Shown: positions 1 to 64,000 of the stretch, in pieces
Layout: every line of letters begins with the position of its first letter
How positions within the stretch are numbered: the stretch's first letter is position 1
Source: a virus
Reading direction: 5' to 3' (one strand)
Virus record (IMG/VR): IMGVR_UViG_3300042484_002853
Coordinates: 1-64,000 of that record
Length of the DNA stretch: 64,000 bases
Translations under genes and position numbers: made by a program
Notes under the pieces: model-generated
Told to the model about the DNA's origin: nothing
Seen by the model: the letters and a program-made list of their open reading frames with translations, nothing else
The model's database searches: none

Positions 1-603
1 GATACAGGGTTTGTAGATGAATTAATGAAACAAATCACACCACAAAAAGAAAACTTCTTAAAGGTTATCTTTAGTACAGTAAATAAATTAAAAGGTAGTG
101 GTTCATTAAACAGAACTTACAAGAAAAACAACAAAAAACACAGTGATAGTGAATTTATTGTTAAAGGTAGGTTTTATGATATTAAGTCATTAAATATTGT
201 GTGTGATGTTAGTGGAAGTATGGGTGGTTGCGTTGAACCTATATTAGGTTTCTGTATAAAAGATAATTATGTTGGTAATCTAGTCTTCTGTGATACTGTA
301 GTTAATGAAAAAAACATAGTAAAAATCAAAAGTCAAAAAGATATTAGAAATCTTAAACAACTACACGATATTTACGGTGGTACCGAATTAATGCCAGGTA
401 TTAATTACGTAAAACAAAACTTTGGTAGAGAAAACTTATTAATCTTAACCGATGGTTATTGTGATACATTAGATTTATCAGGTTTCAAAAAAGTTGTTAT
501 TATTTCATGTGGAATTGAATGTAAAATAATTAACGAACCTAGATTCTTCAGACAAATCGTGGTGGACCCGAAGGATATTATCAACACTTTTGAGGGGAAA
601 TGA
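1..603 (+). CDS. VWA-like domain protein (5' end outside window)
   Basis: The reading frame is open from base 1, so the ATG at 25 is probably internal and the gene starts upstream of the window. The visible part has a von Willebrand A-like fold: a MIDAS-type metal site CDVSGSMGG, then GGTELMPGI, where the Thr fits the second metal-binding loop, then LILTDGYCD. It resembles the C-terminal half of bacterial VWA/DUF2201-type proteins that are paired with a metallopeptidase-like domain; that half, if present, lies off-window. Function in the phage is unknown. Its stop codon overlaps the start of the first micro-ORF of array A (ATGA at 600-603). Confidence 0.75.
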   Translation, partial: DTGFVDELMKQITPQKENFLKVIFSTVNKLKGSGSLNRTYKKNNKKHSDSEFIVKGRFYDIKSLNIVCDVSGSMGGCVEPILGFCIKDNYVGNLVFCDTVVNEKNIVKIKSQKDIRNLKQLHDIYGGTELMPGINYVKQNFGRENLLILTDGYCDTLDLSGFKKVVIISCGIECKIINEPRFFRQIVVDPKDIINTFEGK

Positions 604-728
604 TATTACTTGTTGACAGAGAAACACATTTGGAATTCGGTAGAAGTTATATCTATCGAGTTCTATTTGGCTTGGAAAATGATAATTTTGTTGGTTGGTA
701 CAATGAAATCATAATTTATAAAAGATGA
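600..728 (+). CDS. array A unit 1 micro-ORF
   Basis: 42 aa. The N-terminus is atypical (MILLVDR), the middle has VGWYNE, and it ends IIIYKR. The start overlaps the stop of the VWA-like gene. Confidence 0.65.
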   Translation: MILLVDRETHLEFGRSYIYRVLFGLENDNFVGWYNEIIIYKR

Positions 729-856
729 AATTAAAAATTTATAACTACGGTAAATCAATAGAATTCGATAGAGGTTATATCTATCAAGTTTTATTTAAGT
801 TAAAAAGAGATACTTTTGAAGATTGGCGCAATAACATATATATTTATAAAAGATGA
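725..856 (+). CDS. array A unit 2 micro-ORF
   Basis: 43 aa, MKLKIYNYG start, FEDWRNN in the middle, ends IYIYKR. Paralogue of unit 1. Confidence 0.75.
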   Translation: MKLKIYNYGKSIEFDRGYIYQVLFKLKRDTFEDWRNNIYIYKR

Positions 857-1011
857 AATTAGATATATTTTATAATATTAAATCGAAAGGTGAACATTTG
901 TATTTTAAAAGAAGTGAATCAGATAGTAATAAAATAATGTTGTTTGATTTAGATATTTATTACGAATTAATTTCTGGTAGTAGAAACGAAATATTAATTT
1001 ATAAAAGATGA
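853..1011 (+). CDS. array A unit 3 micro-ORF
   Basis: 52 aa, MKLDIFYN start, ends NEILIYKR. ATGA overlap at both ends. Confidence 0.75.
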   Translation: MKLDIFYNIKSKGEHLYFKRSESDSNKIMLFDLDIYYELISGSRNEILIYKR

Positions 1012-1148
1012 AATTAGATACAACTGTAACAGAAGATTACAAATTTATAGGTTTTGAAACAACATCTATTCAACTTGAATATTTAGGGATTCTAACCTTT
1101 ACAAATATCAAAGGGTTTTATAACAGTTTATTAATATTAGAAAGATGA
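1008..1148 (+). CDS. array A unit 4 micro-ORF
   Basis: 46 aa, MKLDTTVTED start, ends NSLLILER. ATGA overlap at both ends. Confidence 0.7.
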   Translation: MKLDTTVTEDYKFIGFETTSIQLEYLGILTFTNIKGFYNSLLILER

Positions 1149-1333
1149 AACTTAAAATTATCTATCCAACACAAGGAAACCGACCTGGTTCAACACCTAA
1201 TGAATTCAAGGTCGGTAACTTTTATTATAATCTATGTATTGACTTTGAATATCATTATAGTATAAGTGGTTCCTATACATGGTTAAACGTAGATGAATTT
1301 GATTGCAACCTTTTAATGATATTAAAAAAATGA
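1145..1333 (+). CDS. array A unit 5 micro-ORF
   Basis: 62 aa, the longest unit in the window. MKLKIIYPT start, central SYTWLNVDEF, ends LLMILKK. Confidence 0.75.
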   Translation: MKLKIIYPTQGNRPGSTPNEFKVGNFYYNLCIDFEYHYSISGSYTWLNVDEFDCNLLMILKK

Positions 1334-1467
1334 AACTTATATTTCTTAAAGACCAATATAACATATTTGATGAAAATCACTACTTTTATTCAATAATTCA
1401 AAATGATAATAATGCTAAATATTTCGGTATAATAACAAATAAAATATTTTTACTTAAACGCAAATAA
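1330..1467 (+). CDS. array A unit 6 micro-ORF
   Basis: 45 aa, MKLIFLKDQ start, YSIIQNDNNAK in the middle, ends IFLLKRK. Stops with TAA 4 nt before the next unit, so this junction is not an overlap. Confidence 0.7.
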   Translation: MKLIFLKDQYNIFDENHYFYSIIQNDNNAKYFGIITNKIFLLKRK

Positions 1468-1471
1468 AAAA

Positions 1472-1606
1472 ATGAAACTTCAAATAGAACCTTATGTTTA
1501 TGCAAGCCTAAAAGATTACTGGATTTATTCTATTATTCAGAATAACGAAGAAGCTAAGGATTATTTTATTGTTTATAACCAGATATTTCTATTTAATAGG
1601 AAATAA
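1472..1606 (+). CDS. array A unit 7 micro-ORF
   Basis: 44 aa, MKLQIEPYV start, YSIIQNNEEAK in the middle, ends IFLFNRK then TAA. Paralogue of unit 6 and last unit of array A. Confidence 0.7.
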   Translation: MKLQIEPYVYASLKDYWIYSIIQNNEEAKDYFIVYNQIFLFNRK

Positions 1607-1888
1607 CTTATTAATAACTTTAGTTTTGTTATTTTGAATATTATTATATTCATAAACAGATATATACATTTTCTCGTTAACTGTATTTCTGTCAACAAAA
1701 TTAAATTCTATTCCATAAGATTTCTGTCTTTTGTTCTTAAAAAACAAACCAAAGTTTTTATCATAAGCTAAAGTAATTAAACTTATGTAACAACCTAAAT
1801 CTACCGTTAACATGATTAAAATTTCAAACAAATACAGTTTAAAATAATGTTTGTTTAACCTAAATCCTTTAACTTTTTGAATTTTCAT
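1589..1888 (-). CDS. hypothetical protein with one hydrophobic segment
   Basis: 99 aa, not recognised. Residues about 17-42 are hydrophobic (LYLFEILIMLTVDLGCYISL) and could be one membrane helix; the rest is polar and Asn-rich. It lies 4 nt downstream of the GIY-YIG-like gene on the same strand and probably shares its transcript. Its 3' end overlaps the end of array A by 18 nt, tail to tail. Confidence 0.5.
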   Translation of the reverse strand: MKIQKVKGFRLNKHYFKLYLFEILIMLTVDLGCYISLITLAYDKNFGLFFKNKRQKSYGIEFNFVDRNTVNEKMYISVYEYNNIQNNKTKVINKLFPIK

Positions 1889-1892
1889 AATA

Positions 1893-2186
1893 TTAAATTT
1901 TATTTTCTTCCAAATAATTTAGATTACATTCTATTTTAGAACAATTGTATAAAAAATTACGTACTTCATAAATAGGTAACTCAAACCACTCTAATTTAAC
2001 TCTATAAGATTCAAACATTCTATGTAAAATTCTTTCTATTGTATGTGCTTGTTTAGTAGTATACCTATAAAGGATAATCAAATCATCCGGATTCCCTGTT
2101 TCCATTGATTTTATTCTTTTATCAGGGTTTTTAGAAACACCAATCTTATAAAAACCGTTTTGGTTTGAAATTAAATAAATAAACAT
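1893..2186 (-). CDS. GIY-YIG nuclease-fold protein (T5orf172/MUG113 type)
   Basis: 97 aa. The pattern MFIYLISNQNGFYKIGVS, then R24 followed by SMETGNPDDLI, then E51 in TIERILH, then EWFEL is that of the small T5orf172/MUG113 branch of the GIY-YIG superfamily: beta strand, YKIG motif, catalytic-type Arg and Glu. This family is common in phages as stand-alone proteins. A nuclease function is predicted from the family and not shown here. It is first in a two-gene reverse operon with the 99-aa protein. Confidence 0.75.
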   Translation of the reverse strand: MFIYLISNQNGFYKIGVSKNPDKRIKSMETGNPDDLIILYRYTTKQAHTIERILHRMFESYRVKLEWFELPIYEVRNFLYNCSKIECNLNYLEENKI

Positions 2187-2250
2187 GTTATTAAAAGTTT
2201 AAAACTTATGTTGATTTTGTAATCTAATAAAAATTATTGAATAAACAAAA

Positions 2251-2946
2251 TTAAAAGAATACGATTACAGCAGCAACACCTATATTTTTTGAAGATGTAT
2301 TAATAGAATTAATTCTAACAGCAAATTTTTCAATAAGATTATTAAAATAAGTTGCATCAGTATTAGCATAAGCTAAATAATCATACATTTGATGAACAAA
2401 TTCAACTCTTACTACTTTATTATTAACAAAATCAAATGTAGGGGTAATTCCTGTACCAAATTCAGAATTATAAAAAGCATTATTATAGCCTATTGAATTA
2501 AAATCAGAAGATACATTAATTTGTTGTGAAGAATATGGTCTAAAATCACCATTTGAACCACCTTTAGGTATATAACCGAAATCAATAACTATAGTACCAC
2601 CTGTAACAGGATTAGTTGTTGTTTTATATAAACCAACAGAACATCTAATTAAAACTTCATTATCTAACAAACCTGTTAAATCAGTAACAGGTAATAAAAC
2701 AACAGTATTTGTGGTAGTTTCAACAGGTGTTACATTAACAATAGGTACTTTAGGTGCATCATTAGGGTCAGTTCCACCAGGTGTTGAATTTGATGTTGTT
2801 TGACCAGCTGTATCAGAAGATGTTGTAGTAGTTTCTTGGTCATCAATATTACTAGGGTTAGTAGTTACAGTAACACTATTATTTGATGAATAACGGTTAG
2901 TAGAATCAACCAAAACCGAACCAGACGTACAACCAACTTGAGCCAT
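2251..2946 (-). CDS. Thr/Ser-rich late protein, possible virion surface protein
   Basis: 231 aa. Residues about 10-65 are low-complexity and rich in Thr, Ser and Asn (TTTTSSDTAGQTT), followed by a more ordered Val/Ile-rich region about 70-231 with beta-type patterning. No family is recognised. A late-type promoter (ACTATTTACAATAAAA read on the minus strand) ends a few bases before its ATG, as for tail and portal genes here, so a structural role such as fibre or decoration protein is inferred. Confidence 0.6.
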   Translation of the reverse strand: MAQVGCTSGSVLVDSTNRYSSNNSVTVTTNPSNIDDQETTTTSSDTAGQTTSNSTPGGTDPNDAPKVPIVNVTPVETTTNTVVLLPVTDLTGLLDNEVLIRCSVGLYKTTTNPVTGGTIVIDFGYIPKGGSNGDFRPYSSQQINVSSDFNSIGYNNAFYNSEFGTGITPTFDFVNNKVVRVEFVHQMYDYLAYANTDATYFNNLIEKFAVRINSINTSSKNIGVAAVIVFF

Positions 2947-2950
2947 GATA

Positions 2951-2966
2951 TTTTATTGTAAATAGT
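2951..2966 (-). promoter_or_regulatory. late-type promoter element
   Basis: Minus-strand ACTATTTACAATAAAA just upstream of the 231-aa late gene. The same element precedes gp25, portal-neighbour, tail tube and other late genes. It abuts the -33 element of the plus-strand promoter of array B. Confidence 0.6.
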
Positions 2967-2997
2967 TTGGTTAAATTAAATAAAAATTGTAGATTTG
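2966..2997 (+). promoter_or_regulatory. Bacteroidota-type promoter for array B
   Basis: TTTG at 2966-2969, a 20-nt gap, then TAGATTTG at 2990-2997. This matches the host -33/-7 consensus (TTG, then TAnnTTTG). The first array B start is 21 nt downstream. Confidence 0.75.
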
Positions 2998-3017
2998 TTA
3001 TTATAAACAAATAACTA

Positions 3018-3155
3018 ATGAAACTTGTAGTTTTTAGTAATAAAGCAATTAGTCATTTTAATGAATTAAGTATTTATATTCTATTCTTAAAAGAAGATTG
3101 TAATTGGATTAATATAGAAAACTGGATAAATCAACTACAAATTTACAAAAGATGA
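3018..3155 (+). CDS. array B unit 1 micro-ORF
   Basis: 45 aa, MKLVVFSNK start, two Trp (CNWINIENW), ends QLQIYKR. First unit after the promoter. Confidence 0.75.
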   Translation: MKLVVFSNKAISHFNELSIYILFLKEDCNWINIENWINQLQIYKR

Positions 3156-3304
3156 AACTTAATTTATACGAAAATACTCATCTAAAATTTACATCAACAT
3201 CTTGGTTTAGATTAATTACAATTGGTTCAAACAATTATGTTAAACATAATGAATATAATATAAATTCAATTTACACTTACAAAAATGAAATTAGAAATAA
3301 GTAA
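3152..3304 (+). CDS. array B unit 2 micro-ORF, extended stop
   Basis: 50 aa, MKLNLYENT start, LKFTSTSWF in the middle. The usual IY.YKR-stop is lost because one G is missing at the junction (AAAAATGAAA instead of AAAAGATGAAA), so it ends IYTYKNEIRNK and overlaps unit 3 by 20 nt. Confidence 0.65.
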   Translation: MKLNLYENTHLKFTSTSWFRLITIGSNNYVKHNEYNINSIYTYKNEIRNK

Positions 3305-3413
3305 TCATGATGATTTTCCCTTTAACATAACAACTATTTACGGACATCTTGTTGAAAATAATTACCAACAAATATTTGAAATGACAAACAAATTATACAT
3401 TTTAGAAAGATGA
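3285..3413 (+). CDS. array B unit 3 micro-ORF
   Basis: 42 aa, MKLEISNHDD start, ends NKLYILER. Starts inside the tail of unit 2. Confidence 0.7.
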   Translation: MKLEISNHDDFPFNITTIYGHLVENNYQQIFEMTNKLYILER

Positions 3414-3556
3414 AATTAGAAATAAGACAATCAGATAGTAAAATAAATGAGTCAGTTATATTAGGATATTTAATTTTAAATAACGACATTGAACCTTTAC
3501 TAATGTTTCCTATTGAAGAATATGATTTAAATGAAATAATAATTTATTTGAGATGA
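3410..3556 (+). CDS. array B unit 4 micro-ORF
   Basis: 48 aa, MKLEIRQSD start, ends NEIIIYLR. ATGA overlap at both ends. Confidence 0.75.
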   Translation: MKLEIRQSDSKINESVILGYLILNNDIEPLLMFPIEEYDLNEIIIYLR

Positions 3557-3678
3557 AACTTAAATATTCAATTTACCAATATGACTGGTTTATAACAAGT
3601 GAATTATTTCATTTAATAAATAATCCAAATATGTTTATTAAACTTTATTCAAACGAAATAAATATTTACAAGAAATGA
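3553..3678 (+). CDS. array B unit 5 micro-ORF
   Basis: 41 aa, MKLKYSIYQYDWF start, ends NEINIYKK. ATGA overlap at both ends. Confidence 0.75.
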   Translation: MKLKYSIYQYDWFITSELFHLINNPNMFIKLYSNEINIYKK

Positions 3679-3806
3679 AAATAAAAGTACTAAACATGAG
3701 TTACTATTACAGCAAGTTTAAATATTCACCAATAAACGAATGTTTACAAAATGATTACGATTTAAATAAATACGATTTAAACAAAATTTACATTTACGAA
3801 AGATGA
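3675..3806 (+). CDS. array B unit 6 micro-ORF
   Basis: 43 aa, MKIKVLNMS start, YDLNKYDLNK internal repeat, ends IYIYER. Confidence 0.75.
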   Translation: MKIKVLNMSYYYSKFKYSPINECLQNDYDLNKYDLNKIYIYER

Positions 3807-3928
3807 AATTGGTAATAGATAAAATAGTAGCTGTTAAATTTAAAGAATCTATGTTTTATTATAGAAGTCAAATCGGATATAAATATATGTTTGAATATAA
3901 AAACCAAATTTTAATCTACAAAAGATGA
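3803..3928 (+). CDS. array B unit 7 micro-ORF
   Basis: 41 aa, MKLVIDKIV start, KFKESMFYY in the middle, ends NQILIYKR. Confidence 0.75.
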   Translation: MKLVIDKIVAVKFKESMFYYRSQIGYKYMFEYKNQILIYKR

Positions 3929-4050
3929 AACTTAAAATAATTAACAACGGAAGTAATGTAAAGTTTATTGATTCAGTTTCTTACCAAAGAATAAAGGACG
4001 ATTACGGTTTAAAAGGATTTAGAAACAAGGTAATAATTTATTTAAGATGA
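3925..4050 (+). CDS. array B unit 8 micro-ORF
   Basis: 41 aa, MKLKIINNGS start, ends NKVIIYLR. Confidence 0.75.
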   Translation: MKLKIINNGSNVKFIDSVSYQRIKDDYGLKGFRNKVIIYLR

Positions 4051-4169
4051 GATTAAAAATGTTCCAACATACTAATAAAATTATAAATACAGGATTGGTT
4101 CGTAAAATAAATGGACATGATAAATATATTAAATTATTAACTAACAAACTAATAATTTATTTAAGATGA
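4047..4169 (+). CDS. array B unit 9 micro-ORF
   Basis: 40 aa, MRLKMFQHT start (Arg at position 2), ends NKLIIYLR. Confidence 0.75.
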   Translation: MRLKMFQHTNKIINTGLVRKINGHDKYIKLLTNKLIIYLR

Positions 4170-4297
4170 AACTTTCAATAGTTAGAACGGGAAGTAGGTT
4201 TAAACATTCAGTTTGGTTTACTTATTTTGTTGAAAATAAAGAACTTTCGTTTTTTTATTTAAAAAATTGTAACAGAATTTATATTTACGAAAGATGA
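4166..4297 (+). CDS. array B unit 10 micro-ORF
   Basis: 43 aa, MKLSIVRTGSRFKHSVWF start, a clear copy of the F-x(4-6)-W pattern, ends NRIYIYER. Confidence 0.75.
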   Translation: MKLSIVRTGSRFKHSVWFTYFVENKELSFFYLKNCNRIYIYER

Positions 4298-4467
4298 AAT
4301 TAAATATATTAAAATATTCACCACTCATCGACCCAAATGAAATGTATTTAGCTTGTGGTATTCCAAGAAAATTTGGTTTTGGAAAAACAACTCCAGAACA
4401 AATGATTAAAAACGCTATTACAATGTACAAACCAAACTATAATTACTTATTTATTTTAAAAAGATGA
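4294..4467 (+). CDS. array B unit 11 micro-ORF
   Basis: 57 aa, MKLNILKYS start, GFGKTTPEQ in the middle, ends NYLFILKR. Longer than most units. Confidence 0.7.
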   Translation: MKLNILKYSPLIDPNEMYLACGIPRKFGFGKTTPEQMIKNAITMYKPNYNYLFILKR

Positions 4468-4619
4468 AATTAAACATATCAAACATTGATATATCACTTA
4501 AGGCGTTCAGTTATCTACTTGCAGGTTTTAATAAACCTTATGACTTAACAATAGAAGAAAAAATAAATCATGCTAAACGAAATTTTTATTTTAATTCTTT
4601 AGTGACTTTTTCAAGATAA
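4464..4619 (+). CDS. array B unit 12 micro-ORF
   Basis: 51 aa, MKLNISNID start, ends SLVTFSR then TAA. Last unit of array B. Confidence 0.7.
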   Translation: MKLNISNIDISLKAFSYLLAGFNKPYDLTIEEKINHAKRNFYFNSLVTFSR

Positions 4620-4620
4620 A

Positions 4621-4636
4621 ACTATTTAAAGTAAAA
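4621..4636 (+). promoter_or_regulatory. late-type promoter element
   Basis: ACTATTTAAAGTAAAA directly after array B and 14 nt before the next ATG. It fits the late element seen before structural genes. Confidence 0.5.
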
Positions 4637-4650
4637 ACCACTTTTTAATC

Positions 4651-4836
4651 ATGCGAATTTATACTGAAGAAGAATTAAACAAACAAAAGAACGAAAGTTT
4701 GCTTGCAATACAAAGAGACACTGTTTCGGCAGTTGAAAAATTAAATAAAGAAATTCTTGAAAAAATTGATGAATTGGAACAGCTTGAACAACAGTACAAA
4801 AACTGTTTAACAACAATAAATAAAAGAATTTCTTAA
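4651..4836 (+). CDS. small coiled-coil late protein
   Basis: 61 aa, highly charged, with a heptad-like run from about residue 20 to 52 (VEKLNKEILEKIDELEQLEQ) that predicts a coiled coil. Not recognised. A late-type element at 4621 suggests expression with structural genes, so a scaffold, chaperone or connector role is possible but unsupported. Confidence 0.6.
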   Translation: MRIYTEEELNKQKNESLLAIQRDTVSAVEKLNKEILEKIDELEQLEQQYKNCLTTINKRIS

Positions 4837-4844
4837 GAAAAAAG

Positions 4845-4875
4845 TTGCAATATTGATTTTAATATTGTAGATTTG
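4845..4875 (+). promoter_or_regulatory. Bacteroidota-type promoter upstream of nrdA
   Basis: TTG at 4845-4847, a 20-nt gap, TAGATTTG at 4868-4875. The nrdA start is 67 nt downstream, leaving a leader that contains a hairpin. Confidence 0.75.
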
Positions 4876-4891
4876 TAATCTAATAACCTAC

Positions 4892-4921
4892 ATAACCAAC
4901 CCTTAAAGTTGGTTATTTTTA
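4892..4921 (+). terminator. hairpin with U-tract in the nrdA leader
   Basis: ATAACCAAC (4892-4900) pairs with GTTGGTTAT (4908-4916) and is followed by a T-run. It lies downstream of the promoter and upstream of the nrdA ATG, so it looks like an attenuator or leader terminator and not the end of a gene. Confidence 0.5.
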
Positions 4922-4941
4922 TCTAAACTAAATAAATTTCT

Positions 4942-7620
4942 ATGATTAACGTAGTTAAACGACATGGTGGTGCTGAACCGCTTGATTATGAAAAAATTAA
5001 CAAAGTTTTACTTTGGGCAACAGAAAATGTTAAACATGTTTCTGCTTCTACTATTGCTATGAACGCTAAATTGCAGTTACATGACAATATAACAACAAAA
5101 GAAATACATAAAGTATTAATACAATCAGCTTCTAGTTTAATTTCTGAAACTGAACCAAATTATCAGTATGTTGCTGCTAATTTAGCTAATTATTTACTAC
5201 GTAAAGAAGTTTTTGAAACTGTTGACGGTTTACCACACATTAAAGAAGTAATTCAAAAGAATATTGATTTAGGTGTTTATGATGCTGTAGTACTTGAAAA
5301 TTACACATCAGAAGAACTAGATAAAATTAACAAATTAATCAAACATCAGCGTGATTATAATTTTACATACGCAGGTATTCAACAATTGATTGATAAATAT
5401 TTACTTAAACATAGAAAAACAGGTGTATTATATGAAACACCACAATATATGTTTATGTTAATTGCTATGACTTTATTTGCTGATGTAAAAAAAGAAGAAA
5501 GAATTAACAAAATTCATAGTTTCTATAATGATATTTCATTATTAAAAATAAATTTACCAACACCTGTTATGTCTGGTGTAAGAACACCTTCAAGAACATA
5601 TAGTTCATGTACTTTAATTGATGTAGATGATACATTAGATTCAATTATTGCTAGTAATGGTGCGGTTACAAGATACACAGCAAGTAAAGCAGGCATAGGT
5701 CTTAATTTCGGTAGGATTCGAGCATTAGGTGATTCAATTAGAAACGGTGAAGTTGTTCATACAGGTGTTGTTCCATTTTTAAAACACTTTGAAGCTGCTA
5801 CTAAATCAACGACTCAAAACGGTGTTCGTGGTGGTAACTCTACAACTCACTTTCCGTTCTGGCACAAAGAAATTTCGGATATTTTAGTACTTAAAAATAA
5901 TAAAGGCGCAACTGAAAACAGAGTACGTGGTATGGATTATTCTATTCAATTTAATAGATTATTTTATAAACGTGTAGTAGAAAACGGTAATATTACATTA
6001 TTTTCACCTGGTGATAGTCCAACACTATATGAATTATTTTTCAAAGACAATGATAAATTTGAAGAATTATATGTTCGTTTAGAGAATAACAAAATGATTA
6101 AAAAAACTGTTATTGGTGCTAGAGAATTATTTAATTCATATATTCAAGAAAGAATCGGTACAGGTAGAATTTATTTATTTAATGCAGACCATGTAAACAC
6201 ACATAGTTCTTTTAAACAAAGTGTTACTATGTCAAATCTTTGTGTTGCGCCAGAAACTCAAATTTTAACTGACCAAGGTTATATTACAATTGGTGATAAC
6301 GCAGGTAAGGAAGTTAACGTATGGAATGGTGAAGAGTTTAGTACAACAACTATTGTTAAAACAGGTGAGAACCAAAAAATAATTAAAATTAGTTTTAGTA
6401 ACGGACAAACTATTGAGTGTACTGAATATCATAAATTTTATTTAGAAGGTAACAAAGAAGTTAGAGCAAATGAATTAGTTATTGACGATAAAATTGAAAC
6501 ATACTCTATTGATAGTGAAATTATTTCAGGTATAACGATAACTAAAATAGAAGATTTAGGTAGAATTGATGATACATATTGTGTTAATGAACCTAAAAGA
6601 CATAAAGTTATTTTTAATGGTATAATCACAGGTAATTGTCAGGAAATCACCTTACCAACCACACCAATAACTGATTTACATACAGAAAATGGAGAGATTG
6701 CTTTATGTGTTTTATCAGCTATTAACTTGGGTGAATTAAAAACATTAGATGAATTAGAAGGATTATGTGAAAACATTTTAAGAGGACTTGATTTTATCAT
6801 TGAAAAACAAGATTATCCAGTTCCAGCTGCTAGGAAAATGTTAAAACGTAGAAGTGTAGGTGTGGGTATTACTAACTTAGCTTATTATTTAGCTAAAAAT
6901 AACTTAACATATACTACTCCAGAAACTTTACCATTTGTTGATGAGTTAATGGAACATATTCAATACTACTTAATCAAAGCTTCTGTTAAATTAGCAAAAG
7001 AATATGGTAAATGTGAATATTTTGACCAAACTAAATACTCATCAGGTATTTTACCTATTGATACATATAACAAAAATGTAGATAAAATTGTTAACAGACC
7101 ATTAACATTAGATTGGGAATCCTTAAGACAAGATGTTTTAACTTATGGCATGAGAAATAGTACATTGACAGCTATTATGCCTTGTGAATCATCATCTGTT
7201 GTATCTAACTCAACAAACGGTATTGAACCGGTTAGAAGTTTATTAACAACTAAAACATCTAAACAAGGTACATTAAAAATGGTAGTGCCTGAGATTAGTA
7301 AATTAAAAAACAAATATCAATTAGCTTTTGAAATCGGTGATAATAAACATTTGATTAATATTCAAGCTATTATTCAAAAATATATTGACCAGGCTATTAG
7401 CTCTAACCATTATTATAATGCAACTAAAAATGGTGGCGAAATTCCTATTTCACAAGTTTCAACAGATATTTTGTATTCATACCAAATGGGTTTAAAAACA
7501 TTATATTACGCTAATACTGAAGATGGTAATAGTGATGATTTAATTAATGAACTTGAAAAGACACATAATGAATCTAATTCAAATGATGTCGGTTGTGAAT
7601 CAGGTGCTTGTTCAGTTTAA
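4942..7620 (+). CDS. nrdA: class Ia ribonucleotide reductase large subunit with mini-intein
   Basis: 892 aa precursor; about 760 aa after removing a 132-residue intein, which matches the E. coli enzyme length. Residues 1-90 form the ATP-cone (MINVVKRHGGAEPLDYEKI). Active-site landmarks: the first redox Cys in TYSSCTLID, Asn and thiyl-radical Cys in SNL|CQEI (N432; C566 after the intein, with Glu at 568), the second redox Cys in ALCVLSAINLG, and the C-terminal shuttle pair in CESGACSV. It reduces NDPs to dNDPs in the cytoplasm with NrdB, and the thioredoxin gene downstream is the likely reductant. It has its own host-type promoter with a leader hairpin. The intein separates SNL from the catalytic Cys, so the enzyme should be inactive until spliced. 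Confidence 0.95.
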   Translation: MINVVKRHGGAEPLDYEKINKVLLWATENVKHVSASTIAMNAKLQLHDNITTKEIHKVLIQSASSLISETEPNYQYVAANLANYLLRKEVFETVDGLPHIKEVIQKNIDLGVYDAVVLENYTSEELDKINKLIKHQRDYNFTYAGIQQLIDKYLLKHRKTGVLYETPQYMFMLIAMTLFADVKKEERINKIHSFYNDISLLKINLPTPVMSGVRTPSRTYSSCTLIDVDDTLDSIIASNGAVTRYTASKAGIGLNFGRIRALGDSIRNGEVVHTGVVPFLKHFEAATKSTTQNGVRGGNSTTHFPFWHKEISDILVLKNNKGATENRVRGMDYSIQFNRLFYKRVVENGNITLFSPGDSPTLYELFFKDNDKFEELYVRLENNKMIKKTVIGARELFNSYIQERIGTGRIYLFNADHVNTHSSFKQSVTMSNLCVAPETQILTDQGYITIGDNAGKEVNVWNGEEFSTTTIVKTGENQKIIKISFSNGQTIECTEYHKFYLEGNKEVRANELVIDDKIETYSIDSEIISGITITKIEDLGRIDDTYCVNEPKRHKVIFNGIITGNCQEITLPTTPITDLHTENGEIALCVLSAINLGELKTLDELEGLCENILRGLDFIIEKQDYPVPAARKMLKRRSVGVGITNLAYYLAKNNLTYTTPETLPFVDELMEHIQYYLIKASVKLAKEYGKCEYFDQTKYSSGILPIDTYNKNVDKIVNRPLTLDWESLRQDVLTYGMRNSTLTAIMPCESSSVVSNSTNGIEPVRSLLTTKTSKQGTLKMVVPEISKLKNKYQLAFEIGDNKHLINIQAIIQKYIDQAISSNHYYNATKNGGEIPISQVSTDILYSYQMGLKTLYYANTEDGNSDDLINELEKTHNESNSNDVGCESGACSV
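6241..6636 (+). other. mini-intein in nrdA (no endonuclease)
   Basis: Residues 434-565 of the precursor. It begins CVAPETQILT (block A), has IECTEYHKFYL (block B with T and H), then DTYCVNEPKRHKVIF (block F) and ends NGIITGN before Cys566. The penultimate residue is Gly instead of the usual His, and block F carries a Cys where many inteins have Asp. At 132 residues there is no room for a homing endonuclease, so it is a HINT-only element. The insertion site is the radical Cys of the active site. Confidence 0.9.
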
Positions 7621-7635
7621 AAATAACGAAATAAT

Positions 7636-7666
7636 TTTGGTTTATTAATTTAAACTATTATATTTG
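7636..7666 (+). promoter_or_regulatory. Bacteroidota-type promoter upstream of nrdB
   Basis: TTTG at 7636-7639, a 19-nt gap, TATATTTG at 7659-7666, about 70 nt before the nrdB start. Confidence 0.7.
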
Positions 7667-7673
7667 CACTTAC

Positions 7674-7705
7674 AAATGGGTTAGATATTAAATCTAACCC
7701 ATTTT
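7674..7705 (+). terminator. 13-bp hairpin in the nrdB leader
   Basis: AAATGGGTTAGAT (7674-7686) pairs perfectly with ATCTAACCCATTT (7692-7704), loop ATTAA. It starts 8 nt after the -7 element of the nrdB promoter, so it lies near the 5' end of the nrdB leader. It could terminate nrdA read-through, attenuate nrdB, or stabilise the mRNA 5' end. Confidence 0.55.
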
Positions 7706-7736
7706 AATTAACATTAATTTAAAACCTAAATTACAA

Positions 7737-8816
7737 ATGGAAGACAAAAAACACATTATCAACTTAGATTTAGTTGATTTCACTAAAGAACCTATGTTTT
7801 TTGGTAAAAGTTTAAATTTACAAAGATATGATAAGGTTAAAAACCCTATCTTTTATGACCTTTACTTAAAACAACTTTCTTTTTCTTGGAGACCAGAAGA
7901 AGTGGATATTCAAAAAGATAGAGGTGATTTTAACACACTAAGTGACCATGAAAAATTCATATTTACTAAGAACTTAAGTTATCAAATTCTTTTAGATTCA
8001 ATTCAAAGTAGAGGTATTAAACATATTACTGAAAATACATCTAATCCTGAAATTGAATTATTTGGTAGTGCTTGGCAATATTTTGAAACACTTCATAGTT
8101 ATTCGTATTCTTATATTATTAAGAATATTTACCCAAACCCAACTGAAGTATTTGATAATATTTTAAAGGATACTGAAATCATAAAAAGAACCACATCAGT
8201 TACATCTTATTATGATGAATTAATTAATTCATTATCTGATGATAGTGATTATGAGAAAAGAAAGAAACTTTACCTTACTATTATGTCAATTAACATCTTA
8301 GAGGGTATTAGGTTCTATGTTTCATTTGCTTGTTCATTTGCTTTTGCTGAAAATAAAAAAATGGAAGGTAATGCTAAAATTATTAAGTTAATTTCTCGTG
8401 ATGAAAATTGTCATTTAGCAGGTACACAAAAAATGATTATGTTACTTAGAAACAATGAATCTGAAGGTTTCCAAGAAGTAATTAAAGATTGTGAACCAAT
8501 TGTTATCAAAATGTTTAAAGATGCTGCTGAGGAAGAAATGGAATGGGCAAAATACTTATTTGAAGGTGGTTCAATGTTAGGATTAAATGCTGAGTTACTT
8601 ATTAAGTACATGAAACATTTAACCAATAGAAGAATGAAAGCTATTGGGTTAAAATCAATATTCGAGAACACAGAAAACCCTTTAACTTGGATGAACAACT
8701 GGACCGGAAGCACAAATGTTCAAGAAGCACCGCAAGAAACTGAAAAAACTAGTTACGTTGTTGGTTCATTTAAACAAGATTTAGATAGTACAAACTTTGG
8801 TGATTTTAAATTCTAA
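7737..8816 (+). CDS. nrdB: ribonucleotide reductase small subunit
   Basis: 359 aa, normal length for class Ia R2. Di-iron ligands are visible: D70 in LSDHEKFIF, Glu and His in YFETLHSYSY (which also supplies the radical Tyr four residues after the His), Glu in LEGIRFYVSF, and Glu/His in RDENCHLAG. It houses the tyrosyl radical passed to NrdA. It ends 5 nt before the thioredoxin start, so the two are probably co-transcribed. It has a separate promoter from nrdA. Confidence 0.95.
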   Translation: MEDKKHIINLDLVDFTKEPMFFGKSLNLQRYDKVKNPIFYDLYLKQLSFSWRPEEVDIQKDRGDFNTLSDHEKFIFTKNLSYQILLDSIQSRGIKHITENTSNPEIELFGSAWQYFETLHSYSYSYIIKNIYPNPTEVFDNILKDTEIIKRTTSVTSYYDELINSLSDDSDYEKRKKLYLTIMSINILEGIRFYVSFACSFAFAENKKMEGNAKIIKLISRDENCHLAGTQKMIMLLRNNESEGFQEVIKDCEPIVIKMFKDAAEEEMEWAKYLFEGGSMLGLNAELLIKYMKHLTNRRMKAIGLKSIFENTENPLTWMNNWTGSTNVQEAPQETEKTSYVVGSFKQDLDSTNFGDFKF

Positions 8817-8821
8817 CAACT

Positions 8822-9097
8822 ATGTCAAAAATTAAATTATATGACTTCGCAGCTTCTTGGTGCGGACCGTGCAAACAACTTTCACCTATCATTGATTCTT
8901 TAAAAAAAGAATTTGAAGGTAATGAAAATGTTGAAATTATCAAAATTGATATTGATGCCGAACCTGAACTTACAGCACAATACAATATAAGGTCAGTACC
9001 TACTTTAATTTATTTAAAAGATGATGAAGTGGTGCATCGTTCCGCAGGTGCTACCACCAAACAAAACATTTTAAACAAAATAAACGAATTGGTTTAA
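8822..9097 (+). CDS. trxA: thioredoxin
   Basis: 91 aa, slightly shorter than bacterial thioredoxins. The active site is WCGPC at residues 13-17, followed by the cis-Pro region RSVPTLIYL and the C-terminal GATTKQNI. It should reduce the NrdA C-terminal cysteines. It directly follows nrdB, and a strong hairpin terminator follows it. Confidence 0.93.
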   Translation: MSKIKLYDFAASWCGPCKQLSPIIDSLKKEFEGNENVEIIKIDIDAEPELTAQYNIRSVPTLIYLKDDEVVHRSAGATTKQNILNKINELV

Positions 9098-9111
9098 AAT
9101 AAATTTTAATA

Positions 9112-9148
9112 AAAAAACTCTTATCAATATTTGGTAAGAGTTTTTTTA
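9112..9148 (+). terminator. terminator after the nrdB-thioredoxin operon
   Basis: A-run, CTCTTA stem, loop with ATATTTG, TAAGAG stem, then seven T. The stem overlaps the -33 element of the following promoter. Confidence 0.75.
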
Positions 9149-9161
9149 TTTTGTAGATTTG
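9130..9161 (+). promoter_or_regulatory. Bacteroidota-type promoter for the 60-aa gene and array C
   Basis: TTTG at 9130-9133, 20-nt gap, TAGATTTG at 9154-9161. The ATG at 9185 follows by 23 nt, which argues for that start and not for a longer in-frame ORF that would run through the promoter. Confidence 0.75.
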
Positions 9162-9184
9162 TTGAAATAAAAGTTTATACAACA

Positions 9185-9367
9185 ATGAAAACGTTTTTAG
9201 AACAATACGATGAACAATTAGAACAAGAAAGGGAACAAACTCAAAAACAGTTTGATAGATTAGTAATCAGAAGATTTAAAGAAATGATAATTGAATCTTC
9301 TGACCCAGAAATGTTTATTAATTTTGATAGAGACTTGGAACAATTAATCAGCAACAGACATTTGTAA
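9185..9367 (+). CDS. small charged hypothetical protein
   Basis: 60 aa, start chosen after the promoter. Rich in Glu, Gln and Arg, probably helical (FLEQYDEQLEQEREQTQKQF). Not recognised. It is the first gene of the array C transcript, ending 3 nt before unit 1. Confidence 0.65.
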   Translation: MKTFLEQYDEQLEQEREQTQKQFDRLVIRRFKEMIIESSDPEMFINFDRDLEQLISNRHL

Positions 9368-9370
9368 AAT

Positions 9371-9511
9371 ATGAAATTAGATATAACAAGTTTTAATTGG
9401 GTAGTAATTATTTCAAATAATAAAGAAATTTGGTATAAAAATTTAAATATTGGAAACAGAGAAAATGTAACGGTCTTTAAAAGAAATCAATTATTTATCT
9501 TCGCAAGATGA
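9371..9511 (+). CDS. array C unit 1 micro-ORF
   Basis: 46 aa, MKLDITSFNW start, KEIWYKN in the middle, ends NQLFIFAR. Confidence 0.75.
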   Translation: MKLDITSFNWVVIISNNKEIWYKNLNIGNRENVTVFKRNQLFIFAR

Positions 9512-9675
9512 AATTAAAAGTTCAATTATTTGATAATAAAATAACTAATATTTATAAATGGTATATGGTAGAATTATTCCCTATAATGAATTCTACTCAT
9601 ATCGAAATAAAAATTTGCAACTGTATTAAAAATTTAAGGAAAAAACCCAATATTTTAATAATATTTACAAGATGA
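9508..9675 (+). CDS. array C unit 2 micro-ORF
   Basis: 55 aa, MKLKVQLFDN start, IYKWYMVELF in the middle, ends NILIIFTR. Its stop overlaps the DHFR start. Confidence 0.75.
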   Translation: MKLKVQLFDNKITNIYKWYMVELFPIMNSTHIEIKICNCIKNLRKKPNILIIFTR

Positions 9676-10190
9676 AACTTATTCTAGCAATCTCCAAAAA
9701 CGGTGCAATTGGCAATAACAACCAATTGTTATTCAAACAATCAAATGACCTACAAAGGTTCAAAAAATTAACAACAGATAATGTTGTAATTATGGGGAGA
9801 AAGACATTTGAATCATTAGGTTCAAAACCACTACCTAACAGAATTAATATTGTTATCACTAGAAATGTATCTAACTTAGAACATTTACAATTAAAACATG
9901 ATAATTTGTTTATTGTAGATACAATAGCTAAAGCGATTGATATTTCAGAAGTATATTACCCAACAAAAGAAATATTTCTTATAGGTGGTGCTGAAATATA
10001 TAAACAAACTATTCCTTTATGTACCAAAGTTTACTTAACATTAATTGAAACAGTTGTTGAAGAATTTGATAGTGAAATTGACCTAAATTTATTATTCAAT
10101 GATAAATTTAAACAAACAGTTGTCGGTAAAGGTATTGCTGATGAAAAGAATGAATTTGATTATGTTTATTTTGAATTGGATAGATTATGA
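9672..10190 (+). CDS. folA: dihydrofolate reductase
   Basis: 172 aa. N-terminal LILAISKNGAIGNNN, folate-site Asp in SNDLQRFKKLT (D26), cofactor motif VIMGRKTFESLG, and IFLIGGAEIYKQ match bacterial and phage DHFR along the full length. It makes tetrahydrofolate for thymidylate and purine synthesis, complementing the nrd genes upstream. The gene is embedded as a cassette in array C with ATGA overlaps on both sides, and its MKL start is formed by the array junction. Confidence 0.93.
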   Translation: MKLILAISKNGAIGNNNQLLFKQSNDLQRFKKLTTDNVVIMGRKTFESLGSKPLPNRINIVITRNVSNLEHLQLKHDNLFIVDTIAKAIDISEVYYPTKEIFLIGGAEIYKQTIPLCTKVYLTLIETVVEEFDSEIDLNLLFNDKFKQTVVGKGIADEKNEFDYVYFELDRL

Positions 10191-10327
10191 AACTTTTAAT
10201 CAACCATAATGTAGATATTAAGTTTCATACTATAAATGAAACAATTATTCTTTTTTATAAAAAACAACGTGTAGATTTACATTTAATACATACAGTTAAT
10301 AGATTATTAATATTAGGTAAAAGATGA
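10187..10327 (+). CDS. array C unit 3 micro-ORF
   Basis: 46 aa, MKLLINHNVDIKFH start, ends NRLLILGKR. Start overlaps the DHFR stop. Confidence 0.75.
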   Translation: MKLLINHNVDIKFHTINETIILFYKKQRVDLHLIHTVNRLLILGKR

Positions 10328-10470
10328 AACTTCTCATTTTCAAAACTAACCCAAAACAACCTATGTTCTTCAATAATACTAATTTTGTTTATTGTAGAAT
10401 GTTCAGATTGTATAATAATATAGAATTAACCGAATTTGAGAAAAATAAAATAATAATTTTATTAAGATGA
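10324..10470 (+). CDS. array C unit 4 micro-ORF
   Basis: 48 aa, MKLLIFKTNP start, ends NKIIILLR. Confidence 0.75.
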   Translation: MKLLIFKTNPKQPMFFNNTNFVYCRMFRLYNNIELTEFEKNKIIILLR

Positions 10471-10613
10471 AACTTAAAAAACAAGATAACAGTACATTAA
10501 AGATAAATTCTTTAATATATCAGTCTTACGGACTTGAGATTTCAGTAGATTATCGTGGTGATAGTTATCACATATATCCTATGTTAAACCATTTATATAT
10601 TATCGGAAGATGA
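10467..10613 (+). CDS. array C unit 5 micro-ORF
   Basis: 48 aa, MKLKKQDNST start, ends NHLYIIGR. Confidence 0.75.
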   Translation: MKLKKQDNSTLKINSLIYQSYGLEISVDYRGDSYHIYPMLNHLYIIGR

Positions 10614-10768
10614 AACTTAAAATAGAAAAAACAATCACAGGTTATAAATTTAAAAACTTTACTGTAGATAAATGGAACCAATTATTAGTTAAATTAAAAA
10701 GTGACTATCAATCGTCAGATTATTTTTTAGAAATAAATAAAAACCGATTAACAATATTTAGAAGATGA
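10610..10768 (+). CDS. array C unit 6 micro-ORF
   Basis: 52 aa, MKLKIEKTITGYKFKNF start, DKWNQLLVKL in the middle, ends NRLTIFRR. Confidence 0.75.
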   Translation: MKLKIEKTITGYKFKNFTVDKWNQLLVKLKSDYQSSDYFLEINKNRLTIFRR

Positions 10769-10899
10769 AACTTTCAATAGTAATATATCCTAAAAATTTT
10801 AAATTTAATAATAAATCATCAGCATTAACCTACGGTCTAAGCGATTTATTGAATAGTTCACGAAATAGTTTAAACAAACTAAATATTTTTAATAGATAA
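10765..10899 (+). CDS. array C unit 7 micro-ORF
   Basis: 44 aa, MKLSIVIYPKNFKF start, ends NKLNIFNR then TAA. Last unit of array C. Confidence 0.75.
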   Translation: MKLSIVIYPKNFKFNNKSSALTYGLSDLLNSSRNSLNKLNIFNR

Positions 10900-10901
10900 A
10901 C

Positions 10902-10938
10902 AAAAAACCTCTCTTAAATTAATAAGAGAGGTTTTTTT
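10902..10938. terminator. bidirectional terminator between array C and a late gene
   Basis: AAAAAACCTCTCTTA pairs with TAAGAGAGGTTTTTTT around an AT loop. A/T-runs on both flanks let it act for the plus-strand array and the minus-strand gene ending at 10968. Confidence 0.8.
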
Positions 10939-10967
10939 AAACAAAACAAAATTAAAACAGACAAAAA

Positions 10968-12941
10968 TTATGCTCTAGGTATAGCCTGGTTAGCCATTTG
11001 TAAAAGTTTTTTAGCTTTATCACTATGACCAGCATCTCTAAGTTTTCTTACTATTTCAATAATCATAGGATAATAGTGTTCTTTTTTAGAGTTTTTATAA
11101 GTACGTACTAAATTAACACCTTTATTATATAAGTCAACGATTTCAGCAGGTAAACCTTCATTTTCTTCATCATCAAATTGTTTTTGTATATCAGGTGTTG
11201 GATTATTAACTACATCATCTTCTTTAACTAATTTGTTTTTTTTAGCCGCCAAATATTTTTGATATTTTGATTCTTGAACAGGTTCAGTAACTGAATTTTT
11301 TAAATGATTAATTGCATCATCTTCTTTATCAAATTCTTCACCTGGATACGGTTCATTTTCTTTATTAATCATAGTTGTTTGAAAAGTTTTAGTTGATGGG
11401 TTAAATCTATAATAACCACCTTCAACCTCTTTCTTATCATCATTTTCAGCAACAATATCATCACTTTGATATCTACTCATTTCTTCTTTAATGAGTTTTT
11501 TAACCAAATACTTACCATAAGGTGTTTTAATTGCTTCGTTAAGTTTTTCTTCAACTTCTTTAGAATCAATTCCACATAATTCAGTGATTTCGTTAATAGT
11601 TTCAGCATCTAACTCATCATCAGTTGATTCAACTTCTTCATCTAATGAATCTAAATTTTTATTAATATAGTCATTAGCTTCACTACTATCTTTAAATGGT
11701 TTATTTTCTTTATTAACGGTTATTGGTGAACTTTTACCATCCGCAATACTAACTTCACGTTTACCGTTTACATCAACAACTTTTACTGTATAACCTTTAT
11801 ATTTATAAGCACCAGTTTTTTCATCACCGTAAGCTTCATCAATATTCTCTGATTCATCAATCTTTTCACCGTTTTTATCAATACGTTTTTTAATTTCTTC
11901 TTTATCTTTATCATCTAATTTTTCGATTCCTGATTTAGTTGAAGAAATAATATTATTGATTGCTGATTTAGCAGTTGTTGCATCAACTTCAGGTAATTTT
12001 CTAAATTCAGCACCTAATTTACCTAATAATGATTGAATTTCAGAAACTGTATCGTCTGAACCTTCAGTGTTTGATTCACTATCTACAGGTGCGTCTACAG
12101 TATCTGTTGCTGGAACATCTGTACTTGCTTCAGGAGCTGAATCAGCAGAAGGTGCTGGAGCAGGTGTTGTAGAATTTTCTGGGTTATAATCGGCAATATC
12201 TGTATTATCAACAGCTTCTGGTTCTGAAGTTACATCAGCAGAAACAGGAGCAGCAGGTGCTTCTACTGGTGTTGTTGGTTCAGATACAGGTGTTTCTACT
12301 GGAGCAGGTGTTGTTTCAGCAGGTGCTGGTACGATAGTTTCACCTTTTTTAGCATCAACATCTTTATTTAAAGGAATTTCTTCATTAACTTCACCTTTGT
12401 CTGATTTTTTAGCTACAAATATTTTATCACCTTTTTTACCGATAACACCATACTCGTCATTTTTTTCTAAAAAATTATTAACTTCATCTTCAGAGTCAAA
12501 TGATTTACTATTGTATTTTTTTCCATTTAATTCAAATTCTTCATCTATTGGTTCAAATTCATCTTTATCATCTGATTCATTTAAACGACCAAATGTTTCA
12601 TTCAAAGCCACTTTTTTACCGTGAAAACGTGTTAAAACTTTATTATAAGAATCATATTTTTCATATAATCTCTCATTATCCATTGAACCACCTAAATAAA
12701 CAAAATCAGATACATTCAATACATTGGTTGATGGAGCTGAACAAACTTTAATATAAAATTTTTGTCCTTCTTGTACAATACCATAAACCTTACCATCTGC
12801 CATTCTTTCATATTTTAATAGCTTAGACGTACTATTTGATGTTACAACCGATTCATTTAGATTCTTTTTAGTGTCACCACCAGATAAAAACAAGAATCTT
12901 TCTCTCAATTCCTCAGTTGTTAATTGTTTTTTATTTTGCAT
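10968..12941 (-). CDS. large acidic late protein with Pro/Ala-rich linker
   Basis: 657 aa, not recognised. Residues 1-110 are a globular region (KVYGIVQEGQKFYIK), about 125-175 contains NGKKYNSKSF, about 200-300 is a Pro/Ala/Thr/Glu-rich linker (APAETTPAPVETPVSEP), and a second NGKKYNSKSF-like module occurs near 380-430 (AYKYKGYTVKVV). The C-terminus is helical and basic. The high acidity and repeats fit an internal head, scaffold or tail-associated protein. A late-type promoter lies upstream, supporting a structural role. Confidence 0.6.
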   Translation of the reverse strand: MQNKKQLTTEELRERFLFLSGGDTKKNLNESVVTSNSTSKLLKYERMADGKVYGIVQEGQKFYIKVCSAPSTNVLNVSDFVYLGGSMDNERLYEKYDSYNKVLTRFHGKKVALNETFGRLNESDDKDEFEPIDEEFELNGKKYNSKSFDSEDEVNNFLEKNDEYGVIGKKGDKIFVAKKSDKGEVNEEIPLNKDVDAKKGETIVPAPAETTPAPVETPVSEPTTPVEAPAAPVSADVTSEPEAVDNTDIADYNPENSTTPAPAPSADSAPEASTDVPATDTVDAPVDSESNTEGSDDTVSEIQSLLGKLGAEFRKLPEVDATTAKSAINNIISSTKSGIEKLDDKDKEEIKKRIDKNGEKIDESENIDEAYGDEKTGAYKYKGYTVKVVDVNGKREVSIADGKSSPITVNKENKPFKDSSEANDYINKNLDSLDEEVESTDDELDAETINEITELCGIDSKEVEEKLNEAIKTPYGKYLVKKLIKEEMSRYQSDDIVAENDDKKEVEGGYYRFNPSTKTFQTTMINKENEPYPGEEFDKEDDAINHLKNSVTEPVQESKYQKYLAAKKNKLVKEDDVVNNPTPDIQKQFDDEENEGLPAEIVDLYNKGVNLVRTYKNSKKEHYYPMIIEIVRKLRDAGHSDKAKKLLQMANQAIPRA

Positions 12942-12972
12942 GTTATAAATTTTGTTTAAATTAAATAGAGTA

Positions 12973-12987
12973 TTTTAAATAAATAGT
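12973..12987 (-). promoter_or_regulatory. late-type promoter element
   Basis: Minus-strand ACTATTTATTTAAAA, 32 nt upstream of the 657-aa gene. It abuts the -33 box of the plus-strand promoter of array D. Confidence 0.55.
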
Positions 12988-13017
12988 TGGATTAATTAAA
13001 AATTATAATTAGATTTG
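12987..13017 (+). promoter_or_regulatory. Bacteroidota-type promoter for array D
   Basis: TTG at 12987-12989, 20-nt gap, TAGATTTG at 13010-13017, 21 nt before the first array D start. Confidence 0.75.
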
Positions 13018-13037
13018 TTGTAGTAAAATAGTAGTAC

Positions 13038-13175
13038 ATGAAATTATTTATATTCAAAAATCAAAACATACCGTTTGATAACAACAACAATCTTTACAAA
13101 AGTATAAATATTTTAGGATTAGATATAGTTACTACTATAATACATATAAATAATATATCAATATACAAAAGATGA
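13038..13175 (+). CDS. array D unit 1 micro-ORF
   Basis: 45 aa, MKLFIFKNQN start, ends NNISIYKR. Confidence 0.75.
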   Translation: MKLFIFKNQNIPFDNNNNLYKSINILGLDIVTTIIHINNISIYKR

Positions 13176-13309
13176 GATTAGAAATAGTTAATTTATATAT
13201 CCACTTTAGGTTAGATAGTAATAAAATTTGCAACTATCTTATTAACAGAGAATATTTCAATATTGGGTCTAAATCAGTACATAATTATTTAAAAATTTAC
13301 AAAAGATGA
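13172..13309 (+). CDS. array D unit 2 micro-ORF
   Basis: 45 aa, MRLEIVNLYIHF start, ends NYLKIYKR. Confidence 0.75.
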   Translation: MRLEIVNLYIHFRLDSNKICNYLINREYFNIGSKSVHNYLKIYKR

Positions 13310-13455
13310 AACTTCAGGTTAATAATTTTTCTAACATTTCAGGATTTAAATTTATTCAACATGAAAATATCAAAGATAGTTCTGTTATTTGTTTGGATGA
13401 ACTAATTGATAATTTTGTTTTTAATAAAAATAAATTAACAATCTTAAGTAGATGA
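13306..13455 (+). CDS. array D unit 3 micro-ORF
   Basis: 49 aa, MKLQVNNFSN start, ISGFKFIQ in the middle, ends NKLTILSR. Confidence 0.75.
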   Translation: MKLQVNNFSNISGFKFIQHENIKDSSVICLDELIDNFVFNKNKLTILSR

Positions 13456-13592
13456 AATTAATTATACTTAACCCACTTGTTGATTGTTTTAAACCAAATC
13501 GTTCAGTTTTTGCTGAATATTTAGTTGAACAACAACCAAATTATTATATACCAAAACCTTATATTAACAAAATATTAACCTACAGAAGATGA
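13452..13592 (+). CDS. array D unit 4 micro-ORF
   Basis: 46 aa, MKLIILNPLV start, ends NKILTYRR. Confidence 0.75.
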   Translation: MKLIILNPLVDCFKPNRSVFAEYLVEQQPNYYIPKPYINKILTYRR

Positions 13593-13705
13593 AACTTAAC
13601 ATAGAACGTAGTAGTTTACTATTAACTAAAGATGTTTACGATTTTTATCTTTATAACTCTATAAGATATAAAAATTTAAATATTTTACATATATTTTATA
13701 GATAA
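13589..13705 (+). CDS. array D unit 5 micro-ORF
   Basis: 38 aa, MKLNIERSS start, ends ILHIFYR with TAA one nt before the next ATG. Confidence 0.7.
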   Translation: MKLNIERSSLLLTKDVYDFYLYNSIRYKNLNILHIFYR

Positions 13706-13706
13706 A

Positions 13707-13826
13707 ATGAAACTTGAAAAAATAAACTTAAAATGGTGGTTCTTTACAGAAAAGGTTTTAGAAAACCACATAATAACAGCGAAAATACCTTACTCAAATA
13801 GACTAATAGTCTTTCATCGATTATGA
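13707..13826 (+). CDS. array D unit 6 micro-ORF
   Basis: 39 aa, MKLEKINLKWWFF start, ends NRLIVFHRL. Confidence 0.7.
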   Translation: MKLEKINLKWWFFTEKVLENHIITAKIPYSNRLIVFHRL

Positions 13827-13840
13827 AACTTGAAAAATAA
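13823..13840 (+). pseudogene. array D remnant unit
   Basis: ATG AAA CTT GAA AAA TAA: the same start as unit 6 cut off after five codons. Confidence 0.4.
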
Positions 13841-13886
13841 ATTTATCAGATATCTAGGTTTTCTCAAATTTATTTTGTAAATTACG

Positions 13887-13911
13887 AAACCTTTATAACT
13901 ATATTTACGTT
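13887..13911 (+). promoter_or_regulatory. middle-type promoter
   Basis: AAACCTTT then TATATTTACGTT at 13900-13911, 35 nt before the transglycosylase-like start. Same motif as before several accessory operons. Confidence 0.6.
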
Positions 13912-13945
13912 ATAGAAGGATAATGTTAAACCAAAATAAAAGAAT

Positions 13946-14608
13946 ATGTTAAAGATGATTATAAAATTTAAGTTAATGTTATTAATAGTGTTACTAGCAA
14001 CTAACAATAGAACAATTAACAAAGTATATGCTAACACATATAAAACTACTAATAAACAGTTTATTTATATGTTAAAACATATAGAAGAACCGAACATAAT
14101 AACAATTGATTCATTCTTATCAAAGAATGCTTATTTAGAAAGTAGATATAGACCAAATATAATAAACAGATTTGGTTGTATTGGTAAATATCAATTCCAG
14201 GTTAATAGTTTAAATGAATTAGGTTTTAAAGAGATTAACACCAAAAAAATTAAAAGGTCTATTAAAACAATTAAAGATGAATGGTTGGGTCATGTTCAAA
14301 TATTTGATACAACCTTGTTTACAGAAAAACAACAGGACCAGGTTATAAAAGAATATTTATTTACACTAGAACATAGATATTTAAAAGAATCAATACGTAA
14401 GTATGTTGGTAAGAAAATTAAAGGTGTTAAAATAACCAAAGCAGGAATTCTATCAGCAGGTTTTATAGGTTACCATAGTGTCTATAAATTTCTTGCAAGT
14501 AATGGAAGAATAAATCCAACAGATGGAAACGGTTTTTCGGTTAAAGAAAGACTTAAGTTATTTGAAGATGTTGAAATAGAAACAGAAGAAATATTTTACC
14601 CTTATTAG
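13946..14608 (+). CDS. lytic transglycosylase-like protein with N-terminal signal or anchor
   Basis: 220 aa. Residues 5-20 are strongly hydrophobic (FKLMLLIVLLATNN) after a Lys-rich start, a signal peptide or membrane anchor. The core LSKNAYLESRYRPN then GCIGKYQFQVNSLNELG follows the lysozyme-like pattern in which the Glu of E-S is catalytic and G-x-x-G-x-Y-Q-F follows. It could cut peptidoglycan at entry or lysis. A middle-type promoter precedes it, which argues against a purely late lysis role. It is followed 3 nt later by array E unit 1. Confidence 0.65.
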   Translation: MLKMIIKFKLMLLIVLLATNNRTINKVYANTYKTTNKQFIYMLKHIEEPNIITIDSFLSKNAYLESRYRPNIINRFGCIGKYQFQVNSLNELGFKEINTKKIKRSIKTIKDEWLGHVQIFDTTLFTEKQQDQVIKEYLFTLEHRYLKESIRKYVGKKIKGVKITKAGILSAGFIGYHSVYKFLASNGRINPTDGNGFSVKERLKLFEDVEIETEEIFYPY

Positions 14609-14611
14609 AAG

Positions 14612-14794
14612 ATGAAACTTAAAATAATCCCAGATATATATTATATCAGAACGAGACGTGGGAATGTTGTTATGTATAAATATTTCAATAAATATGATGA
14701 TTTATTTAATCAGATTACAAGAAAAATAAATATTAACTTAATAAAAAATGATTTAAATAAATTACATATATTTAATCGTAATTTATTATTTTAA
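14612..14794 (+). CDS. array E unit 1 micro-ORF
   Basis: 60 aa, MKLKIIPDIYY start. It has NKLHIFNR near the end followed by four extra residues (NLLF) and TAA, so the usual stop has been lost. Confidence 0.7.
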   Translation: MKLKIIPDIYYIRTRRGNVVMYKYFNKYDDLFNQITRKININLIKNDLNKLHIFNRNLLF

Positions 14795-14805
14795 AATAGA
14801 TGAAC

Positions 14806-14937
14806 ATGAAATTACAAACAAAATACAATTTAATGTTTAAATTTAAAAACGATACAAGCAGTTTTGCTTATTGTTTAGATGAATTACTTGAACGTAAAGA
14901 AATACATATTAATTGGTTATTGACTTTTGAAAGATGA
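14806..14937 (+). CDS. array E unit 2 micro-ORF
   Basis: 43 aa from the MKLQTKYN start (an ATG two codons upstream is also in frame). LMFKFKND in the middle, ends NWLLTFER. Confidence 0.7.
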   Translation: MKLQTKYNLMFKFKNDTSSFAYCLDELLERKEIHINWLLTFER

Positions 14938-15041
14938 AATTACAATTATTAACCACTTCAGCAAAATTCGGTTATAGAAGTGATGAAAAAACATATAACA
15001 CACAAATATATAGAATTTATTCTATATATCAAATTATTTAA
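14934..15041 (+). pseudogene. array E unit 3, truncated micro-ORF
   Basis: 35 aa, MKLQLLTTSAKFGY start. Ends SIYQII without the conserved tail. Probably the 5' part of a unit split by the TnpB insertion. Confidence 0.5.
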
Positions 15042-15049
15042 TAGTTTTT

Positions 15050-15065
15050 ACTATTTATAATAAAT
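15050..15065 (+). promoter_or_regulatory. late-type promoter element before tnpB
   Basis: ACTATTTATAATAAAT, 20 nt upstream of the TnpB ATG, identical in form to the element shared by gp25 and the gene divergent to it. Confidence 0.55.
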
Positions 15066-15085
15066 AACATTTAATAACACAATAA

Positions 15086-16366
15086 ATGAGATTAGTTTAC
15101 ACATTTGACATTAATACAGCTACTCATCTAACTGAACTTTGTAAAGTTGCTAACAACCTTTACAATCAGGCTCTTTATGAAGTTAAAACAAACCTTAATA
15201 ACGAAGGTAAGTTTTTGTTTTATAAACAGTTAGATGTGTTAATGAAATGTAAAACTAATTTAGAAGGTACTGTTAATTATAGATTACTTAAAGCACAAGT
15301 TGCTCAACAAACATTAAAGGTTCTTGAACAAGATGTTAAATCTTACATTGCTGCTATTAGAGATTGGTCAAAGAACCCGACTAAATATAAAGGTAAACCT
15401 AAATTACCTAATTTTAAACGTAAAAATAGTTTATCTAACTTAATTTATCCAAATCAATCATGTATTATTAAACATGATGGATACATACATTTATCTAAAA
15501 CATTAAAAATAGCTGTACCACAGTTTGATAAATACAAAAAAGATATAATCAACTTTAATCAAGTTAGGTTGATTCCTAAAAAGAATTACATCAAAGTTGA
15601 AATTGTTTATGAAAAACATATTGAAAATAAAGATGTTAACTACGATGAACACGCTTCAATTGACTTAGGTGTTAATAACTTAGTAACTTTGGTTAGTTCA
15701 TTAACTAACCCTGTTTTACTTAGCGGTAATCAGATTAAAAGTTACAATCAGTTCTTTAACAAAGAATTAGCTAGATTAACTTCAATTAAAGATAAACAAA
15801 AAATAAAAGGTCTAACAGAACAAATCAAAGATTTATATGTAGATAGAGAGAACACATTGAATGATATATATCACAAGGTAAGTAGGTACATTGTAGATTA
15901 TTTGGTAGATAATAAGATAGGTAATTTAATAGTTGGTTACAACAAACAATGGAAGGACTCCATTGATATTGGTAGAATTAATAACCAAAAGTTTTGTTAC
16001 ATTTCTTATTTGAATCTCTTAAATAAGATTAAATATAAGTGTGAAATGGTGGGTATAAAAGTAGTTGAAACAGAAGAAAGTTATACCTCAAAAACAGATA
16101 GTTTGATATTAGAGAAATTGTATAAGTATGGCGAAGCGATACCGAATGGGTTCTTTAAAGTAAACAAAAGAGTTCAACGTGGTTTGTTTCAATCAGCCAA
16201 AGGGTTGATAAACGCAGATGTTAACGGAGCAGTTAACATAATGAGAAAAGTAGTCTTTGATTCTTACGTTAGTAAGATAATTGATAGTGGATTATTGTTC
16301 AACCCAATAAAAGTAAGGGACGTATTCGAGTTGAAATATGTGTCAACAAATCCAATCCTTTTATAA
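15086..16366 (+). CDS. tnpB: TnpB-family RNA-guided nuclease (IS200/IS605 OrfB)
   Basis: 426 aa, normal TnpB length. RuvC residues: D193 in ASIDLGVNNLV, Glu in VETEESYTSKTD (about 328-331), D378 in INADVNGAVNIMRK. The segment between the second and third RuvC motifs (SLILEKLYKYGE to LFQSAKG) contains no cysteines, so the four-Cys zinc ribbon of many TnpB proteins is absent; some TnpB lineages lack it. No TnpA transposase gene is present. The element sits between a unit start (14934) and an orphan unit end (16400-16477) and may have been inserted into a micro-ORF. A guide RNA would be expected around its 3' end. Confidence 0.88.
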   Translation: MRLVYTFDINTATHLTELCKVANNLYNQALYEVKTNLNNEGKFLFYKQLDVLMKCKTNLEGTVNYRLLKAQVAQQTLKVLEQDVKSYIAAIRDWSKNPTKYKGKPKLPNFKRKNSLSNLIYPNQSCIIKHDGYIHLSKTLKIAVPQFDKYKKDIINFNQVRLIPKKNYIKVEIVYEKHIENKDVNYDEHASIDLGVNNLVTLVSSLTNPVLLSGNQIKSYNQFFNKELARLTSIKDKQKIKGLTEQIKDLYVDRENTLNDIYHKVSRYIVDYLVDNKIGNLIVGYNKQWKDSIDIGRINNQKFCYISYLNLLNKIKYKCEMVGIKVVETEESYTSKTDSLILEKLYKYGEAIPNGFFKVNKRVQRGLFQSAKGLINADVNGAVNIMRKVVFDSYVSKIIDSGLLFNPIKVRDVFELKYVSTNPILL

Positions 16367-16474
16367 AATTAATTGTATAGATTTTAATAATTTGTATAGT
16401 TTTTAGGACATAATTTGTTTGAAATAATTTCACAAAAAATTTATTATAACGGGAAAATAATTATATTTAAAAGA
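16367..16474 (+). other. tnpB 3' flank with orphan micro-ORF tail
   Basis: No start codon in the array style. The frame from 16400 reads FLGHNLFEII then YYNGKIIIFKR and stops at 16475-16477, overlapping the next unit by ATGA. This is the C-terminal signature of a unit without its N-terminus. The stretch just after tnpB is also where an omega-type guide RNA would lie, but I cannot define one by eye. Confidence 0.45.
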
Positions 16475-16623
16475 TGAAATTACAATACTACATTTGCAAT
16501 AATCTAGTTTTTCATGTCAAACAAGGAGAATTACTAATGACTGAATTTATATTTGGTGCATACAACAAAACTGAACCTATTAACGCATTATCTAAAGATA
16601 GAATTTATATATTAAAAAGATGA
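16474..16623 (+). CDS. array F unit 1 micro-ORF
   Basis: 49 aa, MKLQYYICNN start, ends DRIYILKR. Confidence 0.75.
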   Translation: MKLQYYICNNLVFHVKQGELLMTEFIFGAYNKTEPINALSKDRIYILKR

Positions 16624-16760
16624 AATTACAAGTTGATAAACCCACACAGAACTTTGACCCATTTGATAAAACCCATTGGTTTTATTTTGGCATTCAAAAA
16701 TGGTATGGTGGTAAATTATTTAAATTTGACAATAACAAACTAATAATCTTTTTAAGATGA
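16620..16760 (+). CDS. array F unit 2 micro-ORF
   Basis: 46 aa, MKLQVDKPTQ start, DKTHWFYFGIQKW in the middle, ends NKLIIFLR. Confidence 0.75.
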   Translation: MKLQVDKPTQNFDPFDKTHWFYFGIQKWYGGKLFKFDNNKLIIFLR

Positions 16761-16906
16761 AACTTAAAATATTTAATTTAGAAGATTATGATTTTATTCT
16801 TACAGGTTTAAATCTAAATGTTAACGGTTTTCACAACATTGATGTGATAACATTCATAAAAAATAATCATAACAGAAAAAGTTTGTTTATATTCAAACAA
16901 AATTAA
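16757..16906 (+). CDS. array F unit 3 micro-ORF
   Basis: 49 aa, MKLKIFNLED start, ends SLFIFKQN then TAA. Confidence 0.7.
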   Translation: MKLKIFNLEDYDFILTGLNLNVNGFHNIDVITFIKNNHNRKSLFIFKQN

Positions 16907-16912
16907 TAGTTT

Positions 16913-17077
16913 ATGAAACTTAACATAATAATAACCTATAAAACAGGTTTTAATAGTACTTTCAATACAGTTAATTGGATTTACCTCTCTATCAATCAAT
17001 TAAATTTAAGAAATTTATCTGATGAAGAGAGGTTTTTCAATAAAATATTGTTATTCAAAAATAAAAACCTCCCCTAA
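16913..17077 (+). CDS. array F unit 4 micro-ORF
   Basis: 54 aa, MKLNIIITYKTGF start, NWIYLSIN in the middle, NKILLFKN near the end. The normal stop is lost and translation runs into the terminator (KNKNLP, TAA). Confidence 0.65.
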   Translation: MKLNIIITYKTGFNSTFNTVNWIYLSINQLNLRNLSDEERFFNKILLFKNKNLP

Positions 17078-17097
17078 ATTAATAAGAGAGGTTTTTA
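17063..17097. terminator. bidirectional terminator after array F
   Basis: AAAAACCTC ... GAGAGGTTTTT hairpin of the same family as the one at 10902, with some stem mismatches. It separates array F from the convergent 701-aa gene. Confidence 0.65.
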
Positions 17098-17146
17098 TAT
17101 TTCGCCAAATGTGGTAAAAATACTATAGATTTGGCGAGTTATAATT

Positions 17147-19252
17147 TTAATAAACGAACTCTGATAATGTGTTAAATGTTTTATCCAAAGCCAACAAAGC
17201 TATTTCAACCTCTTTTAAACATTCATTAATACCACCACCAGTTAAAACAATATTTGAGTAATTTTTAAGAAAATCCATCAAATCAGGTATATTAATCATA
17301 TCATCAGCAGGTTCCAATAAATCTCTAACGTCTTGTTGATTATGCCCCGTTTCTTCCATATAGTTATCCCACATTTCTTTATCAATATCATGACTATCAT
17401 TTATATTATGTTTTAACATATATTTAACTAAATCAACAATATTATCTTCATCTATTGAACTATCCATACAATATCTAAAAAAAGCGTAACCTTTATCATA
17501 AAAAGTACCATTATAAACAACATCTTCATCAACACCTAATTCCATCAACCAATTTTGATAAGAACCTTCACTAATCATACCTAATGTATCAGCACCGTTA
17601 TATAAAAAAACTATTCGATTATTACTCCCATTTTCATTCAAGAAATTAACCCATTTATCCAAATCAAATGATATATAATTTTCATATTCAGGTTGAATAT
17701 CAACATTTATAATAGTTTTACCTTGTACCGTTGTTTCAGTCATTAACCTACCTTGTTTTTTACTCTTGTTTATAACTACACGGTTTTCTTTCAAACTCAA
17801 CTCTTTGTGTACCAGTTCTTCTTTAAATTTATTAACTTTATCAAAAAACAATAAATTTCTTAAAAGTTTGTAACCAAGGTTTTCATTTGAAAACTCACCA
17901 AGTTCTGAATCAAGACCTTTCTTTCTTAAATCAGACATATCAGTTTTCATTTGTTCAATATCATTGATTGGTTTTTGAACATCTTTTTTATTAACCTTAT
18001 ATTCTCTTTTAATATCATCAAATCTGGTCAAGAAATTAGCTGCTATTTTTTTAATTTCTTCAATATTATATTTAGGTTTTTCATATTGCGGTTCAATAAC
18101 CCATTTATCATTTAACAAACTGTATCTACTAGCTGAACTAATTTCTTTACTATCTTCATCTTGAATAAACATTTCAACCGGAATACCATAGATAGTTATT
18201 TTATATTGATTAGACCAATTATCTTTAACACCTTTAAAATAATTTAACAACAAATCTTTATCTTGATTGATTTTATTGTAATCAACTACAACATGTACAT
18301 CTAAATCAGATTGGTCATTATAGTTATAATTTGCTGCACTACCTGTTAAAATAATATCTTTAAATTTAATATCTAAATCTTTTAAAGTTTCAAGATATTT
18401 TTTGGTTATTTCTAATAACTTGTATCTAACAATAGGTTTAAGTTTTTTGGTACTATTATCCCAAATTTTATCATTTAGATGGTCAGTGTATTTAATTGTT
18501 TTTGTTGGAACTTCAGATGGTTCAACTTCATTTAACACAGTTTGGTTATTTTCAGTAGATTCTAGTTCTTCACTTAATTTTCTATAGTAAGAATTTAAAA
18601 CATCATCATTCAAACCATAATCAATGATTTTAACTTCACCATCAAACTCACCGTAAGTTGATATTCTACCTAAATCACCAGTTGACAAACCGTAATCTTG
18701 TATAAAAGAAAAAACTTTATTAGCAAATTCAGATTCATTAATAGTTTCTTCAAGTTGTTTATCTAAATTATAATAAGGTTTCTTTCTGTTATTACTATTC
18801 CAGAAGTTAGTTATCCACTTACCAAAATCTTCAACAGTATAACCTAATATTTGTTGAAATCTTGCTTTGTTAATTGGTTTAGCTAATTCCATTTCAAGCC
18901 ATAACCCATTTTCATCTGATTCATAAACTTCTGCTGTAATATCACTATAATAATCAGTTGAAGCACCTATTTCAACTTCATTCTGAGCAATACCTTTTTG
19001 GTTTTTAGCTAATTTTAATACTGTTTTATCATCAACCAAATAAACTATCCTAGAACTACCGGAACCTAATTTTTTTAATGTTGAGTTACAATAATTAACT
19101 CTATCTTTAAAACTTCTAAGTTGTTTGAATTTTTCTAAATCAAAGTTTTCTGGATATGTAGCTTCGTCAATCGTAGATTCAAGTTCTTCATTAATTAATT
19201 TAGTAAGTATAGAATCTAAAGAAATATTAGTTTTTTTTATAAAATTTGTCAT
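17147..19252 (-). CDS. kinase-like and nucleotidyltransferase-domain fusion protein
   Basis: 701 aa. N-terminal part: a Gly-rich loop KLGSGSSRIVYLV (61-73), Lys in TVLKLA (K80), a catalytic-loop-like STGDLGRIS (190-198) and KIIDYGL with D211 resemble a protein-kinase or aminoglycoside-kinase fold. Middle part: ILTGSAANYN then QSDLDVHVVV (G304, S305, D316, D318) is the GS-x(10)-D-x-D signature of a nucleotidyltransferase fold. The C-terminal 250 residues are not recognised. It shares a near-palindromic late-type promoter with gp25, so it may be packaged or made late. Substrates are unknown; both enzyme assignments are from motifs only. Confidence 0.65.
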   Translation of the reverse strand: MTNFIKKTNISLDSILTKLINEELESTIDEATYPENFDLEKFKQLRSFKDRVNYCNSTLKKLGSGSSRIVYLVDDKTVLKLAKNQKGIAQNEVEIGASTDYYSDITAEVYESDENGLWLEMELAKPINKARFQQILGYTVEDFGKWITNFWNSNNRKKPYYNLDKQLEETINESEFANKVFSFIQDYGLSTGDLGRISTYGEFDGEVKIIDYGLNDDVLNSYYRKLSEELESTENNQTVLNEVEPSEVPTKTIKYTDHLNDKIWDNSTKKLKPIVRYKLLEITKKYLETLKDLDIKFKDIILTGSAANYNYNDQSDLDVHVVVDYNKINQDKDLLLNYFKGVKDNWSNQYKITIYGIPVEMFIQDEDSKEISSASRYSLLNDKWVIEPQYEKPKYNIEEIKKIAANFLTRFDDIKREYKVNKKDVQKPINDIEQMKTDMSDLRKKGLDSELGEFSNENLGYKLLRNLLFFDKVNKFKEELVHKELSLKENRVVINKSKKQGRLMTETTVQGKTIINVDIQPEYENYISFDLDKWVNFLNENGSNNRIVFLYNGADTLGMISEGSYQNWLMELGVDEDVVYNGTFYDKGYAFFRYCMDSSIDEDNIVDLVKYMLKHNINDSHDIDKEMWDNYMEETGHNQQDVRDLLEPADDMINIPDLMDFLKNYSNIVLTGGGINECLKEVEIALLALDKTFNTLSEFVY

Positions 19253-19258
19253 CTTAAA

Positions 19259-19276
19259 ACTATTTATAATAAATAG
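19259..19276. promoter_or_regulatory. bidirectional late-type promoter
   Basis: ACTATTTATAATAAATAG is nearly symmetric, giving an ACTATTTAT-type element on the plus strand (gp25 ATG 12 nt on) and CTATTTATTATAAATAG on the minus strand (701-aa gene ATG 7 nt on). Confidence 0.65.
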
Positions 19277-19287
19277 CTAAACCTAAT

Positions 19288-19659
19288 ATGTTTATCAATA
19301 TAAAGTTTCCAATAACAGATGATGTTAAAAAGAATTTTTTAATGCAAAGAAATGAAACAACAATGGATGGTATTAAAAGCAATCTTATGTTGTTATTAAT
19401 AACAGAAAAAGGTACTCGTTATTTTCAACGTGATTATGGTACTGACTTAAGACGTTTTTTATTTGAACAATCTGACGAAATTACACAATCAGACATAATT
19501 GATGATATTAAGTTGGTTGTTAAAAAATATATGCCAAAAATAAATATAGACAGTATTATTTTTGACAGTATTAATGAAAACCAGGTTTTATTAACAATCA
19601 CATTTACCTATACCGATGATTTTTACACAGAATCAAACAAAATTGAAATAGTATTCTAA
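19288..19659 (+). CDS. gp25-like baseplate wedge protein
   Basis: 123 aa. The features NLMLLLITEKGTRYFQRDYGTDLRRFLFE and then IKLVVKKYMP followed by a short beta C-terminus (VLLTITFTY) match the GPW/gp25 family of contractile-tail baseplate wedge proteins. It lies upstream of the portal with a late-type promoter. In T4-like phages it forms part of the wedge that contacts the sheath. Confidence 0.85.
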   Translation: MFINIKFPITDDVKKNFLMQRNETTMDGIKSNLMLLLITEKGTRYFQRDYGTDLRRFLFEQSDEITQSDIIDDIKLVVKKYMPKINIDSIIFDSINENQVLLTITFTYTDDFYTESNKIEIVF

Positions 19660-19721
19660 ATAGGAATCAACAAACTAACTATTAAGTTTTAAACTTAATT
19701 AAATATAACAATATCAATAAA

Positions 19722-22700
19722 ATGGCAGAAAAAACTAGTTTATGGGAATCAGCCTATAATAGATTAACAGGAAAGGTTAATAAACATGATAATAATCAAT
19801 TTGTTACACCAATAGAAAAAAAAGAACTTATTACAGCATCTTCTAAAGAAGAATTAGAAGATAAAAAATTAGAATACCAACAAACGCAATATCTTTATAA
19901 ACAACATTCACATATCATCCAACAAAATGATATGCAAGCAGTTCAAGCCAATGCTTTAAGATTACCTGCTTATGTTGAATATAAAATGATGGAATCATAC
20001 CCTATCATAGCTCAAGCTTTAAATGTTTTAGCTGAAGAAGCCACAACGATAGGTGATAGAGGTCAAATGTTAAACATTTATTCTAACAATAATAGACTAA
20101 AAGAAGATTTAGAATACTTATTTTATGAGATTTTAGATATTAATACTAATCTACCTTTCTGGGTGAGAAACACTCCAATTAGAGAGAATTCAATGATACC
20201 ATTATTAGATGGTACTGAGTGTACAATAAAAGAATTATCAGATAGAATTAAATTAGGTGAAGAAATCTGGTCTTATTCTATTCAGGATAAGACACACGCT
20301 ATTGTACCTAGTAAAATTGTTTGGTGTGACTTAACTAGAAAAAATAGTGAATTATATCGTGTAACGTTAGATGATGGTACATATATAGATACAACACCAG
20401 ACCATGAATACATGTTAAGAAACGGTTCATTTAAAAGAGCTGATGAATTAACACCTGGTCAATCGTTAATGCCTTATTACACCAAAAAAAGTAATAAAAA
20501 ACAAGACCAAATAGGTGGTTATGAAAAAGTATTTAACCCAAGTACTGGTAAATATAAGTTTACTCATCGTATGGTAGCACATGAATGTGTGCGTGATTTG
20601 GAATATGAAAAAACTGTCAATGAACGTTTTGACACACATCACATTGATTTTAATAAACTAAATAATCACCCACATAATTTACAAAGATTAACTAACAGTG
20701 AACATTTTAAAATACACACAGACCTTTGTAAACAAGTATTACATTCACCTGAAATTACAAAAAAACGTTTAGAAGGTATCCACAAATATCTAACATCTGA
20801 TGCTCGTAGACAAAGAATGTCAAAAGAAATGACAGGTATTTATCCAAAATATTTTAATGAATATAATAATAGTGATTTACACAGTGAACATAATGAAATC
20901 CGTACAAAAAAAATGTTAGAGAATTGGTCTAATGAAGAATTTGTTGCGAAAACAAAAAAAGGTATGACAATAGAAATATCTGATAGTTGTTTAAACTATA
21001 TAACTAATATTATAGCAAGTAACGAAAATTATGTTGGTATAAATAAACTAGCTCAATTATTAAAAATTGATACTGAATTTATAAATCTTTTTAAAGAAAC
21101 TTATACTTTAAGAAAAGATATTATTAAATCTATAAACCATGCAACACTAACAAATGTTTTAAAGAGAAAAACTGAGTTAAATTATTTTGATTATGTTTTA
21201 TCTATTAAACCAACTTTAATATTAGATAAAGATTATATAAGAGCTAAAGCAATTTTTTTAGGTAAAACTAAGGTTGTAAACCATAAAGTAGTTTCCGTTG
21301 TTAAATTAGAAGAAACTTCGGATGTTTACTGTTTAGAAGCTGTTGGTCCTAACGGTGAACATGATAGACATAATTTTCCAGTACTAGGTAAAGACATAAA
21401 CGGTTCATACTCAAGAACTTCTGGTGTATTTTTGTCAAACTGCAAGTTTGGTGATAATTTTTTATTTGTAATGACTGAAGCAGATAAAGGTGTTGTAAAT
21501 GTTAAACAATTACCTACATCTGAAATAGAAAGACAAGAAAAAATTATAAATGGAAAACCAACAACTAAATTTATTTGGCAATTAGGTGGACAAGAATATA
21601 CTAACTTCCAAGTGGCACATTTTAGGTTATTAGGTGATGAAAATACGTTACCTTATGGTACATCTGTACTGGCACCTGTTAGAATGTATTACAGAATGTT
21701 AAAAATGAGTGAAGATGCTCAATTAGTATATAGAGCAACTAATGCTGCAAGGGTTAAAGTAGTTAAAGTTCCTACTGGTAATATGGACCCAGCAGATATC
21801 CCAATGTTTATGCGTCAAACTATTTCAAATTTTAAAAAATCACAAATAGTTGACCCTGCAACAGGACAAATTAATTACAAATATAGTCCAGCAAGTGGTG
21901 TTGAAGATATATTTGTTGCAGTTAAAAACGCTGGTGACCCTTCACCAATTGATATTTTAGAAGGTGCTGATAATTTAGATAAAATTGCAGATATTGAATA
22001 CTTAAGAGATAACTTATTTACAGGTTTAGGTGTACCTAAAAACAGACTTAATTTCTCAGGTTCTGGAGAAGGTGGTGGTGACAATAATGCTCAAACAGAT
22101 ATTGTATTTTCTAGAAAAGTAATGAGAATACAAAATGCAATGATTCAAGAATTAAACAAAATTGCATTAATACATTTATTCTTATTAGGTTACAGTGATG
22201 ATGATATTAGAGATTATAAATTAACTTTAAATAACCCATCTACACAATCAGAAATACTTAAAATTGAAGCATTTACACAAAAAGTTGATTTATATGTTAA
22301 ATTAACGACATCAAATGAAACAGGTTTAAAACCTATGTCAGAAACAAATGCTAAAAAACTTATTTTTGGTTTATCAGCTGATGAAATACTTGATGATATT
22401 AAACAACAAATGATTGAAAATGTTGTTGGTGATGAAATTAAAAATGCTGGTTTAATTCTTAAAAAATCAGGTATTTTCAATGATTTAGAGGAATACATTA
22501 AAAGAGGTATTATTACTTCATCATTAGACCCAGCACAAGTTAACGGTGAACAACCTGCTGAACCAGGAGCCGATGCTATGGGTGGACCAATGGATGCAGG
22601 TAATAACCCAGCAGGTGGAGCTGCACCACAAGGTGAACAAGAACCATTTCAGTTAAAAGAAAAATATTTGTATAGAGCAAATAAAACAAATAACGAATTG

Positions 22701-22805
22701 GTTCAGTTACTTAAAGAAGTTGAAGACAAAACAAGTTTAAGTCAAAATTCAAATGAAACAGTTCAATTACTAAATGAGTTTTTAAACAACAATAATAAGT
22801 TATAA
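19722..22805 (+). CDS. gp20-like portal protein with HNH-containing intein
   Basis: 1027-aa precursor; about 605 aa after removal of a 422-residue intein. The exteins read as a T4 gp20-type portal: AYVEYKMMESYPIIAQALNVLAEEA, then after the intein CKFGDNFLF, then HFRLLGDENTLPYGTSVLAPVRMYYRMLKMSEDAQLVYRA in separate segments, and a Gly/Pro-rich tail region near 945-975. The portal is the dodecameric DNA gate of the head. Splicing must occur before assembly. It follows gp25 by 62 nt and is closed by a hairpin terminator. Confidence 0.88.
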   Translation: MAEKTSLWESAYNRLTGKVNKHDNNQFVTPIEKKELITASSKEELEDKKLEYQQTQYLYKQHSHIIQQNDMQAVQANALRLPAYVEYKMMESYPIIAQALNVLAEEATTIGDRGQMLNIYSNNNRLKEDLEYLFYEILDINTNLPFWVRNTPIRENSMIPLLDGTECTIKELSDRIKLGEEIWSYSIQDKTHAIVPSKIVWCDLTRKNSELYRVTLDDGTYIDTTPDHEYMLRNGSFKRADELTPGQSLMPYYTKKSNKKQDQIGGYEKVFNPSTGKYKFTHRMVAHECVRDLEYEKTVNERFDTHHIDFNKLNNHPHNLQRLTNSEHFKIHTDLCKQVLHSPEITKKRLEGIHKYLTSDARRQRMSKEMTGIYPKYFNEYNNSDLHSEHNEIRTKKMLENWSNEEFVAKTKKGMTIEISDSCLNYITNIIASNENYVGINKLAQLLKIDTEFINLFKETYTLRKDIIKSINHATLTNVLKRKTELNYFDYVLSIKPTLILDKDYIRAKAIFLGKTKVVNHKVVSVVKLEETSDVYCLEAVGPNGEHDRHNFPVLGKDINGSYSRTSGVFLSNCKFGDNFLFVMTEADKGVVNVKQLPTSEIERQEKIINGKPTTKFIWQLGGQEYTNFQVAHFRLLGDENTLPYGTSVLAPVRMYYRMLKMSEDAQLVYRATNAARVKVVKVPTGNMDPADIPMFMRQTISNFKKSQIVDPATGQINYKYSPASGVEDIFVAVKNAGDPSPIDILEGADNLDKIADIEYLRDNLFTGLGVPKNRLNFSGSGEGGGDNNAQTDIVFSRKVMRIQNAMIQELNKIALIHLFLLGYSDDDIRDYKLTLNNPSTQSEILKIEAFTQKVDLYVKLTTSNETGLKPMSETNAKKLIFGLSADEILDDIKQQMIENVVGDEIKNAGLILKKSGIFNDLEEYIKRGIITSSLDPAQVNGEQPAEPGADAMGGPMDAGNNPAGGAAPQGEQEPFQLKEKYLYRANKTNNELVQLLKEVEDKTSLSQNSNETVQLLNEFLNNNNKL
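20175..21440 (+). other. intein with HNH endonuclease and N-terminal Pro, in the portal gene
   Basis: Residues 152-573. Alignment to block A (x-I-R-E-N-S-M-I-P-L) puts Pro152 at position 1, where most inteins have Cys or Ser. Block B is DTTPDHEYML. Block F is VYCLEAVGPNGEHDRHNF with Cys at the position usually held by Asp. It ends GVFLSN before Cys574. Pro1 plus block F Cys are features of class 3 inteins, but the Trp expected two residues after the block B His is Tyr here. An HNH domain (DTHHIDFNKLNNHPHNLQRL) lies near residue 310, with about 170 further residues that may be DNA-binding. Confidence 0.85.
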
Positions 22806-22807
22806 AA

Positions 22808-22845
22808 GAAAAACCTCTCTTAAGAAATTAGGAGAGGTTTTTTGT
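22808..22845 (+). terminator. terminator after the portal gene
   Basis: AAAAACCTCTCTTA ... TAGGAGAGGTTTTTT hairpin followed by T-rich sequence. It also faces the reverse gene ending at 22848. Confidence 0.8.
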
Positions 22846-22847
22846 TT

Positions 22848-22997
22848 TTAAATGTTATCAACATAATCCAGCAACTCAATACAGTTACCACCCGTTAAAA
22901 CCCAATATAAAATAGGTAATATTCCAGTTGCACATGCTACAAAAAACAAGATAATTAAAGGTAACTTAACAAACAGACGTTTTAAAATATTTCGCAT
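22848..22997 (-). CDS. small single-span membrane protein
   Basis: 49 aa, read as MRNILKRLFVK, then a hydrophobic helix about residues 12-34 (LPLIILFFVACATGILPILY), then a short acidic tail ending DYVDNI. Positive N-terminus and one span suggest an inner-membrane protein with the C-terminus outside. Last gene of a reverse cluster after the DUF2493-like gene. Function unknown. Confidence 0.6.
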   Translation of the reverse strand: MRNILKRLFVKLPLIILFFVACATGILPILYWVLTGGNCIELLDYVDNI

Positions 22998-23001
22998 AAT
23001 T

Positions 23002-23358
23002 TTAATAATTTATAACATGAACTTTTAAACCTTTACTTTGTGCGTAAGTAATCATGTGTTTTGTCCCACCTGAAATATTATCCCAGAAAGCAATCAAAAC
23101 ATCAGCGTAATCACCCATTTCAATATTTCTAAGAGGACCAGCTTTTCTGCCTAACCCACTCCAATCAGGTTTAAATAATTTTAAATCAAAACCCATTTCT
23201 TTTGCGTATTGCTCACCTAAAATATCACCACCTTTAGCAGTTCCGGAAACTATTTCTATGTTATTGAAATCTTTTAATATTTCATTACATTTGGTTTTAA
23301 GAAGTTGATAATTATCAAACGTTCTTGTACCAGCGATTATTACTTTTGTTTTATTCAT
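23002..23358 (-). CDS. SLOG/DUF2493-like Rossmann protein
   Basis: 118 aa. VIIAGTRTF at the start, IVSGTAKGGDILGEQYAKEMG in the middle, then DWSGLGRKAGPLRN and LIAFWDNISGGTKHMI. This is the pattern of the DUF2493 group of the SLOG nucleotide-binding superfamily, found in many phages as short proteins. Ligand unknown. It overlaps the upstream 105-aa gene by 8 nt. Confidence 0.8.
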   Translation of the reverse strand: MNKTKVIIAGTRTFDNYQLLKTKCNEILKDFNNIEIVSGTAKGGDILGEQYAKEMGFDLKLFKPDWSGLGRKAGPLRNIEMGDYADVLIAFWDNISGGTKHMITYAQSKGLKVHVINY

Positions 23359-23668
23359 TTTCGTAAATTTCTAAACCTTTATCAGATAAACCAAACATCC
23401 ACAAATCCTCATCATCAGCTCTACCTGGGTCAATATTGGATATAATATTATTATTACCGATAAACTTATCAATAACATCAGTATAATAAACTGAATGACC
23501 TCTAGGTTTTATTTCATCATCCCCAAAATCTACAATTAACTTACCGTTATATGCATGTAATGTACCATACTGATTAACCAATTCAACTTTTAATTTTTTA
23601 CAATCAGCGTAAGCTTTCTTTAATCTATTGAAAGCTAATTGTTGTTCTTTTTCTAAATCTAAAAGCAT
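23351..23668 (-). CDS. hypothetical protein
   Basis: 105 aa, not recognised. Helical, charged N-terminus (LEKEQQLAFNRLKKAYADCKK), then a beta-rich part with GHSVYYTDVIDKFI and an acidic C-terminus. It overlaps the SLOG-like gene and is probably translated with it. Confidence 0.55.
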   Translation of the reverse strand: MLLDLEKEQQLAFNRLKKAYADCKKLKVELVNQYGTLHAYNGKLIVDFGDDEIKPRGHSVYYTDVIDKFIGNNNIISNIDPGRADDEDLWMFGLSDKGLEIYENE

Positions 23669-23706
23669 ATTAGTGTGTTTATATTTACAACAACAAACTT
23701 ACTAAT

Positions 23707-24225
23707 TTATTTCTTATAAAACAAATTTTTAAATTTATTTTTGATTATAAAATAACTATTAGTACCTGTTTCTAACACAAAATAATCATCAAAATGTTTA
23801 CGTAAAATAAGCATATAAAAATTAGCTCTTCTAGTATCATTAGTATAGAAGTTAATAATATCGGGTTTGAATCTGTTAGTATAAATTTTTAAAAATCCAA
23901 AAACATTAGCAGCAACTTCAAATTGTTCAAAACCATTAGTTGCTTCGTGTGAACCATTAGCTCTAAATTCTACAGTTGGTAATACTTTTGTAATAGAAAA
24001 TATTTTATTTAAAATATCGTTATCTATTATGTTATATATTTCAGGATTTATTGATTTAGATGAAAAGAAAATATCAACACTGTAGTTTATACCTGATTTA
24101 GTTGAAAATTGTCCATTTGAATAAGCTGCGGATAAACGTATATTTGTAAATGTAGTTTCATCAGTGTTTATTTTATCTGATATTTCATTTATTTTATGTT
24201 TAATTAAAGTCTTCAAAATTGGCAT
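23707..24225 (-). CDS. hypothetical late protein
   Basis: 172 aa, not recognised. Contains FRANGSHEATNGFEQFEVAANVFG and mixed alpha/beta character. It overlaps the preceding 96-aa gene by 26 nt, and both follow a late-type promoter at 24496, so both may be tail or head components. Confidence 0.55.
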   Translation of the reverse strand: MPILKTLIKHKINEISDKINTDETTFTNIRLSAAYSNGQFSTKSGINYSVDIFFSSKSINPEIYNIIDNDILNKIFSITKVLPTVEFRANGSHEATNGFEQFEVAANVFGFLKIYTNRFKPDIINFYTNDTRRANFYMLILRKHFDDYFVLETGTNSYFIIKNKFKNLFYKK

Positions 24226-24490
24226 ATAATTTATTGTTTAATTTTTTAGAAGTTCCAAGCAAGGTATTATCATTAATAAAGTTTTTAATAATTCTTTGTA
24301 ATTTACTTTTTATTTTATCATCACATATTATATCAATAAAATAAGTTTGGTTTGAGTATTTTCTAATAATCAAATCTTTTAAAATAAAATAATTAAAACC
24401 AACTGCTTTATTTTCAAATATATGTTCAAAAACAAAACCTTGTTTATTATAGAATTTTAATATTATAGGTACATTATCCTGATTCAACAT
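24200..24490 (-). CDS. hypothetical late protein
   Basis: 96 aa, not recognised. Beta-rich start (NVPIILKFYNKQGFVFEHIF) and a Lys-rich second half. First gene of a two-gene unit behind the minus-strand late element at 24496. Confidence 0.55.
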   Translation of the reverse strand: MLNQDNVPIILKFYNKQGFVFEHIFENKAVGFNYFILKDLIIRKYSNQTYFIDIICDDKIKSKLQRIIKNFINDNTLLGTSKKLNNKLYANFEDFN

Positions 24491-24495
24491 AATAT

Positions 24496-24512
24496 TTTAT
24501 TAATAAATAGTT
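24496..24512 (-). promoter_or_regulatory. late-type promoter element
   Basis: Minus-strand ACTATTTATTAATAAAA ending 6 nt before the 96-aa gene. Confidence 0.6.
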
Positions 24513-24526
24513 TAATTTGTATAAGG

Positions 24527-24542
24527 CTCTATTTATTAAAAA
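24527..24542 (+). promoter_or_regulatory. late-type promoter element
   Basis: CTCTATTTATTAAAAA, ATG of the 982-aa gene at 24546. Same CTCTATTT variant as before the tail tube gene. Confidence 0.55.
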
Positions 24543-24545
24543 CAC

Positions 24546-27494
24546 ATGGCTACCGGAGTTAAAACAAGAAGTCAAGCTATAAAAGATGCGTTACAGGCAC
24601 GTAACTATTATACACCAACAAATACTTACGATATTAATAATAATTCTGTTACACAAGCTTTAAATGCTGTTAATCAATATAGTAATTTTGACTTAAGAAA
24701 TAGTTTTATAACAAATTATGTTGAAGGTTCATTAATACAAGACTCACCAATCGTACAAAATGCACAAATACAACAATTAAAATTCTTGACATTAAATACA
24801 GCACAAAAGGTTGTTCAAAACCAAATGCCTGTGTTTAACATGAATCAAGGTGGTAATTTATTGAGTAAAGCAAAAGATTTTTTTACTGGCAAGGCTTATA
24901 GATTCAGAAGTTTAGCCATTACTTCTAAAGATGCACAAAATAAAGAAATAATTAGTATCAATAATTTAACAAGTTTAGTTGTTGGAGGTATTGACCACGG
25001 TTACAGTAAAAGTATGTTTGAAAAAATATATGGTGGTAACATGATTGGTTCTTATACTGATACCTTTAATGTTAAAAATATTATGGATTTCAACTATAAC
25101 ATTTTAGGTGATTTTACTAAAGACCATATTGTTAATTTAAGTAATCAAAACTTTTATGGTCCTAGAAGAAATGGTTCAGTTGATAGAGCAACCAACAAAG
25201 CTTTATTAAATAATTTAGTTAGTGGTGATTATTTCCAATATTTGGGTACAGATACAGACGCACAAAGAAGTTATCTAGAAAAAACTATTAATAGTTTAGG
25301 TATAGGATATGAGTTTTATACACCATCAGTAAATGGTCAAACACAAACTGAATATGATGCATTCTTAGCATACAATGGTACTAAACCTGAAAATGATAGA
25401 AAAATAGAACAAGATTTTGGTTTTGGTTCTACACAAAAAGTTGTTAATGGTAGGGTTGAAAATTTAGAAGGTGTTTTTAACATTAAAGATGCACCAGATA
25501 CAGGTGCTAAAAGAGGTATTTTATATTTTACTAAAAAAATATTAGAAACACAAAATGGAAAACATTTGGCTGGTGATAACATTGAATATATAGAAGCTAA
25601 AGGTACAAATGGAAATCCGGATGTTGTTACTTATAGAGGTAGAGGTAAGTGTAGAAGTTGGACCAATACTTTTGGTACAGGTAGTGGACATGACCAATAT
25701 GGTTCCGATTTACCTAATCAATTATTAACATTTAACCAATTTAATGGTGGTAATGGTGTACAAAACAGTGTTATGAGAGATACTGTTAGACCTAACATTC
25801 ACCCTAAATTAGGTAAACCCGAAGAAGATAAGTCTAGATATATGTTTTCTATGGAAAATCTAGCTTTTGATACAGGTAGTTATGCAGACTTACCAAAATC
25901 AGAACAAGGTTATTTTGGTGGTCGTTTAATGTGGTTTGCTCCTTACGGTATTGAATTCAGTGAACAAACAGCAGCTAACTGGGAATCTCATAAATTTGTA
26001 GGTAGACCAGAACCTGTTTATAGTTATAATGGTGCTGAAAGAAGTGGTACTTTATCTTTTATGTTAATAATGGATTACCCCTTAAGTGATTATAAATTGG
26101 ACCAAATGGATTATTCTGACCCGAATATTATAAATAAAATATACAAAAGTTGCGAAGATGAAGTTAAACCTAAAAATAACACAAACAAACAAGTAACTAA
26201 AATACAAAGTATTAAAAGATTAGATGTTGAAGGTAATAGTGATTTAGTTGAACCCATGTATAACCTAACAGTTTATTATGATAATGATAGTAATACTATT
26301 GATATTGGTTATAACCCTAAAGGTTACAATGATGAATATAATAATAAAGTAAACATAGTAAAACAATTAATTAATTCACCAAAAGGTAATGACCATGAAA
26401 TTACTATACACGGATATTGTTCAGCTAGATATAAAGAAAATTACAATGCTAAATTAGGTTTTAGAAGAGCTTACGCTTTAATGAAAGCGTGTTATCAAGG
26501 TTCACTAAAAACTCCTGATAATTTTGTTGATGAAACATTTACTTATAAAAAAGATTCAAAAGGTAACAGAATCGAAATCACATCAGGTGATACTTTTACA
26601 CAATTTACTAGTGGTACGGTATTTAAATTTGTGTCTTCAGACAATAGTAATATAGTTTTCAATATTATATCTTATGGTGAAAATTTGAGTAAATCACAAG
26701 ATACTGTTACAGATGATGCAATTAAATCACGTAAAGGTTTTGTTTACAATATTACACCCACTAAACAGGCTCAATCAACAACTTTAAATAATCAAGTTTT
26801 AGTTATTGACCAAACAACAATTATTTCACAACCAACGCAAACAACTGATGCTTTAGAAAATAATGTATATCAAGACTGGGAATCTCAATCAACAATAGGT
26901 AAGAGTGGTAACGATTTATTAGATATAGATTTTGCTAGACCTAATAAATTAGGTTCTGGTTACATGGACACCTTTATTCCAACATATCATAGCCAAACAC
27001 CTTACGATTTTCATAACAGATTAACTTTCTTGAACCAATGTATGAGACCTGGTAGAACTTTATCATCTAATGATAAACAATATGTACCTAATAACAGTGT
27101 ATTCGGAAAACAACCTGTAATTATATTAAGACTTGGTGATTTTTTACACACTAAGTTGATTATCACAAACTTAGACATTAAATATGAACAGTTATGGGAT
27201 TTAAATCCTAACGGTCATGGTGTACAACCGATGGTAGCAAAGGTAAACTTAGCTGTTAAAATAATTGGTGGTCAATCACTTGCAACACCAATAGCACAAC
27301 TACAAAATGCTATTTCTACCATGTTCTACGCTAATAGTACGTTCAGACCTAAAGGACAAACTTTTGACCCATTCAATCCTGAAGTAAACAAACAAATGAA
27401 TAACGCTAGTACAACAGAAAAAAATCAAATAGGTAGATATAACACTGAACGTAATACAAGAAATACAGAAATAGAAAAATTACCAAAAGCTTAA
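24546..27494 (+). CDS. large tail or baseplate protein with OmpA-like segment
   Basis: 982 aa, late promoter upstream. Not assignable to one T4 gene. The segment about 600-655 (NDHEITIHGYCSARYKENYN then LGFRRAYALMKAC) follows the OmpA C-terminal pattern in which G-x-(C/T)-(S/D) is followed by N-x-x-L-x-x-x-RA; that fold binds peptidoglycan. The C-terminal 120 residues (VIILRLGDFLHTKLIITNL, then YEQLWDLNPNGHGVQPMVA) look like a tail or baseplate beta domain. Together this suggests a baseplate or tail-tip component that could touch the cell wall. The domain calls are from pattern only. Confidence 0.6.
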   Translation: MATGVKTRSQAIKDALQARNYYTPTNTYDINNNSVTQALNAVNQYSNFDLRNSFITNYVEGSLIQDSPIVQNAQIQQLKFLTLNTAQKVVQNQMPVFNMNQGGNLLSKAKDFFTGKAYRFRSLAITSKDAQNKEIISINNLTSLVVGGIDHGYSKSMFEKIYGGNMIGSYTDTFNVKNIMDFNYNILGDFTKDHIVNLSNQNFYGPRRNGSVDRATNKALLNNLVSGDYFQYLGTDTDAQRSYLEKTINSLGIGYEFYTPSVNGQTQTEYDAFLAYNGTKPENDRKIEQDFGFGSTQKVVNGRVENLEGVFNIKDAPDTGAKRGILYFTKKILETQNGKHLAGDNIEYIEAKGTNGNPDVVTYRGRGKCRSWTNTFGTGSGHDQYGSDLPNQLLTFNQFNGGNGVQNSVMRDTVRPNIHPKLGKPEEDKSRYMFSMENLAFDTGSYADLPKSEQGYFGGRLMWFAPYGIEFSEQTAANWESHKFVGRPEPVYSYNGAERSGTLSFMLIMDYPLSDYKLDQMDYSDPNIINKIYKSCEDEVKPKNNTNKQVTKIQSIKRLDVEGNSDLVEPMYNLTVYYDNDSNTIDIGYNPKGYNDEYNNKVNIVKQLINSPKGNDHEITIHGYCSARYKENYNAKLGFRRAYALMKACYQGSLKTPDNFVDETFTYKKDSKGNRIEITSGDTFTQFTSGTVFKFVSSDNSNIVFNIISYGENLSKSQDTVTDDAIKSRKGFVYNITPTKQAQSTTLNNQVLVIDQTTIISQPTQTTDALENNVYQDWESQSTIGKSGNDLLDIDFARPNKLGSGYMDTFIPTYHSQTPYDFHNRLTFLNQCMRPGRTLSSNDKQYVPNNSVFGKQPVIILRLGDFLHTKLIITNLDIKYEQLWDLNPNGHGVQPMVAKVNLAVKIIGGQSLATPIAQLQNAISTMFYANSTFRPKGQTFDPFNPEVNKQMNNASTTEKNQIGRYNTERNTRNTEIEKLPKA

Positions 27495-27496
27495 TA

Positions 27497-27532
27497 AAAT
27501 CTCTCTTAATTAATTTTAAGAGAGATTTTTTA
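27497..27532. terminator. bidirectional terminator
   Basis: AAAATCTCTCTTAA ... TTAAGAGAGATTTTTT hairpin between the convergent 982-aa and 328-aa genes. Confidence 0.8.
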
Positions 27533-27533
27533 T

Positions 27534-28520
27534 TTAATGATTTGTATTCTCAAAAGTTGGCACTACAGGTGTAGGGAACGGTTTGAAAATTTTATATAAC
27601 TTAAATATGTTACCGTTATCAACAGATTTGTAAATAACATTTTCTATGTCACTAAAATAAATAACGTTATTAATTTTATATATATTTGTCAAATGACCAT
27701 CATTATTTTCAAAAGTTAATAAGAAAGGTATAAATTTTTTCAAATTTACATCATACTGCTTATACATATAATTTAAATAAACTTTACTCCTAGTCCAAGT
27801 TTTCATATTATCAATACTCCTAAGTAATATTTCAGTACCATCATTAAGCGGTTTAGTAAAATCATAATATTGAAATGATAAAAACCAAACACCATCAATA
27901 TATGTTAAATTCCCTGACTCCATTCTACCTATTTGAATATTTCTTACACCACGAAACTTGTAATAAATTTCAAGAGTTTCACTAGATGGTTGCCCACTAT
28001 TAGGGTTTTTATTGATTACATCTTCAACTTCTTTAATTGTCTCATTACGATTATAATTAATTGTTTCATTAAATAAACCTGATTCAGACAAATCACCGAC
28101 ATAGGTTATGGAACTATCAGAATACCTAAATTTATAAAACTCCATTGTTTTAACAAAAATAATACATTCATCATCATTAATACAATAACTCCCAACTATA
28201 TTACTTTCAATTGAATAAACCATAGACTGCTTTATATACCACCAATTACATGTGTTATTATATGAAACGGTATTCTCAACTCTTACAGGTTTTTTATTAT
28301 CTATAGTATAATAATATTTCATTACTGTTCGCCCCAATTTTTCATCATAACTATACTCATTTTTAGTTTTTAATCTATGATTTGTATATTGTTTTTCTTT
28401 ATAATGTTTAAATTCATATTTATACATATAATCAGGCAACACAACACTATCATTTTGTGCAATAACATTTTGTAAGCTTATCCCTAGGATAACAAACAAC
28501 ATAAATAATATTTTTTTCAT
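27534..28520 (-). CDS. predicted secreted protein
   Basis: 328 aa. Clear signal peptide MKKILFMLFVILGISLQNVI followed by AQ at the likely cleavage site. The mature part is rich in Tyr, Asn and Lys with repeated beta strands (for example FWLSFQYYDFTK-type segments) and no recognised domain. Export to periplasm, surface or outside is predicted. A middle-type promoter at 28556 precedes it. Possibly a superinfection or surface-modifying factor, but that is a guess. Confidence 0.65.
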   Translation of the reverse strand: MKKILFMLFVILGISLQNVIAQNDSVVLPDYMYKYEFKHYKEKQYTNHRLKTKNEYSYDEKLGRTVMKYYYTIDNKKPVRVENTVSYNNTCNWWYIKQSMVYSIESNIVGSYCINDDECIIFVKTMEFYKFRYSDSSITYVGDLSESGLFNETINYNRNETIKEVEDVINKNPNSGQPSSETLEIYYKFRGVRNIQIGRMESGNLTYIDGVWFLSFQYYDFTKPLNDGTEILLRSIDNMKTWTRSKVYLNYMYKQYDVNLKKFIPFLLTFENNDGHLTNIYKINNVIYFSDIENVIYKSVDNGNIFKLYKIFKPFPTPVVPTFENTNH

Positions 28521-28555
28521 TTTACTTATTAATTTAAATCGTTAATTAATGATTC

Positions 28556-28581
28556 TAACGCAAATCTAAACAAAAGGTTTC
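28556..28581 (-). promoter_or_regulatory. middle-type promoter
   Basis: Minus-strand GAAACCTTTTGTTTAGATTT then GCGTTA, 36 nt upstream of the secreted-protein ATG. Best-conserved copy of the motif. Confidence 0.7.
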
Positions 28582-28599
28582 ATAAATTCTAAATTATTT

Positions 28600-31500
28600 T
28601 TAAGAACTTGCTAATTTAACCAAGAAATCTATGTTTAATTTACCATTTTTGTCTTTATTACACATGTAATCAAATACTTTTCGATTCATTGTAACAAAAT
28701 CAGGTCGTTTACTAATATACATACCGGTTGTTCTTTGTCCTAATCTTAACCCTTTAATTGGATTATTTGTTGCATAAACGGTAACACAACTATTTGGTAA
28801 TTTTAACTTGGTTATGTTATTATTATCAACACTAAGATTAGTTAATCCTTTATTTAATTTAACGTTAACTAATTTATTGTTATTAGCATTAAAATTTAAA
28901 ACAGATGTACCTGTTTTAAGATTAAGTAAATTATTATTAGAAACATCAAATGTTTGAACTGTGTTTGATAAAACCAAATTAGTTAGTTTGTTATCTTTAG
29001 CGTTAACATTAATACAACCATCGGGTATTACTAATTCAGTTAAATTATTATGTGAAACATTCAATTCTTCACAACCACCTACTAAATCAATAGTTTTTAA
29101 ACTATTATTATGTGCGTTAATGTCTTTAACATAACCCAATAAACTAAGTGATTCTAATTTATTATTGTCAATAATATTTAATTTATCTAAAGTTTGTTTA
29201 ATAACCAAATCAGTTAATAAAGAAAATGAAATAGTTAATTCCTTTAATTTAGAATCATCAGGTATGATTAATTCAGATAAATCTTTACATTGCGTTGCAT
29301 CTAAACTAATAAGTGAAGAAGGTAAAATCAACTTAGATATTGTTGTTGATTTAATAGATAAATGTAAAACACCTTCAGGAATTATAATATCTTTAATGAA
29401 GAAAGAAACATGATTAAATTTATTTAAATTTATCTTTCCATCAATAACAGGTAGTTTAATTTCATTTTCACCATTCAAACCTGTCTTAAATGTAATAAAT
29501 ATATCATCATCTTTTGAATTTAAAGGTTTAACAAAACAATCATCAAGTAATCTATTCAAGAAATAATAAGATTGATGTAATCCACTATCTAACGTTTCCA
29601 AATTAATACTAAGTCTATATTCATCTAAAACTTCAAAAATCATAGATGCATTCATTAGTATTTTTCCACCCAATGCTTTATTAGTTGTACCTATGATTGA
29701 TTTTACTAGTTTACGGTCAAACAATCTAGTACTACTTGAAGGTGTGTCTTTAACAAAAGATACAAGATACCCTGAAACACAATCATAATCAACTTGAGAA
29801 TAAGAATGTCTAAATATTAGGTTATGGTTAAGTGAACCAGGGTTATCAACAACAAAATATTGACAATTTTCATTAAACTGGTCTTCAAGTAAATAGAAAT
29901 CACCTTTGTAATGTTTAGTTCTAACATCAGCATCACTAGTTAAATGTGTTTTATTTTCATTATCACCAATCAACACCAATTTAGGTGATTTAAACCCTTT
30001 TATATCACAATTATGTAACATATTATTATAAATGAAAGTTAATGATTCTTTTGGTTGGATTGAATCTATGTTTAGTATCTTCTTAGTCGATAATATGGTT
30101 TCTAATTTTTCATGCTGTTTTAAATAAATTGCACTTCTATCTTTAACATCAAAACCAAAACCTAAATAATTTATATAATCCAACAACTTTGATTTCATTA
30201 TATAAGTATTACTATGTAAAATCTTATCAGAAGTTGATGCATATATTTTATAAACGTTTTTACGTAACATGTGAGCATCTAGACGTTTATCATTATGTTT
30301 ACATAAACCAACAGTAGGATTCACTTCGTCATTTGACACTACTTTCCAATATTGTTTACTAAATTGATAACTATCATTCATTTTAGTACAAACCAGCACA
30401 TCATCACCAACATTAACATCACCTGCTTCACCTAATAAATAAAATGTACCCTCTTCATCAACAACAAAATGTTTTATTTTTGTTGTTATCGGTGATTGAG
30501 TTGTGTTGAATTTACATTTTTTAACAAGGGTTTTGATTAGTTGGAAATCGTTGTAAATATTTTGTCCAGTGTCAGCTAAAGCCGGATGTCCAATATTACC
30601 TAAAGCAGGTTTTAGTGTTATTACTTCATTTTTATCTAACCAAGTACTAACTGGGTTATTTTCATAATCGGTTGATAATAGTGTTATATTATCATGGTTT
30701 TGAATATGATATTGTTTTTTAATTGTTAAAATATTACTACTAGGAAAAGAACTTAATGAATATTCGCAAAAATAATTTTGATTACTTTCATTTATTAAAA
30801 ACTGATTACAATTTTCAATATAAAATAACTTATATTTATTAATCTGGACTTCATCAGTTTTTATTGAAATCTTTTTATATTCGATATCTTTAGATGATTC
30901 AAAATATTCTAATAATTTTGCATTGTTTTTAATAGAATACTTCCAATCATATCCATCTATAGCGTGATTTGAATCAAGAAAATTAATCAAATCATCAAAA
31001 TCAAGTTCTAATTTATCACATATTAAAATATTTATAAATAAATTTTTATTATTTATTTTTTCTATTAATGTATATGGAACATACGTTATGTTTGTTTTAA
31101 CATTAAAAGGATTACCTAAAAAATAATTTAAATCATTGTTAAGTTGTTCAGTTGGGTTGTTGTATTTAAAATTTAATATTGTGTTATATTTATTATTTTC
31201 AATACTAAATTCACCATCATGAACCATTAATTCTCTAACAACATCTTTAACTAACAGAGTTTTTTCTTCTTGGTTTTGCATAACTATTTTACTTTTAATT
31301 GTTGGAATAATTTCTTCATTTGTTTTAGTATAAGTTAAACTATAATAAAATTTATCACTCAATTCGTTAATATCATTTATTTCACCTGGTGGTGAACACA
31401 TAATATCACTAAATTTATTCAATAATAATTTTAATAAATCAGATGAGTTAATTTGTAATTTAAGTGATTCATCATGATTATAACAATTAGACACTAAAAC

Positions 31501-31731
31501 TATTTTTAATTTTTCCATTCTAACATCTAGTAAACTACCTATAACGACATCATTGTTATATTTATAGTAATAGTGTTCATAATATTTTATTGTACTTTTA
31601 TTTGAAGGTGAAAAACAAATTCTATATATAATTTCATTATCAACTCTTTCACCTTCAATAAAGAAGGAACCATCAGTTGGTTTCAAGTTATTTTCATTGA
31701 AAAACCTAAATAACATTTTTTCTTCTTGCAT
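28600..31731 (-). CDS. large leucine-rich-repeat protein
   Basis: 1043 aa. Residues about 1-760 are not recognised. From about 790 to 1000 there are about ten short leucine-rich repeats of 20-23 residues with the L-x-x-L-x-(V/L)-x-x-N-x-(L/I) core (LNVSHNNLTELVIPDGCINV, FDVSNNNLLNLKTGTSVLNF). Such repeats form a solenoid used for protein binding. No signal peptide is seen. A middle-type promoter lies upstream. Host-factor binding is plausible; the partner is unknown. Confidence 0.75.
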   Translation of the reverse strand: MQEEKMLFRFFNENNLKPTDGSFFIEGERVDNEIIYRICFSPSNKSTIKYYEHYYYKYNNDVVIGSLLDVRMEKLKIVLVSNCYNHDESLKLQINSSDLLKLLLNKFSDIMCSPPGEINDINELSDKFYYSLTYTKTNEEIIPTIKSKIVMQNQEEKTLLVKDVVRELMVHDGEFSIENNKYNTILNFKYNNPTEQLNNDLNYFLGNPFNVKTNITYVPYTLIEKINNKNLFINILICDKLELDFDDLINFLDSNHAIDGYDWKYSIKNNAKLLEYFESSKDIEYKKISIKTDEVQINKYKLFYIENCNQFLINESNQNYFCEYSLSSFPSSNILTIKKQYHIQNHDNITLLSTDYENNPVSTWLDKNEVITLKPALGNIGHPALADTGQNIYNDFQLIKTLVKKCKFNTTQSPITTKIKHFVVDEEGTFYLLGEAGDVNVGDDVLVCTKMNDSYQFSKQYWKVVSNDEVNPTVGLCKHNDKRLDAHMLRKNVYKIYASTSDKILHSNTYIMKSKLLDYINYLGFGFDVKDRSAIYLKQHEKLETILSTKKILNIDSIQPKESLTFIYNNMLHNCDIKGFKSPKLVLIGDNENKTHLTSDADVRTKHYKGDFYLLEDQFNENCQYFVVDNPGSLNHNLIFRHSYSQVDYDCVSGYLVSFVKDTPSSSTRLFDRKLVKSIIGTTNKALGGKILMNASMIFEVLDEYRLSINLETLDSGLHQSYYFLNRLLDDCFVKPLNSKDDDIFITFKTGLNGENEIKLPVIDGKINLNKFNHVSFFIKDIIIPEGVLHLSIKSTTISKLILPSSLISLDATQCKDLSELIIPDDSKLKELTISFSLLTDLVIKQTLDKLNIIDNNKLESLSLLGYVKDINAHNNSLKTIDLVGGCEELNVSHNNLTELVIPDGCINVNAKDNKLTNLVLSNTVQTFDVSNNNLLNLKTGTSVLNFNANNNKLVNVKLNKGLTNLSVDNNNITKLKLPNSCVTVYATNNPIKGLRLGQRTTGMYISKRPDFVTMNRKVFDYMCNKDKNGKLNIDFLVKLASS

Positions 31732-31767
31732 AACTATTTTACATGTTTATATGAACATTTCTAATTG

Positions 31768-31793
31768 TAACGCAAATCTAAATAAAAGGTTTC
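31768..31793 (-). promoter_or_regulatory. middle-type promoter
   Basis: Minus-strand GAAACCTTTTATTTAGATTT then GCGTTA upstream of the LRR gene. Confidence 0.7.
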
Positions 31794-31811
31794 AATAAAT
31801 CAACAAAATTA

Positions 31812-31842
31812 TTTGTTTAAATTAAAAATAATATTAATTTTG
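31812..31842 (+). promoter_or_regulatory. Bacteroidota-type promoter
   Basis: TTTG at 31812-31815, 19-nt gap, TAATTTTG at 31835-31842, 28 nt before the 147-aa gene that leads array G. Confidence 0.6.
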
Positions 31843-31869
31843 TAATTAATAAAAATAATCATTATAAAT

Positions 31870-32313
31870 ATGTATAAAAGAGTCAAAGTTAATCATCCAA
31901 TCAAATGGGATGAGAATGAGAATATAGTAATAACCATACGTTATAAAGAAAATAAAAAAATACACACCAAAAAAGTTAAATTAACATCAATATATAAAAT
32001 AGGTGTTGAATTTATAACTGAATACTATAAAAACGGTAATATCAAAGGTTTAAAAAGTAAAGGTTATATTATAGATAATGAATACCATAGAACAGAGATA
32101 CATTTTGTTTATCTTAAAAAAATAAGAAAAGCTTGTAGAATATATGGTATTATGGCTGTTATAAAAGAAGAACCAGTTACAGTAACATTACCAAATGAAA
32201 AAGAAATTACAAGAATAAATAAAGAATATGTTTGTAAATGGAAAAAAAATGTTACCTTTGCAACAACACAAAAAGAAGTTAGTGCTAGAAGACTTAAAAG
32301 AAATAAGATATGA
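31870..32313 (+). CDS. basic hypothetical protein leading array G
   Basis: 147 aa, very Lys-rich and basic (IRYKENKKIHTKKVKLTSIY), with repeated beta patterning and no recognised domain. Basic charge would allow nucleic-acid binding. Its stop overlaps the first array G unit (ATGA at 32310). Confidence 0.55.
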   Translation: MYKRVKVNHPIKWDENENIVITIRYKENKKIHTKKVKLTSIYKIGVEFITEYYKNGNIKGLKSKGYIIDNEYHRTEIHFVYLKKIRKACRIYGIMAVIKEEPVTVTLPNEKEITRINKEYVCKWKKNVTFATTQKEVSARRLKRNKI

Positions 32314-32456
32314 AACTTAAAATATTAAATACTGGACATTATTTTCATATTAATACGTTAGTATTAACTAGAGAATGGAAAAATCATAATTGGGAACATA
32401 GAAATAAATTAGTTATATTTATAAAAGATGAAACAAGATATTATAACTTAACATGA
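32310..32456 (+). CDS. array G unit 1 micro-ORF
   Basis: 48 aa, MKLKILNTGHYFH start, REWKNHNWEH in the middle, NKLVIFIK near the end followed by extra residues (DETRYYNLT): the usual stop is out of frame here. Confidence 0.7.
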   Translation: MKLKILNTGHYFHINTLVLTREWKNHNWEHRNKLVIFIKDETRYYNLT

Positions 32457-32620
32457 AACTTACAATACATGATATTTCTAAACATGATAAATCTAACGAG
32501 GATTTTAATTATTACGGATATTCAATTGGTAATGTTTCTAATATAAGAACTTGGACAATAGAAGAAATAATACAAACATATTCTTCCTTTATTAATGTAA
32601 TTACAATTTTAAAAAGATGA
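32453..32620 (+). CDS. array G unit 2 micro-ORF
   Basis: 55 aa, MKLTIHDISK start, RTWTIEEII in the middle, ends NVITILKR. Confidence 0.75.
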   Translation: MKLTIHDISKHDKSNEDFNYYGYSIGNVSNIRTWTIEEIIQTYSSFINVITILKR

Positions 32621-32754
32621 AACTTTACATAAGAAACAGAGTTATAGCTAAATTAATAACTACTAATAATATTAATTATTCAGATGGTTATTATAGTTTA
32701 AAAACTATAATTAACTATAAGTGGAATGATGTACTAATAACCTTTACAAGATGA
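32617..32754 (+). CDS. array G unit 3 micro-ORF
   Basis: 45 aa, MKLYIRNRV start, KWNDVLITFTR end. Stop overlaps the amidase start. Confidence 0.75.
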   Translation: MKLYIRNRVIAKLITTNNINYSDGYYSLKTIINYKWNDVLITFTR

Positions 32755-33311
32755 AACCAGAAATAACAACCAAAGAAACACCAAAGGATAGAATTATGTT
32801 AATCAATTCTTTGATGAAAGAACATGACTACACGGACAGATTATCTTTGCAACATGAAGTTATTCAACCACACTATATAATCAACAGAGAAGGTGTTTTA
32901 ACGCAATTTATGGATACTAAATTTCATAACAAGATTACAGGTATTAATAAAATTGATAGTTATAACATAACAATTTGTTTAGAAAATCTAGGTTGGTTGA
33001 AAGAAGTTGATAATGATACTTTTGAAAACTGGTATAATGTATTGGTACCAAGTGATGAAGTATTCAGAAAGAAATACATGGACCAAACTTTGTGGCATAA
33101 CTACACAAAAGAACAATATTCTACATTGAGAGTTTTACTAAAAGAATTACTAACTAAACACAATATAAAACGTGATTGTGTTTCACATATATTCCCAATA
33201 GATAACGTTGAAATGTATGAAGGTATCTTCTGTAGAGCAAACATTGGTTTAAATTACACAGATGTATCACCAGCGTTTAGTTTTAATGAAATTAAAAAGA
33301 TATTGAAATGA
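32751..33311 (+). CDS. N-acetylmuramoyl-L-alanine amidase-like protein
   Basis: 186 aa. HYIINREGVLTQFMD, FHNKITG, ITICLENLGWL, a Trp/Tyr region, EQYSTLRVLLKELLTKHNIK and VSHIFP follow the Amidase_2 (type-2 amidase) order: strand with His, substrate loop, helix, then a late His. Zinc-ligand assignment is by pattern. It would cleave the glycan-peptide bond of peptidoglycan. No signal peptide. Encoded as a cassette in array G, so it would be expressed with micro-ORFs instead of with late lysis genes, which is odd for a lysin. Confidence 0.75.
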   Translation: MKPEITTKETPKDRIMLINSLMKEHDYTDRLSLQHEVIQPHYIINREGVLTQFMDTKFHNKITGINKIDSYNITICLENLGWLKEVDNDTFENWYNVLVPSDEVFRKKYMDQTLWHNYTKEQYSTLRVLLKELLTKHNIKRDCVSHIFPIDNVEMYEGIFCRANIGLNYTDVSPAFSFNEIKKILK

Positions 33312-33430
33312 AATTGGTAAGAACAAATATAAATTTAAAACTCGTCTGTAATGTTTCAGTAGGCTATATTACGTATGAAAAATTAATAACAATTGGTTTG
33401 TATGATACAATAATAACATTACTAAGATGA
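33308..33430 (+). CDS. array G unit 4 micro-ORF
   Basis: 40 aa, MKLVRTNINLKL start, ends DTIITLLR. Start overlaps the amidase stop. Confidence 0.75.
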   Translation: MKLVRTNINLKLVCNVSVGYITYEKLITIGLYDTIITLLR

Positions 33431-33543
33431 AAATACAACTAAATAATTCAACCAGATTTAATAAAGATTGGTTTAATGAGTTTCAACCTAATTATGATTT
33501 AAATAATAAAGTACATAATAGAATTTATATTTACTGGAGATGA
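33427..33543 (+). CDS. array G unit 5 micro-ORF
   Basis: 38 aa, MKIQLNNSTRFNKDWF start, ends NRIYIYWR. Confidence 0.75.
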   Translation: MKIQLNNSTRFNKDWFNEFQPNYDLNNKVHNRIYIYWR

Positions 33544-33665
33544 AACTTAAAAGAGAGAAATTTTATACTAAATTCGATATTATATATAGTGATGGAAGAA
33601 GTTTTATTCAAACTATTACAGATTATAAAATGTTTTATAATCAACTTATATCGTTATCAAGATGA
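33540..33665 (+). CDS. array G unit 6 micro-ORF
   Basis: 41 aa, MKLKREKFYTKF start, ends NQLISLSR. Confidence 0.75.
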   Translation: MKLKREKFYTKFDIIYSDGRSFIQTITDYKMFYNQLISLSR

Positions 33666-33802
33666 AACTTAATATAACTAATCATAAGTGGAAATTTGTT
33701 GGCGAGAAAAAAGATGTTTTCCAAAATTTAACTGAAAATTGGTGTCTTAGTGAACTTATAGATAATACTAAGCATAACAAATTAATAACATTTCCAAGAT
33801 GA
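33662..33802 (+). CDS. array G unit 7 micro-ORF
   Basis: 46 aa, MKLNITNHKWKFVG start, ENWCLSEL in the middle, ends NKLITFPR. Confidence 0.75.
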   Translation: MKLNITNHKWKFVGEKKDVFQNLTENWCLSELIDNTKHNKLITFPR

Positions 33803-33936
33803 AACTTAAAAACACAAAATTTACATTAAGGTTTTTGAATATATCAGGTATAAATGATAGTAGTAGTTTAGAAATATTATTACTTAATAGAAATGAATCT
33901 TTCAGATTAAACCGATTAATTATTTATTGGAGATGA
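33799..33936 (+). CDS. array G unit 8 micro-ORF
   Basis: 45 aa, MKLKNTKFTLRF start, ends NRLIIYWR. Confidence 0.75.
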   Translation: MKLKNTKFTLRFLNISGINDSSSLEILLLNRNESFRLNRLIIYWR

Positions 33937-34070
33937 AACTTATAAGAATACCTAATAACTGGAAGTTTGTTGGAAATCAACTATTAGATAATAATCACGA
34001 TGAGTGGTATATTGAAGATTTTACAGGTTCAAAAGAATACTACAATAAAATTTTAACATTTAAAAGATGA
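33933..34070 (+). CDS. array G unit 9 micro-ORF
   Basis: 45 aa, MKLIRIPNNWKFVG start, DEWYIEDF in the middle, ends NKILTFKR. Paralogue of unit 7. Confidence 0.75.
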   Translation: MKLIRIPNNWKFVGNQLLDNNHDEWYIEDFTGSKEYYNKILTFKR

Positions 34071-34183
34071 AACTTAACATAATAAAACACTACCAATATC
34101 ATAAATTTAATAATTTTTGGTACCAATGGATATTAACCAACAAAAGATTTCTATCTGATTCGATAACTATTTTTACGAAATAA
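34067..34183 (+). CDS. array G unit 10 micro-ORF
   Basis: 38 aa, MKLNIIKHYQYHKFNNFW start, ends DSITIFTK then TAA. Last unit of array G. Confidence 0.75.
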   Translation: MKLNIIKHYQYHKFNNFWYQWILTNKRFLSDSITIFTK

Positions 34184-34221
34184 AAACCTCTCTTAATTAA
34201 TTTTAGGAGAGGTTTTTTGTT
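34184..34221 (+). terminator. terminator after array G
   Basis: AAAACCTCTCTTAATTAA ... TTAGGAGAGGTTTTTT hairpin starting at the stop codon of the last unit. Confidence 0.8.
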
Positions 34222-34275
34222 TTTATTCTAACAACAAAAAGGTTTCAACAAAACAAACATTTTTATAAAACTGAA

Positions 34276-34291
34276 ACTATTTATTAAAAAA
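34276..34291 (+). promoter_or_regulatory. late-type promoter element
   Basis: ACTATTTATTAAAAAA, ATG of the 68-aa gene 4 nt later. Confidence 0.6.
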
Positions 34292-34295
34292 TGTT

Positions 34296-34502
34296 ATGGC
34301 AGAGATTACCAAGACTGATTTAAACAACCTAAAAAAAGAAATTTTGTCTCAAATAAAAGACATGGTTGAAAAGGAAGTTAAATCACAAAATAAAAACATA
34401 GATAATGAAAAAGCAATGAAAGAAATAGCTGCCAAAGCATTGGTTAATTTCACAAAAGCTTTATACAATAAATCTAGTTTTTGGGTTAATGATGTTAAAT
34501 AA
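34296..34502 (+). CDS. small helical late protein
   Basis: 68 aa, charged and mostly helical (NNLKKEILSQIKDMVEKEVK), coiled-coil-like in residues 7-35. It precedes the 656-aa late gene by 43 nt. Not recognised; a small capsid or tail accessory protein is possible. Confidence 0.6.
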   Translation: MAEITKTDLNNLKKEILSQIKDMVEKEVKSQNKNIDNEKAMKEIAAKALVNFTKALYNKSSFWVNDVK

Positions 34503-34545
34503 CTAAAACAAAAAAAACAACTTTTAAAATAACAACAAAAATAAA

Positions 34546-36516
34546 ATGACAATCAACGAACTACAAGAATTTTATGATACCTTATCAGAAGCTGATGATA
34601 ATAAAGGTAAGTATGGTCGAAATAGGTTGTTTAACTCAAAAGCGATGCTTCAAATCGTTACTGATGTTAACTTCTTAAAGAACATATATGAAAAAATTAA
34701 AACTAGAGGTAAGGATGTCTTCGGTTACCACTTTAACGAGATAATTCTTTCTATGTTATTTCTTAAATATGTAAGAAGTAATAAAGTTTTATTTGAAAGG
34801 TATCTTAAACTTAGAAAATATTATTTACACAAAAACAAAAAGAATCTGGAAGATAAAAAACTTGAAAAAGCTAAAGAAAGATTAGCTATCGACCAATCTA
34901 AAGAAGTTGCTCAAACAGTTAAAGCTGAAACACCAGAAAAACAAGCTGTAAACGAAACAGATACATCTGCGGTTGATAACTTTCCTTCTGGACCAGCTTC
35001 GTTTGCTAAAGATGTTAAAAACTGGAGAAAATTTGCTTCACCTATTATTAAAGCAGTTGGTGCAACAGTTGTTAATACACCACTAATTAATAATAAAACT
35101 AAATTCTTAACTCAATTAAGTGAAGACATTATTCCTGGTGAAACTGAACAAGGTATTCCGAATAATATTTTAATAATTCAAAGCAATGATGCACCTGATG
35201 CAATAACATTTGATGATATTAAAATAGAATTAATTAACGGTATTCAACCAGAAATCGCTTTACATGAATTAATGAAAGGCGGAACACTAAATGTGTTGTT
35301 TAGTTTATTTAATAAAACAAGTGAAACATATATATTAATAGTTGATGCTGATGACTACATTAATTTTGTTTGTACTAAAGTTAATTCATTACAAGATGAA
35401 TTAGACATGGAAACAATTTTAAGAACAATCAAACAGAATTACGATATTTTTGAACAAACACTAAAATTATATGTGATTTCTGAAATTGATGATAGTTTAG
35501 AAGCTTCAGATGAAAACGATGATTTAATTGATTATACAAATAAATTACAACCAAAAACTATTAATACTTCTGTAGATAACACACAACCTTTAGAAACAAA
35601 TAACCAAACTATAATAACAGGTAATACTGAAACACAACCTAATATAACTAATAACCAAACTAACCCAACCGGAGATACACAAACAACTAACAATATGATT
35701 AACGAAGTAGCTGTTCCAATAGTAACACAACAAATAAACAAAATCAATAAAGAGAATGAAAAAAGTCTTGCTAATGACATTAAATCTCTTAACAGTCAAA
35801 TAGCTAACTACTTTAAAGACAAACAAGAAGAACCAACTCCTTTTGAATATGATTACGATGGTGACAACGCTAAAGATAATCCAAAAGAATTAGTTCAGTT
35901 TGTACCATCTAAAGAACAAAATGATTTAACAACCAATGATAGTGGTAGAGGTCTTGAAGACTTAGATTATAGTTACGAACCTTCACCAGCTTATTGGGAT
36001 AGACTTAAACAAGGTATTGGTGAAGAAAAATTCAGCAAACTTAAAGACAAAGCTAAAGCTAGAGAAATGGAAAGAAAATCAATGAGAGATGTTGAAACTC
36101 AAATCAATGATTTTAGTAAAACACCAACAATCAAAGATAAACTTACTGGTTTAAATGAATCAATAACTTCTTCTTATTATGATATTAATAATAGACATAA
36201 TTTTGTGACTATTAAAACTAATTCATTAACAGAAGCAACTAAAGAAGATACAGAAAAACCAGGTGTTTATAAATTAAATTATAAAGGTCTAGGTTCTTTA
36301 TTAGAATCTAAAACTAATAGTATCAAAGCTGATTTAAATGAAACATTAAACAACTTCGATTTCTTCTATAATAAAAAAGAAGATAAAGTTGTATATGTTA
36401 TCAAAGAATCAACTCAATTAGTTGATAAAGATACAATTAAAAAAATGAAAAAGTTAGTTAATTATGACCCATCAAAATATGTGTCTAATAAACTAAATAA
36501 CAGACCTAAATTCTAA
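34546..36516 (+). CDS. large late hypothetical protein
   Basis: 656 aa, not recognised. Residues 1-120 are helical and basic (RKYYLHKNKKNLEDKKLEKA), about 130-320 form a folded region (KFASPIIKAVGATVVNTPLI), about 330-400 are Asn/Thr/Gln-rich low complexity (NQTIITGNTETQPNITNN), and the C-terminal part has KPGVYKLNYKGLGSL. The layout (helical start, disordered middle) resembles head-core or tail-length-associated proteins. In a late operon with the 68-aa gene, closed by a hairpin terminator. Confidence 0.6.
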   Translation: MTINELQEFYDTLSEADDNKGKYGRNRLFNSKAMLQIVTDVNFLKNIYEKIKTRGKDVFGYHFNEIILSMLFLKYVRSNKVLFERYLKLRKYYLHKNKKNLEDKKLEKAKERLAIDQSKEVAQTVKAETPEKQAVNETDTSAVDNFPSGPASFAKDVKNWRKFASPIIKAVGATVVNTPLINNKTKFLTQLSEDIIPGETEQGIPNNILIIQSNDAPDAITFDDIKIELINGIQPEIALHELMKGGTLNVLFSLFNKTSETYILIVDADDYINFVCTKVNSLQDELDMETILRTIKQNYDIFEQTLKLYVISEIDDSLEASDENDDLIDYTNKLQPKTINTSVDNTQPLETNNQTIITGNTETQPNITNNQTNPTGDTQTTNNMINEVAVPIVTQQINKINKENEKSLANDIKSLNSQIANYFKDKQEEPTPFEYDYDGDNAKDNPKELVQFVPSKEQNDLTTNDSGRGLEDLDYSYEPSPAYWDRLKQGIGEEKFSKLKDKAKAREMERKSMRDVETQINDFSKTPTIKDKLTGLNESITSSYYDINNRHNFVTIKTNSLTEATKEDTEKPGVYKLNYKGLGSLLESKTNSIKADLNETLNNFDFFYNKKEDKVVYVIKESTQLVDKDTIKKMKKLVNYDPSKYVSNKLNNRPKF

Positions 36517-36528
36517 CATATTAAAAAA

Positions 36529-36563
36529 CCAACCTTTATTAAAATATTAACAATAAAGGTTGG
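36529..36563 (+). terminator. terminator after the 656-aa gene
   Basis: CCAACCTTTATT (36529-36540) pairs with AATAAAGGTTGG (36552-36563), followed by ATTTTAT. Confidence 0.7.
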
Positions 36564-36632
36564 ATTTTATAAAAAAATTACCTACCTTATACGAGTTATA
36601 AGACAAATAACATATTTTTAAATAAATGTTTT

Positions 36633-37094
36633 ATGGAACCAAAAACTATTCATATAAAACCAGAATTGGCTAAACTACTATCACAAGATGAGTTAATAAT
36701 AGCTTACAAGAATAGTGAAATTCAACGTGAATTTGTTGACATCATTAGAGAATTCACTAACAACCTAATGTTTAACCTTCACTCAACATTTCTTGGTGAT
36801 GAACTAACAAAAAATGAAGAAGATGTTAAAAATCATTTTTTATGGTGTTTCAATAAAACAGTAAGTAACTATAAGTTTATTAATTTTAACATGAAAAAAC
36901 GTTACGATTATTTTAATTATATGTACAACCATGCTTTAGGTCAAATTTATAATAATAAAGATTATGATGACTTAGTTTATGTTCTTGATGTTATGTACTT
37001 TAGCGACCTACTTAATTACAATAAACCAAAAACAAGTAACGATGTTTTATTAATGTCTGAATTATATTTTAAATCAATTGATTTTTTTAGTTGA
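36633..37094 (+). CDS. hypothetical protein in structural block
   Basis: 153 aa, mostly helical, rich in Asn, Tyr and Phe (KKRYDYFNYMYNHALGQIYN). No family recognised. It has hairpin terminators on both sides, so it is its own transcription unit, located between a late gene and the tail tube gene. A weak late-like element (TTTTTAAATAAAT) precedes it. Confidence 0.55.
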   Translation: MEPKTIHIKPELAKLLSQDELIIAYKNSEIQREFVDIIREFTNNLMFNLHSTFLGDELTKNEEDVKNHFLWCFNKTVSNYKFINFNMKKRYDYFNYMYNHALGQIYNNKDYDDLVYVLDVMYFSDLLNYNKPKTSNDVLLMSELYFKSIDFFS

Positions 37095-37136
37095 ATGATA
37101 TATTTTAATGTTTGTATTAATTTTGTTTTCTTTTTC

Positions 37137-37168
37137 AAAAACCTTGTTCTAATAAAACAAGGTTTTTT
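37137..37168 (+). terminator. terminator before the tail tube gene
   Basis: AAAACCTTGTT / AACAAGGTTTTTT hairpin with T-run. Confidence 0.75.
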
Positions 37169-37194
37169 GTTTTTATAAAAAAAACTTAATGTTA

Positions 37195-37211
37195 CTCTAT
37201 TTAAATTAAAA
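37195..37211 (+). promoter_or_regulatory. late-type promoter element
   Basis: CTCTATTTAAATTAAAA, 13 nt before the tail tube ATG. Confidence 0.55.
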
Positions 37212-37224
37212 CAAAATTTAATTT

Positions 37225-37713
37225 ATGGCAACATTAATGCGAAATTTAATAGGTTCTGAACCCAAATTAAAAAACCGATTTATATTTGAGTTCTTAAACC
37301 CTGGATTTGACATACCTAGTTGGTTAGTTCAAACAACATCAATGCCTAGCATCGAAGTAAATGACGTTGAAATTCCTTACTTTAACGCAAGTCAGTATAT
37401 TTCAGGACGTTACAAATGGAACAAAATGGAAGTTACTTTTATTTCACCAATTGGACCATCCACAACACAAAAATTGATGGAAGCTCTTAGGTTGGGTGTA
37501 GAATCCTACACTGCGAGAATGGGATATTCGATTTCATATAAGTTTAATTGTACCATAAGTGTCTGTGACCCAACTGGTTCCATAGTTGAAAAATGGGGGT
37601 GTTATAATTGTCAGATTAATAAAGTTGAGAATGACAAGATGGATTACAAAGATGATGGATTCATTAGTATTACTGTAGGTTTCCAACCTGATTATTGTGA
37701 ACAATTATTCTAA
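37225..37713 (+). CDS. gp19-like tail tube protein
   Basis: 162 aa, the length of T4 gp19. NRFIFEFLNPGFDIPSWLVQ, then SMPSIEVNDVEIPYFNASQYISG in parts, WNKMEVTFISPIGPS, and a C-terminal beta region (FISITVGFQPDYCEQLF) match tail tube proteins of contractile phages. It polymerises into the tail tube. Single-gene unit with a late-type promoter and its own terminator. Confidence 0.85.
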   Translation: MATLMRNLIGSEPKLKNRFIFEFLNPGFDIPSWLVQTTSMPSIEVNDVEIPYFNASQYISGRYKWNKMEVTFISPIGPSTTQKLMEALRLGVESYTARMGYSISYKFNCTISVCDPTGSIVEKWGCYNCQINKVENDKMDYKDDGFISITVGFQPDYCEQLF

Positions 37714-37716
37714 AAT

Positions 37717-37750
37717 TAATACTCTTCATTTTTGGAGAGTATTTTTTTTT
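37717..37750 (+). terminator. terminator after the tail tube gene
   Basis: AATACTCT ... AGAGTATT hairpin followed by a run of T. Confidence 0.75.
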
Positions 37751-37759
37751 TATTAAATG

Positions 37760-37791
37760 TTTGTATATTAAAAATAAAATGTTTAGGTTTG
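37760..37791 (+). promoter_or_regulatory. Bacteroidota-type promoter for the homing endonuclease
   Basis: TTTG at 37760-37763, 20-nt gap, TAGGTTTG at 37784-37791, 24 nt before the ATG. An early-type promoter inside a late block, and not a late-type one. Confidence 0.7.
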
Positions 37792-37814
37792 CATAAATTT
37801 AAACACATAAACAA

Positions 37815-40469
37815 ATGGAGTTGACAAAAGAACAATTAAGTAAAGCAAATGATTATTTATTAAATGGTAAACTGCTAGTAGAAATTAGTAGAGAGTTTAA
37901 TATTGCTATTGATACCTTTAAATTGCAATTTCTTACAGCAGGTTATAAATTACCTAATTATAGAAGACCTAGTTATTTAACTGATGATGTTATAGAATTA
38001 GTTAAAATCGACATTAAAAATGGTCTCTCAATGAGAACTATAAGTGAAAAACGCGGGTTAGGTAACAATAAGTCACTTAAATTAGATTTATTACAACTAG
38101 GTGTTGACTTAACAGAGAAAGGTGAAAAATATTTACAACAAAGTGTTTTAGATAAATTCTTAAAACTTCATAATGAAGGTGGTAATATATCTACCATGAA
38201 AACAACGTTAAAGTTGGGTCATGATGTTGTTCATAGAATATATCAACATTTAAATATAAAACCAAATAAAGATGTTTCTATATACGATGATGAAAATATA
38301 ATTAAGTTAAAAGAACTTCATTCGCAAGGTTTACATAACAGTGGTATCGGTAAAGAAATGGGTTTTGACCACAAGGTTGTAGGTAAAGCTTTACAAAAAT
38401 TAGGATTAACGCCAAACACTTTTGATAGTACAAGAAAATTAACTCAAGAGGAAAAAGAGATTATTATTCAAAAACATCATGTTGAAAAAATTCCATATAC
38501 GCAAATAGCTATTGATTTAAAATTCAAAGATTCAGTTTTCAAACGTGAATGTGAAAAACATGGTATAAAACTACACAATAGGTGTGTTGTTGATTTAACT
38601 AAAGAAGAACTAAATGAAATAGTTAGATTAAATATTGAAGAAGAACATGGCTTAGGAATGTTATGTGAAAAATTCGGTTATACTTACAGTTTCTTAACTA
38701 ACCAGTTAGAGAAAAATAACATAGAATTAAAACGATACATGCATGGTCAACGTTTAATATTTTCACAAGAAGATTTAGATAAAATGGTTGAATTTAATCA
38801 ACAGGGTCTCAGCAAAGATTATATAGCTGAATATTTTAATACATCTGTTGAAACATTAACCAAAATAATCAAACGATATACTTTAGATTTTCTTGATAAT
38901 AGATTCTCTAACGTAACTGATGAATTATTTGAATCAATTAAACAAAGAAATGATAATGGTGAGGGTATTAACAAAATAGCTGATGACCTAAAATTATCCT
39001 ACAAAACTATAGCGAGTGAATTTAAAAAACGTGGTTTAACACACATTAAATACACACCATTCTTTAATAAAGAAATAGGTGTTAATGACGGGTTTTTACA
39101 TTATTCATCTGAATTAATGAATAATTTAATTGAAGAATATAATAATGGTTCATCAGTTAGAGAATTGTGTGATAAATATTCACTGAATAAGAAAACGTTA
39201 AGACGTAATTTAGTATTTAATGGTGTTGAAATTAGAGATTTTAAAGTTACATTTACAGATGAAGAAATAACTGATATACTTAATTCATATAATAGTGGTG
39301 TTTCTAGTAATACACTAGCTAAAAAATATGAATGTCACAAAGGCATTATAACTGATATTTTAAAAGAACACAACATAACAGTTTATGATAAACGTATTTA
39401 CCAATTCACAGAAGAACAAATAAAATCAATGATTACTAAATACGTTGATTTTGAATATGATGCTGTTACTATTGGTAAAACATTAAATGTACCTGGACAT
39501 ATTGTTATTAAACACTTAAAACTTAACGGAGTTGAAACTCGTCCATCAAACAGTTCTATTCCAGAAAGAATAATCAACCGATTTGTTAAAGGTTTCATTG
39601 ATAAAGATGTATTAAGTAACCCAAGAGATTTTATTCCTTCTGGCGAGGTTGATGTATTGTCACATAAATACAAAATCGGCATTGAGTACAATGGTTTGCT
39701 GTGGCATTCGGATAAATATTATAAAGGTCAAAATGTAAATTATCATTTAGATAAGACCAATGAAGTTGAAGCTAATGGTTATAGATTAATCCATATTTTT
39801 GAGGATGAATATTTAAACAAAGAATATTTAATTTTCAACAAGATACTGGAGTTATTCAATGTAGATAAATATGTTGGTTCTGATTTTAATTACTTCAAGA
39901 TGCTTGATTTTAAAACATCTGAGGAGTTTTTATTAAGTGTTGATAGTTTGTATCAACTAAAAGACAAAGTTGTTGTGAGTGATGCTAAAATAGAAAATAC
40001 AACAAACATAGAAGATGTTTTAGTTAACAAATTAAGTTTACAAATAACACAGGACTACGATAAGTTGTTTTACATTAAACAAGGTAATAAGAAACTTGGT
40101 GCTATTACCGTTAAGGGTAGTAAACTTAAAGAAGTTTTGGTTAATCCTGTTTATAAAATAGTTAACTTAGAAACTTTGATTATTAATTTCATTAAAGAAA
40201 ACAACATAAAATGTGTTACTTTGGATAAAAGATGGTTTAGTGAAACTAATAATTTATTTAAAAAGATAAGTGTCTCAGTTAATCATAGTGAACCAAAAAG
40301 GTTTTATATGAAAGGTTATAAAAGGTTTAATGATATTAATGTAGAACATTACAAAACACATTATTTACATAAACGTAAATATAAAGACGGGATGACTGAT
40401 GAAGAATTCTTATCTAAATGTAATGTATTTTCAATTTATGATTGTGGGTATTTTACTTATCACTTTTAA
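37815..40469 (+). CDS. free-standing EDxHD-type homing endonuclease with helix-turn-helix repeats
   Basis: 884 aa. Residues 1-590 contain about ten helix-turn-helix-like repeats of about 50 residues (for example GLSMRTISEKRGLGNNKSL, GSSVRELCDKYSLNKKTLRR), suited to reading a long DNA site. Residues about 608-690 carry the nuclease core: E611 and D613 in SGEVDVLS, then KIGIEYNGLLWHSD, then YHLDKTNEVEANGYRLIHIFEDE. That is the Vsr-like EDxHD family found in phage homing endonucleases. It lies between two late genes with its own early-type promoter and a terminator, as expected of an inserted selfish gene. Confidence 0.82.
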   Translation: MELTKEQLSKANDYLLNGKLLVEISREFNIAIDTFKLQFLTAGYKLPNYRRPSYLTDDVIELVKIDIKNGLSMRTISEKRGLGNNKSLKLDLLQLGVDLTEKGEKYLQQSVLDKFLKLHNEGGNISTMKTTLKLGHDVVHRIYQHLNIKPNKDVSIYDDENIIKLKELHSQGLHNSGIGKEMGFDHKVVGKALQKLGLTPNTFDSTRKLTQEEKEIIIQKHHVEKIPYTQIAIDLKFKDSVFKRECEKHGIKLHNRCVVDLTKEELNEIVRLNIEEEHGLGMLCEKFGYTYSFLTNQLEKNNIELKRYMHGQRLIFSQEDLDKMVEFNQQGLSKDYIAEYFNTSVETLTKIIKRYTLDFLDNRFSNVTDELFESIKQRNDNGEGINKIADDLKLSYKTIASEFKKRGLTHIKYTPFFNKEIGVNDGFLHYSSELMNNLIEEYNNGSSVRELCDKYSLNKKTLRRNLVFNGVEIRDFKVTFTDEEITDILNSYNSGVSSNTLAKKYECHKGIITDILKEHNITVYDKRIYQFTEEQIKSMITKYVDFEYDAVTIGKTLNVPGHIVIKHLKLNGVETRPSNSSIPERIINRFVKGFIDKDVLSNPRDFIPSGEVDVLSHKYKIGIEYNGLLWHSDKYYKGQNVNYHLDKTNEVEANGYRLIHIFEDEYLNKEYLIFNKILELFNVDKYVGSDFNYFKMLDFKTSEEFLLSVDSLYQLKDKVVVSDAKIENTTNIEDVLVNKLSLQITQDYDKLFYIKQGNKKLGAITVKGSKLKEVLVNPVYKIVNLETLIINFIKENNIKCVTLDKRWFSETNNLFKKISVSVNHSEPKRFYMKGYKRFNDINVEHYKTHYLHKRKYKDGMTDEEFLSKCNVFSIYDCGYFTYHF

Positions 40470-40473
40470 ATGA

Positions 40474-40512
40474 AATAACCTCTAGTAATAGATAGACTAG
40501 AGGTTATTTTTT
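40474..40512. terminator. bidirectional terminator
   Basis: AATAACCTCTAGT pairs with ACTAGAGGTTATT, T-run on the plus side; it also serves the reverse gene ending at 40511. Confidence 0.75.
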
Positions 40513-40711
40513 ACTTTTTAAAAACACCAAGAACGGTACCACCTATTTCAATTGCGAATGGACTAAATATAGTTACCAAAGCAACAATAGTAAGTGTATC
40601 CGAATAAGAAATAATATTTCCGGTCCAGTGAGTTGCAAACCCTAATAAAACAGTACCTATCACGAATAAAACGAATTCGATGATGTATTTTTGTGTATTT
40701 GAAATTTTCAT
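40511..40711 (-). CDS. small two-span membrane protein, holin candidate
   Basis: 66 aa with two hydrophobic segments (about 9-29, IIEFVLFVIGTVLLGFATHW, and about 38-62, TLTIVALVTIFSPFAIEIGG) and charged termini. Length, two spans and a late-type promoter fit a class II holin, but many small phage membrane proteins look like this and no endolysin is adjacent. Confidence 0.55.
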   Translation of the reverse strand: MKISNTQKYIIEFVLFVIGTVLLGFATHWTGNIISYSDTLTIVALVTIFSPFAIEIGGTVLGVFKK

Positions 40712-40718
40712 AATAATA

Positions 40719-40734
40719 TTTTATTGTAAATAGT
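40719..40734 (-). promoter_or_regulatory. late-type promoter element
   Basis: Minus-strand ACTATTTACAATAAAA, same sequence as at 2951. It abuts the plus-strand promoter of array H. Confidence 0.65.
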
Positions 40735-40735
40735 T

Positions 40736-40766
40736 TTGTTTATTCAAATAAAAAATGTTAGTTTTG
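40736..40766 (+). promoter_or_regulatory. Bacteroidota-type promoter for array H
   Basis: TTG at 40736-40738, 20-nt gap, TAGTTTTG at 40759-40766, 20 nt before the first array H start. Confidence 0.7.
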
Positions 40767-40786
40767 TAAATATAAAATGAATGATT

Positions 40787-40933
40787 ATGAAACTTGGAAT
40801 AGATAATATAGGTAATAACAACACAAACCTTAGATTTACAAATAATAACATCAAAAGTGTTGAGATGAATATTAACTGGGTAATCACTAACAAATATGAG
40901 TTTCTTAATGAAGTAATTATTTACAGTAGATGA
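40787..40933 (+). CDS. array H unit 1 micro-ORF
   Basis: 48 aa from MKLGIDNIG (an ATG two codons earlier is in frame). INWVITNK in the middle, ends NEVIIYSR. Confidence 0.75.
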   Translation: MKLGIDNIGNNNTNLRFTNNNIKSVEMNINWVITNKYEFLNEVIIYSR

Positions 40934-41058
40934 GATTAACAATAAGAAACTATTCAAAATATAGGTTCCAAAACGAATGGCAATTTGAATTACTTACTCA
41001 AAATAAATTTGGTATTATTTCCGGGGATTTAAATCATATTAAAATTTACAAAAGATGA
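40930..41058 (+). CDS. array H unit 2 micro-ORF
   Basis: 42 aa, MRLTIRNYSKYRFQNEW start, ends NHIKIYKR. Confidence 0.75.
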   Translation: MRLTIRNYSKYRFQNEWQFELLTQNKFGIISGDLNHIKIYKR

Positions 41059-41183
41059 AACTTAAAGTAGTGAATTACAGTAAAATGTTTAATGAAACTT
41101 GGATATGTCATGTATTTCTAGGTATTCATAATTATACGATTGATAAAGATGATTTAAATGTTATAACAGTTTATAGAAGATGA
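41055..41183 (+). CDS. array H unit 3 micro-ORF
   Basis: 42 aa, MKLKVVNYSKMFNETW start, ends NVITVYRR. Confidence 0.75.
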   Translation: MKLKVVNYSKMFNETWICHVFLGIHNYTIDKDDLNVITVYRR

Positions 41184-41320
41184 AACTTAAAATATTGAAA
41201 TTTACTAATCATGTTTATAAAAATTTTGAACATAGTACTATATATAATTTATTAACTGAAAAAGTGAAATTTAATTTAGATAATGGTTTTTGTAACCATA
41301 TAGAAATTTACAAAAGATGA
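41180..41320 (+). CDS. array H unit 4 micro-ORF
   Basis: 46 aa, MKLKILKFTN start, ends NHIEIYKR. Confidence 0.75.
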   Translation: MKLKILKFTNHVYKNFEHSTIYNLLTEKVKFNLDNGFCNHIEIYKR

Positions 41321-41457
41321 AACTTAAAATATACGATTGCTCGCATGATGCTTACCTTACCTTTAAAAACACTTGGCATTGTGAATGTTTAATTAAACCA
41401 GGTAGTTTTGATATTAATAATGAAGATTTAAATTATATTGTAATAAATGTAAGATGA
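41317..41457 (+). CDS. array H unit 5 micro-ORF
   Basis: 46 aa, MKLKIYDCSH start, YLTFKNTWHCECL in the middle with three Cys overall, ends YIVINVR. Confidence 0.75.
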   Translation: MKLKIYDCSHDAYLTFKNTWHCECLIKPGSFDINNEDLNYIVINVR

Positions 41458-41603
41458 AATTAAACATAGACAAAAGAACATTGGGTCATTCTGTTTGGGA
41501 TACTACATTAAACAAATTATTATATTTTGTTTATCCGTTCAGTTCATTTGACTACAGGTCCAAAAACAATATTGTCGTTTATTATAAAAATAGCGAAAGA
41601 TGA
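41454..41603 (+). CDS. array H unit 6 micro-ORF
   Basis: 49 aa, MKLNIDKRTLGHSVW start, ends VVYYKNSER. Confidence 0.75.
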   Translation: MKLNIDKRTLGHSVWDTTLNKLLYFVYPFSSFDYRSKNNIVVYYKNSER

Positions 41604-41749
41604 AACTTAATATTGACAAAATGTTTAATCAACATCATCAAAATTTTAATTTAACATCATTAGGTTGGATGTTAATAAACGGAGCTAGAACTTGGTCGTT
41701 ATTTCAACGTGAAGAATACTGTAACATTATAACAGTTTACAAAAGATGA
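41600..41749 (+). CDS. array H unit 7 micro-ORF
   Basis: 49 aa, MKLNIDKMFN start, LGWMLINGARTW in the middle, ends NIITVYKR. Confidence 0.75.
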   Translation: MKLNIDKMFNQHHQNFNLTSLGWMLINGARTWSLFQREEYCNIITVYKR

Positions 41750-41886
41750 AACTTAAATTACATGATTATTCAGAACATTCTAAATATATATTTAATGATA
41801 GTTGGTTATATAAATATTTAGTACTAAATTCAAATCATAAAATAGATAATAAAATAACTAACTTAATTTATATTTGTGAAAGATGA
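41746..41886 (+). CDS. array H unit 8 micro-ORF
   Basis: 46 aa, MKLKLHDYSE start, YIFNDSWLYKYL in the middle, ends NLIYICER. Confidence 0.75.
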   Translation: MKLKLHDYSEHSKYIFNDSWLYKYLVLNSNHKIDNKITNLIYICER

Positions 41887-42026
41887 AAATATTAATAGAA
41901 AAACACGACATTTATGGTTATGAGAAATTTAATGTAATTTGGACAATAGGTTACCATAATGAAACAGGTGAATTCGCAATGATGTTTGACGATGATTTTA
42001 ATAGAATAAAAATATACAAAAGATGA
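41883..42026 (+). CDS. array H unit 9 micro-ORF
   Basis: 47 aa, MKILIEKHD start, YEKFNVIWTIGY in the middle, ends NRIKIYKR. Confidence 0.75.
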   Translation: MKILIEKHDIYGYEKFNVIWTIGYHNETGEFAMMFDDDFNRIKIYKR

Positions 42027-42148
42027 AACTTAAAATACACCCTGTTCTAACTAAGATTCAATATAGTTCAATCATACCTGTATTAACACGTAAAGGTTTT
42101 CAAGTTAAATTAATAAATTTAAACACATTAATAATTCTTTCAAAATGA
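42023..42148 (+). CDS. array H unit 10 micro-ORF
   Basis: 41 aa, MKLKIHPVLTKIQYSSII start, TRKGF in the middle, ends NTLIILSK. Paralogue of unit 15. Confidence 0.78.
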   Translation: MKLKIHPVLTKIQYSSIIPVLTRKGFQVKLINLNTLIILSK

Positions 42149-42273
42149 GATTAGAAATAACTTGTTTTGTAGGTGTGAAATTCATTAACTCAAGTTATTT
42201 TAATATAATAACAGTATCAAAAATTAAATATTTTAAAAGCATTCGCAATGAATTAATGTTATATGTAAGATGA
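42145..42273 (+). CDS. array H unit 11 micro-ORF
   Basis: 42 aa, MRLEITCFVGVKF start, ends NELMLYVR. Confidence 0.75.
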   Translation: MRLEITCFVGVKFINSSYFNIITVSKIKYFKSIRNELMLYVR

Positions 42274-42404
42274 AACTTAAACTTTACTTATCACCTGGAC
42301 CATTTAGTACTAGTTGGATATATACAGTATTAATTGATAATAGTTACCATCAATTTGACATAGAAAATAAAGAACTAAATATTATGTACGTTTATGAAAC
42401 TTAA
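42270..42404 (+). CDS. array H unit 12 micro-ORF
   Basis: 44 aa, MKLKLYLSPG start, FSTSWIYTVLID in the middle, ends NIMYVYET. The Arg-stop is replaced, so it overlaps unit 13 by 11 nt. Confidence 0.7.
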   Translation: MKLKLYLSPGPFSTSWIYTVLIDNSYHQFDIENKELNIMYVYET

Positions 42405-42525
42405 GATATTTGATGTAAGTAACTCAGCGTATTATATAAGTTTTCAGGAACTTCACAGTCTGTATGTGGGTTACGAAACAAATCCATACGACAAAAATAT
42501 AATTTTAATTTATAGTAGAAGATGA
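42394..42525 (+). CDS. array H unit 13 micro-ORF
   Basis: 43 aa, MKLKIFDVSNS start, ends NIILIYSRR. N-terminus close to that of unit 21 (MKLKIFDPSNT). Confidence 0.75.
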   Translation: MKLKIFDVSNSAYYISFQELHSLYVGYETNPYDKNIILIYSRR

Positions 42526-42692
42526 AACTTAAGATAGTAAATATAACAGACATGGTTTTTAACCACATTGATAACATGCATACTCTAGTACCAACTAAAT
42601 TTAATACAACTAAATTATATAGTTCAGTTAATACTTTAGTGATATCATTTGGTTATCCTTTAAATAATACAATAAATATATTTGTAAGATGA
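42522..42692 (+). CDS. array H unit 14 micro-ORF
   Basis: 56 aa, MKLKIVNITD start, NTLVISF in the middle, ends NTINIFVR. Confidence 0.75.
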   Translation: MKLKIVNITDMVFNHIDNMHTLVPTKFNTTKLYSSVNTLVISFGYPLNNTINIFVR

Positions 42693-42814
42693 AACTTAAA
42701 ATACATCCTATTTTAATTAAGGTACAAAGTAGTTCAATTATTTCTACAATAACTCGCAAAGGATTTCGCACAAAATTAACATATACAAATAGATTAATTA
42801 TTCATTCAAGATGA
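42689..42814 (+). CDS. array H unit 15 micro-ORF
   Basis: 41 aa, MKLKIHPILIKVQSSSII start, TRKGF in the middle, ends NRLIIHSR. Paralogue of unit 10. Confidence 0.78.
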   Translation: MKLKIHPILIKVQSSSIISTITRKGFRTKLTYTNRLIIHSR

Positions 42815-42966
42815 AACTCTCAATAACAGATGCTTCCAAACCAGGTTATTTTAATAAATCAATAACGTTTAATAATGAGCATGTATTAAAAAAATCAGTT
42901 AATATTAGTTATGTTATAAAAAATATTGATATATTTGTAAACGAATTGGTGATTTATTTGAGATGA
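42811..42966 (+). CDS. array H unit 16 micro-ORF
   Basis: 51 aa, MKLSITDASK start, ends NELVIYLR. Confidence 0.75.
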   Translation: MKLSITDASKPGYFNKSITFNNEHVLKKSVNISYVIKNIDIFVNELVIYLR

Positions 42967-43100
42967 AACTTAAGATAACTAGATTACAAAACTTTGGAGA
43001 AGGTTTTTCGGAACGTGAATTAGCTAAATGTTTAGCGACAGGTAAAATTGAGGTAGTAATGAAGCACAGGATAAATGTAATTTCAATTTACAGAAGATGA
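42963..43100 (+). CDS. array H unit 17 micro-ORF
   Basis: 45 aa, MKLKITRLQN start, ERELAKCLATGKIEV in the middle, ends NVISIYRR. Confidence 0.75.
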   Translation: MKLKITRLQNFGEGFSERELAKCLATGKIEVVMKHRINVISIYRR

Positions 43101-43231
43101 AACTTAAAATAGAAGAACCAAGATATAACAAAACACGATTTAATTTGACTAGTTGTTGTTCATATTTACTGGGTGAATTTGAAATCGACACAAGACTTTG
43201 GTTAAACACTTTAACAATTTACAGAAGATGA
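43097..43231 (+). CDS. array H unit 18 micro-ORF
   Basis: 44 aa, MKLKIEEPRYNKTRFNL start, ends NTLTIYRR. Confidence 0.75.
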   Translation: MKLKIEEPRYNKTRFNLTSCCSYLLGEFEIDTRLWLNTLTIYRR

Positions 43232-43365
43232 AACTTGCAGTAGGTAAACAATTAAATTATTTTGTGTATAATAGGGTTGTAACTGATGGTTCAGAATTGG
43301 AATTATCTGACATTATAAAACTTTGGAAAAGAAATATTTTATTAACGTTTTATAGAAGAAGATGA
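43228..43365 (+). CDS. array H unit 19 micro-ORF
   Basis: 45 aa, MKLAVGKQLNYFVY start, ends NILLTFYRRR. Confidence 0.75.
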   Translation: MKLAVGKQLNYFVYNRVVTDGSELELSDIIKLWKRNILLTFYRRR

Positions 43366-43529
43366 AACTTGCAAGACAAAACATATTAAAACATTTAGGT
43401 TTACATAATTTGAGGTTTCATATTGATTATCTTAAAGTATTTAATGAAAAAGATATAAACATAATTAGAGGAAAATTTTATTATCTCGACCAACCACATA
43501 TTGGTCAATTAAATATTTATAGAAGATGA
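43362..43529 (+). CDS. array H unit 20 micro-ORF
   Basis: 55 aa, MKLARQNILK start, NLRFHIDYLKVF in the middle, ends GQLNIYRR. Confidence 0.75.
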   Translation: MKLARQNILKHLGLHNLRFHIDYLKVFNEKDINIIRGKFYYLDQPHIGQLNIYRR

Positions 43530-43657
43530 AATTAAAAATATTTGACCCAAGTAATACATTATCAACTTATACGACAAGTGATTACAATATAATTAATATT
43601 GAAACCGCTATACAAATGTTTGATTACGATAAAATTTTTATATTTTATAGAAAATAA
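43526..43657 (+). CDS. array H unit 21 micro-ORF
   Basis: 43 aa, MKLKIFDPSNT start, ends DKIFIFYRK then TAA. Last unit of array H. Confidence 0.75.
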   Translation: MKLKIFDPSNTLSTYTTSDYNIINIETAIQMFDYDKIFIFYRK

Positions 43658-43670
43658 TTTAGGTTTATTG

Positions 43671-43694
43671 TAACCTTTTGTTTAGATTTGCGTT
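43671..43694 (+). promoter_or_regulatory. middle-type promoter
   Basis: TAACCTTTTG then TAGATTTGCGTT at 43683-43694, 33 nt before the 158-aa gene that starts the 43728-46431 operon. Confidence 0.65.
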
Positions 43695-43727
43695 GAAGAT
43701 AGTATAAACAATTAAAACAATAAGTAT

Positions 43728-44204
43728 ATGTTAGTACAATTAACACCAATACAAGAAGAAATTGATAGATGTTATCAAGTAGCTAAAGAAAATAATTTTA
43801 CTTATTATCCACAACATCAACGTATGTTAGAAACAGGTATATATTATGATAACGGGTTCAACTTTCGCAAATTTGAGTTTGTTGAAATGGAAAAACATAC
43901 ATACGATGACGAAAAAATATTTACTGATTATAGTAAATCTGAGTATGGCGTTGCTGATAATGTTGAGCAGATAAAAGAATATTTCAAAGATGAAATTAGT
44001 GATACTGAAAATAAATATGTGATTTCATTAACACCAGTTGGTCAAGATAAGGATAATAAAGGTAAAGGTGGTGGTTGGAGATGGCACAAATGGGGACCGT
44101 ATATAGGTATACTTAACAGAGAATGTGAATATATTGATGATGAGGACTTTGGTGATGATTTTGAATATGTATTAGTGTTCCATTTATATAAAATAAAAGA
44201 CTAA
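43728..44204 (+). CDS. hypothetical protein with Gly/Trp motif
   Basis: 158 aa, acidic. The segment GKGGGWRWHKWGPYIG is distinctive and followed by a short acidic stretch and YVLVFHLYK. No function recognised. First gene of a run of small plus-strand genes behind a middle-type promoter. Confidence 0.6.
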   Translation: MLVQLTPIQEEIDRCYQVAKENNFTYYPQHQRMLETGIYYDNGFNFRKFEFVEMEKHTYDDEKIFTDYSKSEYGVADNVEQIKEYFKDEISDTENKYVISLTPVGQDKDNKGKGGGWRWHKWGPYIGILNRECEYIDDEDFGDDFEYVLVFHLYKIKD

Positions 44205-44211
44205 CAAAACC

Positions 44212-44293
44212 AGGGGTTGTGTATTTGTTTTATATAAATGGAACAGCTAGATATAGTAAACAAACGGGTTCGATTCTCCAACTCTTGGCAAAC
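44212..44293 (+). tRNA. tRNA-like element, not canonical
   Basis: Lies in a 106-nt gap between genes. CCAGGGGTT near 44212 can pair (with wobbles) with AACTCTTGG near 44290, and GGGTTCGATTCTCC has the T-loop signature GTTCGAT. TTTGTTT and AAACAAA could form another stem. I could not fit a full cloverleaf or identify an anticodon, so this may be a degenerate tRNA or another structured RNA. Confidence 0.3.
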
Positions 44294-44310
44294 GTTTAAA
44301 TAATAAAGTT

Positions 44311-44562
44311 ATGAAAATATACACTATATATGGTCAACCTGTTTTGGACATAAATACTAGAGAAGTAACTGAATTCGGTTTAAACCGTGATAGAAATCCT
44401 GATTCAGGGTGGAATGAATTAAGAGGAACCACTATGGAAAGAGCAAAAGAAGTTGAACTTACTGATGAGTTAAAAATAACTTTATTAGAAGATTTAGCGT
44501 TTGCTTATGGTCAAAATAGTAAAAAATTTAATGAAAAGTTAAGAGAATTTAAGTTTATTTAA
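44311..44562 (+). CDS. hypothetical protein
   Basis: 83 aa, not recognised. Short beta start (KIYTIYGQPVLDINTREV) followed by helical, charged sequence. Ends 2 nt before the next gene. Confidence 0.55.
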   Translation: MKIYTIYGQPVLDINTREVTEFGLNRDRNPDSGWNELRGTTMERAKEVELTDELKITLLEDLAFAYGQNSKKFNEKLREFKFI

Positions 44563-44564
44563 TT

Positions 44565-44813
44565 ATGTCACAAGATAAATACAGAATAACTAAACTTTCA
44601 AAGGATAATTTTATCATTGAAATGTTAGTTGAAAGAACTACAGGTTTGTTCTGGTGGAAAAAGACTGTAACTGAATGGGTTCATGTAAATGAGTTTGGTT
44701 ACAAATTTCTTGAAATATTTAAAGATACTGGTTTTATGACTTTAGCTAGAACTTCATTCAAATCAAAGAAAAAAGCTAATAAAGTTCTTAAACGTTTAAA
44801 TAACAATGACTAA
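44565..44813 (+). CDS. hypothetical protein
   Basis: 82 aa. Contains RTTGLFWWKKTVTEWVH and a Lys-rich end KSKKKANKVLKRL. Not recognised. Overlaps the next gene by 8 nt. Confidence 0.55.
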   Translation: MSQDKYRITKLSKDNFIIEMLVERTTGLFWWKKTVTEWVHVNEFGYKFLEIFKDTGFMTLARTSFKSKKKANKVLKRLNNND

Positions 44814-45198
44814 AACTGAACTGCAAGAATATTTAGATGAAATTAAGTTATTAGAAGATAACTGGGACAATTATGGTGCTATTAAAGTATCTGAAGAAGT
44901 TATAAATAAATTTAATGAATTTATTGGTTGTTTAGATAATAATCATTTTGATTTAATAGATGATTTCTTCCCTAATCCTAATGGAACTATTACTATTGAG
45001 TTTGATAAAGATGATAAACGACTAGTACTTGAAATAGGTAAAACCAATTGTTCTGGCTTTATTGTAGAAAATAACATTTACAGCAAATTAATTGACGGAA
45101 AGGATTTAACTGATAATGTTTGGTTTTTACTTAATTCAATCAATAATTTATTTGGAACAAAAACTAGCACAAGAAAATTCTTTGAAATAAATAACTAA
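44806..45198 (+). CDS. hypothetical protein
   Basis: 130 aa. ELQEYLDEIKLLEDNWDNYGA at the start, then alternating beta strands (TITIEFDKDDKRLVLEIG). The NWDNYGA motif occurs in many short phage and bacterial proteins of unknown function. Its stop overlaps the next start (TAATG). Confidence 0.55.
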   Translation: MTKTELQEYLDEIKLLEDNWDNYGAIKVSEEVINKFNEFIGCLDNNHFDLIDDFFPNPNGTITIEFDKDDKRLVLEIGKTNCSGFIVENNIYSKLIDGKDLTDNVWFLLNSINNLFGTKTSTRKFFEINN

Positions 45199-45422
45199 TG
45201 GACCAACAACCAACTAAAGAATACTATAAAGGGTTAGTCAAGTGGGAAACAGAAGTCCCAAAACTTGGTGGACAATCATGTGGGATAACGTATTATAAAA
45301 CGAAGTTAATTTGTGAAGAGGTTGATTTTGAAATATCTGTTAATCATCATAGAAGTCAGTTGAAAAACAAACAACTAATGTTGACTTTGTTTGAATTATA
45401 TTTAGATGAAATTTTAAAATAG
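45198..45422 (+). CDS. hypothetical protein
   Basis: 74 aa, not recognised. KWETEVPKLGGQSCGITYYK in the first half. One-base stop/start overlap with the gene before it. Confidence 0.5.
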   Translation: MDQQPTKEYYKGLVKWETEVPKLGGQSCGITYYKTKLICEEVDFEISVNHHRSQLKNKQLMLTLFELYLDEILK

Positions 45423-45424
45423 TT

Positions 45425-45658
45425 ATGATAAATACAGATAAACTAAAAAGACGATTAGAACGTTTAAAAGAAAGACGTGATAATTATAAAAATGAACATA
45501 AAGGCAATGAATTAAAATATACTTACTGGGGAGGGTATTCTTTAGGTTATCTTGAAGGACAAATATTTGAAATAGAAGAAATATTGGATGACTTAGAAGA
45601 ATCTGATGTAATAAGTGGTTGTGATTACATATTTGAAAAAGCAAGTAAATTAGATTAA
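45425..45658 (+). CDS. hypothetical helical protein
   Basis: 77 aa, basic helical start (DKLKRRLERLKERRDNYKN) then acidic end. Not recognised. Coiled-coil-like. Confidence 0.5.
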   Translation: MINTDKLKRRLERLKERRDNYKNEHKGNELKYTYWGGYSLGYLEGQIFEIEEILDDLEESDVISGCDYIFEKASKLD

Positions 45659-45659
45659 T

Positions 45660-45983
45660 ATGAACAACACAAAAATATTAAAAGCTAGGGAATTAAAGAA
45701 AAACGAAGCACTCAACAATATTCGTAAAATTTATAATCCAAATTATAAATTTCCTTATAGTAATACAGGTATATACTATAACTATGGTGATGAACCAAGT
45801 TGTGCTGAAGAACGTGAGAAAGCTATTTCAAATATTATTGAACAACTTGAAATAGATTTGCGTAAACTAAAGGTTGTAAACGAGAAACCTGTTGAAAAGT
45901 TACCTCTTTCAAAACACTGTGAGTATTTTAATTCAGATGAATGTGATTGTGGTAAATATTGTAGTTATGGTCAAAACAAATAA
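45660..45983 (+). CDS. hypothetical protein with C-terminal cysteine cluster
   Basis: 107 aa. The last 20 residues hold CEYFNSDECDCGKYCSYG with five Cys, a possible metal-binding knuckle. The rest is helical and charged. Not recognised. Confidence 0.55.
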   Translation: MNNTKILKARELKKNEALNNIRKIYNPNYKFPYSNTGIYYNYGDEPSCAEEREKAISNIIEQLEIDLRKLKVVNEKPVEKLPLSKHCEYFNSDECDCGKYCSYGQNK

Positions 45984-45993
45984 ATAATAAAAG

Positions 45994-46266
45994 ATGGCAG
46001 CAAAAAACGGAATAGGATATTCACCTTTAACTGATAAGGTGTACCTTGGTAAACAAAATCCAGAAAAAAGAATGTGGGTTGGCAACAAAACAGATATTAC
46101 AAATGAATTTCTTGCAGTAACGGCACAGTTCTTTGAACAAAATACTATAAGGGAAATTGTTTGTTCAGACGATAGTTCTAACTTAATTATCAACATTAAG
46201 AATGATAAAGCAAGTTTAGAAAAAGTTATTAAAAATTTAACTAAACGTGTTGAAAAACTAAAATAG
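45994..46266 (+). CDS. hypothetical protein
   Basis: 90 aa. VYLGKQNPEKRMWVGNKTDITNEF is reminiscent of short phage proteins of unknown function. The C-terminus is a Lys-rich helix. Not recognised. Confidence 0.5.
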   Translation: MAAKNGIGYSPLTDKVYLGKQNPEKRMWVGNKTDITNEFLAVTAQFFEQNTIREIVCSDDSSNLIINIKNDKASLEKVIKNLTKRVEKLK

Positions 46267-46272
46267 TTTAAA

Positions 46273-46431
46273 ATGACCTTAAGACAACAATTTGAAAATG
46301 AAATAAAAGCACCTAAAGGGACAGTTGAGTTTTTATTTGAAAGTGATAACCAAAATTATATAACTTGGTTGGAACGTAAAGTTAATAACAGTAAAACTAG
46401 AAATAAGAAACCTATTAAATTTTATCCTTAA
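46273..46431 (+). CDS. small hypothetical protein
   Basis: 52 aa, MTLRQQFENEIKAP start, NYITWLERKVNNSK, ends KPIKFYP. Starts 6 nt after the previous stop and ends just before the late element at 46437, so it closes the operon. Confidence 0.5.
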   Translation: MTLRQQFENEIKAPKGTVEFLFESDNQNYITWLERKVNNSKTRNKKPIKFYP

Positions 46432-46436
46432 AGTAC

Positions 46437-46452
46437 ACTATTTATTAAAAAA
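46437..46452 (+). promoter_or_regulatory. late-type promoter element
   Basis: ACTATTTATTAAAAAA, identical to the copy at 34276, 7 nt before the GNAT-like gene. Confidence 0.6.
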
Positions 46453-46459
46453 TATATCT

Positions 46460-46939
46460 ATGAGTGAATTAAGACTTTTTATTAAAAACACAATACAAAA
46501 ACAATTAAATGAAAATGTATTAAATACTGTTAAATATAAAAAAAGTGTTGATGATAATACTACTCATATAAATGCTTATATAAATAATGAAAAGATTGGT
46601 TCATTAACAATGGAAATTTTATATGATTCTTATAATTATGAATTTGATGATGTATTTGATGAAGAAGAGTTTGAAGACTTATTTCCAGAATCAGAAATAG
46701 TTAAAATTGAATATCTTAATGTTGAAGATAAATATAAAAATTCAGGTGTTGGTTCTGAATTAATGAAACGTGGTATGATTTTAATGAGAAAGAATGGTTA
46801 TACACAATTTTATTTAAATGCTTCACCTATGGGTATGTCTGGATTAAACACAAATGAATTAGTTAATTTCTATAAGAAATTTGGATTTAAAGAAATACTA
46901 AATCAAGGTCATAATGTTTTAATGTCAGTTACTTATTAA
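46460..46939 (+). CDS. GNAT-family acetyltransferase-like protein
   Basis: 159 aa. IEYLNVEDKYKNSGVGSELM is the acetyl-CoA pyrophosphate-binding motif (V-x-x-x-x-(K/R)-x-x-G-(V/I)-G), followed by FYLNASPMG and LVNFYKKFGFKE, the usual GNAT C-terminal strand and Tyr. Substrate unknown. The late-type promoter implies expression with structural genes. Confidence 0.78.
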   Translation: MSELRLFIKNTIQKQLNENVLNTVKYKKSVDDNTTHINAYINNEKIGSLTMEILYDSYNYEFDDVFDEEEFEDLFPESEIVKIEYLNVEDKYKNSGVGSELMKRGMILMRKNGYTQFYLNASPMGMSGLNTNELVNFYKKFGFKEILNQGHNVLMSVTY

Positions 46940-46942
46940 AAA

Positions 46943-46981
46943 CAAAAAACCTCTTCCTATTAATTTAAGAAGAGGTTTTAT
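46943..46981. terminator. bidirectional terminator
   Basis: AAAAACCTCTTCCTATTAAT ... AAGAAGAGGTTTTATTTT hairpin between the convergent GNAT-like and RuvC-like genes. Confidence 0.8.
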
Positions 46982-46982
46982 T

Positions 46983-47558
46983 TTAACAGAATATTTTTAA
47001 ACCTGCTAAACCAACTGCGATTGCATCTGACATATCGTAATTGAATTTGGATAACTGACCTTTTTTATCTTTAACCCAATCAATATCTTTATAAAGTGTT
47101 TGTATCTTGGTAAAGATGTATTCTTTTCCTTTAATATCTTTAGGGAATGACAAGATTTCTTTTTGAACACCTTTTTTAATTTCAGTTCTAATTAATTCTG
47201 GACATAATGCTACACGAATATTATGAACTGATATATAATCAGGTATAACTAATAAATGATTTAGTAAGATATATGAACATATACCATTAAATTTCATTAA
47301 AAGATTTGATGTATGTATGTTATTTGACATAACAAGTGGTTCCTCAATGAATATCTTAACGACTTCATATTCTTTAAACTTTTGAATAAAAGATTCAAAC
47401 ATATTTGCCTTTGCAAAAATTCTATGTTCCGGAAGCACGTCTTTATCTGGTTTAAGGACCAGGTGTTCTACTTTAATTAAAATACCTTGTTCATCAAATA
47501 ATGAAATACCTATACAAGTGGTTGAAATATCAAACCCTAAAAATATTTTTTTTTTCAT
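46983..47558 (-). CDS. RuvC-fold Holliday junction resolvase-like protein
   Basis: 191 aa. FLGFDISTTCIGISLFD, VKIFIEEPLV and NYDMSDAIAVGLAG supply the first Asp, the Glu and the C-terminal Asp pair of the RuvC/RNase H fold. Large phages use such enzymes to clear branched DNA before packaging. Follows the 69-aa gene by 3 nt on the minus strand. Confidence 0.82.
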   Translation of the reverse strand: MKKKIFLGFDISTTCIGISLFDEQGILIKVEHLVLKPDKDVLPEHRIFAKANMFESFIQKFKEYEVVKIFIEEPLVMSNNIHTSNLLMKFNGICSYILLNHLLVIPDYISVHNIRVALCPELIRTEIKKGVQKEILSFPKDIKGKEYIFTKIQTLYKDIDWVKDKKGQLSKFNYDMSDAIAVGLAGLKIFC

Positions 47559-47561
47559 TAA

Positions 47562-47771
47562 TTATTTGTTTTTTCTAAATTGATTTACATCAATATTATT
47601 AGTTTTTAAGAATTCTAAAAATAACTGTTCAGTGAAATATGAAATTTTAGTTCCTTTAGATTTAACGTAACTTAACATGATATCATGTATGTCACCACTT
47701 ATAATTATTGATTTTCCGTTAATTATTTTGCAATTAGCTTCAACGCCTAGTGTTTCTTTTTGATTTGTCAT
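47562..47771 (-). CDS. small hypothetical protein upstream of ruvC-like gene
   Basis: 69 aa, not recognised. IINGKSIIISGDIHDIMLSY and a C-terminal helix. Directly behind the late-type element at 47777. Confidence 0.5.
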   Translation of the reverse strand: MTNQKETLGVEANCKIINGKSIIISGDIHDIMLSYVKSKGTKISYFTEQLFLEFLKTNNIDVNQFRKNK

Positions 47772-47776
47772 TTTGT

Positions 47777-47792
47777 TTTTATTTTAAATAGT
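47777..47792 (-). promoter_or_regulatory. late-type promoter element
   Basis: Minus-strand ACTATTTAAAATAAAA, 5 nt before the 69-aa gene, back to back with the array I promoter. Confidence 0.6.
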
Positions 47793-47813
47793 AAAAATTT
47801 ATTAAAAAATATA

Positions 47814-47845
47814 TTTGTTTTAAATGAATAAATTGTTTAGTTTTG
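47814..47845 (+). promoter_or_regulatory. Bacteroidota-type promoter for array I
   Basis: TTTG at 47814-47817, 20-nt gap, TAGTTTTG at 47838-47845, 16 nt before the first unit. Confidence 0.7.
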
Positions 47846-47861
47846 TTGAAATATTAGAAAG

Positions 47862-48008
47862 ATGAAACTTAAGATAGAATATAATGATACAGTTTTTCAT
47901 GTTAATTTTAACCATGATAACTCATTAGTTAAACATATTTTAATAGGTAATAAAAGACATGACTCTATTACTTTACCTTTCAATGATATAAAGATACTAA
48001 AAAGATGA
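47862..48008 (+). CDS. array I unit 1 micro-ORF
   Basis: 48 aa, MKLKIEYNDTVFHVNF start, ends NDIKILKR. Stop overlaps the DUF262 start. Confidence 0.75.
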   Translation: MKLKIEYNDTVFHVNFNHDNSLVKHILIGNKRHDSITLPFNDIKILKR

Positions 48009-48577
48009 AACCTGTAATAACATTAGCTGATATAGCACCAAAGTTTGAACTTAAGAATAAGATAAAAAAGAATCACTGTTCTTATAGTTTACGTCAATTA
48101 GTTGATAAGCGATATGTACCTGAGATTGATTTTAATGTTTGGTTACCAACCAAAAATAAGAATTTACAGCGAGATTTTTGTTGGAATTTAGAACAAAAAC
48201 GTGAATTGATTAAATCAATATTCAAAGAATTGTTTATTCCAAATATATCTGCAATATTTCATCATCCTTTTAATGATAATCATAAGTACAAACAATTACT
48301 TATTATTGATGGAAAACAAAGATTATCTACAATTATTGATTTCTTAAATGATAAATTTAGTTTATTAGTAAATGATGTAGAATATTTGTTTAGTGAATTG
48401 CCTGTAGAACTAAGGACTCAATTTCAAAGATTTCCAATAAACTTTGATGTTGTTTACAGTTATCACGATGATTATTTAACTGATAATCAAAAGATTAGTT
48501 GGTTTGAACAAATTAACTTTGCAGGAACACCACAGGATATTGAACATTTAAATAACTTAAAAAGATATGAAACTTAA
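48005..48577 (+). CDS. DUF262 (GmrSD N-terminal-like) protein
   Basis: 190 aa. Motifs LQRDFCWNLEQKRELIKSI, LLIIDGKQRLSTIIDFLN and INFAGTPQDIEHLNN follow the order R-x-F-x-W, D-G-x-Q-R, and N-x-x-G of DUF262, a ParB/sulfiredoxin-like NTP-binding domain. In GmrSD-type enzymes DUF262 is fused to an HNH-type nuclease; here it stands alone at domain length. That leaves regulation of a host GmrSD enzyme or an unrelated phage role as options. It is a cassette in array I. Confidence 0.82.
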   Translation: MKPVITLADIAPKFELKNKIKKNHCSYSLRQLVDKRYVPEIDFNVWLPTKNKNLQRDFCWNLEQKRELIKSIFKELFIPNISAIFHHPFNDNHKYKQLLIIDGKQRLSTIIDFLNDKFSLLVNDVEYLFSELPVELRTQFQRFPINFDVVYSYHDDYLTDNQKISWFEQINFAGTPQDIEHLNNLKRYET

Positions 48578-48683
48578 TATCAATTCTTATCAAGTTACTG
48601 TATTCTGTATTGACGGTTGGTTTATACCTTTGGTTAAAGATATTAAAAGAACTAAAAATATAATTTGGTCATTTCCAAGATGA
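48567..48683 (+). CDS. array I unit 2 micro-ORF
   Basis: 38 aa, MKLNINSYQVTVFCIDGW start, ends NIIWSFPR. Overlaps the DUF262 stop by 11 nt. Confidence 0.7.
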   Translation: MKLNINSYQVTVFCIDGWFIPLVKDIKRTKNIIWSFPR

Positions 48684-48833
48684 AACTTAAAATTGATACA
48701 GAATCTGATTACCAATTTAACCACTATGATTCATTTATTAAAAAAGAATTAATTAATGGTTTTAAACGGAATACGAGATAAATTAGTTAATAAAAATGAT
48801 TTGGTTAATAATATTTACATATTTAGAAGATAA
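48680..48833 (+). pseudogene. array I unit 3, frameshifted micro-ORF
   Basis: Starts MKLKIDTESDYQF and stops after 33 codons at 48781. The tail DLVNNIYIFRR continues in the +1 frame to TAA at 48831-48833. One indel near 48760-48775 would restore a normal unit. Confidence 0.55.
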
Positions 48834-48846
48834 ATTTGTTTTATAG

Positions 48847-48870
48847 AAACCTTTTGTTTATATTTACGTT
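48847..48870 (+). promoter_or_regulatory. middle-type promoter
   Basis: AAACCTTTTG then TATATTTACGTT, 23 nt before the 104-aa gene. Confidence 0.65.
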
Positions 48871-48893
48871 TATAAACAAAACTTATTAAAGAC

Positions 48894-49208
48894 ATGAATA
48901 TATTAAACAAATTCATTAACTGGAATTACCTATATCATCAAGAATTGAGATTTTCAATAGATGAATCATTATTTGATGAAGATGATACGGATGACGCTAA
49001 ATTAATAGAACTAATTAAACAATTCAAAAACGATACCCAAGTTGAATTAGATAAAGATGAATGTTATATTAAAGATAACGAAATAATTCTTTTCTTTAGT
49101 GAAACAGGCGGACAAAATGAATCGGACCCGGATGGTTGGACAAGGATTTATTCTCTTGAATTTAATGGTGATGGAGAACTAATTAACATAGATTATAGTC
49201 AAGGTTAA
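48894..49208 (+). CDS. acidic hypothetical protein
   Basis: 104 aa, acidic (ESLFDEDDTDDAKLIELIKQ-like segments), with ETGGQNESDPDGWTRIYSLEF. Not recognised. Followed 5 nt later by the 77-aa gene. Confidence 0.55.
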   Translation: MNILNKFINWNYLYHQELRFSIDESLFDEDDTDDAKLIELIKQFKNDTQVELDKDECYIKDNEIILFFSETGGQNESDPDGWTRIYSLEFNGDGELINIDYSQG

Positions 49209-49213
49209 AAATT

Positions 49214-49447
49214 ATGCAAGCAAAACACTACATTTCAAAAACTAAGTTTGATTCGTTGAAATCAAGCAAAGAAACACTTTATCCTTTATTGGTTGAAGTT
49301 ATAGAAGAATTCGGTTTAGGAACTTTAAAAGTTGAGGATATAATCAACTGCAAGATTGGTCCAACACACTGTGAGATAGTTTTATCTGAATTAGAACCAG
49401 AAACAGGTTTGAATAAAATTATTTTATTAGGGTTCTGGTTTGACTAA
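49214..49447 (+). CDS. hypothetical protein
   Basis: 77 aa, helical start then beta strands (THCEIVLSELEPETGLNKI). Not recognised. It ends 1 nt before array J unit 1, so it leads the array transcript. Confidence 0.5.
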   Translation: MQAKHYISKTKFDSLKSSKETLYPLLVEVIEEFGLGTLKVEDIINCKIGPTHCEIVLSELEPETGLNKIILLGFWFD

Positions 49448-49448
49448 G

Positions 49449-49589
49449 ATGAAACTTAGATTATATGATTATTCTAAAGATTATTATCTTAGAAATGATA
49501 GTAATAATTGTATGTTTACTTTTACTATTAAACAATTTAATTCAGGAAATCTTGAATGGTTAAATACTATAACAATATTTGCAAGATGA
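49449..49589 (+). CDS. array J unit 1 micro-ORF
   Basis: 46 aa, MKLRLYDYSK start, LEWLNTITIFAR end. Confidence 0.75.
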   Translation: MKLRLYDYSKDYYLRNDSNNCMFTFTIKQFNSGNLEWLNTITIFAR

Positions 49590-49714
49590 AACTTGAAATT
49601 TCTTACGAACGTTTAACAAGCCAAAATTATTCTTTAATTAAGTTTGATTTATATGAATTAAAATTTAACATAGACGTTAAAGATTTTAATCAATTATTAA
49701 TATATGAAAGATGA
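49586..49714 (+). CDS. array J unit 2 micro-ORF
   Basis: 42 aa, MKLEISYERLTSQNYSLIKF start, ends NQLLIYER. Paralogue of unit 3. Confidence 0.78.
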   Translation: MKLEISYERLTSQNYSLIKFDLYELKFNIDVKDFNQLLIYER

Positions 49715-50172
49715 AAAATATAATACTTAATTCCAATTCAAAAATAACTGATTGTTCAGTTACAAGTCACCAAGGTGACTACGAAGTAACAATTTATTAC
49801 AATTATGTTCTAGATAACGAAACAGAAGTTAACAAAGGGCAACAATATTTCATTGGTACAAATATTATCTTAAAAGAAATCAATAAATATTTAAACAAAC
49901 GTCACAAACACCTAACTATCTTAACTGTTAATGAACCTTTACCAATTAATGAACCAGAAGAAGAAATAATAGGTACAACAGGACCGATTGTTGATTTGTT
50001 TAATAAAGAACTAACAGATGAAGAATGGAAAGCTATTGAGGTCGTGCATAATTTAAAGAATAGATTAAATCTTGGAATTAGATTTGACTGGTCTAAAAGC
50101 ATAGATGTACGTTCTGAAGAATGCTCACAAATTGTTGATGAATCTGTGTTTAACAATAGAATTAAAATATAA
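49711..50172 (+). CDS. hypothetical protein inside array J
   Basis: 153 aa, MKNIILNSNSKITDC start from the array junction. Beta-rich first half (YEVTIYYNYVLDNETEV), helical second half with EEWKAIEVVHNLKNRLN. Not recognised. It overlaps unit 2 by ATGA and ends 3 nt before unit 3. Confidence 0.6.
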   Translation: MKNIILNSNSKITDCSVTSHQGDYEVTIYYNYVLDNETEVNKGQQYFIGTNIILKEINKYLNKRHKHLTILTVNEPLPINEPEEEIIGTTGPIVDLFNKELTDEEWKAIEVVHNLKNRLNLGIRFDWSKSIDVRSEECSQIVDESVFNNRIKI

Positions 50173-50175
50173 AAG

Positions 50176-50304
50176 ATGAAACTTAAAATTTCTTATAACC
50201 GCTTAACAAGCCAAAATTATCATTTAATTAAGTTTAATTTAGATGAATTAGAATTTATCATAGATTTTAAATATTATAACCGATTATTAATATTTAGAAG
50301 ATGA
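50176..50304 (+). CDS. array J unit 3 micro-ORF
   Basis: 42 aa, MKLKISYNRLTSQNYHLIKF start, ends NRLLIFRR. Paralogue of unit 2. Confidence 0.78.
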   Translation: MKLKISYNRLTSQNYHLIKFNLDELEFIIDFKYYNRLLIFRR

Positions 50305-50432
50305 AACTTAAAATATACGATAAAACTAGTTGGTATCTTAAAAATACTGGAACTGCTACAACAGCTTATTGTTTATCTGAAATAATAGTTGATAAGTTTT
50401 TTTATAACAACATAGCTGTATTCAAAAGATGA
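50301..50432 (+). CDS. array J unit 4 micro-ORF
   Basis: 43 aa, MKLKIYDKTSWYLKN start, ends NNIAVFKR. Confidence 0.75.
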   Translation: MKLKIYDKTSWYLKNTGTATTAYCLSEIIVDKFFYNNIAVFKR

Positions 50433-50569
50433 AACTTAGAATTGATAATTTATCAACCTGGAATTGTAGGTTAACTAATTCACGAAGTACCAATAACAGT
50501 TATAATTTTAAAGAAGTTATAAAAGAAAAAGCTGAATTTATAAATTTAATTACTATCTTTGCAAGATGA
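50429..50569 (+). CDS. array J unit 5 micro-ORF
   Basis: 46 aa, MKLRIDNLSTWNCRL start, ends NLITIFAR. Confidence 0.75.
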   Translation: MKLRIDNLSTWNCRLTNSRSTNNSYNFKEVIKEKAEFINLITIFAR

Positions 50570-50700
50570 AATTACTAATACAAAATAAAATAGGAATTAT
50601 GTGTTTTAGAAATAATAGTAATCTTACCTGTTATAATATAACTGATATTGTAAATAATAAAATGTTGTTCTACTATCAATTAACTATATTTAGAAGATGA
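50566..50700 (+). CDS. array J unit 6 micro-ORF
   Basis: 44 aa, MKLLIQNKIGIMCF start, ends YQLTIFRR. Confidence 0.75.
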   Translation: MKLLIQNKIGIMCFRNNSNLTCYNITDIVNNKMLFYYQLTIFRR

Positions 50701-50831
50701 AACTCATAACATGTATGTTAAACAAACAATTGTATTTTAGATATTATACTGATGAGATAACTATATCTATTTCTGAAATAATTAAATATAAAAATATTTG
50801 GTCAAATAAATTATATGTATTCAAAAGATGA
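50697..50831 (+). CDS. array J unit 7 micro-ORF
   Basis: 44 aa, MKLITCMLNKQLYF start, ends NKLYVFKR. Confidence 0.75.
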   Translation: MKLITCMLNKQLYFRYYTDEITISISEIIKYKNIWSNKLYVFKR

Positions 50832-50953
50832 AATTAGTAATAATAAAATTAAAATACTATCCAAGTAGTTATAATTTCTATAGCATAGGTAAAATTAAAA
50901 CATTTAATAATTGTTTTAATAATACTGACGAACTAATAATTTGTAAAAGATGA
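50828..50953 (+). CDS. array J unit 8 micro-ORF
   Basis: 41 aa, MKLVIIKLKYYPSSYNF start, ends DELIICKR. Confidence 0.75.
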   Translation: MKLVIIKLKYYPSSYNFYSIGKIKTFNNCFNNTDELIICKR

Positions 50954-51102
50954 AATTAGATATAGTATATAAAACAGATTTAGGTTTTTGTTTTAATGTT
51001 GATGACAACATAATAGCATATATATTAATTAAAAGTGATTTTTATGATAAAACTTTTAAATTTATAAATTATAAAGATTCACTTAAAATATATGTAAGAT
51101 GA
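50950..51102 (+). CDS. array J unit 9 micro-ORF
   Basis: 50 aa, MKLDIVYKTDLGFCF start, ends DSLKIYVR. Confidence 0.75.
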   Translation: MKLDIVYKTDLGFCFNVDDNIIAYILIKSDFYDKTFKFINYKDSLKIYVR

Positions 51103-51254
51103 AATTAATAATAGAAAACTCATTAAGTTTAAATTTCAGATGTAACGAAAATATTCAAGAAAATAGTACAGTTGCTGAAATTTTAGTTCAAGGTTATAGT
51201 CTAAATGATAACTTAACAAATTACAAAAATTCACTTAGAATATATAAAAGATGA
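51099..51254 (+). CDS. array J unit 10 micro-ORF
   Basis: 51 aa, MKLIIENSLSLNFRC start, ILVQGYS in the middle, ends NSLRIYKR. Related to units 9 and 11. Confidence 0.77.
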   Translation: MKLIIENSLSLNFRCNENIQENSTVAEILVQGYSLNDNLTNYKNSLRIYKR

Positions 51255-51391
51255 AATTACAAATTAAATCTCGAAGACTTTTATTTGATATATTTGACAA
51301 CATGGTTACTCAGATATTAGTTAGAGGTTATAGTGAATATCCTTTTAAATTAATTAATATTACAAATTCACTTAGAACATACGGAAGATGA
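51251..51391 (+). CDS. array J unit 11 micro-ORF
   Basis: 46 aa, MKLQIKSRRLLFDIF start, ILVRGYS in the middle, ends NSLRTYGR. Confidence 0.77.
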   Translation: MKLQIKSRRLLFDIFDNMVTQILVRGYSEYPFKLINITNSLRTYGR

Positions 51392-51522
51392 AACTTAAAG
51401 TAGAACAACTTTGGAAACAAGGTATTACTAATTTCAAATATACTGATACTTATTGGTATTTAGTAAATCGAAACGGTACTTTAAATAAAAATAGAAACAT
51501 AATATTAATTTACGCAAGATGA
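51388..51522 (+). CDS. array J unit 12 micro-ORF
   Basis: 44 aa, MKLKVEQLWK start, FKYTDTYWYLVN in the middle, ends NIILIYAR. Confidence 0.75.
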   Translation: MKLKVEQLWKQGITNFKYTDTYWYLVNRNGTLNKNRNIILIYAR

Positions 51523-51644
51523 AACTTAAAATTGATAATAACGGCTATTACTTCCAATTCAGTGCTATTAGTAACCTTTTAGTAAATAATCGTAATATAG
51601 TTATTGAACGCTGGATTAACGAAATAACAATTTATATAATATGA
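51519..51644 (+). CDS. array J unit 13 micro-ORF
   Basis: 41 aa, MKLKIDNNGYYFQF start, RWINEITIYII end (no Arg). Confidence 0.75.
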   Translation: MKLKIDNNGYYFQFSAISNLLVNNRNIVIERWINEITIYII

Positions 51645-51775
51645 AACTAAACATTAAGAACCTAACTAATACTAGGTTTATTCATTCCAGAGTTTATAAT
51701 GCACTAACGATAAATGGTACCAGTGAAATATTTTACATTTTAGATGTAAATAAACTAAACATTTTTGCAACATAA
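51641..51775 (+). CDS. array J unit 14 micro-ORF
   Basis: 44 aa, MKLNIKNLTNTRFIH start, ends NKLNIFAT then TAA. Last unit of array J. Confidence 0.75.
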   Translation: MKLNIKNLTNTRFIHSRVYNALTINGTSEIFYILDVNKLNIFAT

Positions 51776-51783
51776 TTAGTTTA

Positions 51784-51807
51784 TTTGCGTTAAAGAAGTT
51801 ATATTTG
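51784..51807 (+). promoter_or_regulatory. possible promoter (variant)
   Basis: TTTGCGTT at 51784-51791 as in middle-type promoters, and TATATTTG at 51800-51807 as a host-type -7 box. Neither class matches fully. The 260-aa gene starts 26 nt later. Confidence 0.4.
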
Positions 51808-51832
51808 TAGAATCAATTAAATAATCAAGAAA

Positions 51833-52615
51833 ATGAACAAACCTTCCTCAAAAGCGACAGCAACGACAGTTAAAAAAGTTTCACAACCTAAAGTATCAAC
51901 AGATAACAAAGAACCTATTTTAGGTCCTTCAAAAAACAATCCACCTATTGGTCCAGATGATTTCATGGTTGAAGTAGTAGATAATAGAAAATCTATTAAA
52001 CCTGCAACTGTTATTTTAAGAATTAATTTAACACATAATGAACCAGGTAATTATCAAGGTTCATTGGTTGATGAAGGTAATTTTGCATTATTTTCAATAG
52101 GAACAACATTAGAAGAACTAAAACAAAACTTAGTTGGTTGTTTAGAAGATTATCTTGAAAATGAAGGTAAACTTAATGATAAATATAATTATCTTAAAAT
52201 TGAAGATATTGTGCTTGAGTACATAACTGAACAATTAGAACAAAAAACTATTGAACAAGTTCAAGAAGAAGAAATTGAAACTTTCAATAACTTAAATCCT
52301 GATGATGAAGTTTCTGAAGAACAAGAAACAACTACCACTAAACAATTTATACCTTTCGCTAGTCATAGTAATAATTTTGTTGACACCTCAAATCTAAATG
52401 AAACATATTTAATTGTTTCTGAAAGTAGAGCTGTAATGCAAAATGGTAGAGGTGGTGCTAAGTTTCAAATCGGTAATGACTTTAGCACAAGAATATTAAA
52501 ATCAGGTTATACTAGTTATAAAGAAGCTGCTGAATATTTAAATTCTAACATTAATTCAGAAGAATTTAAATACGAAGGTGATTTTAAAATAGTTAAGGTT
52601 TATAATCGTAAATAG
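51833..52615 (+). CDS. hypothetical protein
   Basis: 260 aa. Basic, low-complexity start (SSKATATTVKKVSQPKVS), a folded region about 45-140 with GNYQGSLVDEGNFALFSIG and TLEELKQNLVGCLEDYLENE, acidic linker, and a C-terminal region (YLIVSESRAVMQNGRGGAKF). No family recognised. Precedes the second tRNA-like element. Confidence 0.55.
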   Translation: MNKPSSKATATTVKKVSQPKVSTDNKEPILGPSKNNPPIGPDDFMVEVVDNRKSIKPATVILRINLTHNEPGNYQGSLVDEGNFALFSIGTTLEELKQNLVGCLEDYLENEGKLNDKYNYLKIEDIVLEYITEQLEQKTIEQVQEEEIETFNNLNPDDEVSEEQETTTTKQFIPFASHSNNFVDTSNLNETYLIVSESRAVMQNGRGGAKFQIGNDFSTRILKSGYTSYKEAAEYLNSNINSEEFKYEGDFKIVKVYNRK

Positions 52616-52626
52616 TTCTCACAGAT

Positions 52627-52712
52627 AACCTAGACATGCAATCTGTTCGACTCAGAAATAAACTAAGGTAGTGGCAGGAGTGGTCTTGTGGGTTCGACTC
52701 CACTCTAGGTTA
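52627..52712 (+). tRNA. tRNA-like element, not canonical
   Basis: AACCTAGA (about 52629) pairs perfectly with TCTAGGTT (about 52712) as an acceptor-like stem. GTGGGTTCGACTCCAC just inside has a T-arm look, and CAGGA/TCTTG can pair. A second GTTCGACTC occurs near 52646. A standard cloverleaf with a 7-nt anticodon loop could not be drawn, so the call is uncertain. Confidence 0.3.
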
Positions 52713-52733
52713 TTATTTAAAAATCAAATAAAT

Positions 52734-52925
52734 ATGACAGAAATTCCTAAAGGCTGGTTTGTTTCAGAAGCTGGTCAAAATCCACTACACATGCTTTGGT
52801 ATGTGGTACTTATGAACTTTGAAGATATCACAAATAATGTTGAACAACCAAGGTATCATTTTGTAGAAGAATCTGATTCTTTTGAAGAAGCACTTAAACA
52901 AACCATTAAATTAATAAAAGAATAA
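52734..52925 (+). CDS. small hypothetical protein
   Basis: 63 aa, MTEIPKGWFVSEAGQNPLHM start. A longer in-frame start at 52671 would run through the tRNA-like element, so the later ATG is chosen. Helical, acidic C-terminus (SFEEALKQTIKLIKE). Not recognised. Ends 2 nt before gcvH. Confidence 0.55.
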   Translation: MTEIPKGWFVSEAGQNPLHMLWYVVLMNFEDITNNVEQPRYHFVEESDSFEEALKQTIKLIKE

Positions 52926-52927
52926 CC

Positions 52928-53311
52928 ATGATAATTCCAGAAAACCTATTATATTCAAAAGAGCATGAGTTTGTTTATTTTGATACAGATAACACAGCAA
53001 CAATCGGTATTACTAGTTTTGCTTCAAAAGAACTTGGTGATATTGTGTTTGTTGAAATTGAAAAACCTTTAAACCAATTGATTCAAGCAAACGAACAATT
53101 CGGTATTGTGGAAGCAGTTAAAACAGTTTCTGATTTATTCTTACCTATTTCAGGTGTAATTATTGAGATTAACCAAAATATATTGGATAATCCTAGTTTA
53201 ATTAATGAAAATCCTTACGAGAACTGGATTGTTAAAGTTAAATTGGTTGATAATAACAGAGAAGGTTTGTTAACAGCTGGTGAATATAAAAAATTAATTG
53301 GATTAGTTTAA
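52928..53311 (+). CDS. gcvH: glycine cleavage system H-protein homologue
   Basis: 127 aa, full length for GcvH. LLYSKEHEFVYFDTDNTATI, GITSFASKELGDIVFVE, then FGIVEAVKTVSDLFLPISG with the lipoyl-accepting Lys at K65, then NPSLINENPYENWIVKVK, all in family order. In bacteria the lipoylated H-protein shuttles the aminomethyl group between the P, T and L proteins. None of those partners is in this window. It sits in an operon of small unknown genes. Confidence 0.9.
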   Translation: MIIPENLLYSKEHEFVYFDTDNTATIGITSFASKELGDIVFVEIEKPLNQLIQANEQFGIVEAVKTVSDLFLPISGVIIEINQNILDNPSLINENPYENWIVKVKLVDNNREGLLTAGEYKKLIGLV

Positions 53312-53312
53312 T

Positions 53313-53489
53313 ATGGAAAATTCTAAATCAGAAGTAACATTAACAATAGAAGATGTTAATAGACTTGTGGAATCTTTCTTACTTAAAGAAGGTTTTGTAC
53401 CAAAAGAAAAAGTTTATTTTCATGTTAAAAATTTTGGTTTTGGACCAGGTGTTGAATGTTATAAAGTTCAAGTTGAATATAAGAAATAA
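53313..53489 (+). CDS. small hypothetical protein, paralogue of the next gene
   Basis: 58 aa, MENSKSEVTLTIEDVNRLVE start, FVPKEKVYFHVKNFGFG, ends VQVEYKK. It resembles the 67-aa gene downstream (ITLSVDEVNKIILNHLYETG), suggesting a duplication. Starts 1 nt after the gcvH stop. Confidence 0.55.
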   Translation: MENSKSEVTLTIEDVNRLVESFLLKEGFVPKEKVYFHVKNFGFGPGVECYKVQVEYKK

Positions 53490-53491
53490 TA

Positions 53492-53695
53492 ATGCAAGTA
53501 ACTAAATCTCAAATAATAACTTTATCAGTTGATGAGGTTAATAAAATAATTTTAAATCATTTATATGAAACAGGTTTGGATAACTTACCAGAATTTGTTA
53601 TATTTGACATCGAAATTGATAATGATGAATACAGTGGACCAACAGCTTTTCTTAAAGAAGTAAAAATTGTAACAGAAACTAAAACAAAAAGTTAA
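53492..53695 (+). CDS. small hypothetical protein
   Basis: 67 aa, MQVTKSQIITLSVDEVNK start, LPEFVIFDIEID, ends KEVKIVTET then KTKS. Paralogue of the preceding 58-aa protein. Function unknown. Confidence 0.55.
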   Translation: MQVTKSQIITLSVDEVNKIILNHLYETGLDNLPEFVIFDIEIDNDEYSGPTAFLKEVKIVTETKTKS

Positions 53696-53698
53696 AAT

Positions 53699-54187
53699 AT
53701 GCTAAGAATTTTCAGATATATCAAAAGTTTGTTTTCTAATAATAAGAAAGAAACTATTATCACTCCTGCTAAGGAACAAAAACCGACTAAATATGTTGCT
53801 AGAGTTGTTCCTAACGAAACACAAGACATTGCTTTACATAGAAATATACCTTTTGTAACGGAATTAGCAAGGCAACAAACCAAAACAGATGATAATTACA
53901 ATCATTCAGTAAGTTCAATTATAAACCAATCTGATTCAGATATATTGAATAATTATTGGTTAAATACTGATGATAACAAACCAAAACATAATCATTGTGA
54001 TGATTATAGCAGAACAACAAATCATGATGTAGAATATTCAAGACATAATAATCACGATTATAGTCCATCACATTCTGATAGTAATCATTTTCATCACGAT
54101 TACTCACCAAGTCATGATTCTGGTAGTTCTTATCAAAGTGATAGTAGTTCTTACGATAGTGGTTCAAGTGGTAGTAGTGATTGGTAA
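53699..54187 (+). CDS. Ser/His/Asp-rich protein
   Basis: 162 aa. N-terminal 75 residues are ordinary (LRIFRYIKSLFSNNKKETII), and the last 85 are low-complexity His, Ser, Asp and Tyr (DYSPSHSDSNHFHHDYSPSH, then SGSSYQSDSSS). His-rich tails can bind metal. Composition unlike neighbours. Similar Ser-rich tails are common in short Bacteroidota membrane-associated proteins, but no helix is clear here. Confidence 0.6.
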   Translation: MLRIFRYIKSLFSNNKKETIITPAKEQKPTKYVARVVPNETQDIALHRNIPFVTELARQQTKTDDNYNHSVSSIINQSDSDILNNYWLNTDDNKPKHNHCDDYSRTTNHDVEYSRHNNHDYSPSHSDSNHFHHDYSPSHDSGSSYQSDSSSYDSGSSGSSDW

Positions 54188-54227
54188 ATTACAAATACTA
54201 AACTAATTTAACACAAACCTTTTTATA

Positions 54228-54268
54228 GGTTCTACAGCCGATAAATATACTTTATAGGTCGTAGAGCC
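54228..54268 (+). other. long imperfect hairpin in intergenic leader
   Basis: GGTTCTACAGCC (54228-54239) pairs with GGTCGTAGAGCC (54257-54268) over 12 positions with one mismatch and two wobbles, loop of 17 nt. No T-run follows, so it is not an ordinary terminator. It precedes the 122-aa gene by 29 nt. Confidence 0.45.
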
Positions 54269-54297
54269 TATATTTAACAAGATAAAACAACTAACCC

Positions 54298-54666
54298 ATG
54301 AAGAATATCAAGCAAATTGAATCAAGAATCAAAACTATAGTTACAGTTTTATACGAACTTAACAAAACATTCCCAAAGAACCCATTAATTAATCAATTAG
54401 ACGAACATATAAACTTTTTGATGGATGATATTGCTGACGGGTTATCGTTCAACAGAAGCGATGAAACATCACCAAAACACAAAGTTTCTGATGAAGTTAA
54501 ACTAAAGATAGCAACAAAAGCTAAGTTACATATTTTAACAGAAGTTAGAAAAGATTTGGAGTATCAATTAGCAAATAGGTGCAACTTAGAAAACCAAAAA
54601 GAAACTGTTCAACAATCAATTAAATATGTTGATAGAAAATTAGGTTACTATAAGAAAAATGTTTAG
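54298..54666 (+). CDS. hypothetical helical protein
   Basis: 122 aa, mostly helical and charged (IESRIKTIVTVLYELNKTFP, EVRKDLEYQLANRCNLENQK). Not recognised. It ends 6 nt before array K. Confidence 0.55.
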   Translation: MKNIKQIESRIKTIVTVLYELNKTFPKNPLINQLDEHINFLMDDIADGLSFNRSDETSPKHKVSDEVKLKIATKAKLHILTEVRKDLEYQLANRCNLENQKETVQQSIKYVDRKLGYYKKNV

Positions 54667-54672
54667 TTATAT

Positions 54673-54783
54673 ATGAGAGTTTATGTATGGAATTGGACCA
54701 ATTATAAATTTGATTTACATAATTTATATTCAGATATTAAATCTGAATTATTTAATGAATTATTAATTTATAAAAGAAGATGA
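54673..54783 (+). CDS. array K unit 1 micro-ORF
   Basis: 36 aa, MRVYVWNWTNYKFDL start, ends NELLIYKRR. Among the shortest intact units. Confidence 0.72.
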   Translation: MRVYVWNWTNYKFDLHNLYSDIKSELFNELLIYKRR

Positions 54784-54893
54784 AACTTGACATAAATAAT
54801 TATAGTGTAAATTTACAATCATTTGAAATATTTGATTTAGATATGTTAACTGAAATGGAATATTTTAATTGTTTAATCTTATACGCAAGATGA
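54780..54893 (+). CDS. array K unit 2 micro-ORF
   Basis: 37 aa, MKLDINNYSVNL start, ends NCLILYAR. Confidence 0.75.
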   Translation: MKLDINNYSVNLQSFEIFDLDMLTEMEYFNCLILYAR

Positions 54894-55039
54894 AACTTAA
54901 AATACATAATATTGGTTTTCATGTTGATGATGAATCAGGCGGACTTCTTTTTATTCGAGAAAAATTCACGAATAGATATTTTTATATCCCAAAAAGAATG
55001 AAAAATATTATTAACAAACTAAATGTTTTTGAAAGATGA
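54890..55039 (+). CDS. array K unit 3 micro-ORF
   Basis: 49 aa, MKLKIHNIGFHV start, ends NKLNVFER. Confidence 0.75.
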   Translation: MKLKIHNIGFHVDDESGGLLFIREKFTNRYFYIPKRMKNIINKLNVFER

Positions 55040-55218
55040 AACTTAAGATATACAATACTAGATATATTGATTCAACAGATGAAATAGTATTATTTACTGA
55101 ATTCCAATACGATAAATTGATATCAGTAAGTTATAGAACCAATAATATTTTTATATTTAAACGTAAACAAAATAAAAAAATAAGTTTATTGCAAAAAATA
55201 TTAAAATATATTTTCTAA
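55036..55218 (+). CDS. array K unit 4 micro-ORF
   Basis: 60 aa, MKLKIYNTRY start. NNIFIFKR is followed by a 17-residue basic extension (KQNKKISLLQKILKYIF) instead of a stop. Confidence 0.72.
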   Translation: MKLKIYNTRYIDSTDEIVLFTEFQYDKLISVSYRTNNIFIFKRKQNKKISLLQKILKYIF

Positions 55219-55223
55219 ATCAA

Positions 55224-55262
55224 CAAAAAACCTCTACATTAAATTTGCAGAGGTTTTATTTT
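55224..55262. terminator. bidirectional terminator after array K
   Basis: AAAAACCTCTACA ... TGCAGAGGTTTTATTTTTT hairpin facing the reverse operon that ends at 55263. Confidence 0.78.
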
Positions 55263-55430
55263 TTATTCTTCATCAAACCTATCCTTGTATTTAGGTTTCT
55301 TATGATGATTCATTGTCTGAACCTTGGTAGTAAATCTACTATCTAAACCTGTATCCCTGATTAACAAATCACGTTTAATCTTTCCGTAATTTATAACAGA
55401 TTCTTTTGTTTTTCTATTTTGCTTTGCCAT
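55263..55430 (-). CDS. small basic protein
   Basis: 55 aa, MAKQNRKTKESVINYGKIKR start, very Lys/Arg-rich, ends KYKDRFDEE. Overlaps the upstream 109-aa gene by 17 nt. Basic enough to bind nucleic acid; not recognised. Confidence 0.55.
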   Translation of the reverse strand: MAKQNRKTKESVINYGKIKRDLLIRDTGLDSRFTTKVQTMNHHKKPKYKDRFDEE

Positions 55431-55743
55431 TATTTCTAAGTGATAATTCGTCTTTAACTATTTTAAGTCTTAATTTATAATCTTTTATCCAAATTAAACT
55501 AGTTTTAATCTGTCTGGTAAATAAATCAATAAATTCTTTAATTGAAACATAACGTTTGGATTGAATATCTTTTGTTTTTAACCAAACTTTTTGCAAGTCA
55601 ACATAAGAAAAATTTCTTTTTCTAATAGATTCTTCAACTGTACGATAAGCTAAATTATGTTTATACTTGTAATATGTGAACTCATCATATAGTTCATCAT
55701 TACTTAATTGTTTTATATATAATTTGAAATTTTCAATATTCAT
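55414..55743 (-). CDS. hypothetical protein
   Basis: 109 aa, helical and basic (LYDEFTYYKYKHNLAYRTVE). Not recognised. Middle gene of a reverse operon behind the promoter at 56187. Confidence 0.55.
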   Translation of the reverse strand: MNIENFKLYIKQLSNDELYDEFTYYKYKHNLAYRTVEESIRKRNFSYVDLQKVWLKTKDIQSKRYVSIKEFIDLFTRQIKTSLIWIKDYKLRLKIVKDELSLRNNGKAK

Positions 55744-55756
55744 CTTTTATTTAATT

Positions 55757-56150
55757 TTAATTGTTTAAGATATATTTAGCTAATTTTAACTTGGATGTTT
55801 TGTTTATTTTTTTAATAATAGGTTCATTACCTACAAAACAAATTTCAACATCTTTAAAACCTGATAAGTTAATCGGTTCATTGAAATGACCTATTAAAAT
55901 AAGTTTATCTTTTTTATTAAAATCTTTTTTAATTAATTTCAATCCTTCATTTAAATTAATTTTTTTTTTGAGGATGATTTTTATTATAATAAGAAAATAT
56001 TTTAATATTATCACTAACGGTATATAGAAATACATTATTAACTACATCCATATTTTCAGTATTATAACGGTATTTACGAATTTCACATAATTTAGTTATA
56101 AATTCTTCTGAATTATCTATTTTACAATCAACAGAGAATATTACATTCAT
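55757..56150 (-). CDS. hypothetical protein split across two frames at an A10 tract
   Basis: Two overlapping frames: 64 aa from 56150 (MNVIFSVDCKIDNSEEF to YNKNHPQKKN, stop 55956) and a frame continuing INLNEGLKLIKKDFNKKDK to 55757. Both meet at ten A residues on the coding strand (T10 at 55960-55969). Joining them gives one protein of about 130 aa with consistent composition. The 92-aa frame read alone would start MYFYIPLVIIL and look like an unrelated membrane helix. Slippage on A10 or an indel can explain it. Confidence 0.5.
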
Positions 56151-56186
56151 TTTTATTTAATTTTAATTGTTTAACATATTATCTTT

Positions 56187-56210
56187 AACGCAAACAAAAT
56201 AATAAGGTTA
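56187..56210 (-). promoter_or_regulatory. middle-type promoter
   Basis: Minus-strand TAACCTTATTATTTTGTTTG then CGTTAA, upstream of the split gene. Confidence 0.55.
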
Positions 56211-56221
56211 CATTAAAATGA

Positions 56222-56258
56222 ATAAACCTTACCTAAATTAATAGATAAGGTTTTTATT
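56222..56258. terminator. terminator hairpin
   Basis: AAACCTTA ... TAAGGTTTTTA stem, between the exonuclease gene end (56276) and the divergent promoter region. Confidence 0.6.
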
Positions 56259-56275
56259 AAGATAGTTAATTAATC

Positions 56276-56998
56276 TTAAACCAAATCAACTAACCCATCC
56301 AACTTAATTGCAACTTCCATTAAAGCATTAACATCGTTCTTGTTATATTCAAGGATTCTTTCGATACCATTTGGTTCGTTGTAATACACTTTATTAACTT
56401 GTGAACCATCTATCCCTTGTTTTGGTGATTCAACTCCAAGCATTGCGGTCAATAAGTCAAAAGACATAACTTCATAAGAACCTAGTTTGAATGTCTCCAT
56501 AGTATCAAACAAAACCGCACCTAGTTCCCAAGGTTTAAGACCAACTGTGTTTATTTTTTTAGGTATATTGAAACCATTGAAAATAAACTTCTTAGCAATG
56601 TAAGGTACATCAAACGAACCAATGTTGTGTCCAAACAGAATTTTGTTTGCGAAGGTTTTATTATCAATCAAGCTTTTAAACTCTGTAATAATTTCAAGTT
56701 CATTATCTGAAGTAATAACTTTAAGCCTTTTATTCATTTCTGCATCAAAGAAACCTAAAGTGATTGCAATAATTCTACCAAATTCAGGGTAGATACTACT
56801 CTTATCAAAATATACTTTATCGTCAGCATCAACGGCATCTTTATATTCAGGTAGTTCATAGAACTTTTTAGACTTCTTCAACCAAAGTTCAGCAAGTCTT
56901 GGGTCTGTTTCATAGAAAGTATCAAAATCCTTGTAATTTGATACAGTTTCAATATCAATAAAAAGATACTGAGTTAAATTGTTTTTGAGAATACTCAT
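56276..56998 (-). CDS. DnaQ-like 3'-5' exonuclease
   Basis: 240 aa. YLFIDIET (Exo I, DxE), GHNIGSFDVPYIAKK (Exo II, H-N-x6-D) and EYNKNDVNALMEVA (Exo III, Y-x3-D) mark a DEDDy exonuclease of the PolB-associated exo2 type. It could proofread or degrade DNA or RNA. It follows the 260-aa gene by 5 nt. Confidence 0.85.
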   Translation of the reverse strand: MSILKNNLTQYLFIDIETVSNYKDFDTFYETDPRLAELWLKKSKKFYELPEYKDAVDADDKVYFDKSSIYPEFGRIIAITLGFFDAEMNKRLKVITSDNELEIITEFKSLIDNKTFANKILFGHNIGSFDVPYIAKKFIFNGFNIPKKINTVGLKPWELGAVLFDTMETFKLGSYEVMSFDLLTAMLGVESPKQGIDGSQVNKVYYNEPNGIERILEYNKNDVNALMEVAIKLDGLVDLV

Positions 56999-57003
56999 TT
57001 GTT

Positions 57004-57786
57004 TTATTGTTTATAATTGATTAATAATTCTACAACTTCTTTTGGTGATAAATCTTTTGAGATTTCTTGGCACTGTGACCATTTATTGAAATCTTCTTCT
57101 AATTCAAATAATACATTATTACAACCATTACTGTAACCATAGAATTCATTTCTTTCGGAAGAAATACCAACTCTTAAACCGTGACCGTATGCGATAGCTA
57201 TTTGACCATCACATTCATCAATTAACTTATTAGGGTTATTTTCAAATACTTGAACTAAAAAACCCTTCTCTCTTAATAGATTAGTTAGTTCTTGAGAATA
57301 TTTACAAGTATCAAATTGTTTATAAAAACCTTCTTTAGTTATTTGATATTCAATATTGATTGGTATTTCTTTTTTTGTTTTATAAAGATAAGATAAACTA
57401 AAATTTTTTCCTTTAAGATAAGTTCCTGTATCAAATTTAATAATAGTACCTTCTGGTAAACCTTTTACATTATTAACTAATCTAATAGCTGATTTAAGGG
57501 TTATATTACGTTTATATCTTGTCCATTTCAAATAACATGATTTATAAAAATTATAACGATACCCTTCTTCAAATCTTTTATCAGTATAATAACACGGCTT
57601 ACCTTCAGATAATAATTTTGTTTGCTCTTCAACATTATAAACAAAATTGTATGTTTTATTATAATGTAAATCAGTATTGGTTATTTCAATAGATTCAAAA
57701 TATTTATTTGTTCTATAACCTTTTGGTGAACAGTGACCTTGTAATCTACCATACCTTAATAATATAAATTCTTTTTCTTGTAACAT
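57004..57786 (-). CDS. hypothetical protein
   Basis: 260 aa, Tyr- and Lys-rich, with SYLYKTKKEIPINIEYQITK and CDGQIAIAYGHGLRVGISSE. No family recognised. First of a two-gene operon with the exonuclease. Confidence 0.55.
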   Translation of the reverse strand: MLQEKEFILLRYGRLQGHCSPKGYRTNKYFESIEITNTDLHYNKTYNFVYNVEEQTKLLSEGKPCYYTDKRFEEGYRYNFYKSCYLKWTRYKRNITLKSAIRLVNNVKGLPEGTIIKFDTGTYLKGKNFSLSYLYKTKKEIPINIEYQITKEGFYKQFDTCKYSQELTNLLREKGFLVQVFENNPNKLIDECDGQIAIAYGHGLRVGISSERNEFYGYSNGCNNVLFELEEDFNKWSQCQEISKDLSPKEVVELLINYKQ

Positions 57787-57818
57787 AGTTAGTTGGTTTT
57801 AATATATTTAATAACTTG

Positions 57819-57842
57819 AACGTAAAATTAGTTAAAAGGTTT
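57819..57842 (-). promoter_or_regulatory. middle-type promoter (divergent copy)
   Basis: Minus-strand AAACCTTTTAACTAATTTTA then CGTTC, before the 260-aa gene. Confidence 0.5.
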
Positions 57843-57858
57843 AAATAAACCTAAATAT

Positions 57859-58566
57859 TTAGTTATTTTTTAACAAAGGTTCAAAACCACCTTGATAAGT
57901 TCCAGGTATTGGTATAAGATTGTGGTCACTTACCTTATCAATATAAGGTATATTTTTTACTATATTATTGTAAAAAGATTTCTTATGTTTATCAGAAACC
58001 AAATCTGGTTTAATCAACAAATGAAAACCGCCTCTTGTTTCCAACCAACTAACTGCTTCTTTGTTTACATATTCAAGAACTTTATTTTCAATATCAAGTT
58101 CTTTAAATAATTCTTTATCAATATCTATGTCAAAGTCTAAAACAAACGTATAACTCTTTGCTTTTTGTACGCAAGAAATGGCTTCTTGGTGAAGATTAAA
58201 TCTATTGTCATTAGCGATTAATAAATCAAGACCTTTCTTTAACATCAACTGTAAAGCTTTCTTGTTACAACGTGGGTTTACTGTTATATAACAAGCAATT
58301 GCGTGAGTCGGTATTGGACTATCATCTTGTTTGTAGCTATCCAAAGGTATTTCCAATTGTTTTAATTTTTCAATTAAACGTTCTTTGGTTGTTGTAAATC
58401 TTTTTAGTTGTCCTTTATCAGACTTAATATGTTTTAATTCCGGACAATATTTCTTTCTTGATAGTAAACAAACATAAAATGTTTCATTTGGTTTTAAATC
58501 AGGTAACCAATCAATAAATTGTTGTAACCTATCTTCGTTAGCTATTATTTGGTAATTTTCTTGCAT
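57859..58566 (-). CDS. possible archaeo-eukaryotic primase-like protein
   Basis: 235 aa. SYTFVLDFDIDID followed about 40 residues later by ETRGGFHLLIKPD resembles the AEP catalytic pattern D-x-D then G-x-H. The rest is unassigned. It might synthesise primers or act in repair. Neighbouring genes are unknown. The call rests on these two motifs alone. Confidence 0.5.
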   Translation of the reverse strand: MQENYQIIANEDRLQQFIDWLPDLKPNETFYVCLLSRKKYCPELKHIKSDKGQLKRFTTTKERLIEKLKQLEIPLDSYKQDDSPIPTHAIACYITVNPRCNKKALQLMLKKGLDLLIANDNRFNLHQEAISCVQKAKSYTFVLDFDIDIDKELFKELDIENKVLEYVNKEAVSWLETRGGFHLLIKPDLVSDKHKKSFYNNIVKNIPYIDKVSDHNLIPIPGTYQGGFEPLLKNN

Positions 58567-58697
58567 ATTTTCAATAAACGTTTAAACCAAGATAATTTTT
58601 CCTCTTTAGGTTCAGTTCTTATTTCAAAACAAGTACCACCATCTTCTTCCCAATAAATTATGTCTCTATGGAAATTTTTGTTAATTCGGTTATTCAT
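58545..58697 (-). CDS. small hypothetical protein
   Basis: 50 aa, MNNRINKNFHRDIIYWEEDG start, basic C-terminus (WFKRLLKICKKITK) that could be amphipathic. It overlaps the start of the primase-like gene by 22 nt. Confidence 0.5.
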   Translation of the reverse strand: MNNRINKNFHRDIIYWEEDGGTCFEIRTEPKEEKLSWFKRLLKICKKITK

Positions 58698-58698
58698 A

Positions 58699-59136
58699 TT
58701 ACTTTTCAAAATTAATTAGATTAAACATTAGTTTTTGTCTTCTAACAGCTACTTTATCATCTTTAATTGGTTTAAAATAACTGAAAGGGTTCGTTTTAAC
58801 ATATTCATATTTTTCTAACTCAGATAAATTATTAAACGAATTTTCAAGTTCTTTAATTAAGAAATCAATCAAACCTGGATATGTTGTTAATTTCTTAAGT
58901 ACATAATTATTAGTTGAAACCTTATATTTAACTTTATCAGCTTCAGCTAATCTTTCTTTCAAAGTCCTTATGTTATAAACAAATTCAGTTGCTATAATAC
59001 CTAATTCAAACGCTTCTACTTTAGATAAATCATTTAAATTTAAATATTTAGGGAAGAATTGTTGACTTATTGTTATGTCACTATCTGATAAATCAACTAA
59101 TTTTAATAGTTCTGGATACTTTTCTGTGTTTTTCAT
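58699..59136 (-). CDS. hypothetical protein
   Basis: 145 aa, helical (LSKVEAFELGIIATEFVYNI, then RTLKERLAEADKVKY). Not recognised. Stop and start overlap by 4 nt with the 67-aa gene upstream. Confidence 0.55.
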   Translation of the reverse strand: MKNTEKYPELLKLVDLSDSDITISQQFFPKYLNLNDLSKVEAFELGIIATEFVYNIRTLKERLAEADKVKYKVSTNNYVLKKLTTYPGLIDFLIKELENSFNNLSELEKYEYVKTNPFSYFKPIKDDKVAVRRQKLMFNLINFEK

Positions 59137-59336
59137 ATTTCTTTATTATTCAAATAACCTTCAATATCTTCATTCCAATCATTACCTGCGTTATAAGCAT
59201 CTCTTATGATTGGTTCTAACGGTTTTGATTCTATACGTAAAGTACAAGCTAAATCGTCATTATCTGAATTATTTAATTCTTCTATTAAACGATTAAATAA
59301 CCATGAATCAATTACTACACATTCTTTAATTTTCAT
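59133..59336 (-). CDS. small acidic protein
   Basis: 67 aa, acidic, ends DWNEDIEGYLNNKEI. Not recognised. Confidence 0.5.
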   Translation of the reverse strand: MKIKECVVIDSWLFNRLIEELNNSDNDDLACTLRIESKPLEPIIRDAYNAGNDWNEDIEGYLNNKEI

Positions 59337-59342
59337 AGTTTA

Positions 59343-59495
59343 CTATTTTATAGAATCAAATAATTTATTAACAACTTTCTGAGTTGTGTCAACAGCCGTT
59401 TTATATTCTTTTGAATCTTTGTTCACTTTTACTTCTATCTTTAAGTACATGCATACAATGATAATACCTAAAACAATAATTAATATAGTTCTCAT
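59343..59495 (-). CDS. small membrane-anchored protein
   Basis: 50 aa, MRTILIIVLGIIIVCMYLKI start is one hydrophobic helix, followed by a Lys-rich soluble tail. First gene of its operon after the promoter at 59528. Confidence 0.55.
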   Translation of the reverse strand: MRTILIIVLGIIIVCMYLKIEVKVNKDSKEYKTAVDTTQKVVNKLFDSIK

Positions 59496-59527
59496 TTTAC
59501 TTAGTGGTTTTGGTTTATACACTCTTT

Positions 59528-59552
59528 AACGCAAACAAAACATAAAGGTTGC
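59528..59552 (-). promoter_or_regulatory. middle-type promoter
   Basis: Minus-strand GCAACCTTTATGTTTTGTTT then GCGTTA. Confidence 0.55.
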
Positions 59553-59558
59553 GTTTTT

Positions 59559-59819
59559 TTACAATAATATTTCTAATTTATTTAAATCTTCTAAAGTAAA
59601 GTTATCCAACTTACCTGTTACTATTTCAATGATGTTTACTTTCCAATTATAAATGTTTGGTTCTTTAACATCATCTTTGAAATAATATCTTATTTGGTTT
59701 ACTAGGTTATTAATAGAATCTGTATCAGTTTCAACTGAAAGAACATCTGTTTTGGTAAATTGTTTGATAGTTCTATCTTTCCAAACTTCGTAAGTTACAA
59801 ATACTTTAATATCTACCAT
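59559..59819 (-). CDS. hypothetical protein
   Basis: 86 aa, mixed alpha/beta (MVDIKVFVTYEVWKDRTIKQ). Not recognised. Overlaps the 65-aa gene upstream by 7 nt. Confidence 0.5.
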   Translation of the reverse strand: MVDIKVFVTYEVWKDRTIKQFTKTDVLSVETDTDSINNLVNQIRYYFKDDVKEPNIYNWKVNIIEIVTGKLDNFTLEDLNKLEILL

Positions 59820-60010
59820 GTGTTGTAATCAGTTATGTCCTTAATTTCATCCGAAGCCGAACTTTTCACTTCAACAACATTTCCTATTGCTGTTGGCGTG
59901 AACATAATTGTAAAAGAAATAGGTTTACCTTTCTTTTTATATTTCTTTAAAGCCTTAGCTTTAAATTCTGCTAAGGCTTCTTGCTCTTTTGGTGATAAAC
60001 TGAAGGTCAT
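59813..60010 (-). CDS. hypothetical protein
   Basis: 65 aa, helical basic start (KEQEALAEFKAKALKKYKKK) then beta strands. Not recognised. Overlaps both neighbours by a few nt. Confidence 0.5.
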   Translation of the reverse strand: MTFSLSPKEQEALAEFKAKALKKYKKKGKPISFTIMFTPTAIGNVVEVKSSASDEIKDITDYNTW

Positions 60011-60507
60011 AGATAATTTATCTCAATAGTTTCAAATTTATTAATAAATTTCTTTGGTACAACAAAATAATCAAGATTACAACCTAAATCACTTAGATAA
60101 TTTATTTTATTATCAATGTTTAATCTTTTAAATTCATCTACAGTTTTATCATTACATGATAATTGTTGTCTTAGTTCTGATTCAAAATTTTTAATAATTT
60201 CGTATTTATCTGGAAAGGCATTACAGTAAGTTTCAGATTGAAGTTTATCCAAACCTTTTTTAAATTTATCTAATTCTTGTTCAAACAAATCTGTATTATT
60301 TGTTGAGTTGGTCCAGAATTTCTCGTAGAAATAAACTAAAGCTTCATTAATAACTGACATTTCAACTCCACTATTAACTTTAAATTCAAATTTATATAAA
60401 GCATCATAATTAGTTCCATTATAAAATCCCGGTTCACCTTCTGCTTTATCATCTTTATTAGTTGTTGTTATAAAAACAACATACTCAATCGGTTTTCTTT
60501 TTTTCAT
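60007..60507 (-). CDS. hypothetical protein
   Basis: 166 aa. KRKPIEYVVFITTTNKDDKAEGEPGFY start, helical middle with cysteines, ends FETIEINYL. Not recognised. First gene behind the promoter at 60546. Confidence 0.55.
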   Translation of the reverse strand: MKKRKPIEYVVFITTTNKDDKAEGEPGFYNGTNYDALYKFEFKVNSGVEMSVINEALVYFYEKFWTNSTNNTDLFEQELDKFKKGLDKLQSETYCNAFPDKYEIIKNFESELRQQLSCNDKTVDEFKRLNIDNKINYLSDLGCNLDYFVVPKKFINKFETIEINYL

Positions 60508-60545
60508 TTTACTTATTATTTTAAATTGTTAAACATAGATACTAC

Positions 60546-60570
60546 AACGCAAACCTAAACAAAAGGTTTC
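60546..60570 (-). promoter_or_regulatory. middle-type promoter
   Basis: Minus-strand GAAACCTTTTGTTTAGGTTT then GCGTT, 39 nt before the 166-aa gene. Confidence 0.65.
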
Positions 60571-60582
60571 ATTAAAACAAAA

Positions 60583-60618
60583 AAATAACGTTAAATATTT
60601 TAAAATCTAACGTTATTT
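60583..60618. terminator. terminator hairpin
   Basis: AAATAACGTTA (60583-60593) pairs with TAACGTTATTT (60608-60618); A- and T-runs outside. Ends the reverse gene at 60628. Confidence 0.7.
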
Positions 60619-60627
60619 TTACAATTA

Positions 60628-60876
60628 TTACTTCTTTGCAGGTTTATAATTTCTTTTAAGATATTTCTTATAGTCCTTAACCAGAATAGAATCTTTTAGT
60701 TGGTGATTGTTTCGACTGTTAAACAAAACAGTTCCCTTTGGAGTTAAAGCTGTGATTTTGTAAACTTTATCACGTTCAGAAAATTGGACATCTGATACCA
60801 CACCAATAACAACCTTTGGACCACAAGTTGATAAAGTTAGTAATAAAAATAATGAAAATATTAATTGTTTAAGCAT
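60628..60876 (-). CDS. small lipoprotein-like protein
   Basis: 82 aa. MLKQLIFSLFLLLTLSTCGP is a signal with lipobox LSTC; the mature part is basic and beta-like (VVSDVQFSERDKVYKITALT). Late-type promoter upstream. It may act at lysis or as an envelope protein (a spanin-like role is possible but not shown). Confidence 0.65.
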   Translation of the reverse strand: MLKQLIFSLFLLLTLSTCGPKVVIGVVSDVQFSERDKVYKITALTPKGTVLFNSRNNHQLKDSILVKDYKKYLKRNYKPAKK

Positions 60877-60885
60877 GATATAATA

Positions 60886-60901
60886 ATTTATTATAAATAG
60901 T
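60886..60901 (-). promoter_or_regulatory. late-type promoter element
   Basis: Minus-strand ACTATTTATAATAAAT, 9 nt before the lipoprotein-like gene, overlapping the stop of the upstream gene. Confidence 0.6.
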
Positions 60902-61328
60902 CTGGTTTTTGATTAATAATAACTAAACCAAGTTTAGGATGATATTGGATAGCAACATTATATTCAGTACATAAAGCGTAATGTTTTTGAAGAAACTCAA
61001 CATGTCTTGGATTGGTTGTGTTATTTGTTAGTTCAATTCTTTGCCCTTCTAAGGATGCAGATTCTAAACCAACTTGAATACCTGTTTTAATACCTTGTTC
61101 CCAAGTATCACGTAATTCTCTTTGATGTTCGTGGTCTACAGAATTTAACCAACCAGGTTTTTCAGTAAATGACTTATCATCAAAGAAATTCTGAAAATAA
61201 ATTTGGTCAACTCGTAAATTACCAGAATCTGTTATTTGTATTTCTTGAACAGGTAATCTATATAAACCAAAACTTAATTTGTTTAGTATGATTTTAAAAA
61301 CATCAGTTAAATCGTATTGTATTATCAT
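60891..61328 (-). CDS. hypothetical protein
   Basis: 145 aa, hydrophilic, with SVDHEHQRELRDTWEQGIKTG. Not recognised. Last gene of the long reverse operon that starts at 63463. Confidence 0.55.
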   Translation of the reverse strand: MIIQYDLTDVFKIILNKLSFGLYRLPVQEIQITDSGNLRVDQIYFQNFFDDKSFTEKPGWLNSVDHEHQRELRDTWEQGIKTGIQVGLESASLEGQRIELTNNTTNPRHVEFLQKHYALCTEYNVAIQYHPKLGLVIINQKPDYL

Positions 61329-61331
61329 AAC

Positions 61332-61943
61332 TTAATCTAAACTTACCAAATATTTTTCAATTGTTTCAAACATACAAGGCATCAATTGTTGGTATTGATT
61401 CAACAACACATAATCCTTGTCATCGTAAACATTATCCAAAGATAATATATTTTTAATTAAATCCAATCTATTAATATAATAAAAATAATTTTTATCAAAC
61501 CCATAGATGGTTTTACTATCGTTCATTAAACAAAAGACACTTCTTTTGTTGTTGTAAACTTTAATAACATCTTCCACAATAAATTCATTTGATGAATCAA
61601 ACAAATAATGAAATGGTTTATAAACAAATCTTTCTTTATTATAGAAATAATATTTAGGTGAATTTAAACAAAACATATCAACAACATCATGAAACGTTGA
61701 TAATCTTTCTTGTTTTGAATATGTCCACCATGTGTTACTATCTACTTGGTTATTAAATATTTGTTCACCTTCTAATTTAAGGATGTCATGCATAATAATA
61801 TCAGTGTAACCAATGTATAAAGTTGGTATATTAATATCTATATTATTAATATTTGAGTAGTCAACAATATTAATATATTCTGGAATGACTTTATTAAGCA
61901 ACAAATCATTTTTGTTGTTGGTTACTATGTTTGATATGTACAT
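61332..61943 (-). CDS. hypothetical protein
   Basis: 203 aa, rich in Tyr, Asn and Asp (FVYKPFHYLFDSSNEFIVED). Not recognised. 3 nt from each neighbour. Confidence 0.55.
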   Translation of the reverse strand: MYISNIVTNNKNDLLLNKVIPEYINIVDYSNINNIDINIPTLYIGYTDIIMHDILKLEGEQIFNNQVDSNTWWTYSKQERLSTFHDVVDMFCLNSPKYYFYNKERFVYKPFHYLFDSSNEFIVEDVIKVYNNKRSVFCLMNDSKTIYGFDKNYFYYINRLDLIKNILSLDNVYDDKDYVLLNQYQQLMPCMFETIEKYLVSLD

Positions 61944-61945
61944 TA

Positions 61946-62314
61946 CTATTCTTTAGTTAAATCAATATTAAAACAAATTGTTTTATCAAACATTGCTTCT
62001 AGTATCTTTTCATAATCAGTGTTCATTATTAGATAATTAACGTTATCATCTAATATTTCTGATTGGATTGTGATAGACCCATCACTTCTTAGGCGTTTAC
62101 TTTCTATGGACGGTCTTGGTCCAATAATAGTTGGTGGTCTGTCATGAGTACATAATCCAAAAGTTATCCTTTTATCATCTTTAAGGTAAACATAACACAT
62201 ATTACTCATACTTGATATTTCATATTCATTATCATCTACAGATAATAATTCTTGTTTATGTTCTTTATATTTTTTATACCCTTTACTTAAAAGGAATAAT
62301 TCAAATTTACTCAT
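61946..62314 (-). CDS. hypothetical protein
   Basis: 122 aa, beta-rich (EYEISSMSNMCYVYLKDDKR, then FGLCTHDRPPTIIGPRPSI). Not recognised. Confidence 0.55.
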   Translation of the reverse strand: MSKFELFLLSKGYKKYKEHKQELLSVDDNEYEISSMSNMCYVYLKDDKRITFGLCTHDRPPTIIGPRPSIESKRLRSDGSITIQSEILDDNVNYLIMNTDYEKILEAMFDKTICFNIDLTKE

Positions 62315-62316
62315 AA

Positions 62317-62601
62317 TTATTCAAGTTCTTTTAGAACAAATTTACAAAATTCTTTGAGTTCTGCAATGTTTTGTTTATTTTTTTCTTTTAATCTTTTATT
62401 ATCTTTAAGTAGATAAGGTGGGATTAAATTAATCATGATTCTAGTATCATGTTCATTTTCAGGTTTTATACCGTAATCAGTAATTTCAATATAACTACTA
62501 GATTTCTTTTTACTTAGAATATGTTTACAAAATCTAAATTTGTAATCACCCAAGACAAAAGTGGCACTAAACATGTTAGGAAGATGATTTTCTGTCCACA
62601 T
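62317..62601 (-). CDS. hypothetical protein
   Basis: 94 aa, beta strands then a helix (KEKNKQNIAELKEFCKFVLK). Not recognised. Confidence 0.5.
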   Translation of the reverse strand: MWTENHLPNMFSATFVLGDYKFRFCKHILSKKKSSSYIEITDYGIKPENEHDTRIMINLIPPYLLKDNKRLKEKNKQNIAELKEFCKFVLKELE

Positions 62602-62604
62602 AAC

Positions 62605-63036
62605 TCAAATATTTTTAGAAATATAACATAATTCTGTTTCGCCTATCATTTGTTTACTATAATCATCAGGTAAACCAAATTCTAAAAACCAATCAATTCT
62701 TTTACTAATACCTTGTGGTGTTGGGTCGGTTTTTTTATTATTAAAGGAAGCCCAGTAATGGTCGAACAGCCAACAATATACCTCCTTATCTTTGACATAT
62801 TTTAAACCAGTGAAATTCTCAATCCAAATGATAAATATAATATCATAAATTATACCTTTTTCTTCATTTTTTAGTTCTATTTTATTTTTTTGAATAAAAT
62901 CTCTAAAATAACTATAATCATTATCAAATCCTAAATACATTACTTTTGTTAAATCAAAATTATTATCATCTAATTGATTAAAATATTTTGATAACATTTT
63001 TAAATTTTCAATGTTATGTGACATAATATTAAACAT
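62605..63036 (-). CDS. hypothetical protein
   Basis: 143 aa, several aromatic residues (FIIWIENFTGLKYVKDKEVY, then WLFDHYWASFNN). Not recognised. Overlaps the upstream gene by 8 nt. Confidence 0.55.
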   Translation of the reverse strand: MFNIMSHNIENLKMLSKYFNQLDDNNFDLTKVMYLGFDNDYSYFRDFIQKNKIELKNEEKGIIYDIIFIIWIENFTGLKYVKDKEVYCWLFDHYWASFNNKKTDPTPQGISKRIDWFLEFGLPDDYSKQMIGETELCYISKNI

Positions 63037-63463
63037 CTTTAGGTTTTAAATAAGTATCATTATACATGTCAAGCCACATTCTAACTGTATCAGTAGCAAT
63101 AGCGTAATCAAGTGCTGATTCTAGTACATTAACTTTACTTCTAAGATATTCTTCCAAGGTTGGTTTTTCTTCAATAATATTTCGGATTAACCTAAGTTGT
63201 TGTAAAGATAGTGATGAATCCCTATAACTTGACATTTTAATAGAAATCATTTTTTCAATTTCATTTCGTTCCAACCTTTCAAAAACAGTTTTCTTATCAG
63301 CTAAAGTTTTAGCTGAACCTGAAATACTATTTTCCCTTAAGGTTTCAATAACAAAGTTATTTCTTAATCCTTCAACTTCAAAATACTTCTTACCTACTTT
63401 TGAAACTATATATTTCTTACCAGAGTAATCATATAGTTCAGTACCTTTTTCTAGTTTTAACAT
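63029..63463 (-). CDS. hypothetical protein
   Basis: 144 aa from MLKLEKGTELYDYSGKKYIV. A longer in-frame start at 63541 would include the promoter at 63493, so the later ATG is chosen. Contains TLRENSISGSAKTLADKKTV and a helical C-terminus. Not recognised. First gene of the reverse operon. Confidence 0.6.
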   Translation of the reverse strand: MLKLEKGTELYDYSGKKYIVSKVGKKYFEVEGLRNNFVIETLRENSISGSAKTLADKKTVFERLERNEIEKMISIKMSSYRDSSLSLQQLRLIRNIIEEKPTLEEYLRSKVNVLESALDYAIATDTVRMWLDMYNDTYLKPKDV

Positions 63464-63492
63464 GATATTAGTTATTTTATCTTTAACATTCA

Positions 63493-63517
63493 AACGCAAA
63501 CAAAATAAAAAAGTTTC
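63493..63517 (-). promoter_or_regulatory. middle-type promoter nested in a terminator hairpin
   Basis: Minus-strand GAAACTTTTTTATTTTGTTT then GCGTTTG. Its AAACTTTTTT box lies in the stem of the hairpin at 63507. Confidence 0.5.
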
Positions 63518-63560
63518 GTTATTCAATAAATAATTTATCAAAATAACGAAACTTTTTTAA
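63507..63560. terminator. strong terminator hairpin
   Basis: AAAAAAGTTTCGTTATT pairs with AATAACGAAACTTTTTT (17 bp perfect) around an AT loop. Ends the reverse gene at 63576. Confidence 0.75.
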
Positions 63561-63575
63561 AATTTAAAAACTGAT

Positions 63576-64000
63576 TTAGTTAATCATGTTTTTACCAATT
63601 GATGATTTATAAACACCAACAACTTGGTTTTTTCTTTCAGCTAAATCAGGGTCTCTAAGGAATTTAATAAACCCTAGTTTTTTAATTTCAGCAGGTGTTA
63701 AACCTTTCATTAATTTCATTGTAACTTCATCAATAAAACCAACCAACACATCAGCGTCAATGTATTTCAACATGAATTTTTTAAGATTATCATATTGATT
63801 AGGTTTAAGGTTATTTAAATCATAATGATTTATTGTGGTACCTTTAAAGTGTTCTAAGATTTGAAATCTTTCAGTACTTGCCATATTTTGAATGATTGAT
63901 TCATATCTAGGGAACTCATTCAATACATTATCAGGTGTAACCGTTTTCATATTCTCAAGGAATGTTAAGAACGCACTTTTTTCTGATTGACCTACATAAC
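63576..64000 (-). CDS. hypothetical protein (5' end outside window)
   Basis: The frame stays open upstream of the ATG at 63950 to the window edge (YVGQSEKSAFLTFLENMK), so the gene probably starts beyond 64000. The visible part is helical: PRYESIIQNMASTERFQILE, then FIDEVTMKLMKGLTPAEIKK. Not recognised. Confidence 0.55.
   Translation of the reverse strand, partial: YVGQSEKSAFLTFLENMKTVTPDNVLNEFPRYESIIQNMASTERFQILEHFKGTTINHYDLNNLKPNQYDNLKKFMLKYIDADVLVGFIDEVTMKLMKGLTPAEIKKLGFIKFLRDPDLAERKNQVVGVYKSSIGKNMIN

Follow-up and report, generated by a model that had tools for sequence, protein, structure and literature searches.

The locus examined here, a run of small open reading frames (ORFs) several of which resemble one another, raises the question of how such arrays come about: by recent duplication with diversification of the copies, as a preliminary description had proposed, or by an older and more constrained process. 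The DNA analysed, referred to below as the window, comprises bases 1-64000 of the 69,893-base IMG/VR record IMGVR_UViG_3300042484_002853. Our preferred reading, to which we assign a probability of roughly 0.7, is that the arrays represent one large, old family of microprotein genes with a birth-and-death mode of evolution.

Tandem arrays of microprotein genes in a T4-like phage

The window has a GC content of 23-29% and encodes a T4-type portal protein (Portal_T4, with an intein) together with NrdA and NrdB. The best relatives of the portal listed from cultured phages include Flavobacterium phages of the immuto group, at about 33% identity. The phage is T4-like and its host would probably belong to the Bacteroidota, as the relationship of the portal to the immuto group suggests. 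Bases 1-255 of the window are the reverse complement of bases 1-255 of a 195,283-base contig, IMGVR_UViG_3300042484_003148 (L022), at 99.6% identity. Given this end overlap, the window contig and the 195-kb contig are most likely neighbours, either within a single genome of 265 kb or more or in two near-identical genomes. Three further pieces of 44-53 bp (window 34178-34229, 46940-46984 and 22804-22847) are 97-98% identical to sites in the 195-kb contig, the first of them holding a hairpin that resembles a terminator (CCTCTC...GAGAGG followed by a run of T). The intein is carried in the portal gene at 19722-22805 and is missing from a 97% identical relative (G006), whose tblastn matches skip portal residues 152-573 while the flanks are contiguous in its DNA. 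A weak intein-like match, below the Pfam cut-off, was also seen at residues 465-769 of the ribonucleotide reductase (RNR) large subunit (4942-7620).

Ten arrays on the + strand of the window hold 91 units of a single microprotein family, and a further 74 units in the 195-kb contig bring the family to 165. Array A (600..1606) has 7 units and is followed by arrays of 12 (3018..4619), 7 (9371..10899), 6 (13038..13826), 3 (14612..15041) and 4 units (16474..17077), by array G with 10 (32310..34183), by array H with 21 tandem microprotein ORFs and ATGA stop/start overlaps at nearly all joins (40787..43657), by array I/J with 17 units (47862..51775) and by a last array of 4 (54673..55218). The units have a median length of 44 residues and range from 29 to 62, yet stay open. 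The signature across all 165 reads M-K-L-x-I, F near position 13, [IL]-[YF]-x-x-[LI] and I near position 29, and closes with N-x-[LI]-x-I-[YF]-x-R. The arrays themselves, more than the pairwise duplicates, are the unusual feature here.

Larger genes are embedded in some of the arrays, namely a dihydrofolate reductase (DHFR) gene at 9672-10190 in the array 9371..10899, an amidase gene at 32751-33311 in array G, and two genes at 48005-48577 and 49711-50172 in array I/J. As the arrays hold the DHFR gene and lie near RNR genes, their setting is that of early genes, and the neighbourhood consists of nucleotide-metabolism and accessory genes (RNR, DHFR, amidase, GmrSD-like fragment). The embedded stretch 48005-48577 encodes a GmrSD_N/NsnA-like fragment (Pfam E 4e-17, PADLOC E 1e-15), possibly a defence or anti-defence gene. 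The 153-residue ORF at 49711..50172 (+) is ATGA-coupled to the preceding unit; it matched nothing in Pfam, PHROGs or PADLOC, and a second copy was not found in the contigs examined. For a neighbouring 656-residue protein, no relatives were found in phages or IMG/VR. Directly after the array 14612..15041 lies a TnpB-like (OrfB_IS605) gene (15086-16366). The 195-kb contig, the only return when this gene was used as bait, carries a 92% identical copy of it at G001 20615-21895; a shared piece of the gene's end recurs near G000 67200-67340.

ATGA stop/start overlaps join 117 units to the next unit, and coupled runs can be as long as a dozen genes, the sequence at the joins being conserved. In one example, at 42021..42033 (+), AGATGAAACTTAA comprises the end of a unit, its stop and the start of the next unit (the unit-to-unit junction is also given as AGATGAAACTT); exact copies of AGATGAAACTTAA occur 32 times on the + strand of the contig and never on the - strand. 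For Leu3, 92 of 158 units (58%) use CTT, compared to 81 of 633 (13%) at the other leucines of the units. Such conservation of the junction at the base level may reflect translation initiation or recombinational homogenisation. The terminal Arg/Lys is retained in 24 of the 36 units that lack a following ATGA and is therefore a trait of the protein, not merely a part of the junction. Each operon would be translated by termination-reinitiation at the ATGA overlaps; Bacteroidota reinitiate without Shine-Dalgarno motifs (PMC6728339).

An orphan family, either recent or patchy in its lineage

The family profile matched no Pfam, PHROGs or PDB family and was not found inside larger proteins, and 121 members compared with Pfam and PHROGs gave isolated single-member hits only, the best at an E-value of about 0.005. 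DNA and protein queries found no relative among 50,697 phage records. Among 2.9 million IMG/VR contigs, arrays were detected only in the 195-kb contig and in an identical 5.7-kb fragment of it; the one second contig that carries arrays (L002), which is also the only close strain covering any array, is identical to its counterpart. A pattern of three junctions, searched in viral contigs, returned a dozen unrelated contigs, all without units, and a pattern of two junctions in genome contigs gave 17 chance matches and 0 arrays; one pattern match (L042) is an identical 39-residue repeat in Okeania and unrelated. Arrays are missing from four contigs whose portals are 50-59% identical, and no chains of small coupled ORFs were seen in the portal-sharing contigs G004, G005, G007 and G008, nor in the examined part of Flavobacterium phage immuto. 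The absence from portal relatives argues that possession of the arrays is recent or very patchy in this lineage. Our literature search found no report of such arrays, and within the collections searched the microprotein family is an orphan.

Single units are copied within arrays

The counts given in the preliminary description for its two principal pairs proved exact. H10 (42023..42148, +; MKLKIHPVLTKIQYSSIIPVLTRKGFQVKLINLNTLIILSK) and its paralogue H15 (42689..42814, +), both 41 residues long and both recognised by the family HMM at E=2e-8, share 26 of 41 residues, with 9 synonymous against 15 non-synonymous codon changes and 75% nucleotide identity over the unit. J2 (49586..49714, +) and its duplicate J3 (50176..50304, +), each of 42 residues, flank the 153-residue ORF and share 29 of 42 residues, with 4 synonymous and 13 non-synonymous codon differences and 84% nucleotide identity over the unit. 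The further pairs named at the outset are likewise related, with 19 identical residues in A1/A2, 19 in A6/A7, 15 in G7/G9 and 23 in J10/J11. Against a null of 20,000 scores, for which the middle of each unit was shuffled and the family motifs at both ends were kept, z amounts to 11.0 for J2/J3, 9.7 for H10/H15, 7.1 for A1/A2, 5.1 for A6/A7 and 4.4 for G7/G9. J10/J11 lies outside the 45 best protein pairs owing to gaps; its DNA match is 71% over 87 bp (E=1.7e-9).

In an all-against-all comparison of the 165 units, 29 of 13,530 pairs score above the largest null value, and 17 of the 23 strongest pairs come from the same array, where 6.5% would be expected. The mean score within an array is 22.1 versus 17.9 after shuffling units among arrays (permutation p=0.0002), and units no more than five apart are more alike than distant ones (order-within-array permutation p=0.0004). 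A like pattern is found in the 195-kb contig, which has its own pairs (10461/10845, 64714/64821 and 65458/65592). As the 70 bases on each side of H10/H15 and J2/J3 are only 27-43% identical and identity is confined to the unit, the copied segment is a single unit. Duplication inside arrays followed by divergence, the central proposal of the earlier description, is thus borne out by unit-precise copies, same-array clustering and a similarity that falls with distance; given this clustering, copying within arrays is real.

Horizontal influx, in which similar units would have come in independently from related phages instead of being copied locally, appears rather unlikely to us: most strong pairs are near neighbours within a single array, and no donor was found in 2.9 million viral contigs. 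In its favour, two units from distant arrays, one on each contig, are also alike (3018 and G001 1958, 21/45), and an unrelated 153-residue gene sits between J2 and J3. The latter arrangement is a single case, units flanking other embedded genes being not clearly alike.

Purifying selection on mostly old copies

Pairwise dN/dS was estimated under a codon model (F3x4) with parametric bootstrap. As estimated for pairs picked by protein similarity, which biases the ratio downward, dN/dS is 0.14 for H10/H15 (95% CI 0.03-0.50), 0.02 for A6/A7, 0.17 for J10/J11 and 0.17, 0.01 and 0.01 for three pairs of the 195-kb contig, and all six pairs reject dN/dS=1 downward at p about 0.01, which is about the floor attainable with 100 replicates. 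The value of 0.16 for G7/G9 is borderline (p=0.07), that of 0.89 for J2/J3 (0.32-3.16) is indistinguishable from neutral, and that of 1.84 for A1/A2 (0.40-10), obtained with a modest transition-rate prior, is uninformative; an omega near 20 in a first fit of A1/A2 was discarded as an artefact of the estimation, with parameters at their bounds. Neutral decay, named in the preliminary description as the outcome that would speak against it, therefore describes J2/J3 only, and the other informative pairs depart from neutrality towards purifying selection.

H10/H15, A6/A7, J10/J11 and the three pairs of the 195-kb contig have saturated synonymous sites, and most pairs are therefore not recent. The pairs with saturated dS represent old copies subject to purifying selection, and only J2/J3, at a dS of about 0.6, is fairly young, so that copy ages span from this value to saturation. 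The duplications had originally been called recent, a label that has to be withdrawn for most pairs including the headline H10/H15.

The same description had noted changes at charged surface positions and suggested testing the middle region for positive selection; in such a reading, an arms race would drive the charged surface positions of the middle region apart after each duplication. Consistent with this view, the dN/dS of J2/J3 is about 0.9 with 8 of its 13 changes altering charge, 15 of 23 changes in A1/A2 are charge-altering against 8.7 expected (p=0.007, uncorrected), and pooled over pairs there are 75 such changes where 61 would be expected (nominal p=0.02). However, only 2 of the 15 changes in H10/H15 alter charge, so the change of charged positions seen in J2/J3 is not confirmed as a general rule. 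No pair tested by the codon model has a dN/dS significantly above 1, with the reservation that units of about 40 codons give little power and a few positively selected sites could escape detection; the high A1/A2 value vanishes with the transition-rate prior, and the six constrained pairs reject 1 downward in the middle region too, where estimates are no higher than for the whole unit. Diversifying selection thus appears improbable as the force behind the arrays. What the copies record is long-term constraint on the scaffold with freer change elsewhere.

Proposed birth and death of units and a possible function

In the birth-and-death reading preferred here, single units have been copied into an adjacent position or one a few units off, for the most part inside one array, the copy boundaries falling at the start and stop of the unit itself. 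The copies then diverged while keeping the scaffold MKLxI, F, [IL][YF]xx[LI] and N-x-[LI]-x-I-[YF]-x-R, a retention accompanied by purifying selection in most informative pairs. Recombination between near-identical AGATGAAACTTAA junctions could both make and remove units, and since this sequence is shared at the junctions, such recombination would yield unit-precise copies. A unit at window 48680-48833 is split between two short ORFs that overlap in different frames, being either a decayed copy or a sequencing error. Together with a 29-residue stub in the 195-kb contig (G001 40333-40422), it provides both contigs with apparent broken copies, as turnover predicts.

With the 121 paralogues as alignment, the unit 41055-41180 is modelled at a mean pLDDT of 92.1 and a pTM of 0.58 as a strand (residues 4-11), a helix (16-22) and a second strand (36-41). 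The model of H15 is poor (pLDDT 61.8), and the strand-helix-strand fold is therefore supported for the typical unit only; one fold may nevertheless be common to all units. Foldseek returned no similar solved or viral model for the unit 41055-41180 (best E 2.4). A lack of fold matches is common for 42 residues.

One scaffold, extreme divergence of the copies and a nucleotide-metabolism and accessory setting are best fitted by a host-directed set of binders. We tentatively propose that the proteins could form a library of small binders with one scaffold and a variable surface, aimed at various host or defence targets after infection. More speculative still is the full scenario, in which a jumbo T4-like phage would keep an evolvable library of some 165 binders, copied at junctions in coupled arrays, that inhibit host and defence proteins. 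The main rival to a binder set is a heteromeric assembly, with units as subunits of one hetero-oligomer (e.g., a fibre or shell) whose conserved end strands pair between neighbours and whose stoichiometry is set by coupling, so that the paralogues would diversify in the way seen for other heteromers. Conservation of both end strands in every unit, the coupled translation and the strand-helix-strand model of one unit agree with such an assembly, but it would require about 165 different subunits of very variable length in some 20 arrays amid metabolic genes, and the arrays are missing from relatives with a similar portal, which makes it unlikely in our judgement. Least probable is that the repeat is mainly a nucleic-acid element (a recombination site, RNA signal or CRISPR-like repeat) with the ORFs as by-products, as the base-level conservation of the junction beyond coding need (CTT for Leu3) and its 32 exact single-strand copies might suggest, because the units stay open at lengths of 29-62 residues, dN/dS is below 1, the hydrophobic pattern, Asn and terminal Arg are conserved, and the paralogues give a confident protein model.

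Comparison with known systems

Should the units be translated and differ in their binding targets, a bacterial virus would keep a repertoire of miniature proteins renewed by copying, and the 44-residue scaffold would be at hand in about 165 natural variants for studying the origin of binding proteins. The dN/dS analysis corrects the story, from a burst of positive selection to old, constrained copies.

Large eukaryotic DNA viruses have multigene families that evolve by birth and death, such as those of ASFV. In general outline, the arrays and the ASFV-type families have in common tandem diverged paralogues in a large viral genome with a presumed host-directed role, whereas here about 165 translation-coupled genes of about 44 codons each are carried by a bacterial virus. 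To our knowledge, and as far as our searches go, large eukaryotic viruses show paralogue expansion of such an extent, whereas phages are not known to. Integron cassette arrays are arrays of exchangeable small genes, and diversity-generating retroelements give rise to families with a variable middle, so both share features with the arrays described here. Integron arrays need attC-like sites, however, for which the 4-nt unit overlaps leave no room, and neither a reverse transcriptase nor an integron integrase was found among the about 20 window proteins scanned against Pfam and PHROGs.

The small accessory and host-takeover proteins of phages are similarly very small and poorly conserved, and the review describing them (PMC11323111) does not mention arrays, paralogues or duplication. 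Such accessory proteins are generally unrelated to each other, whereas here one scaffold has been copied about 165 times. ATGA overlaps between co-directed genes are likewise an established arrangement (PMC6728339); elsewhere they mostly join gene pairs, whereas here they link runs of up to a dozen genes through a conserved junction.
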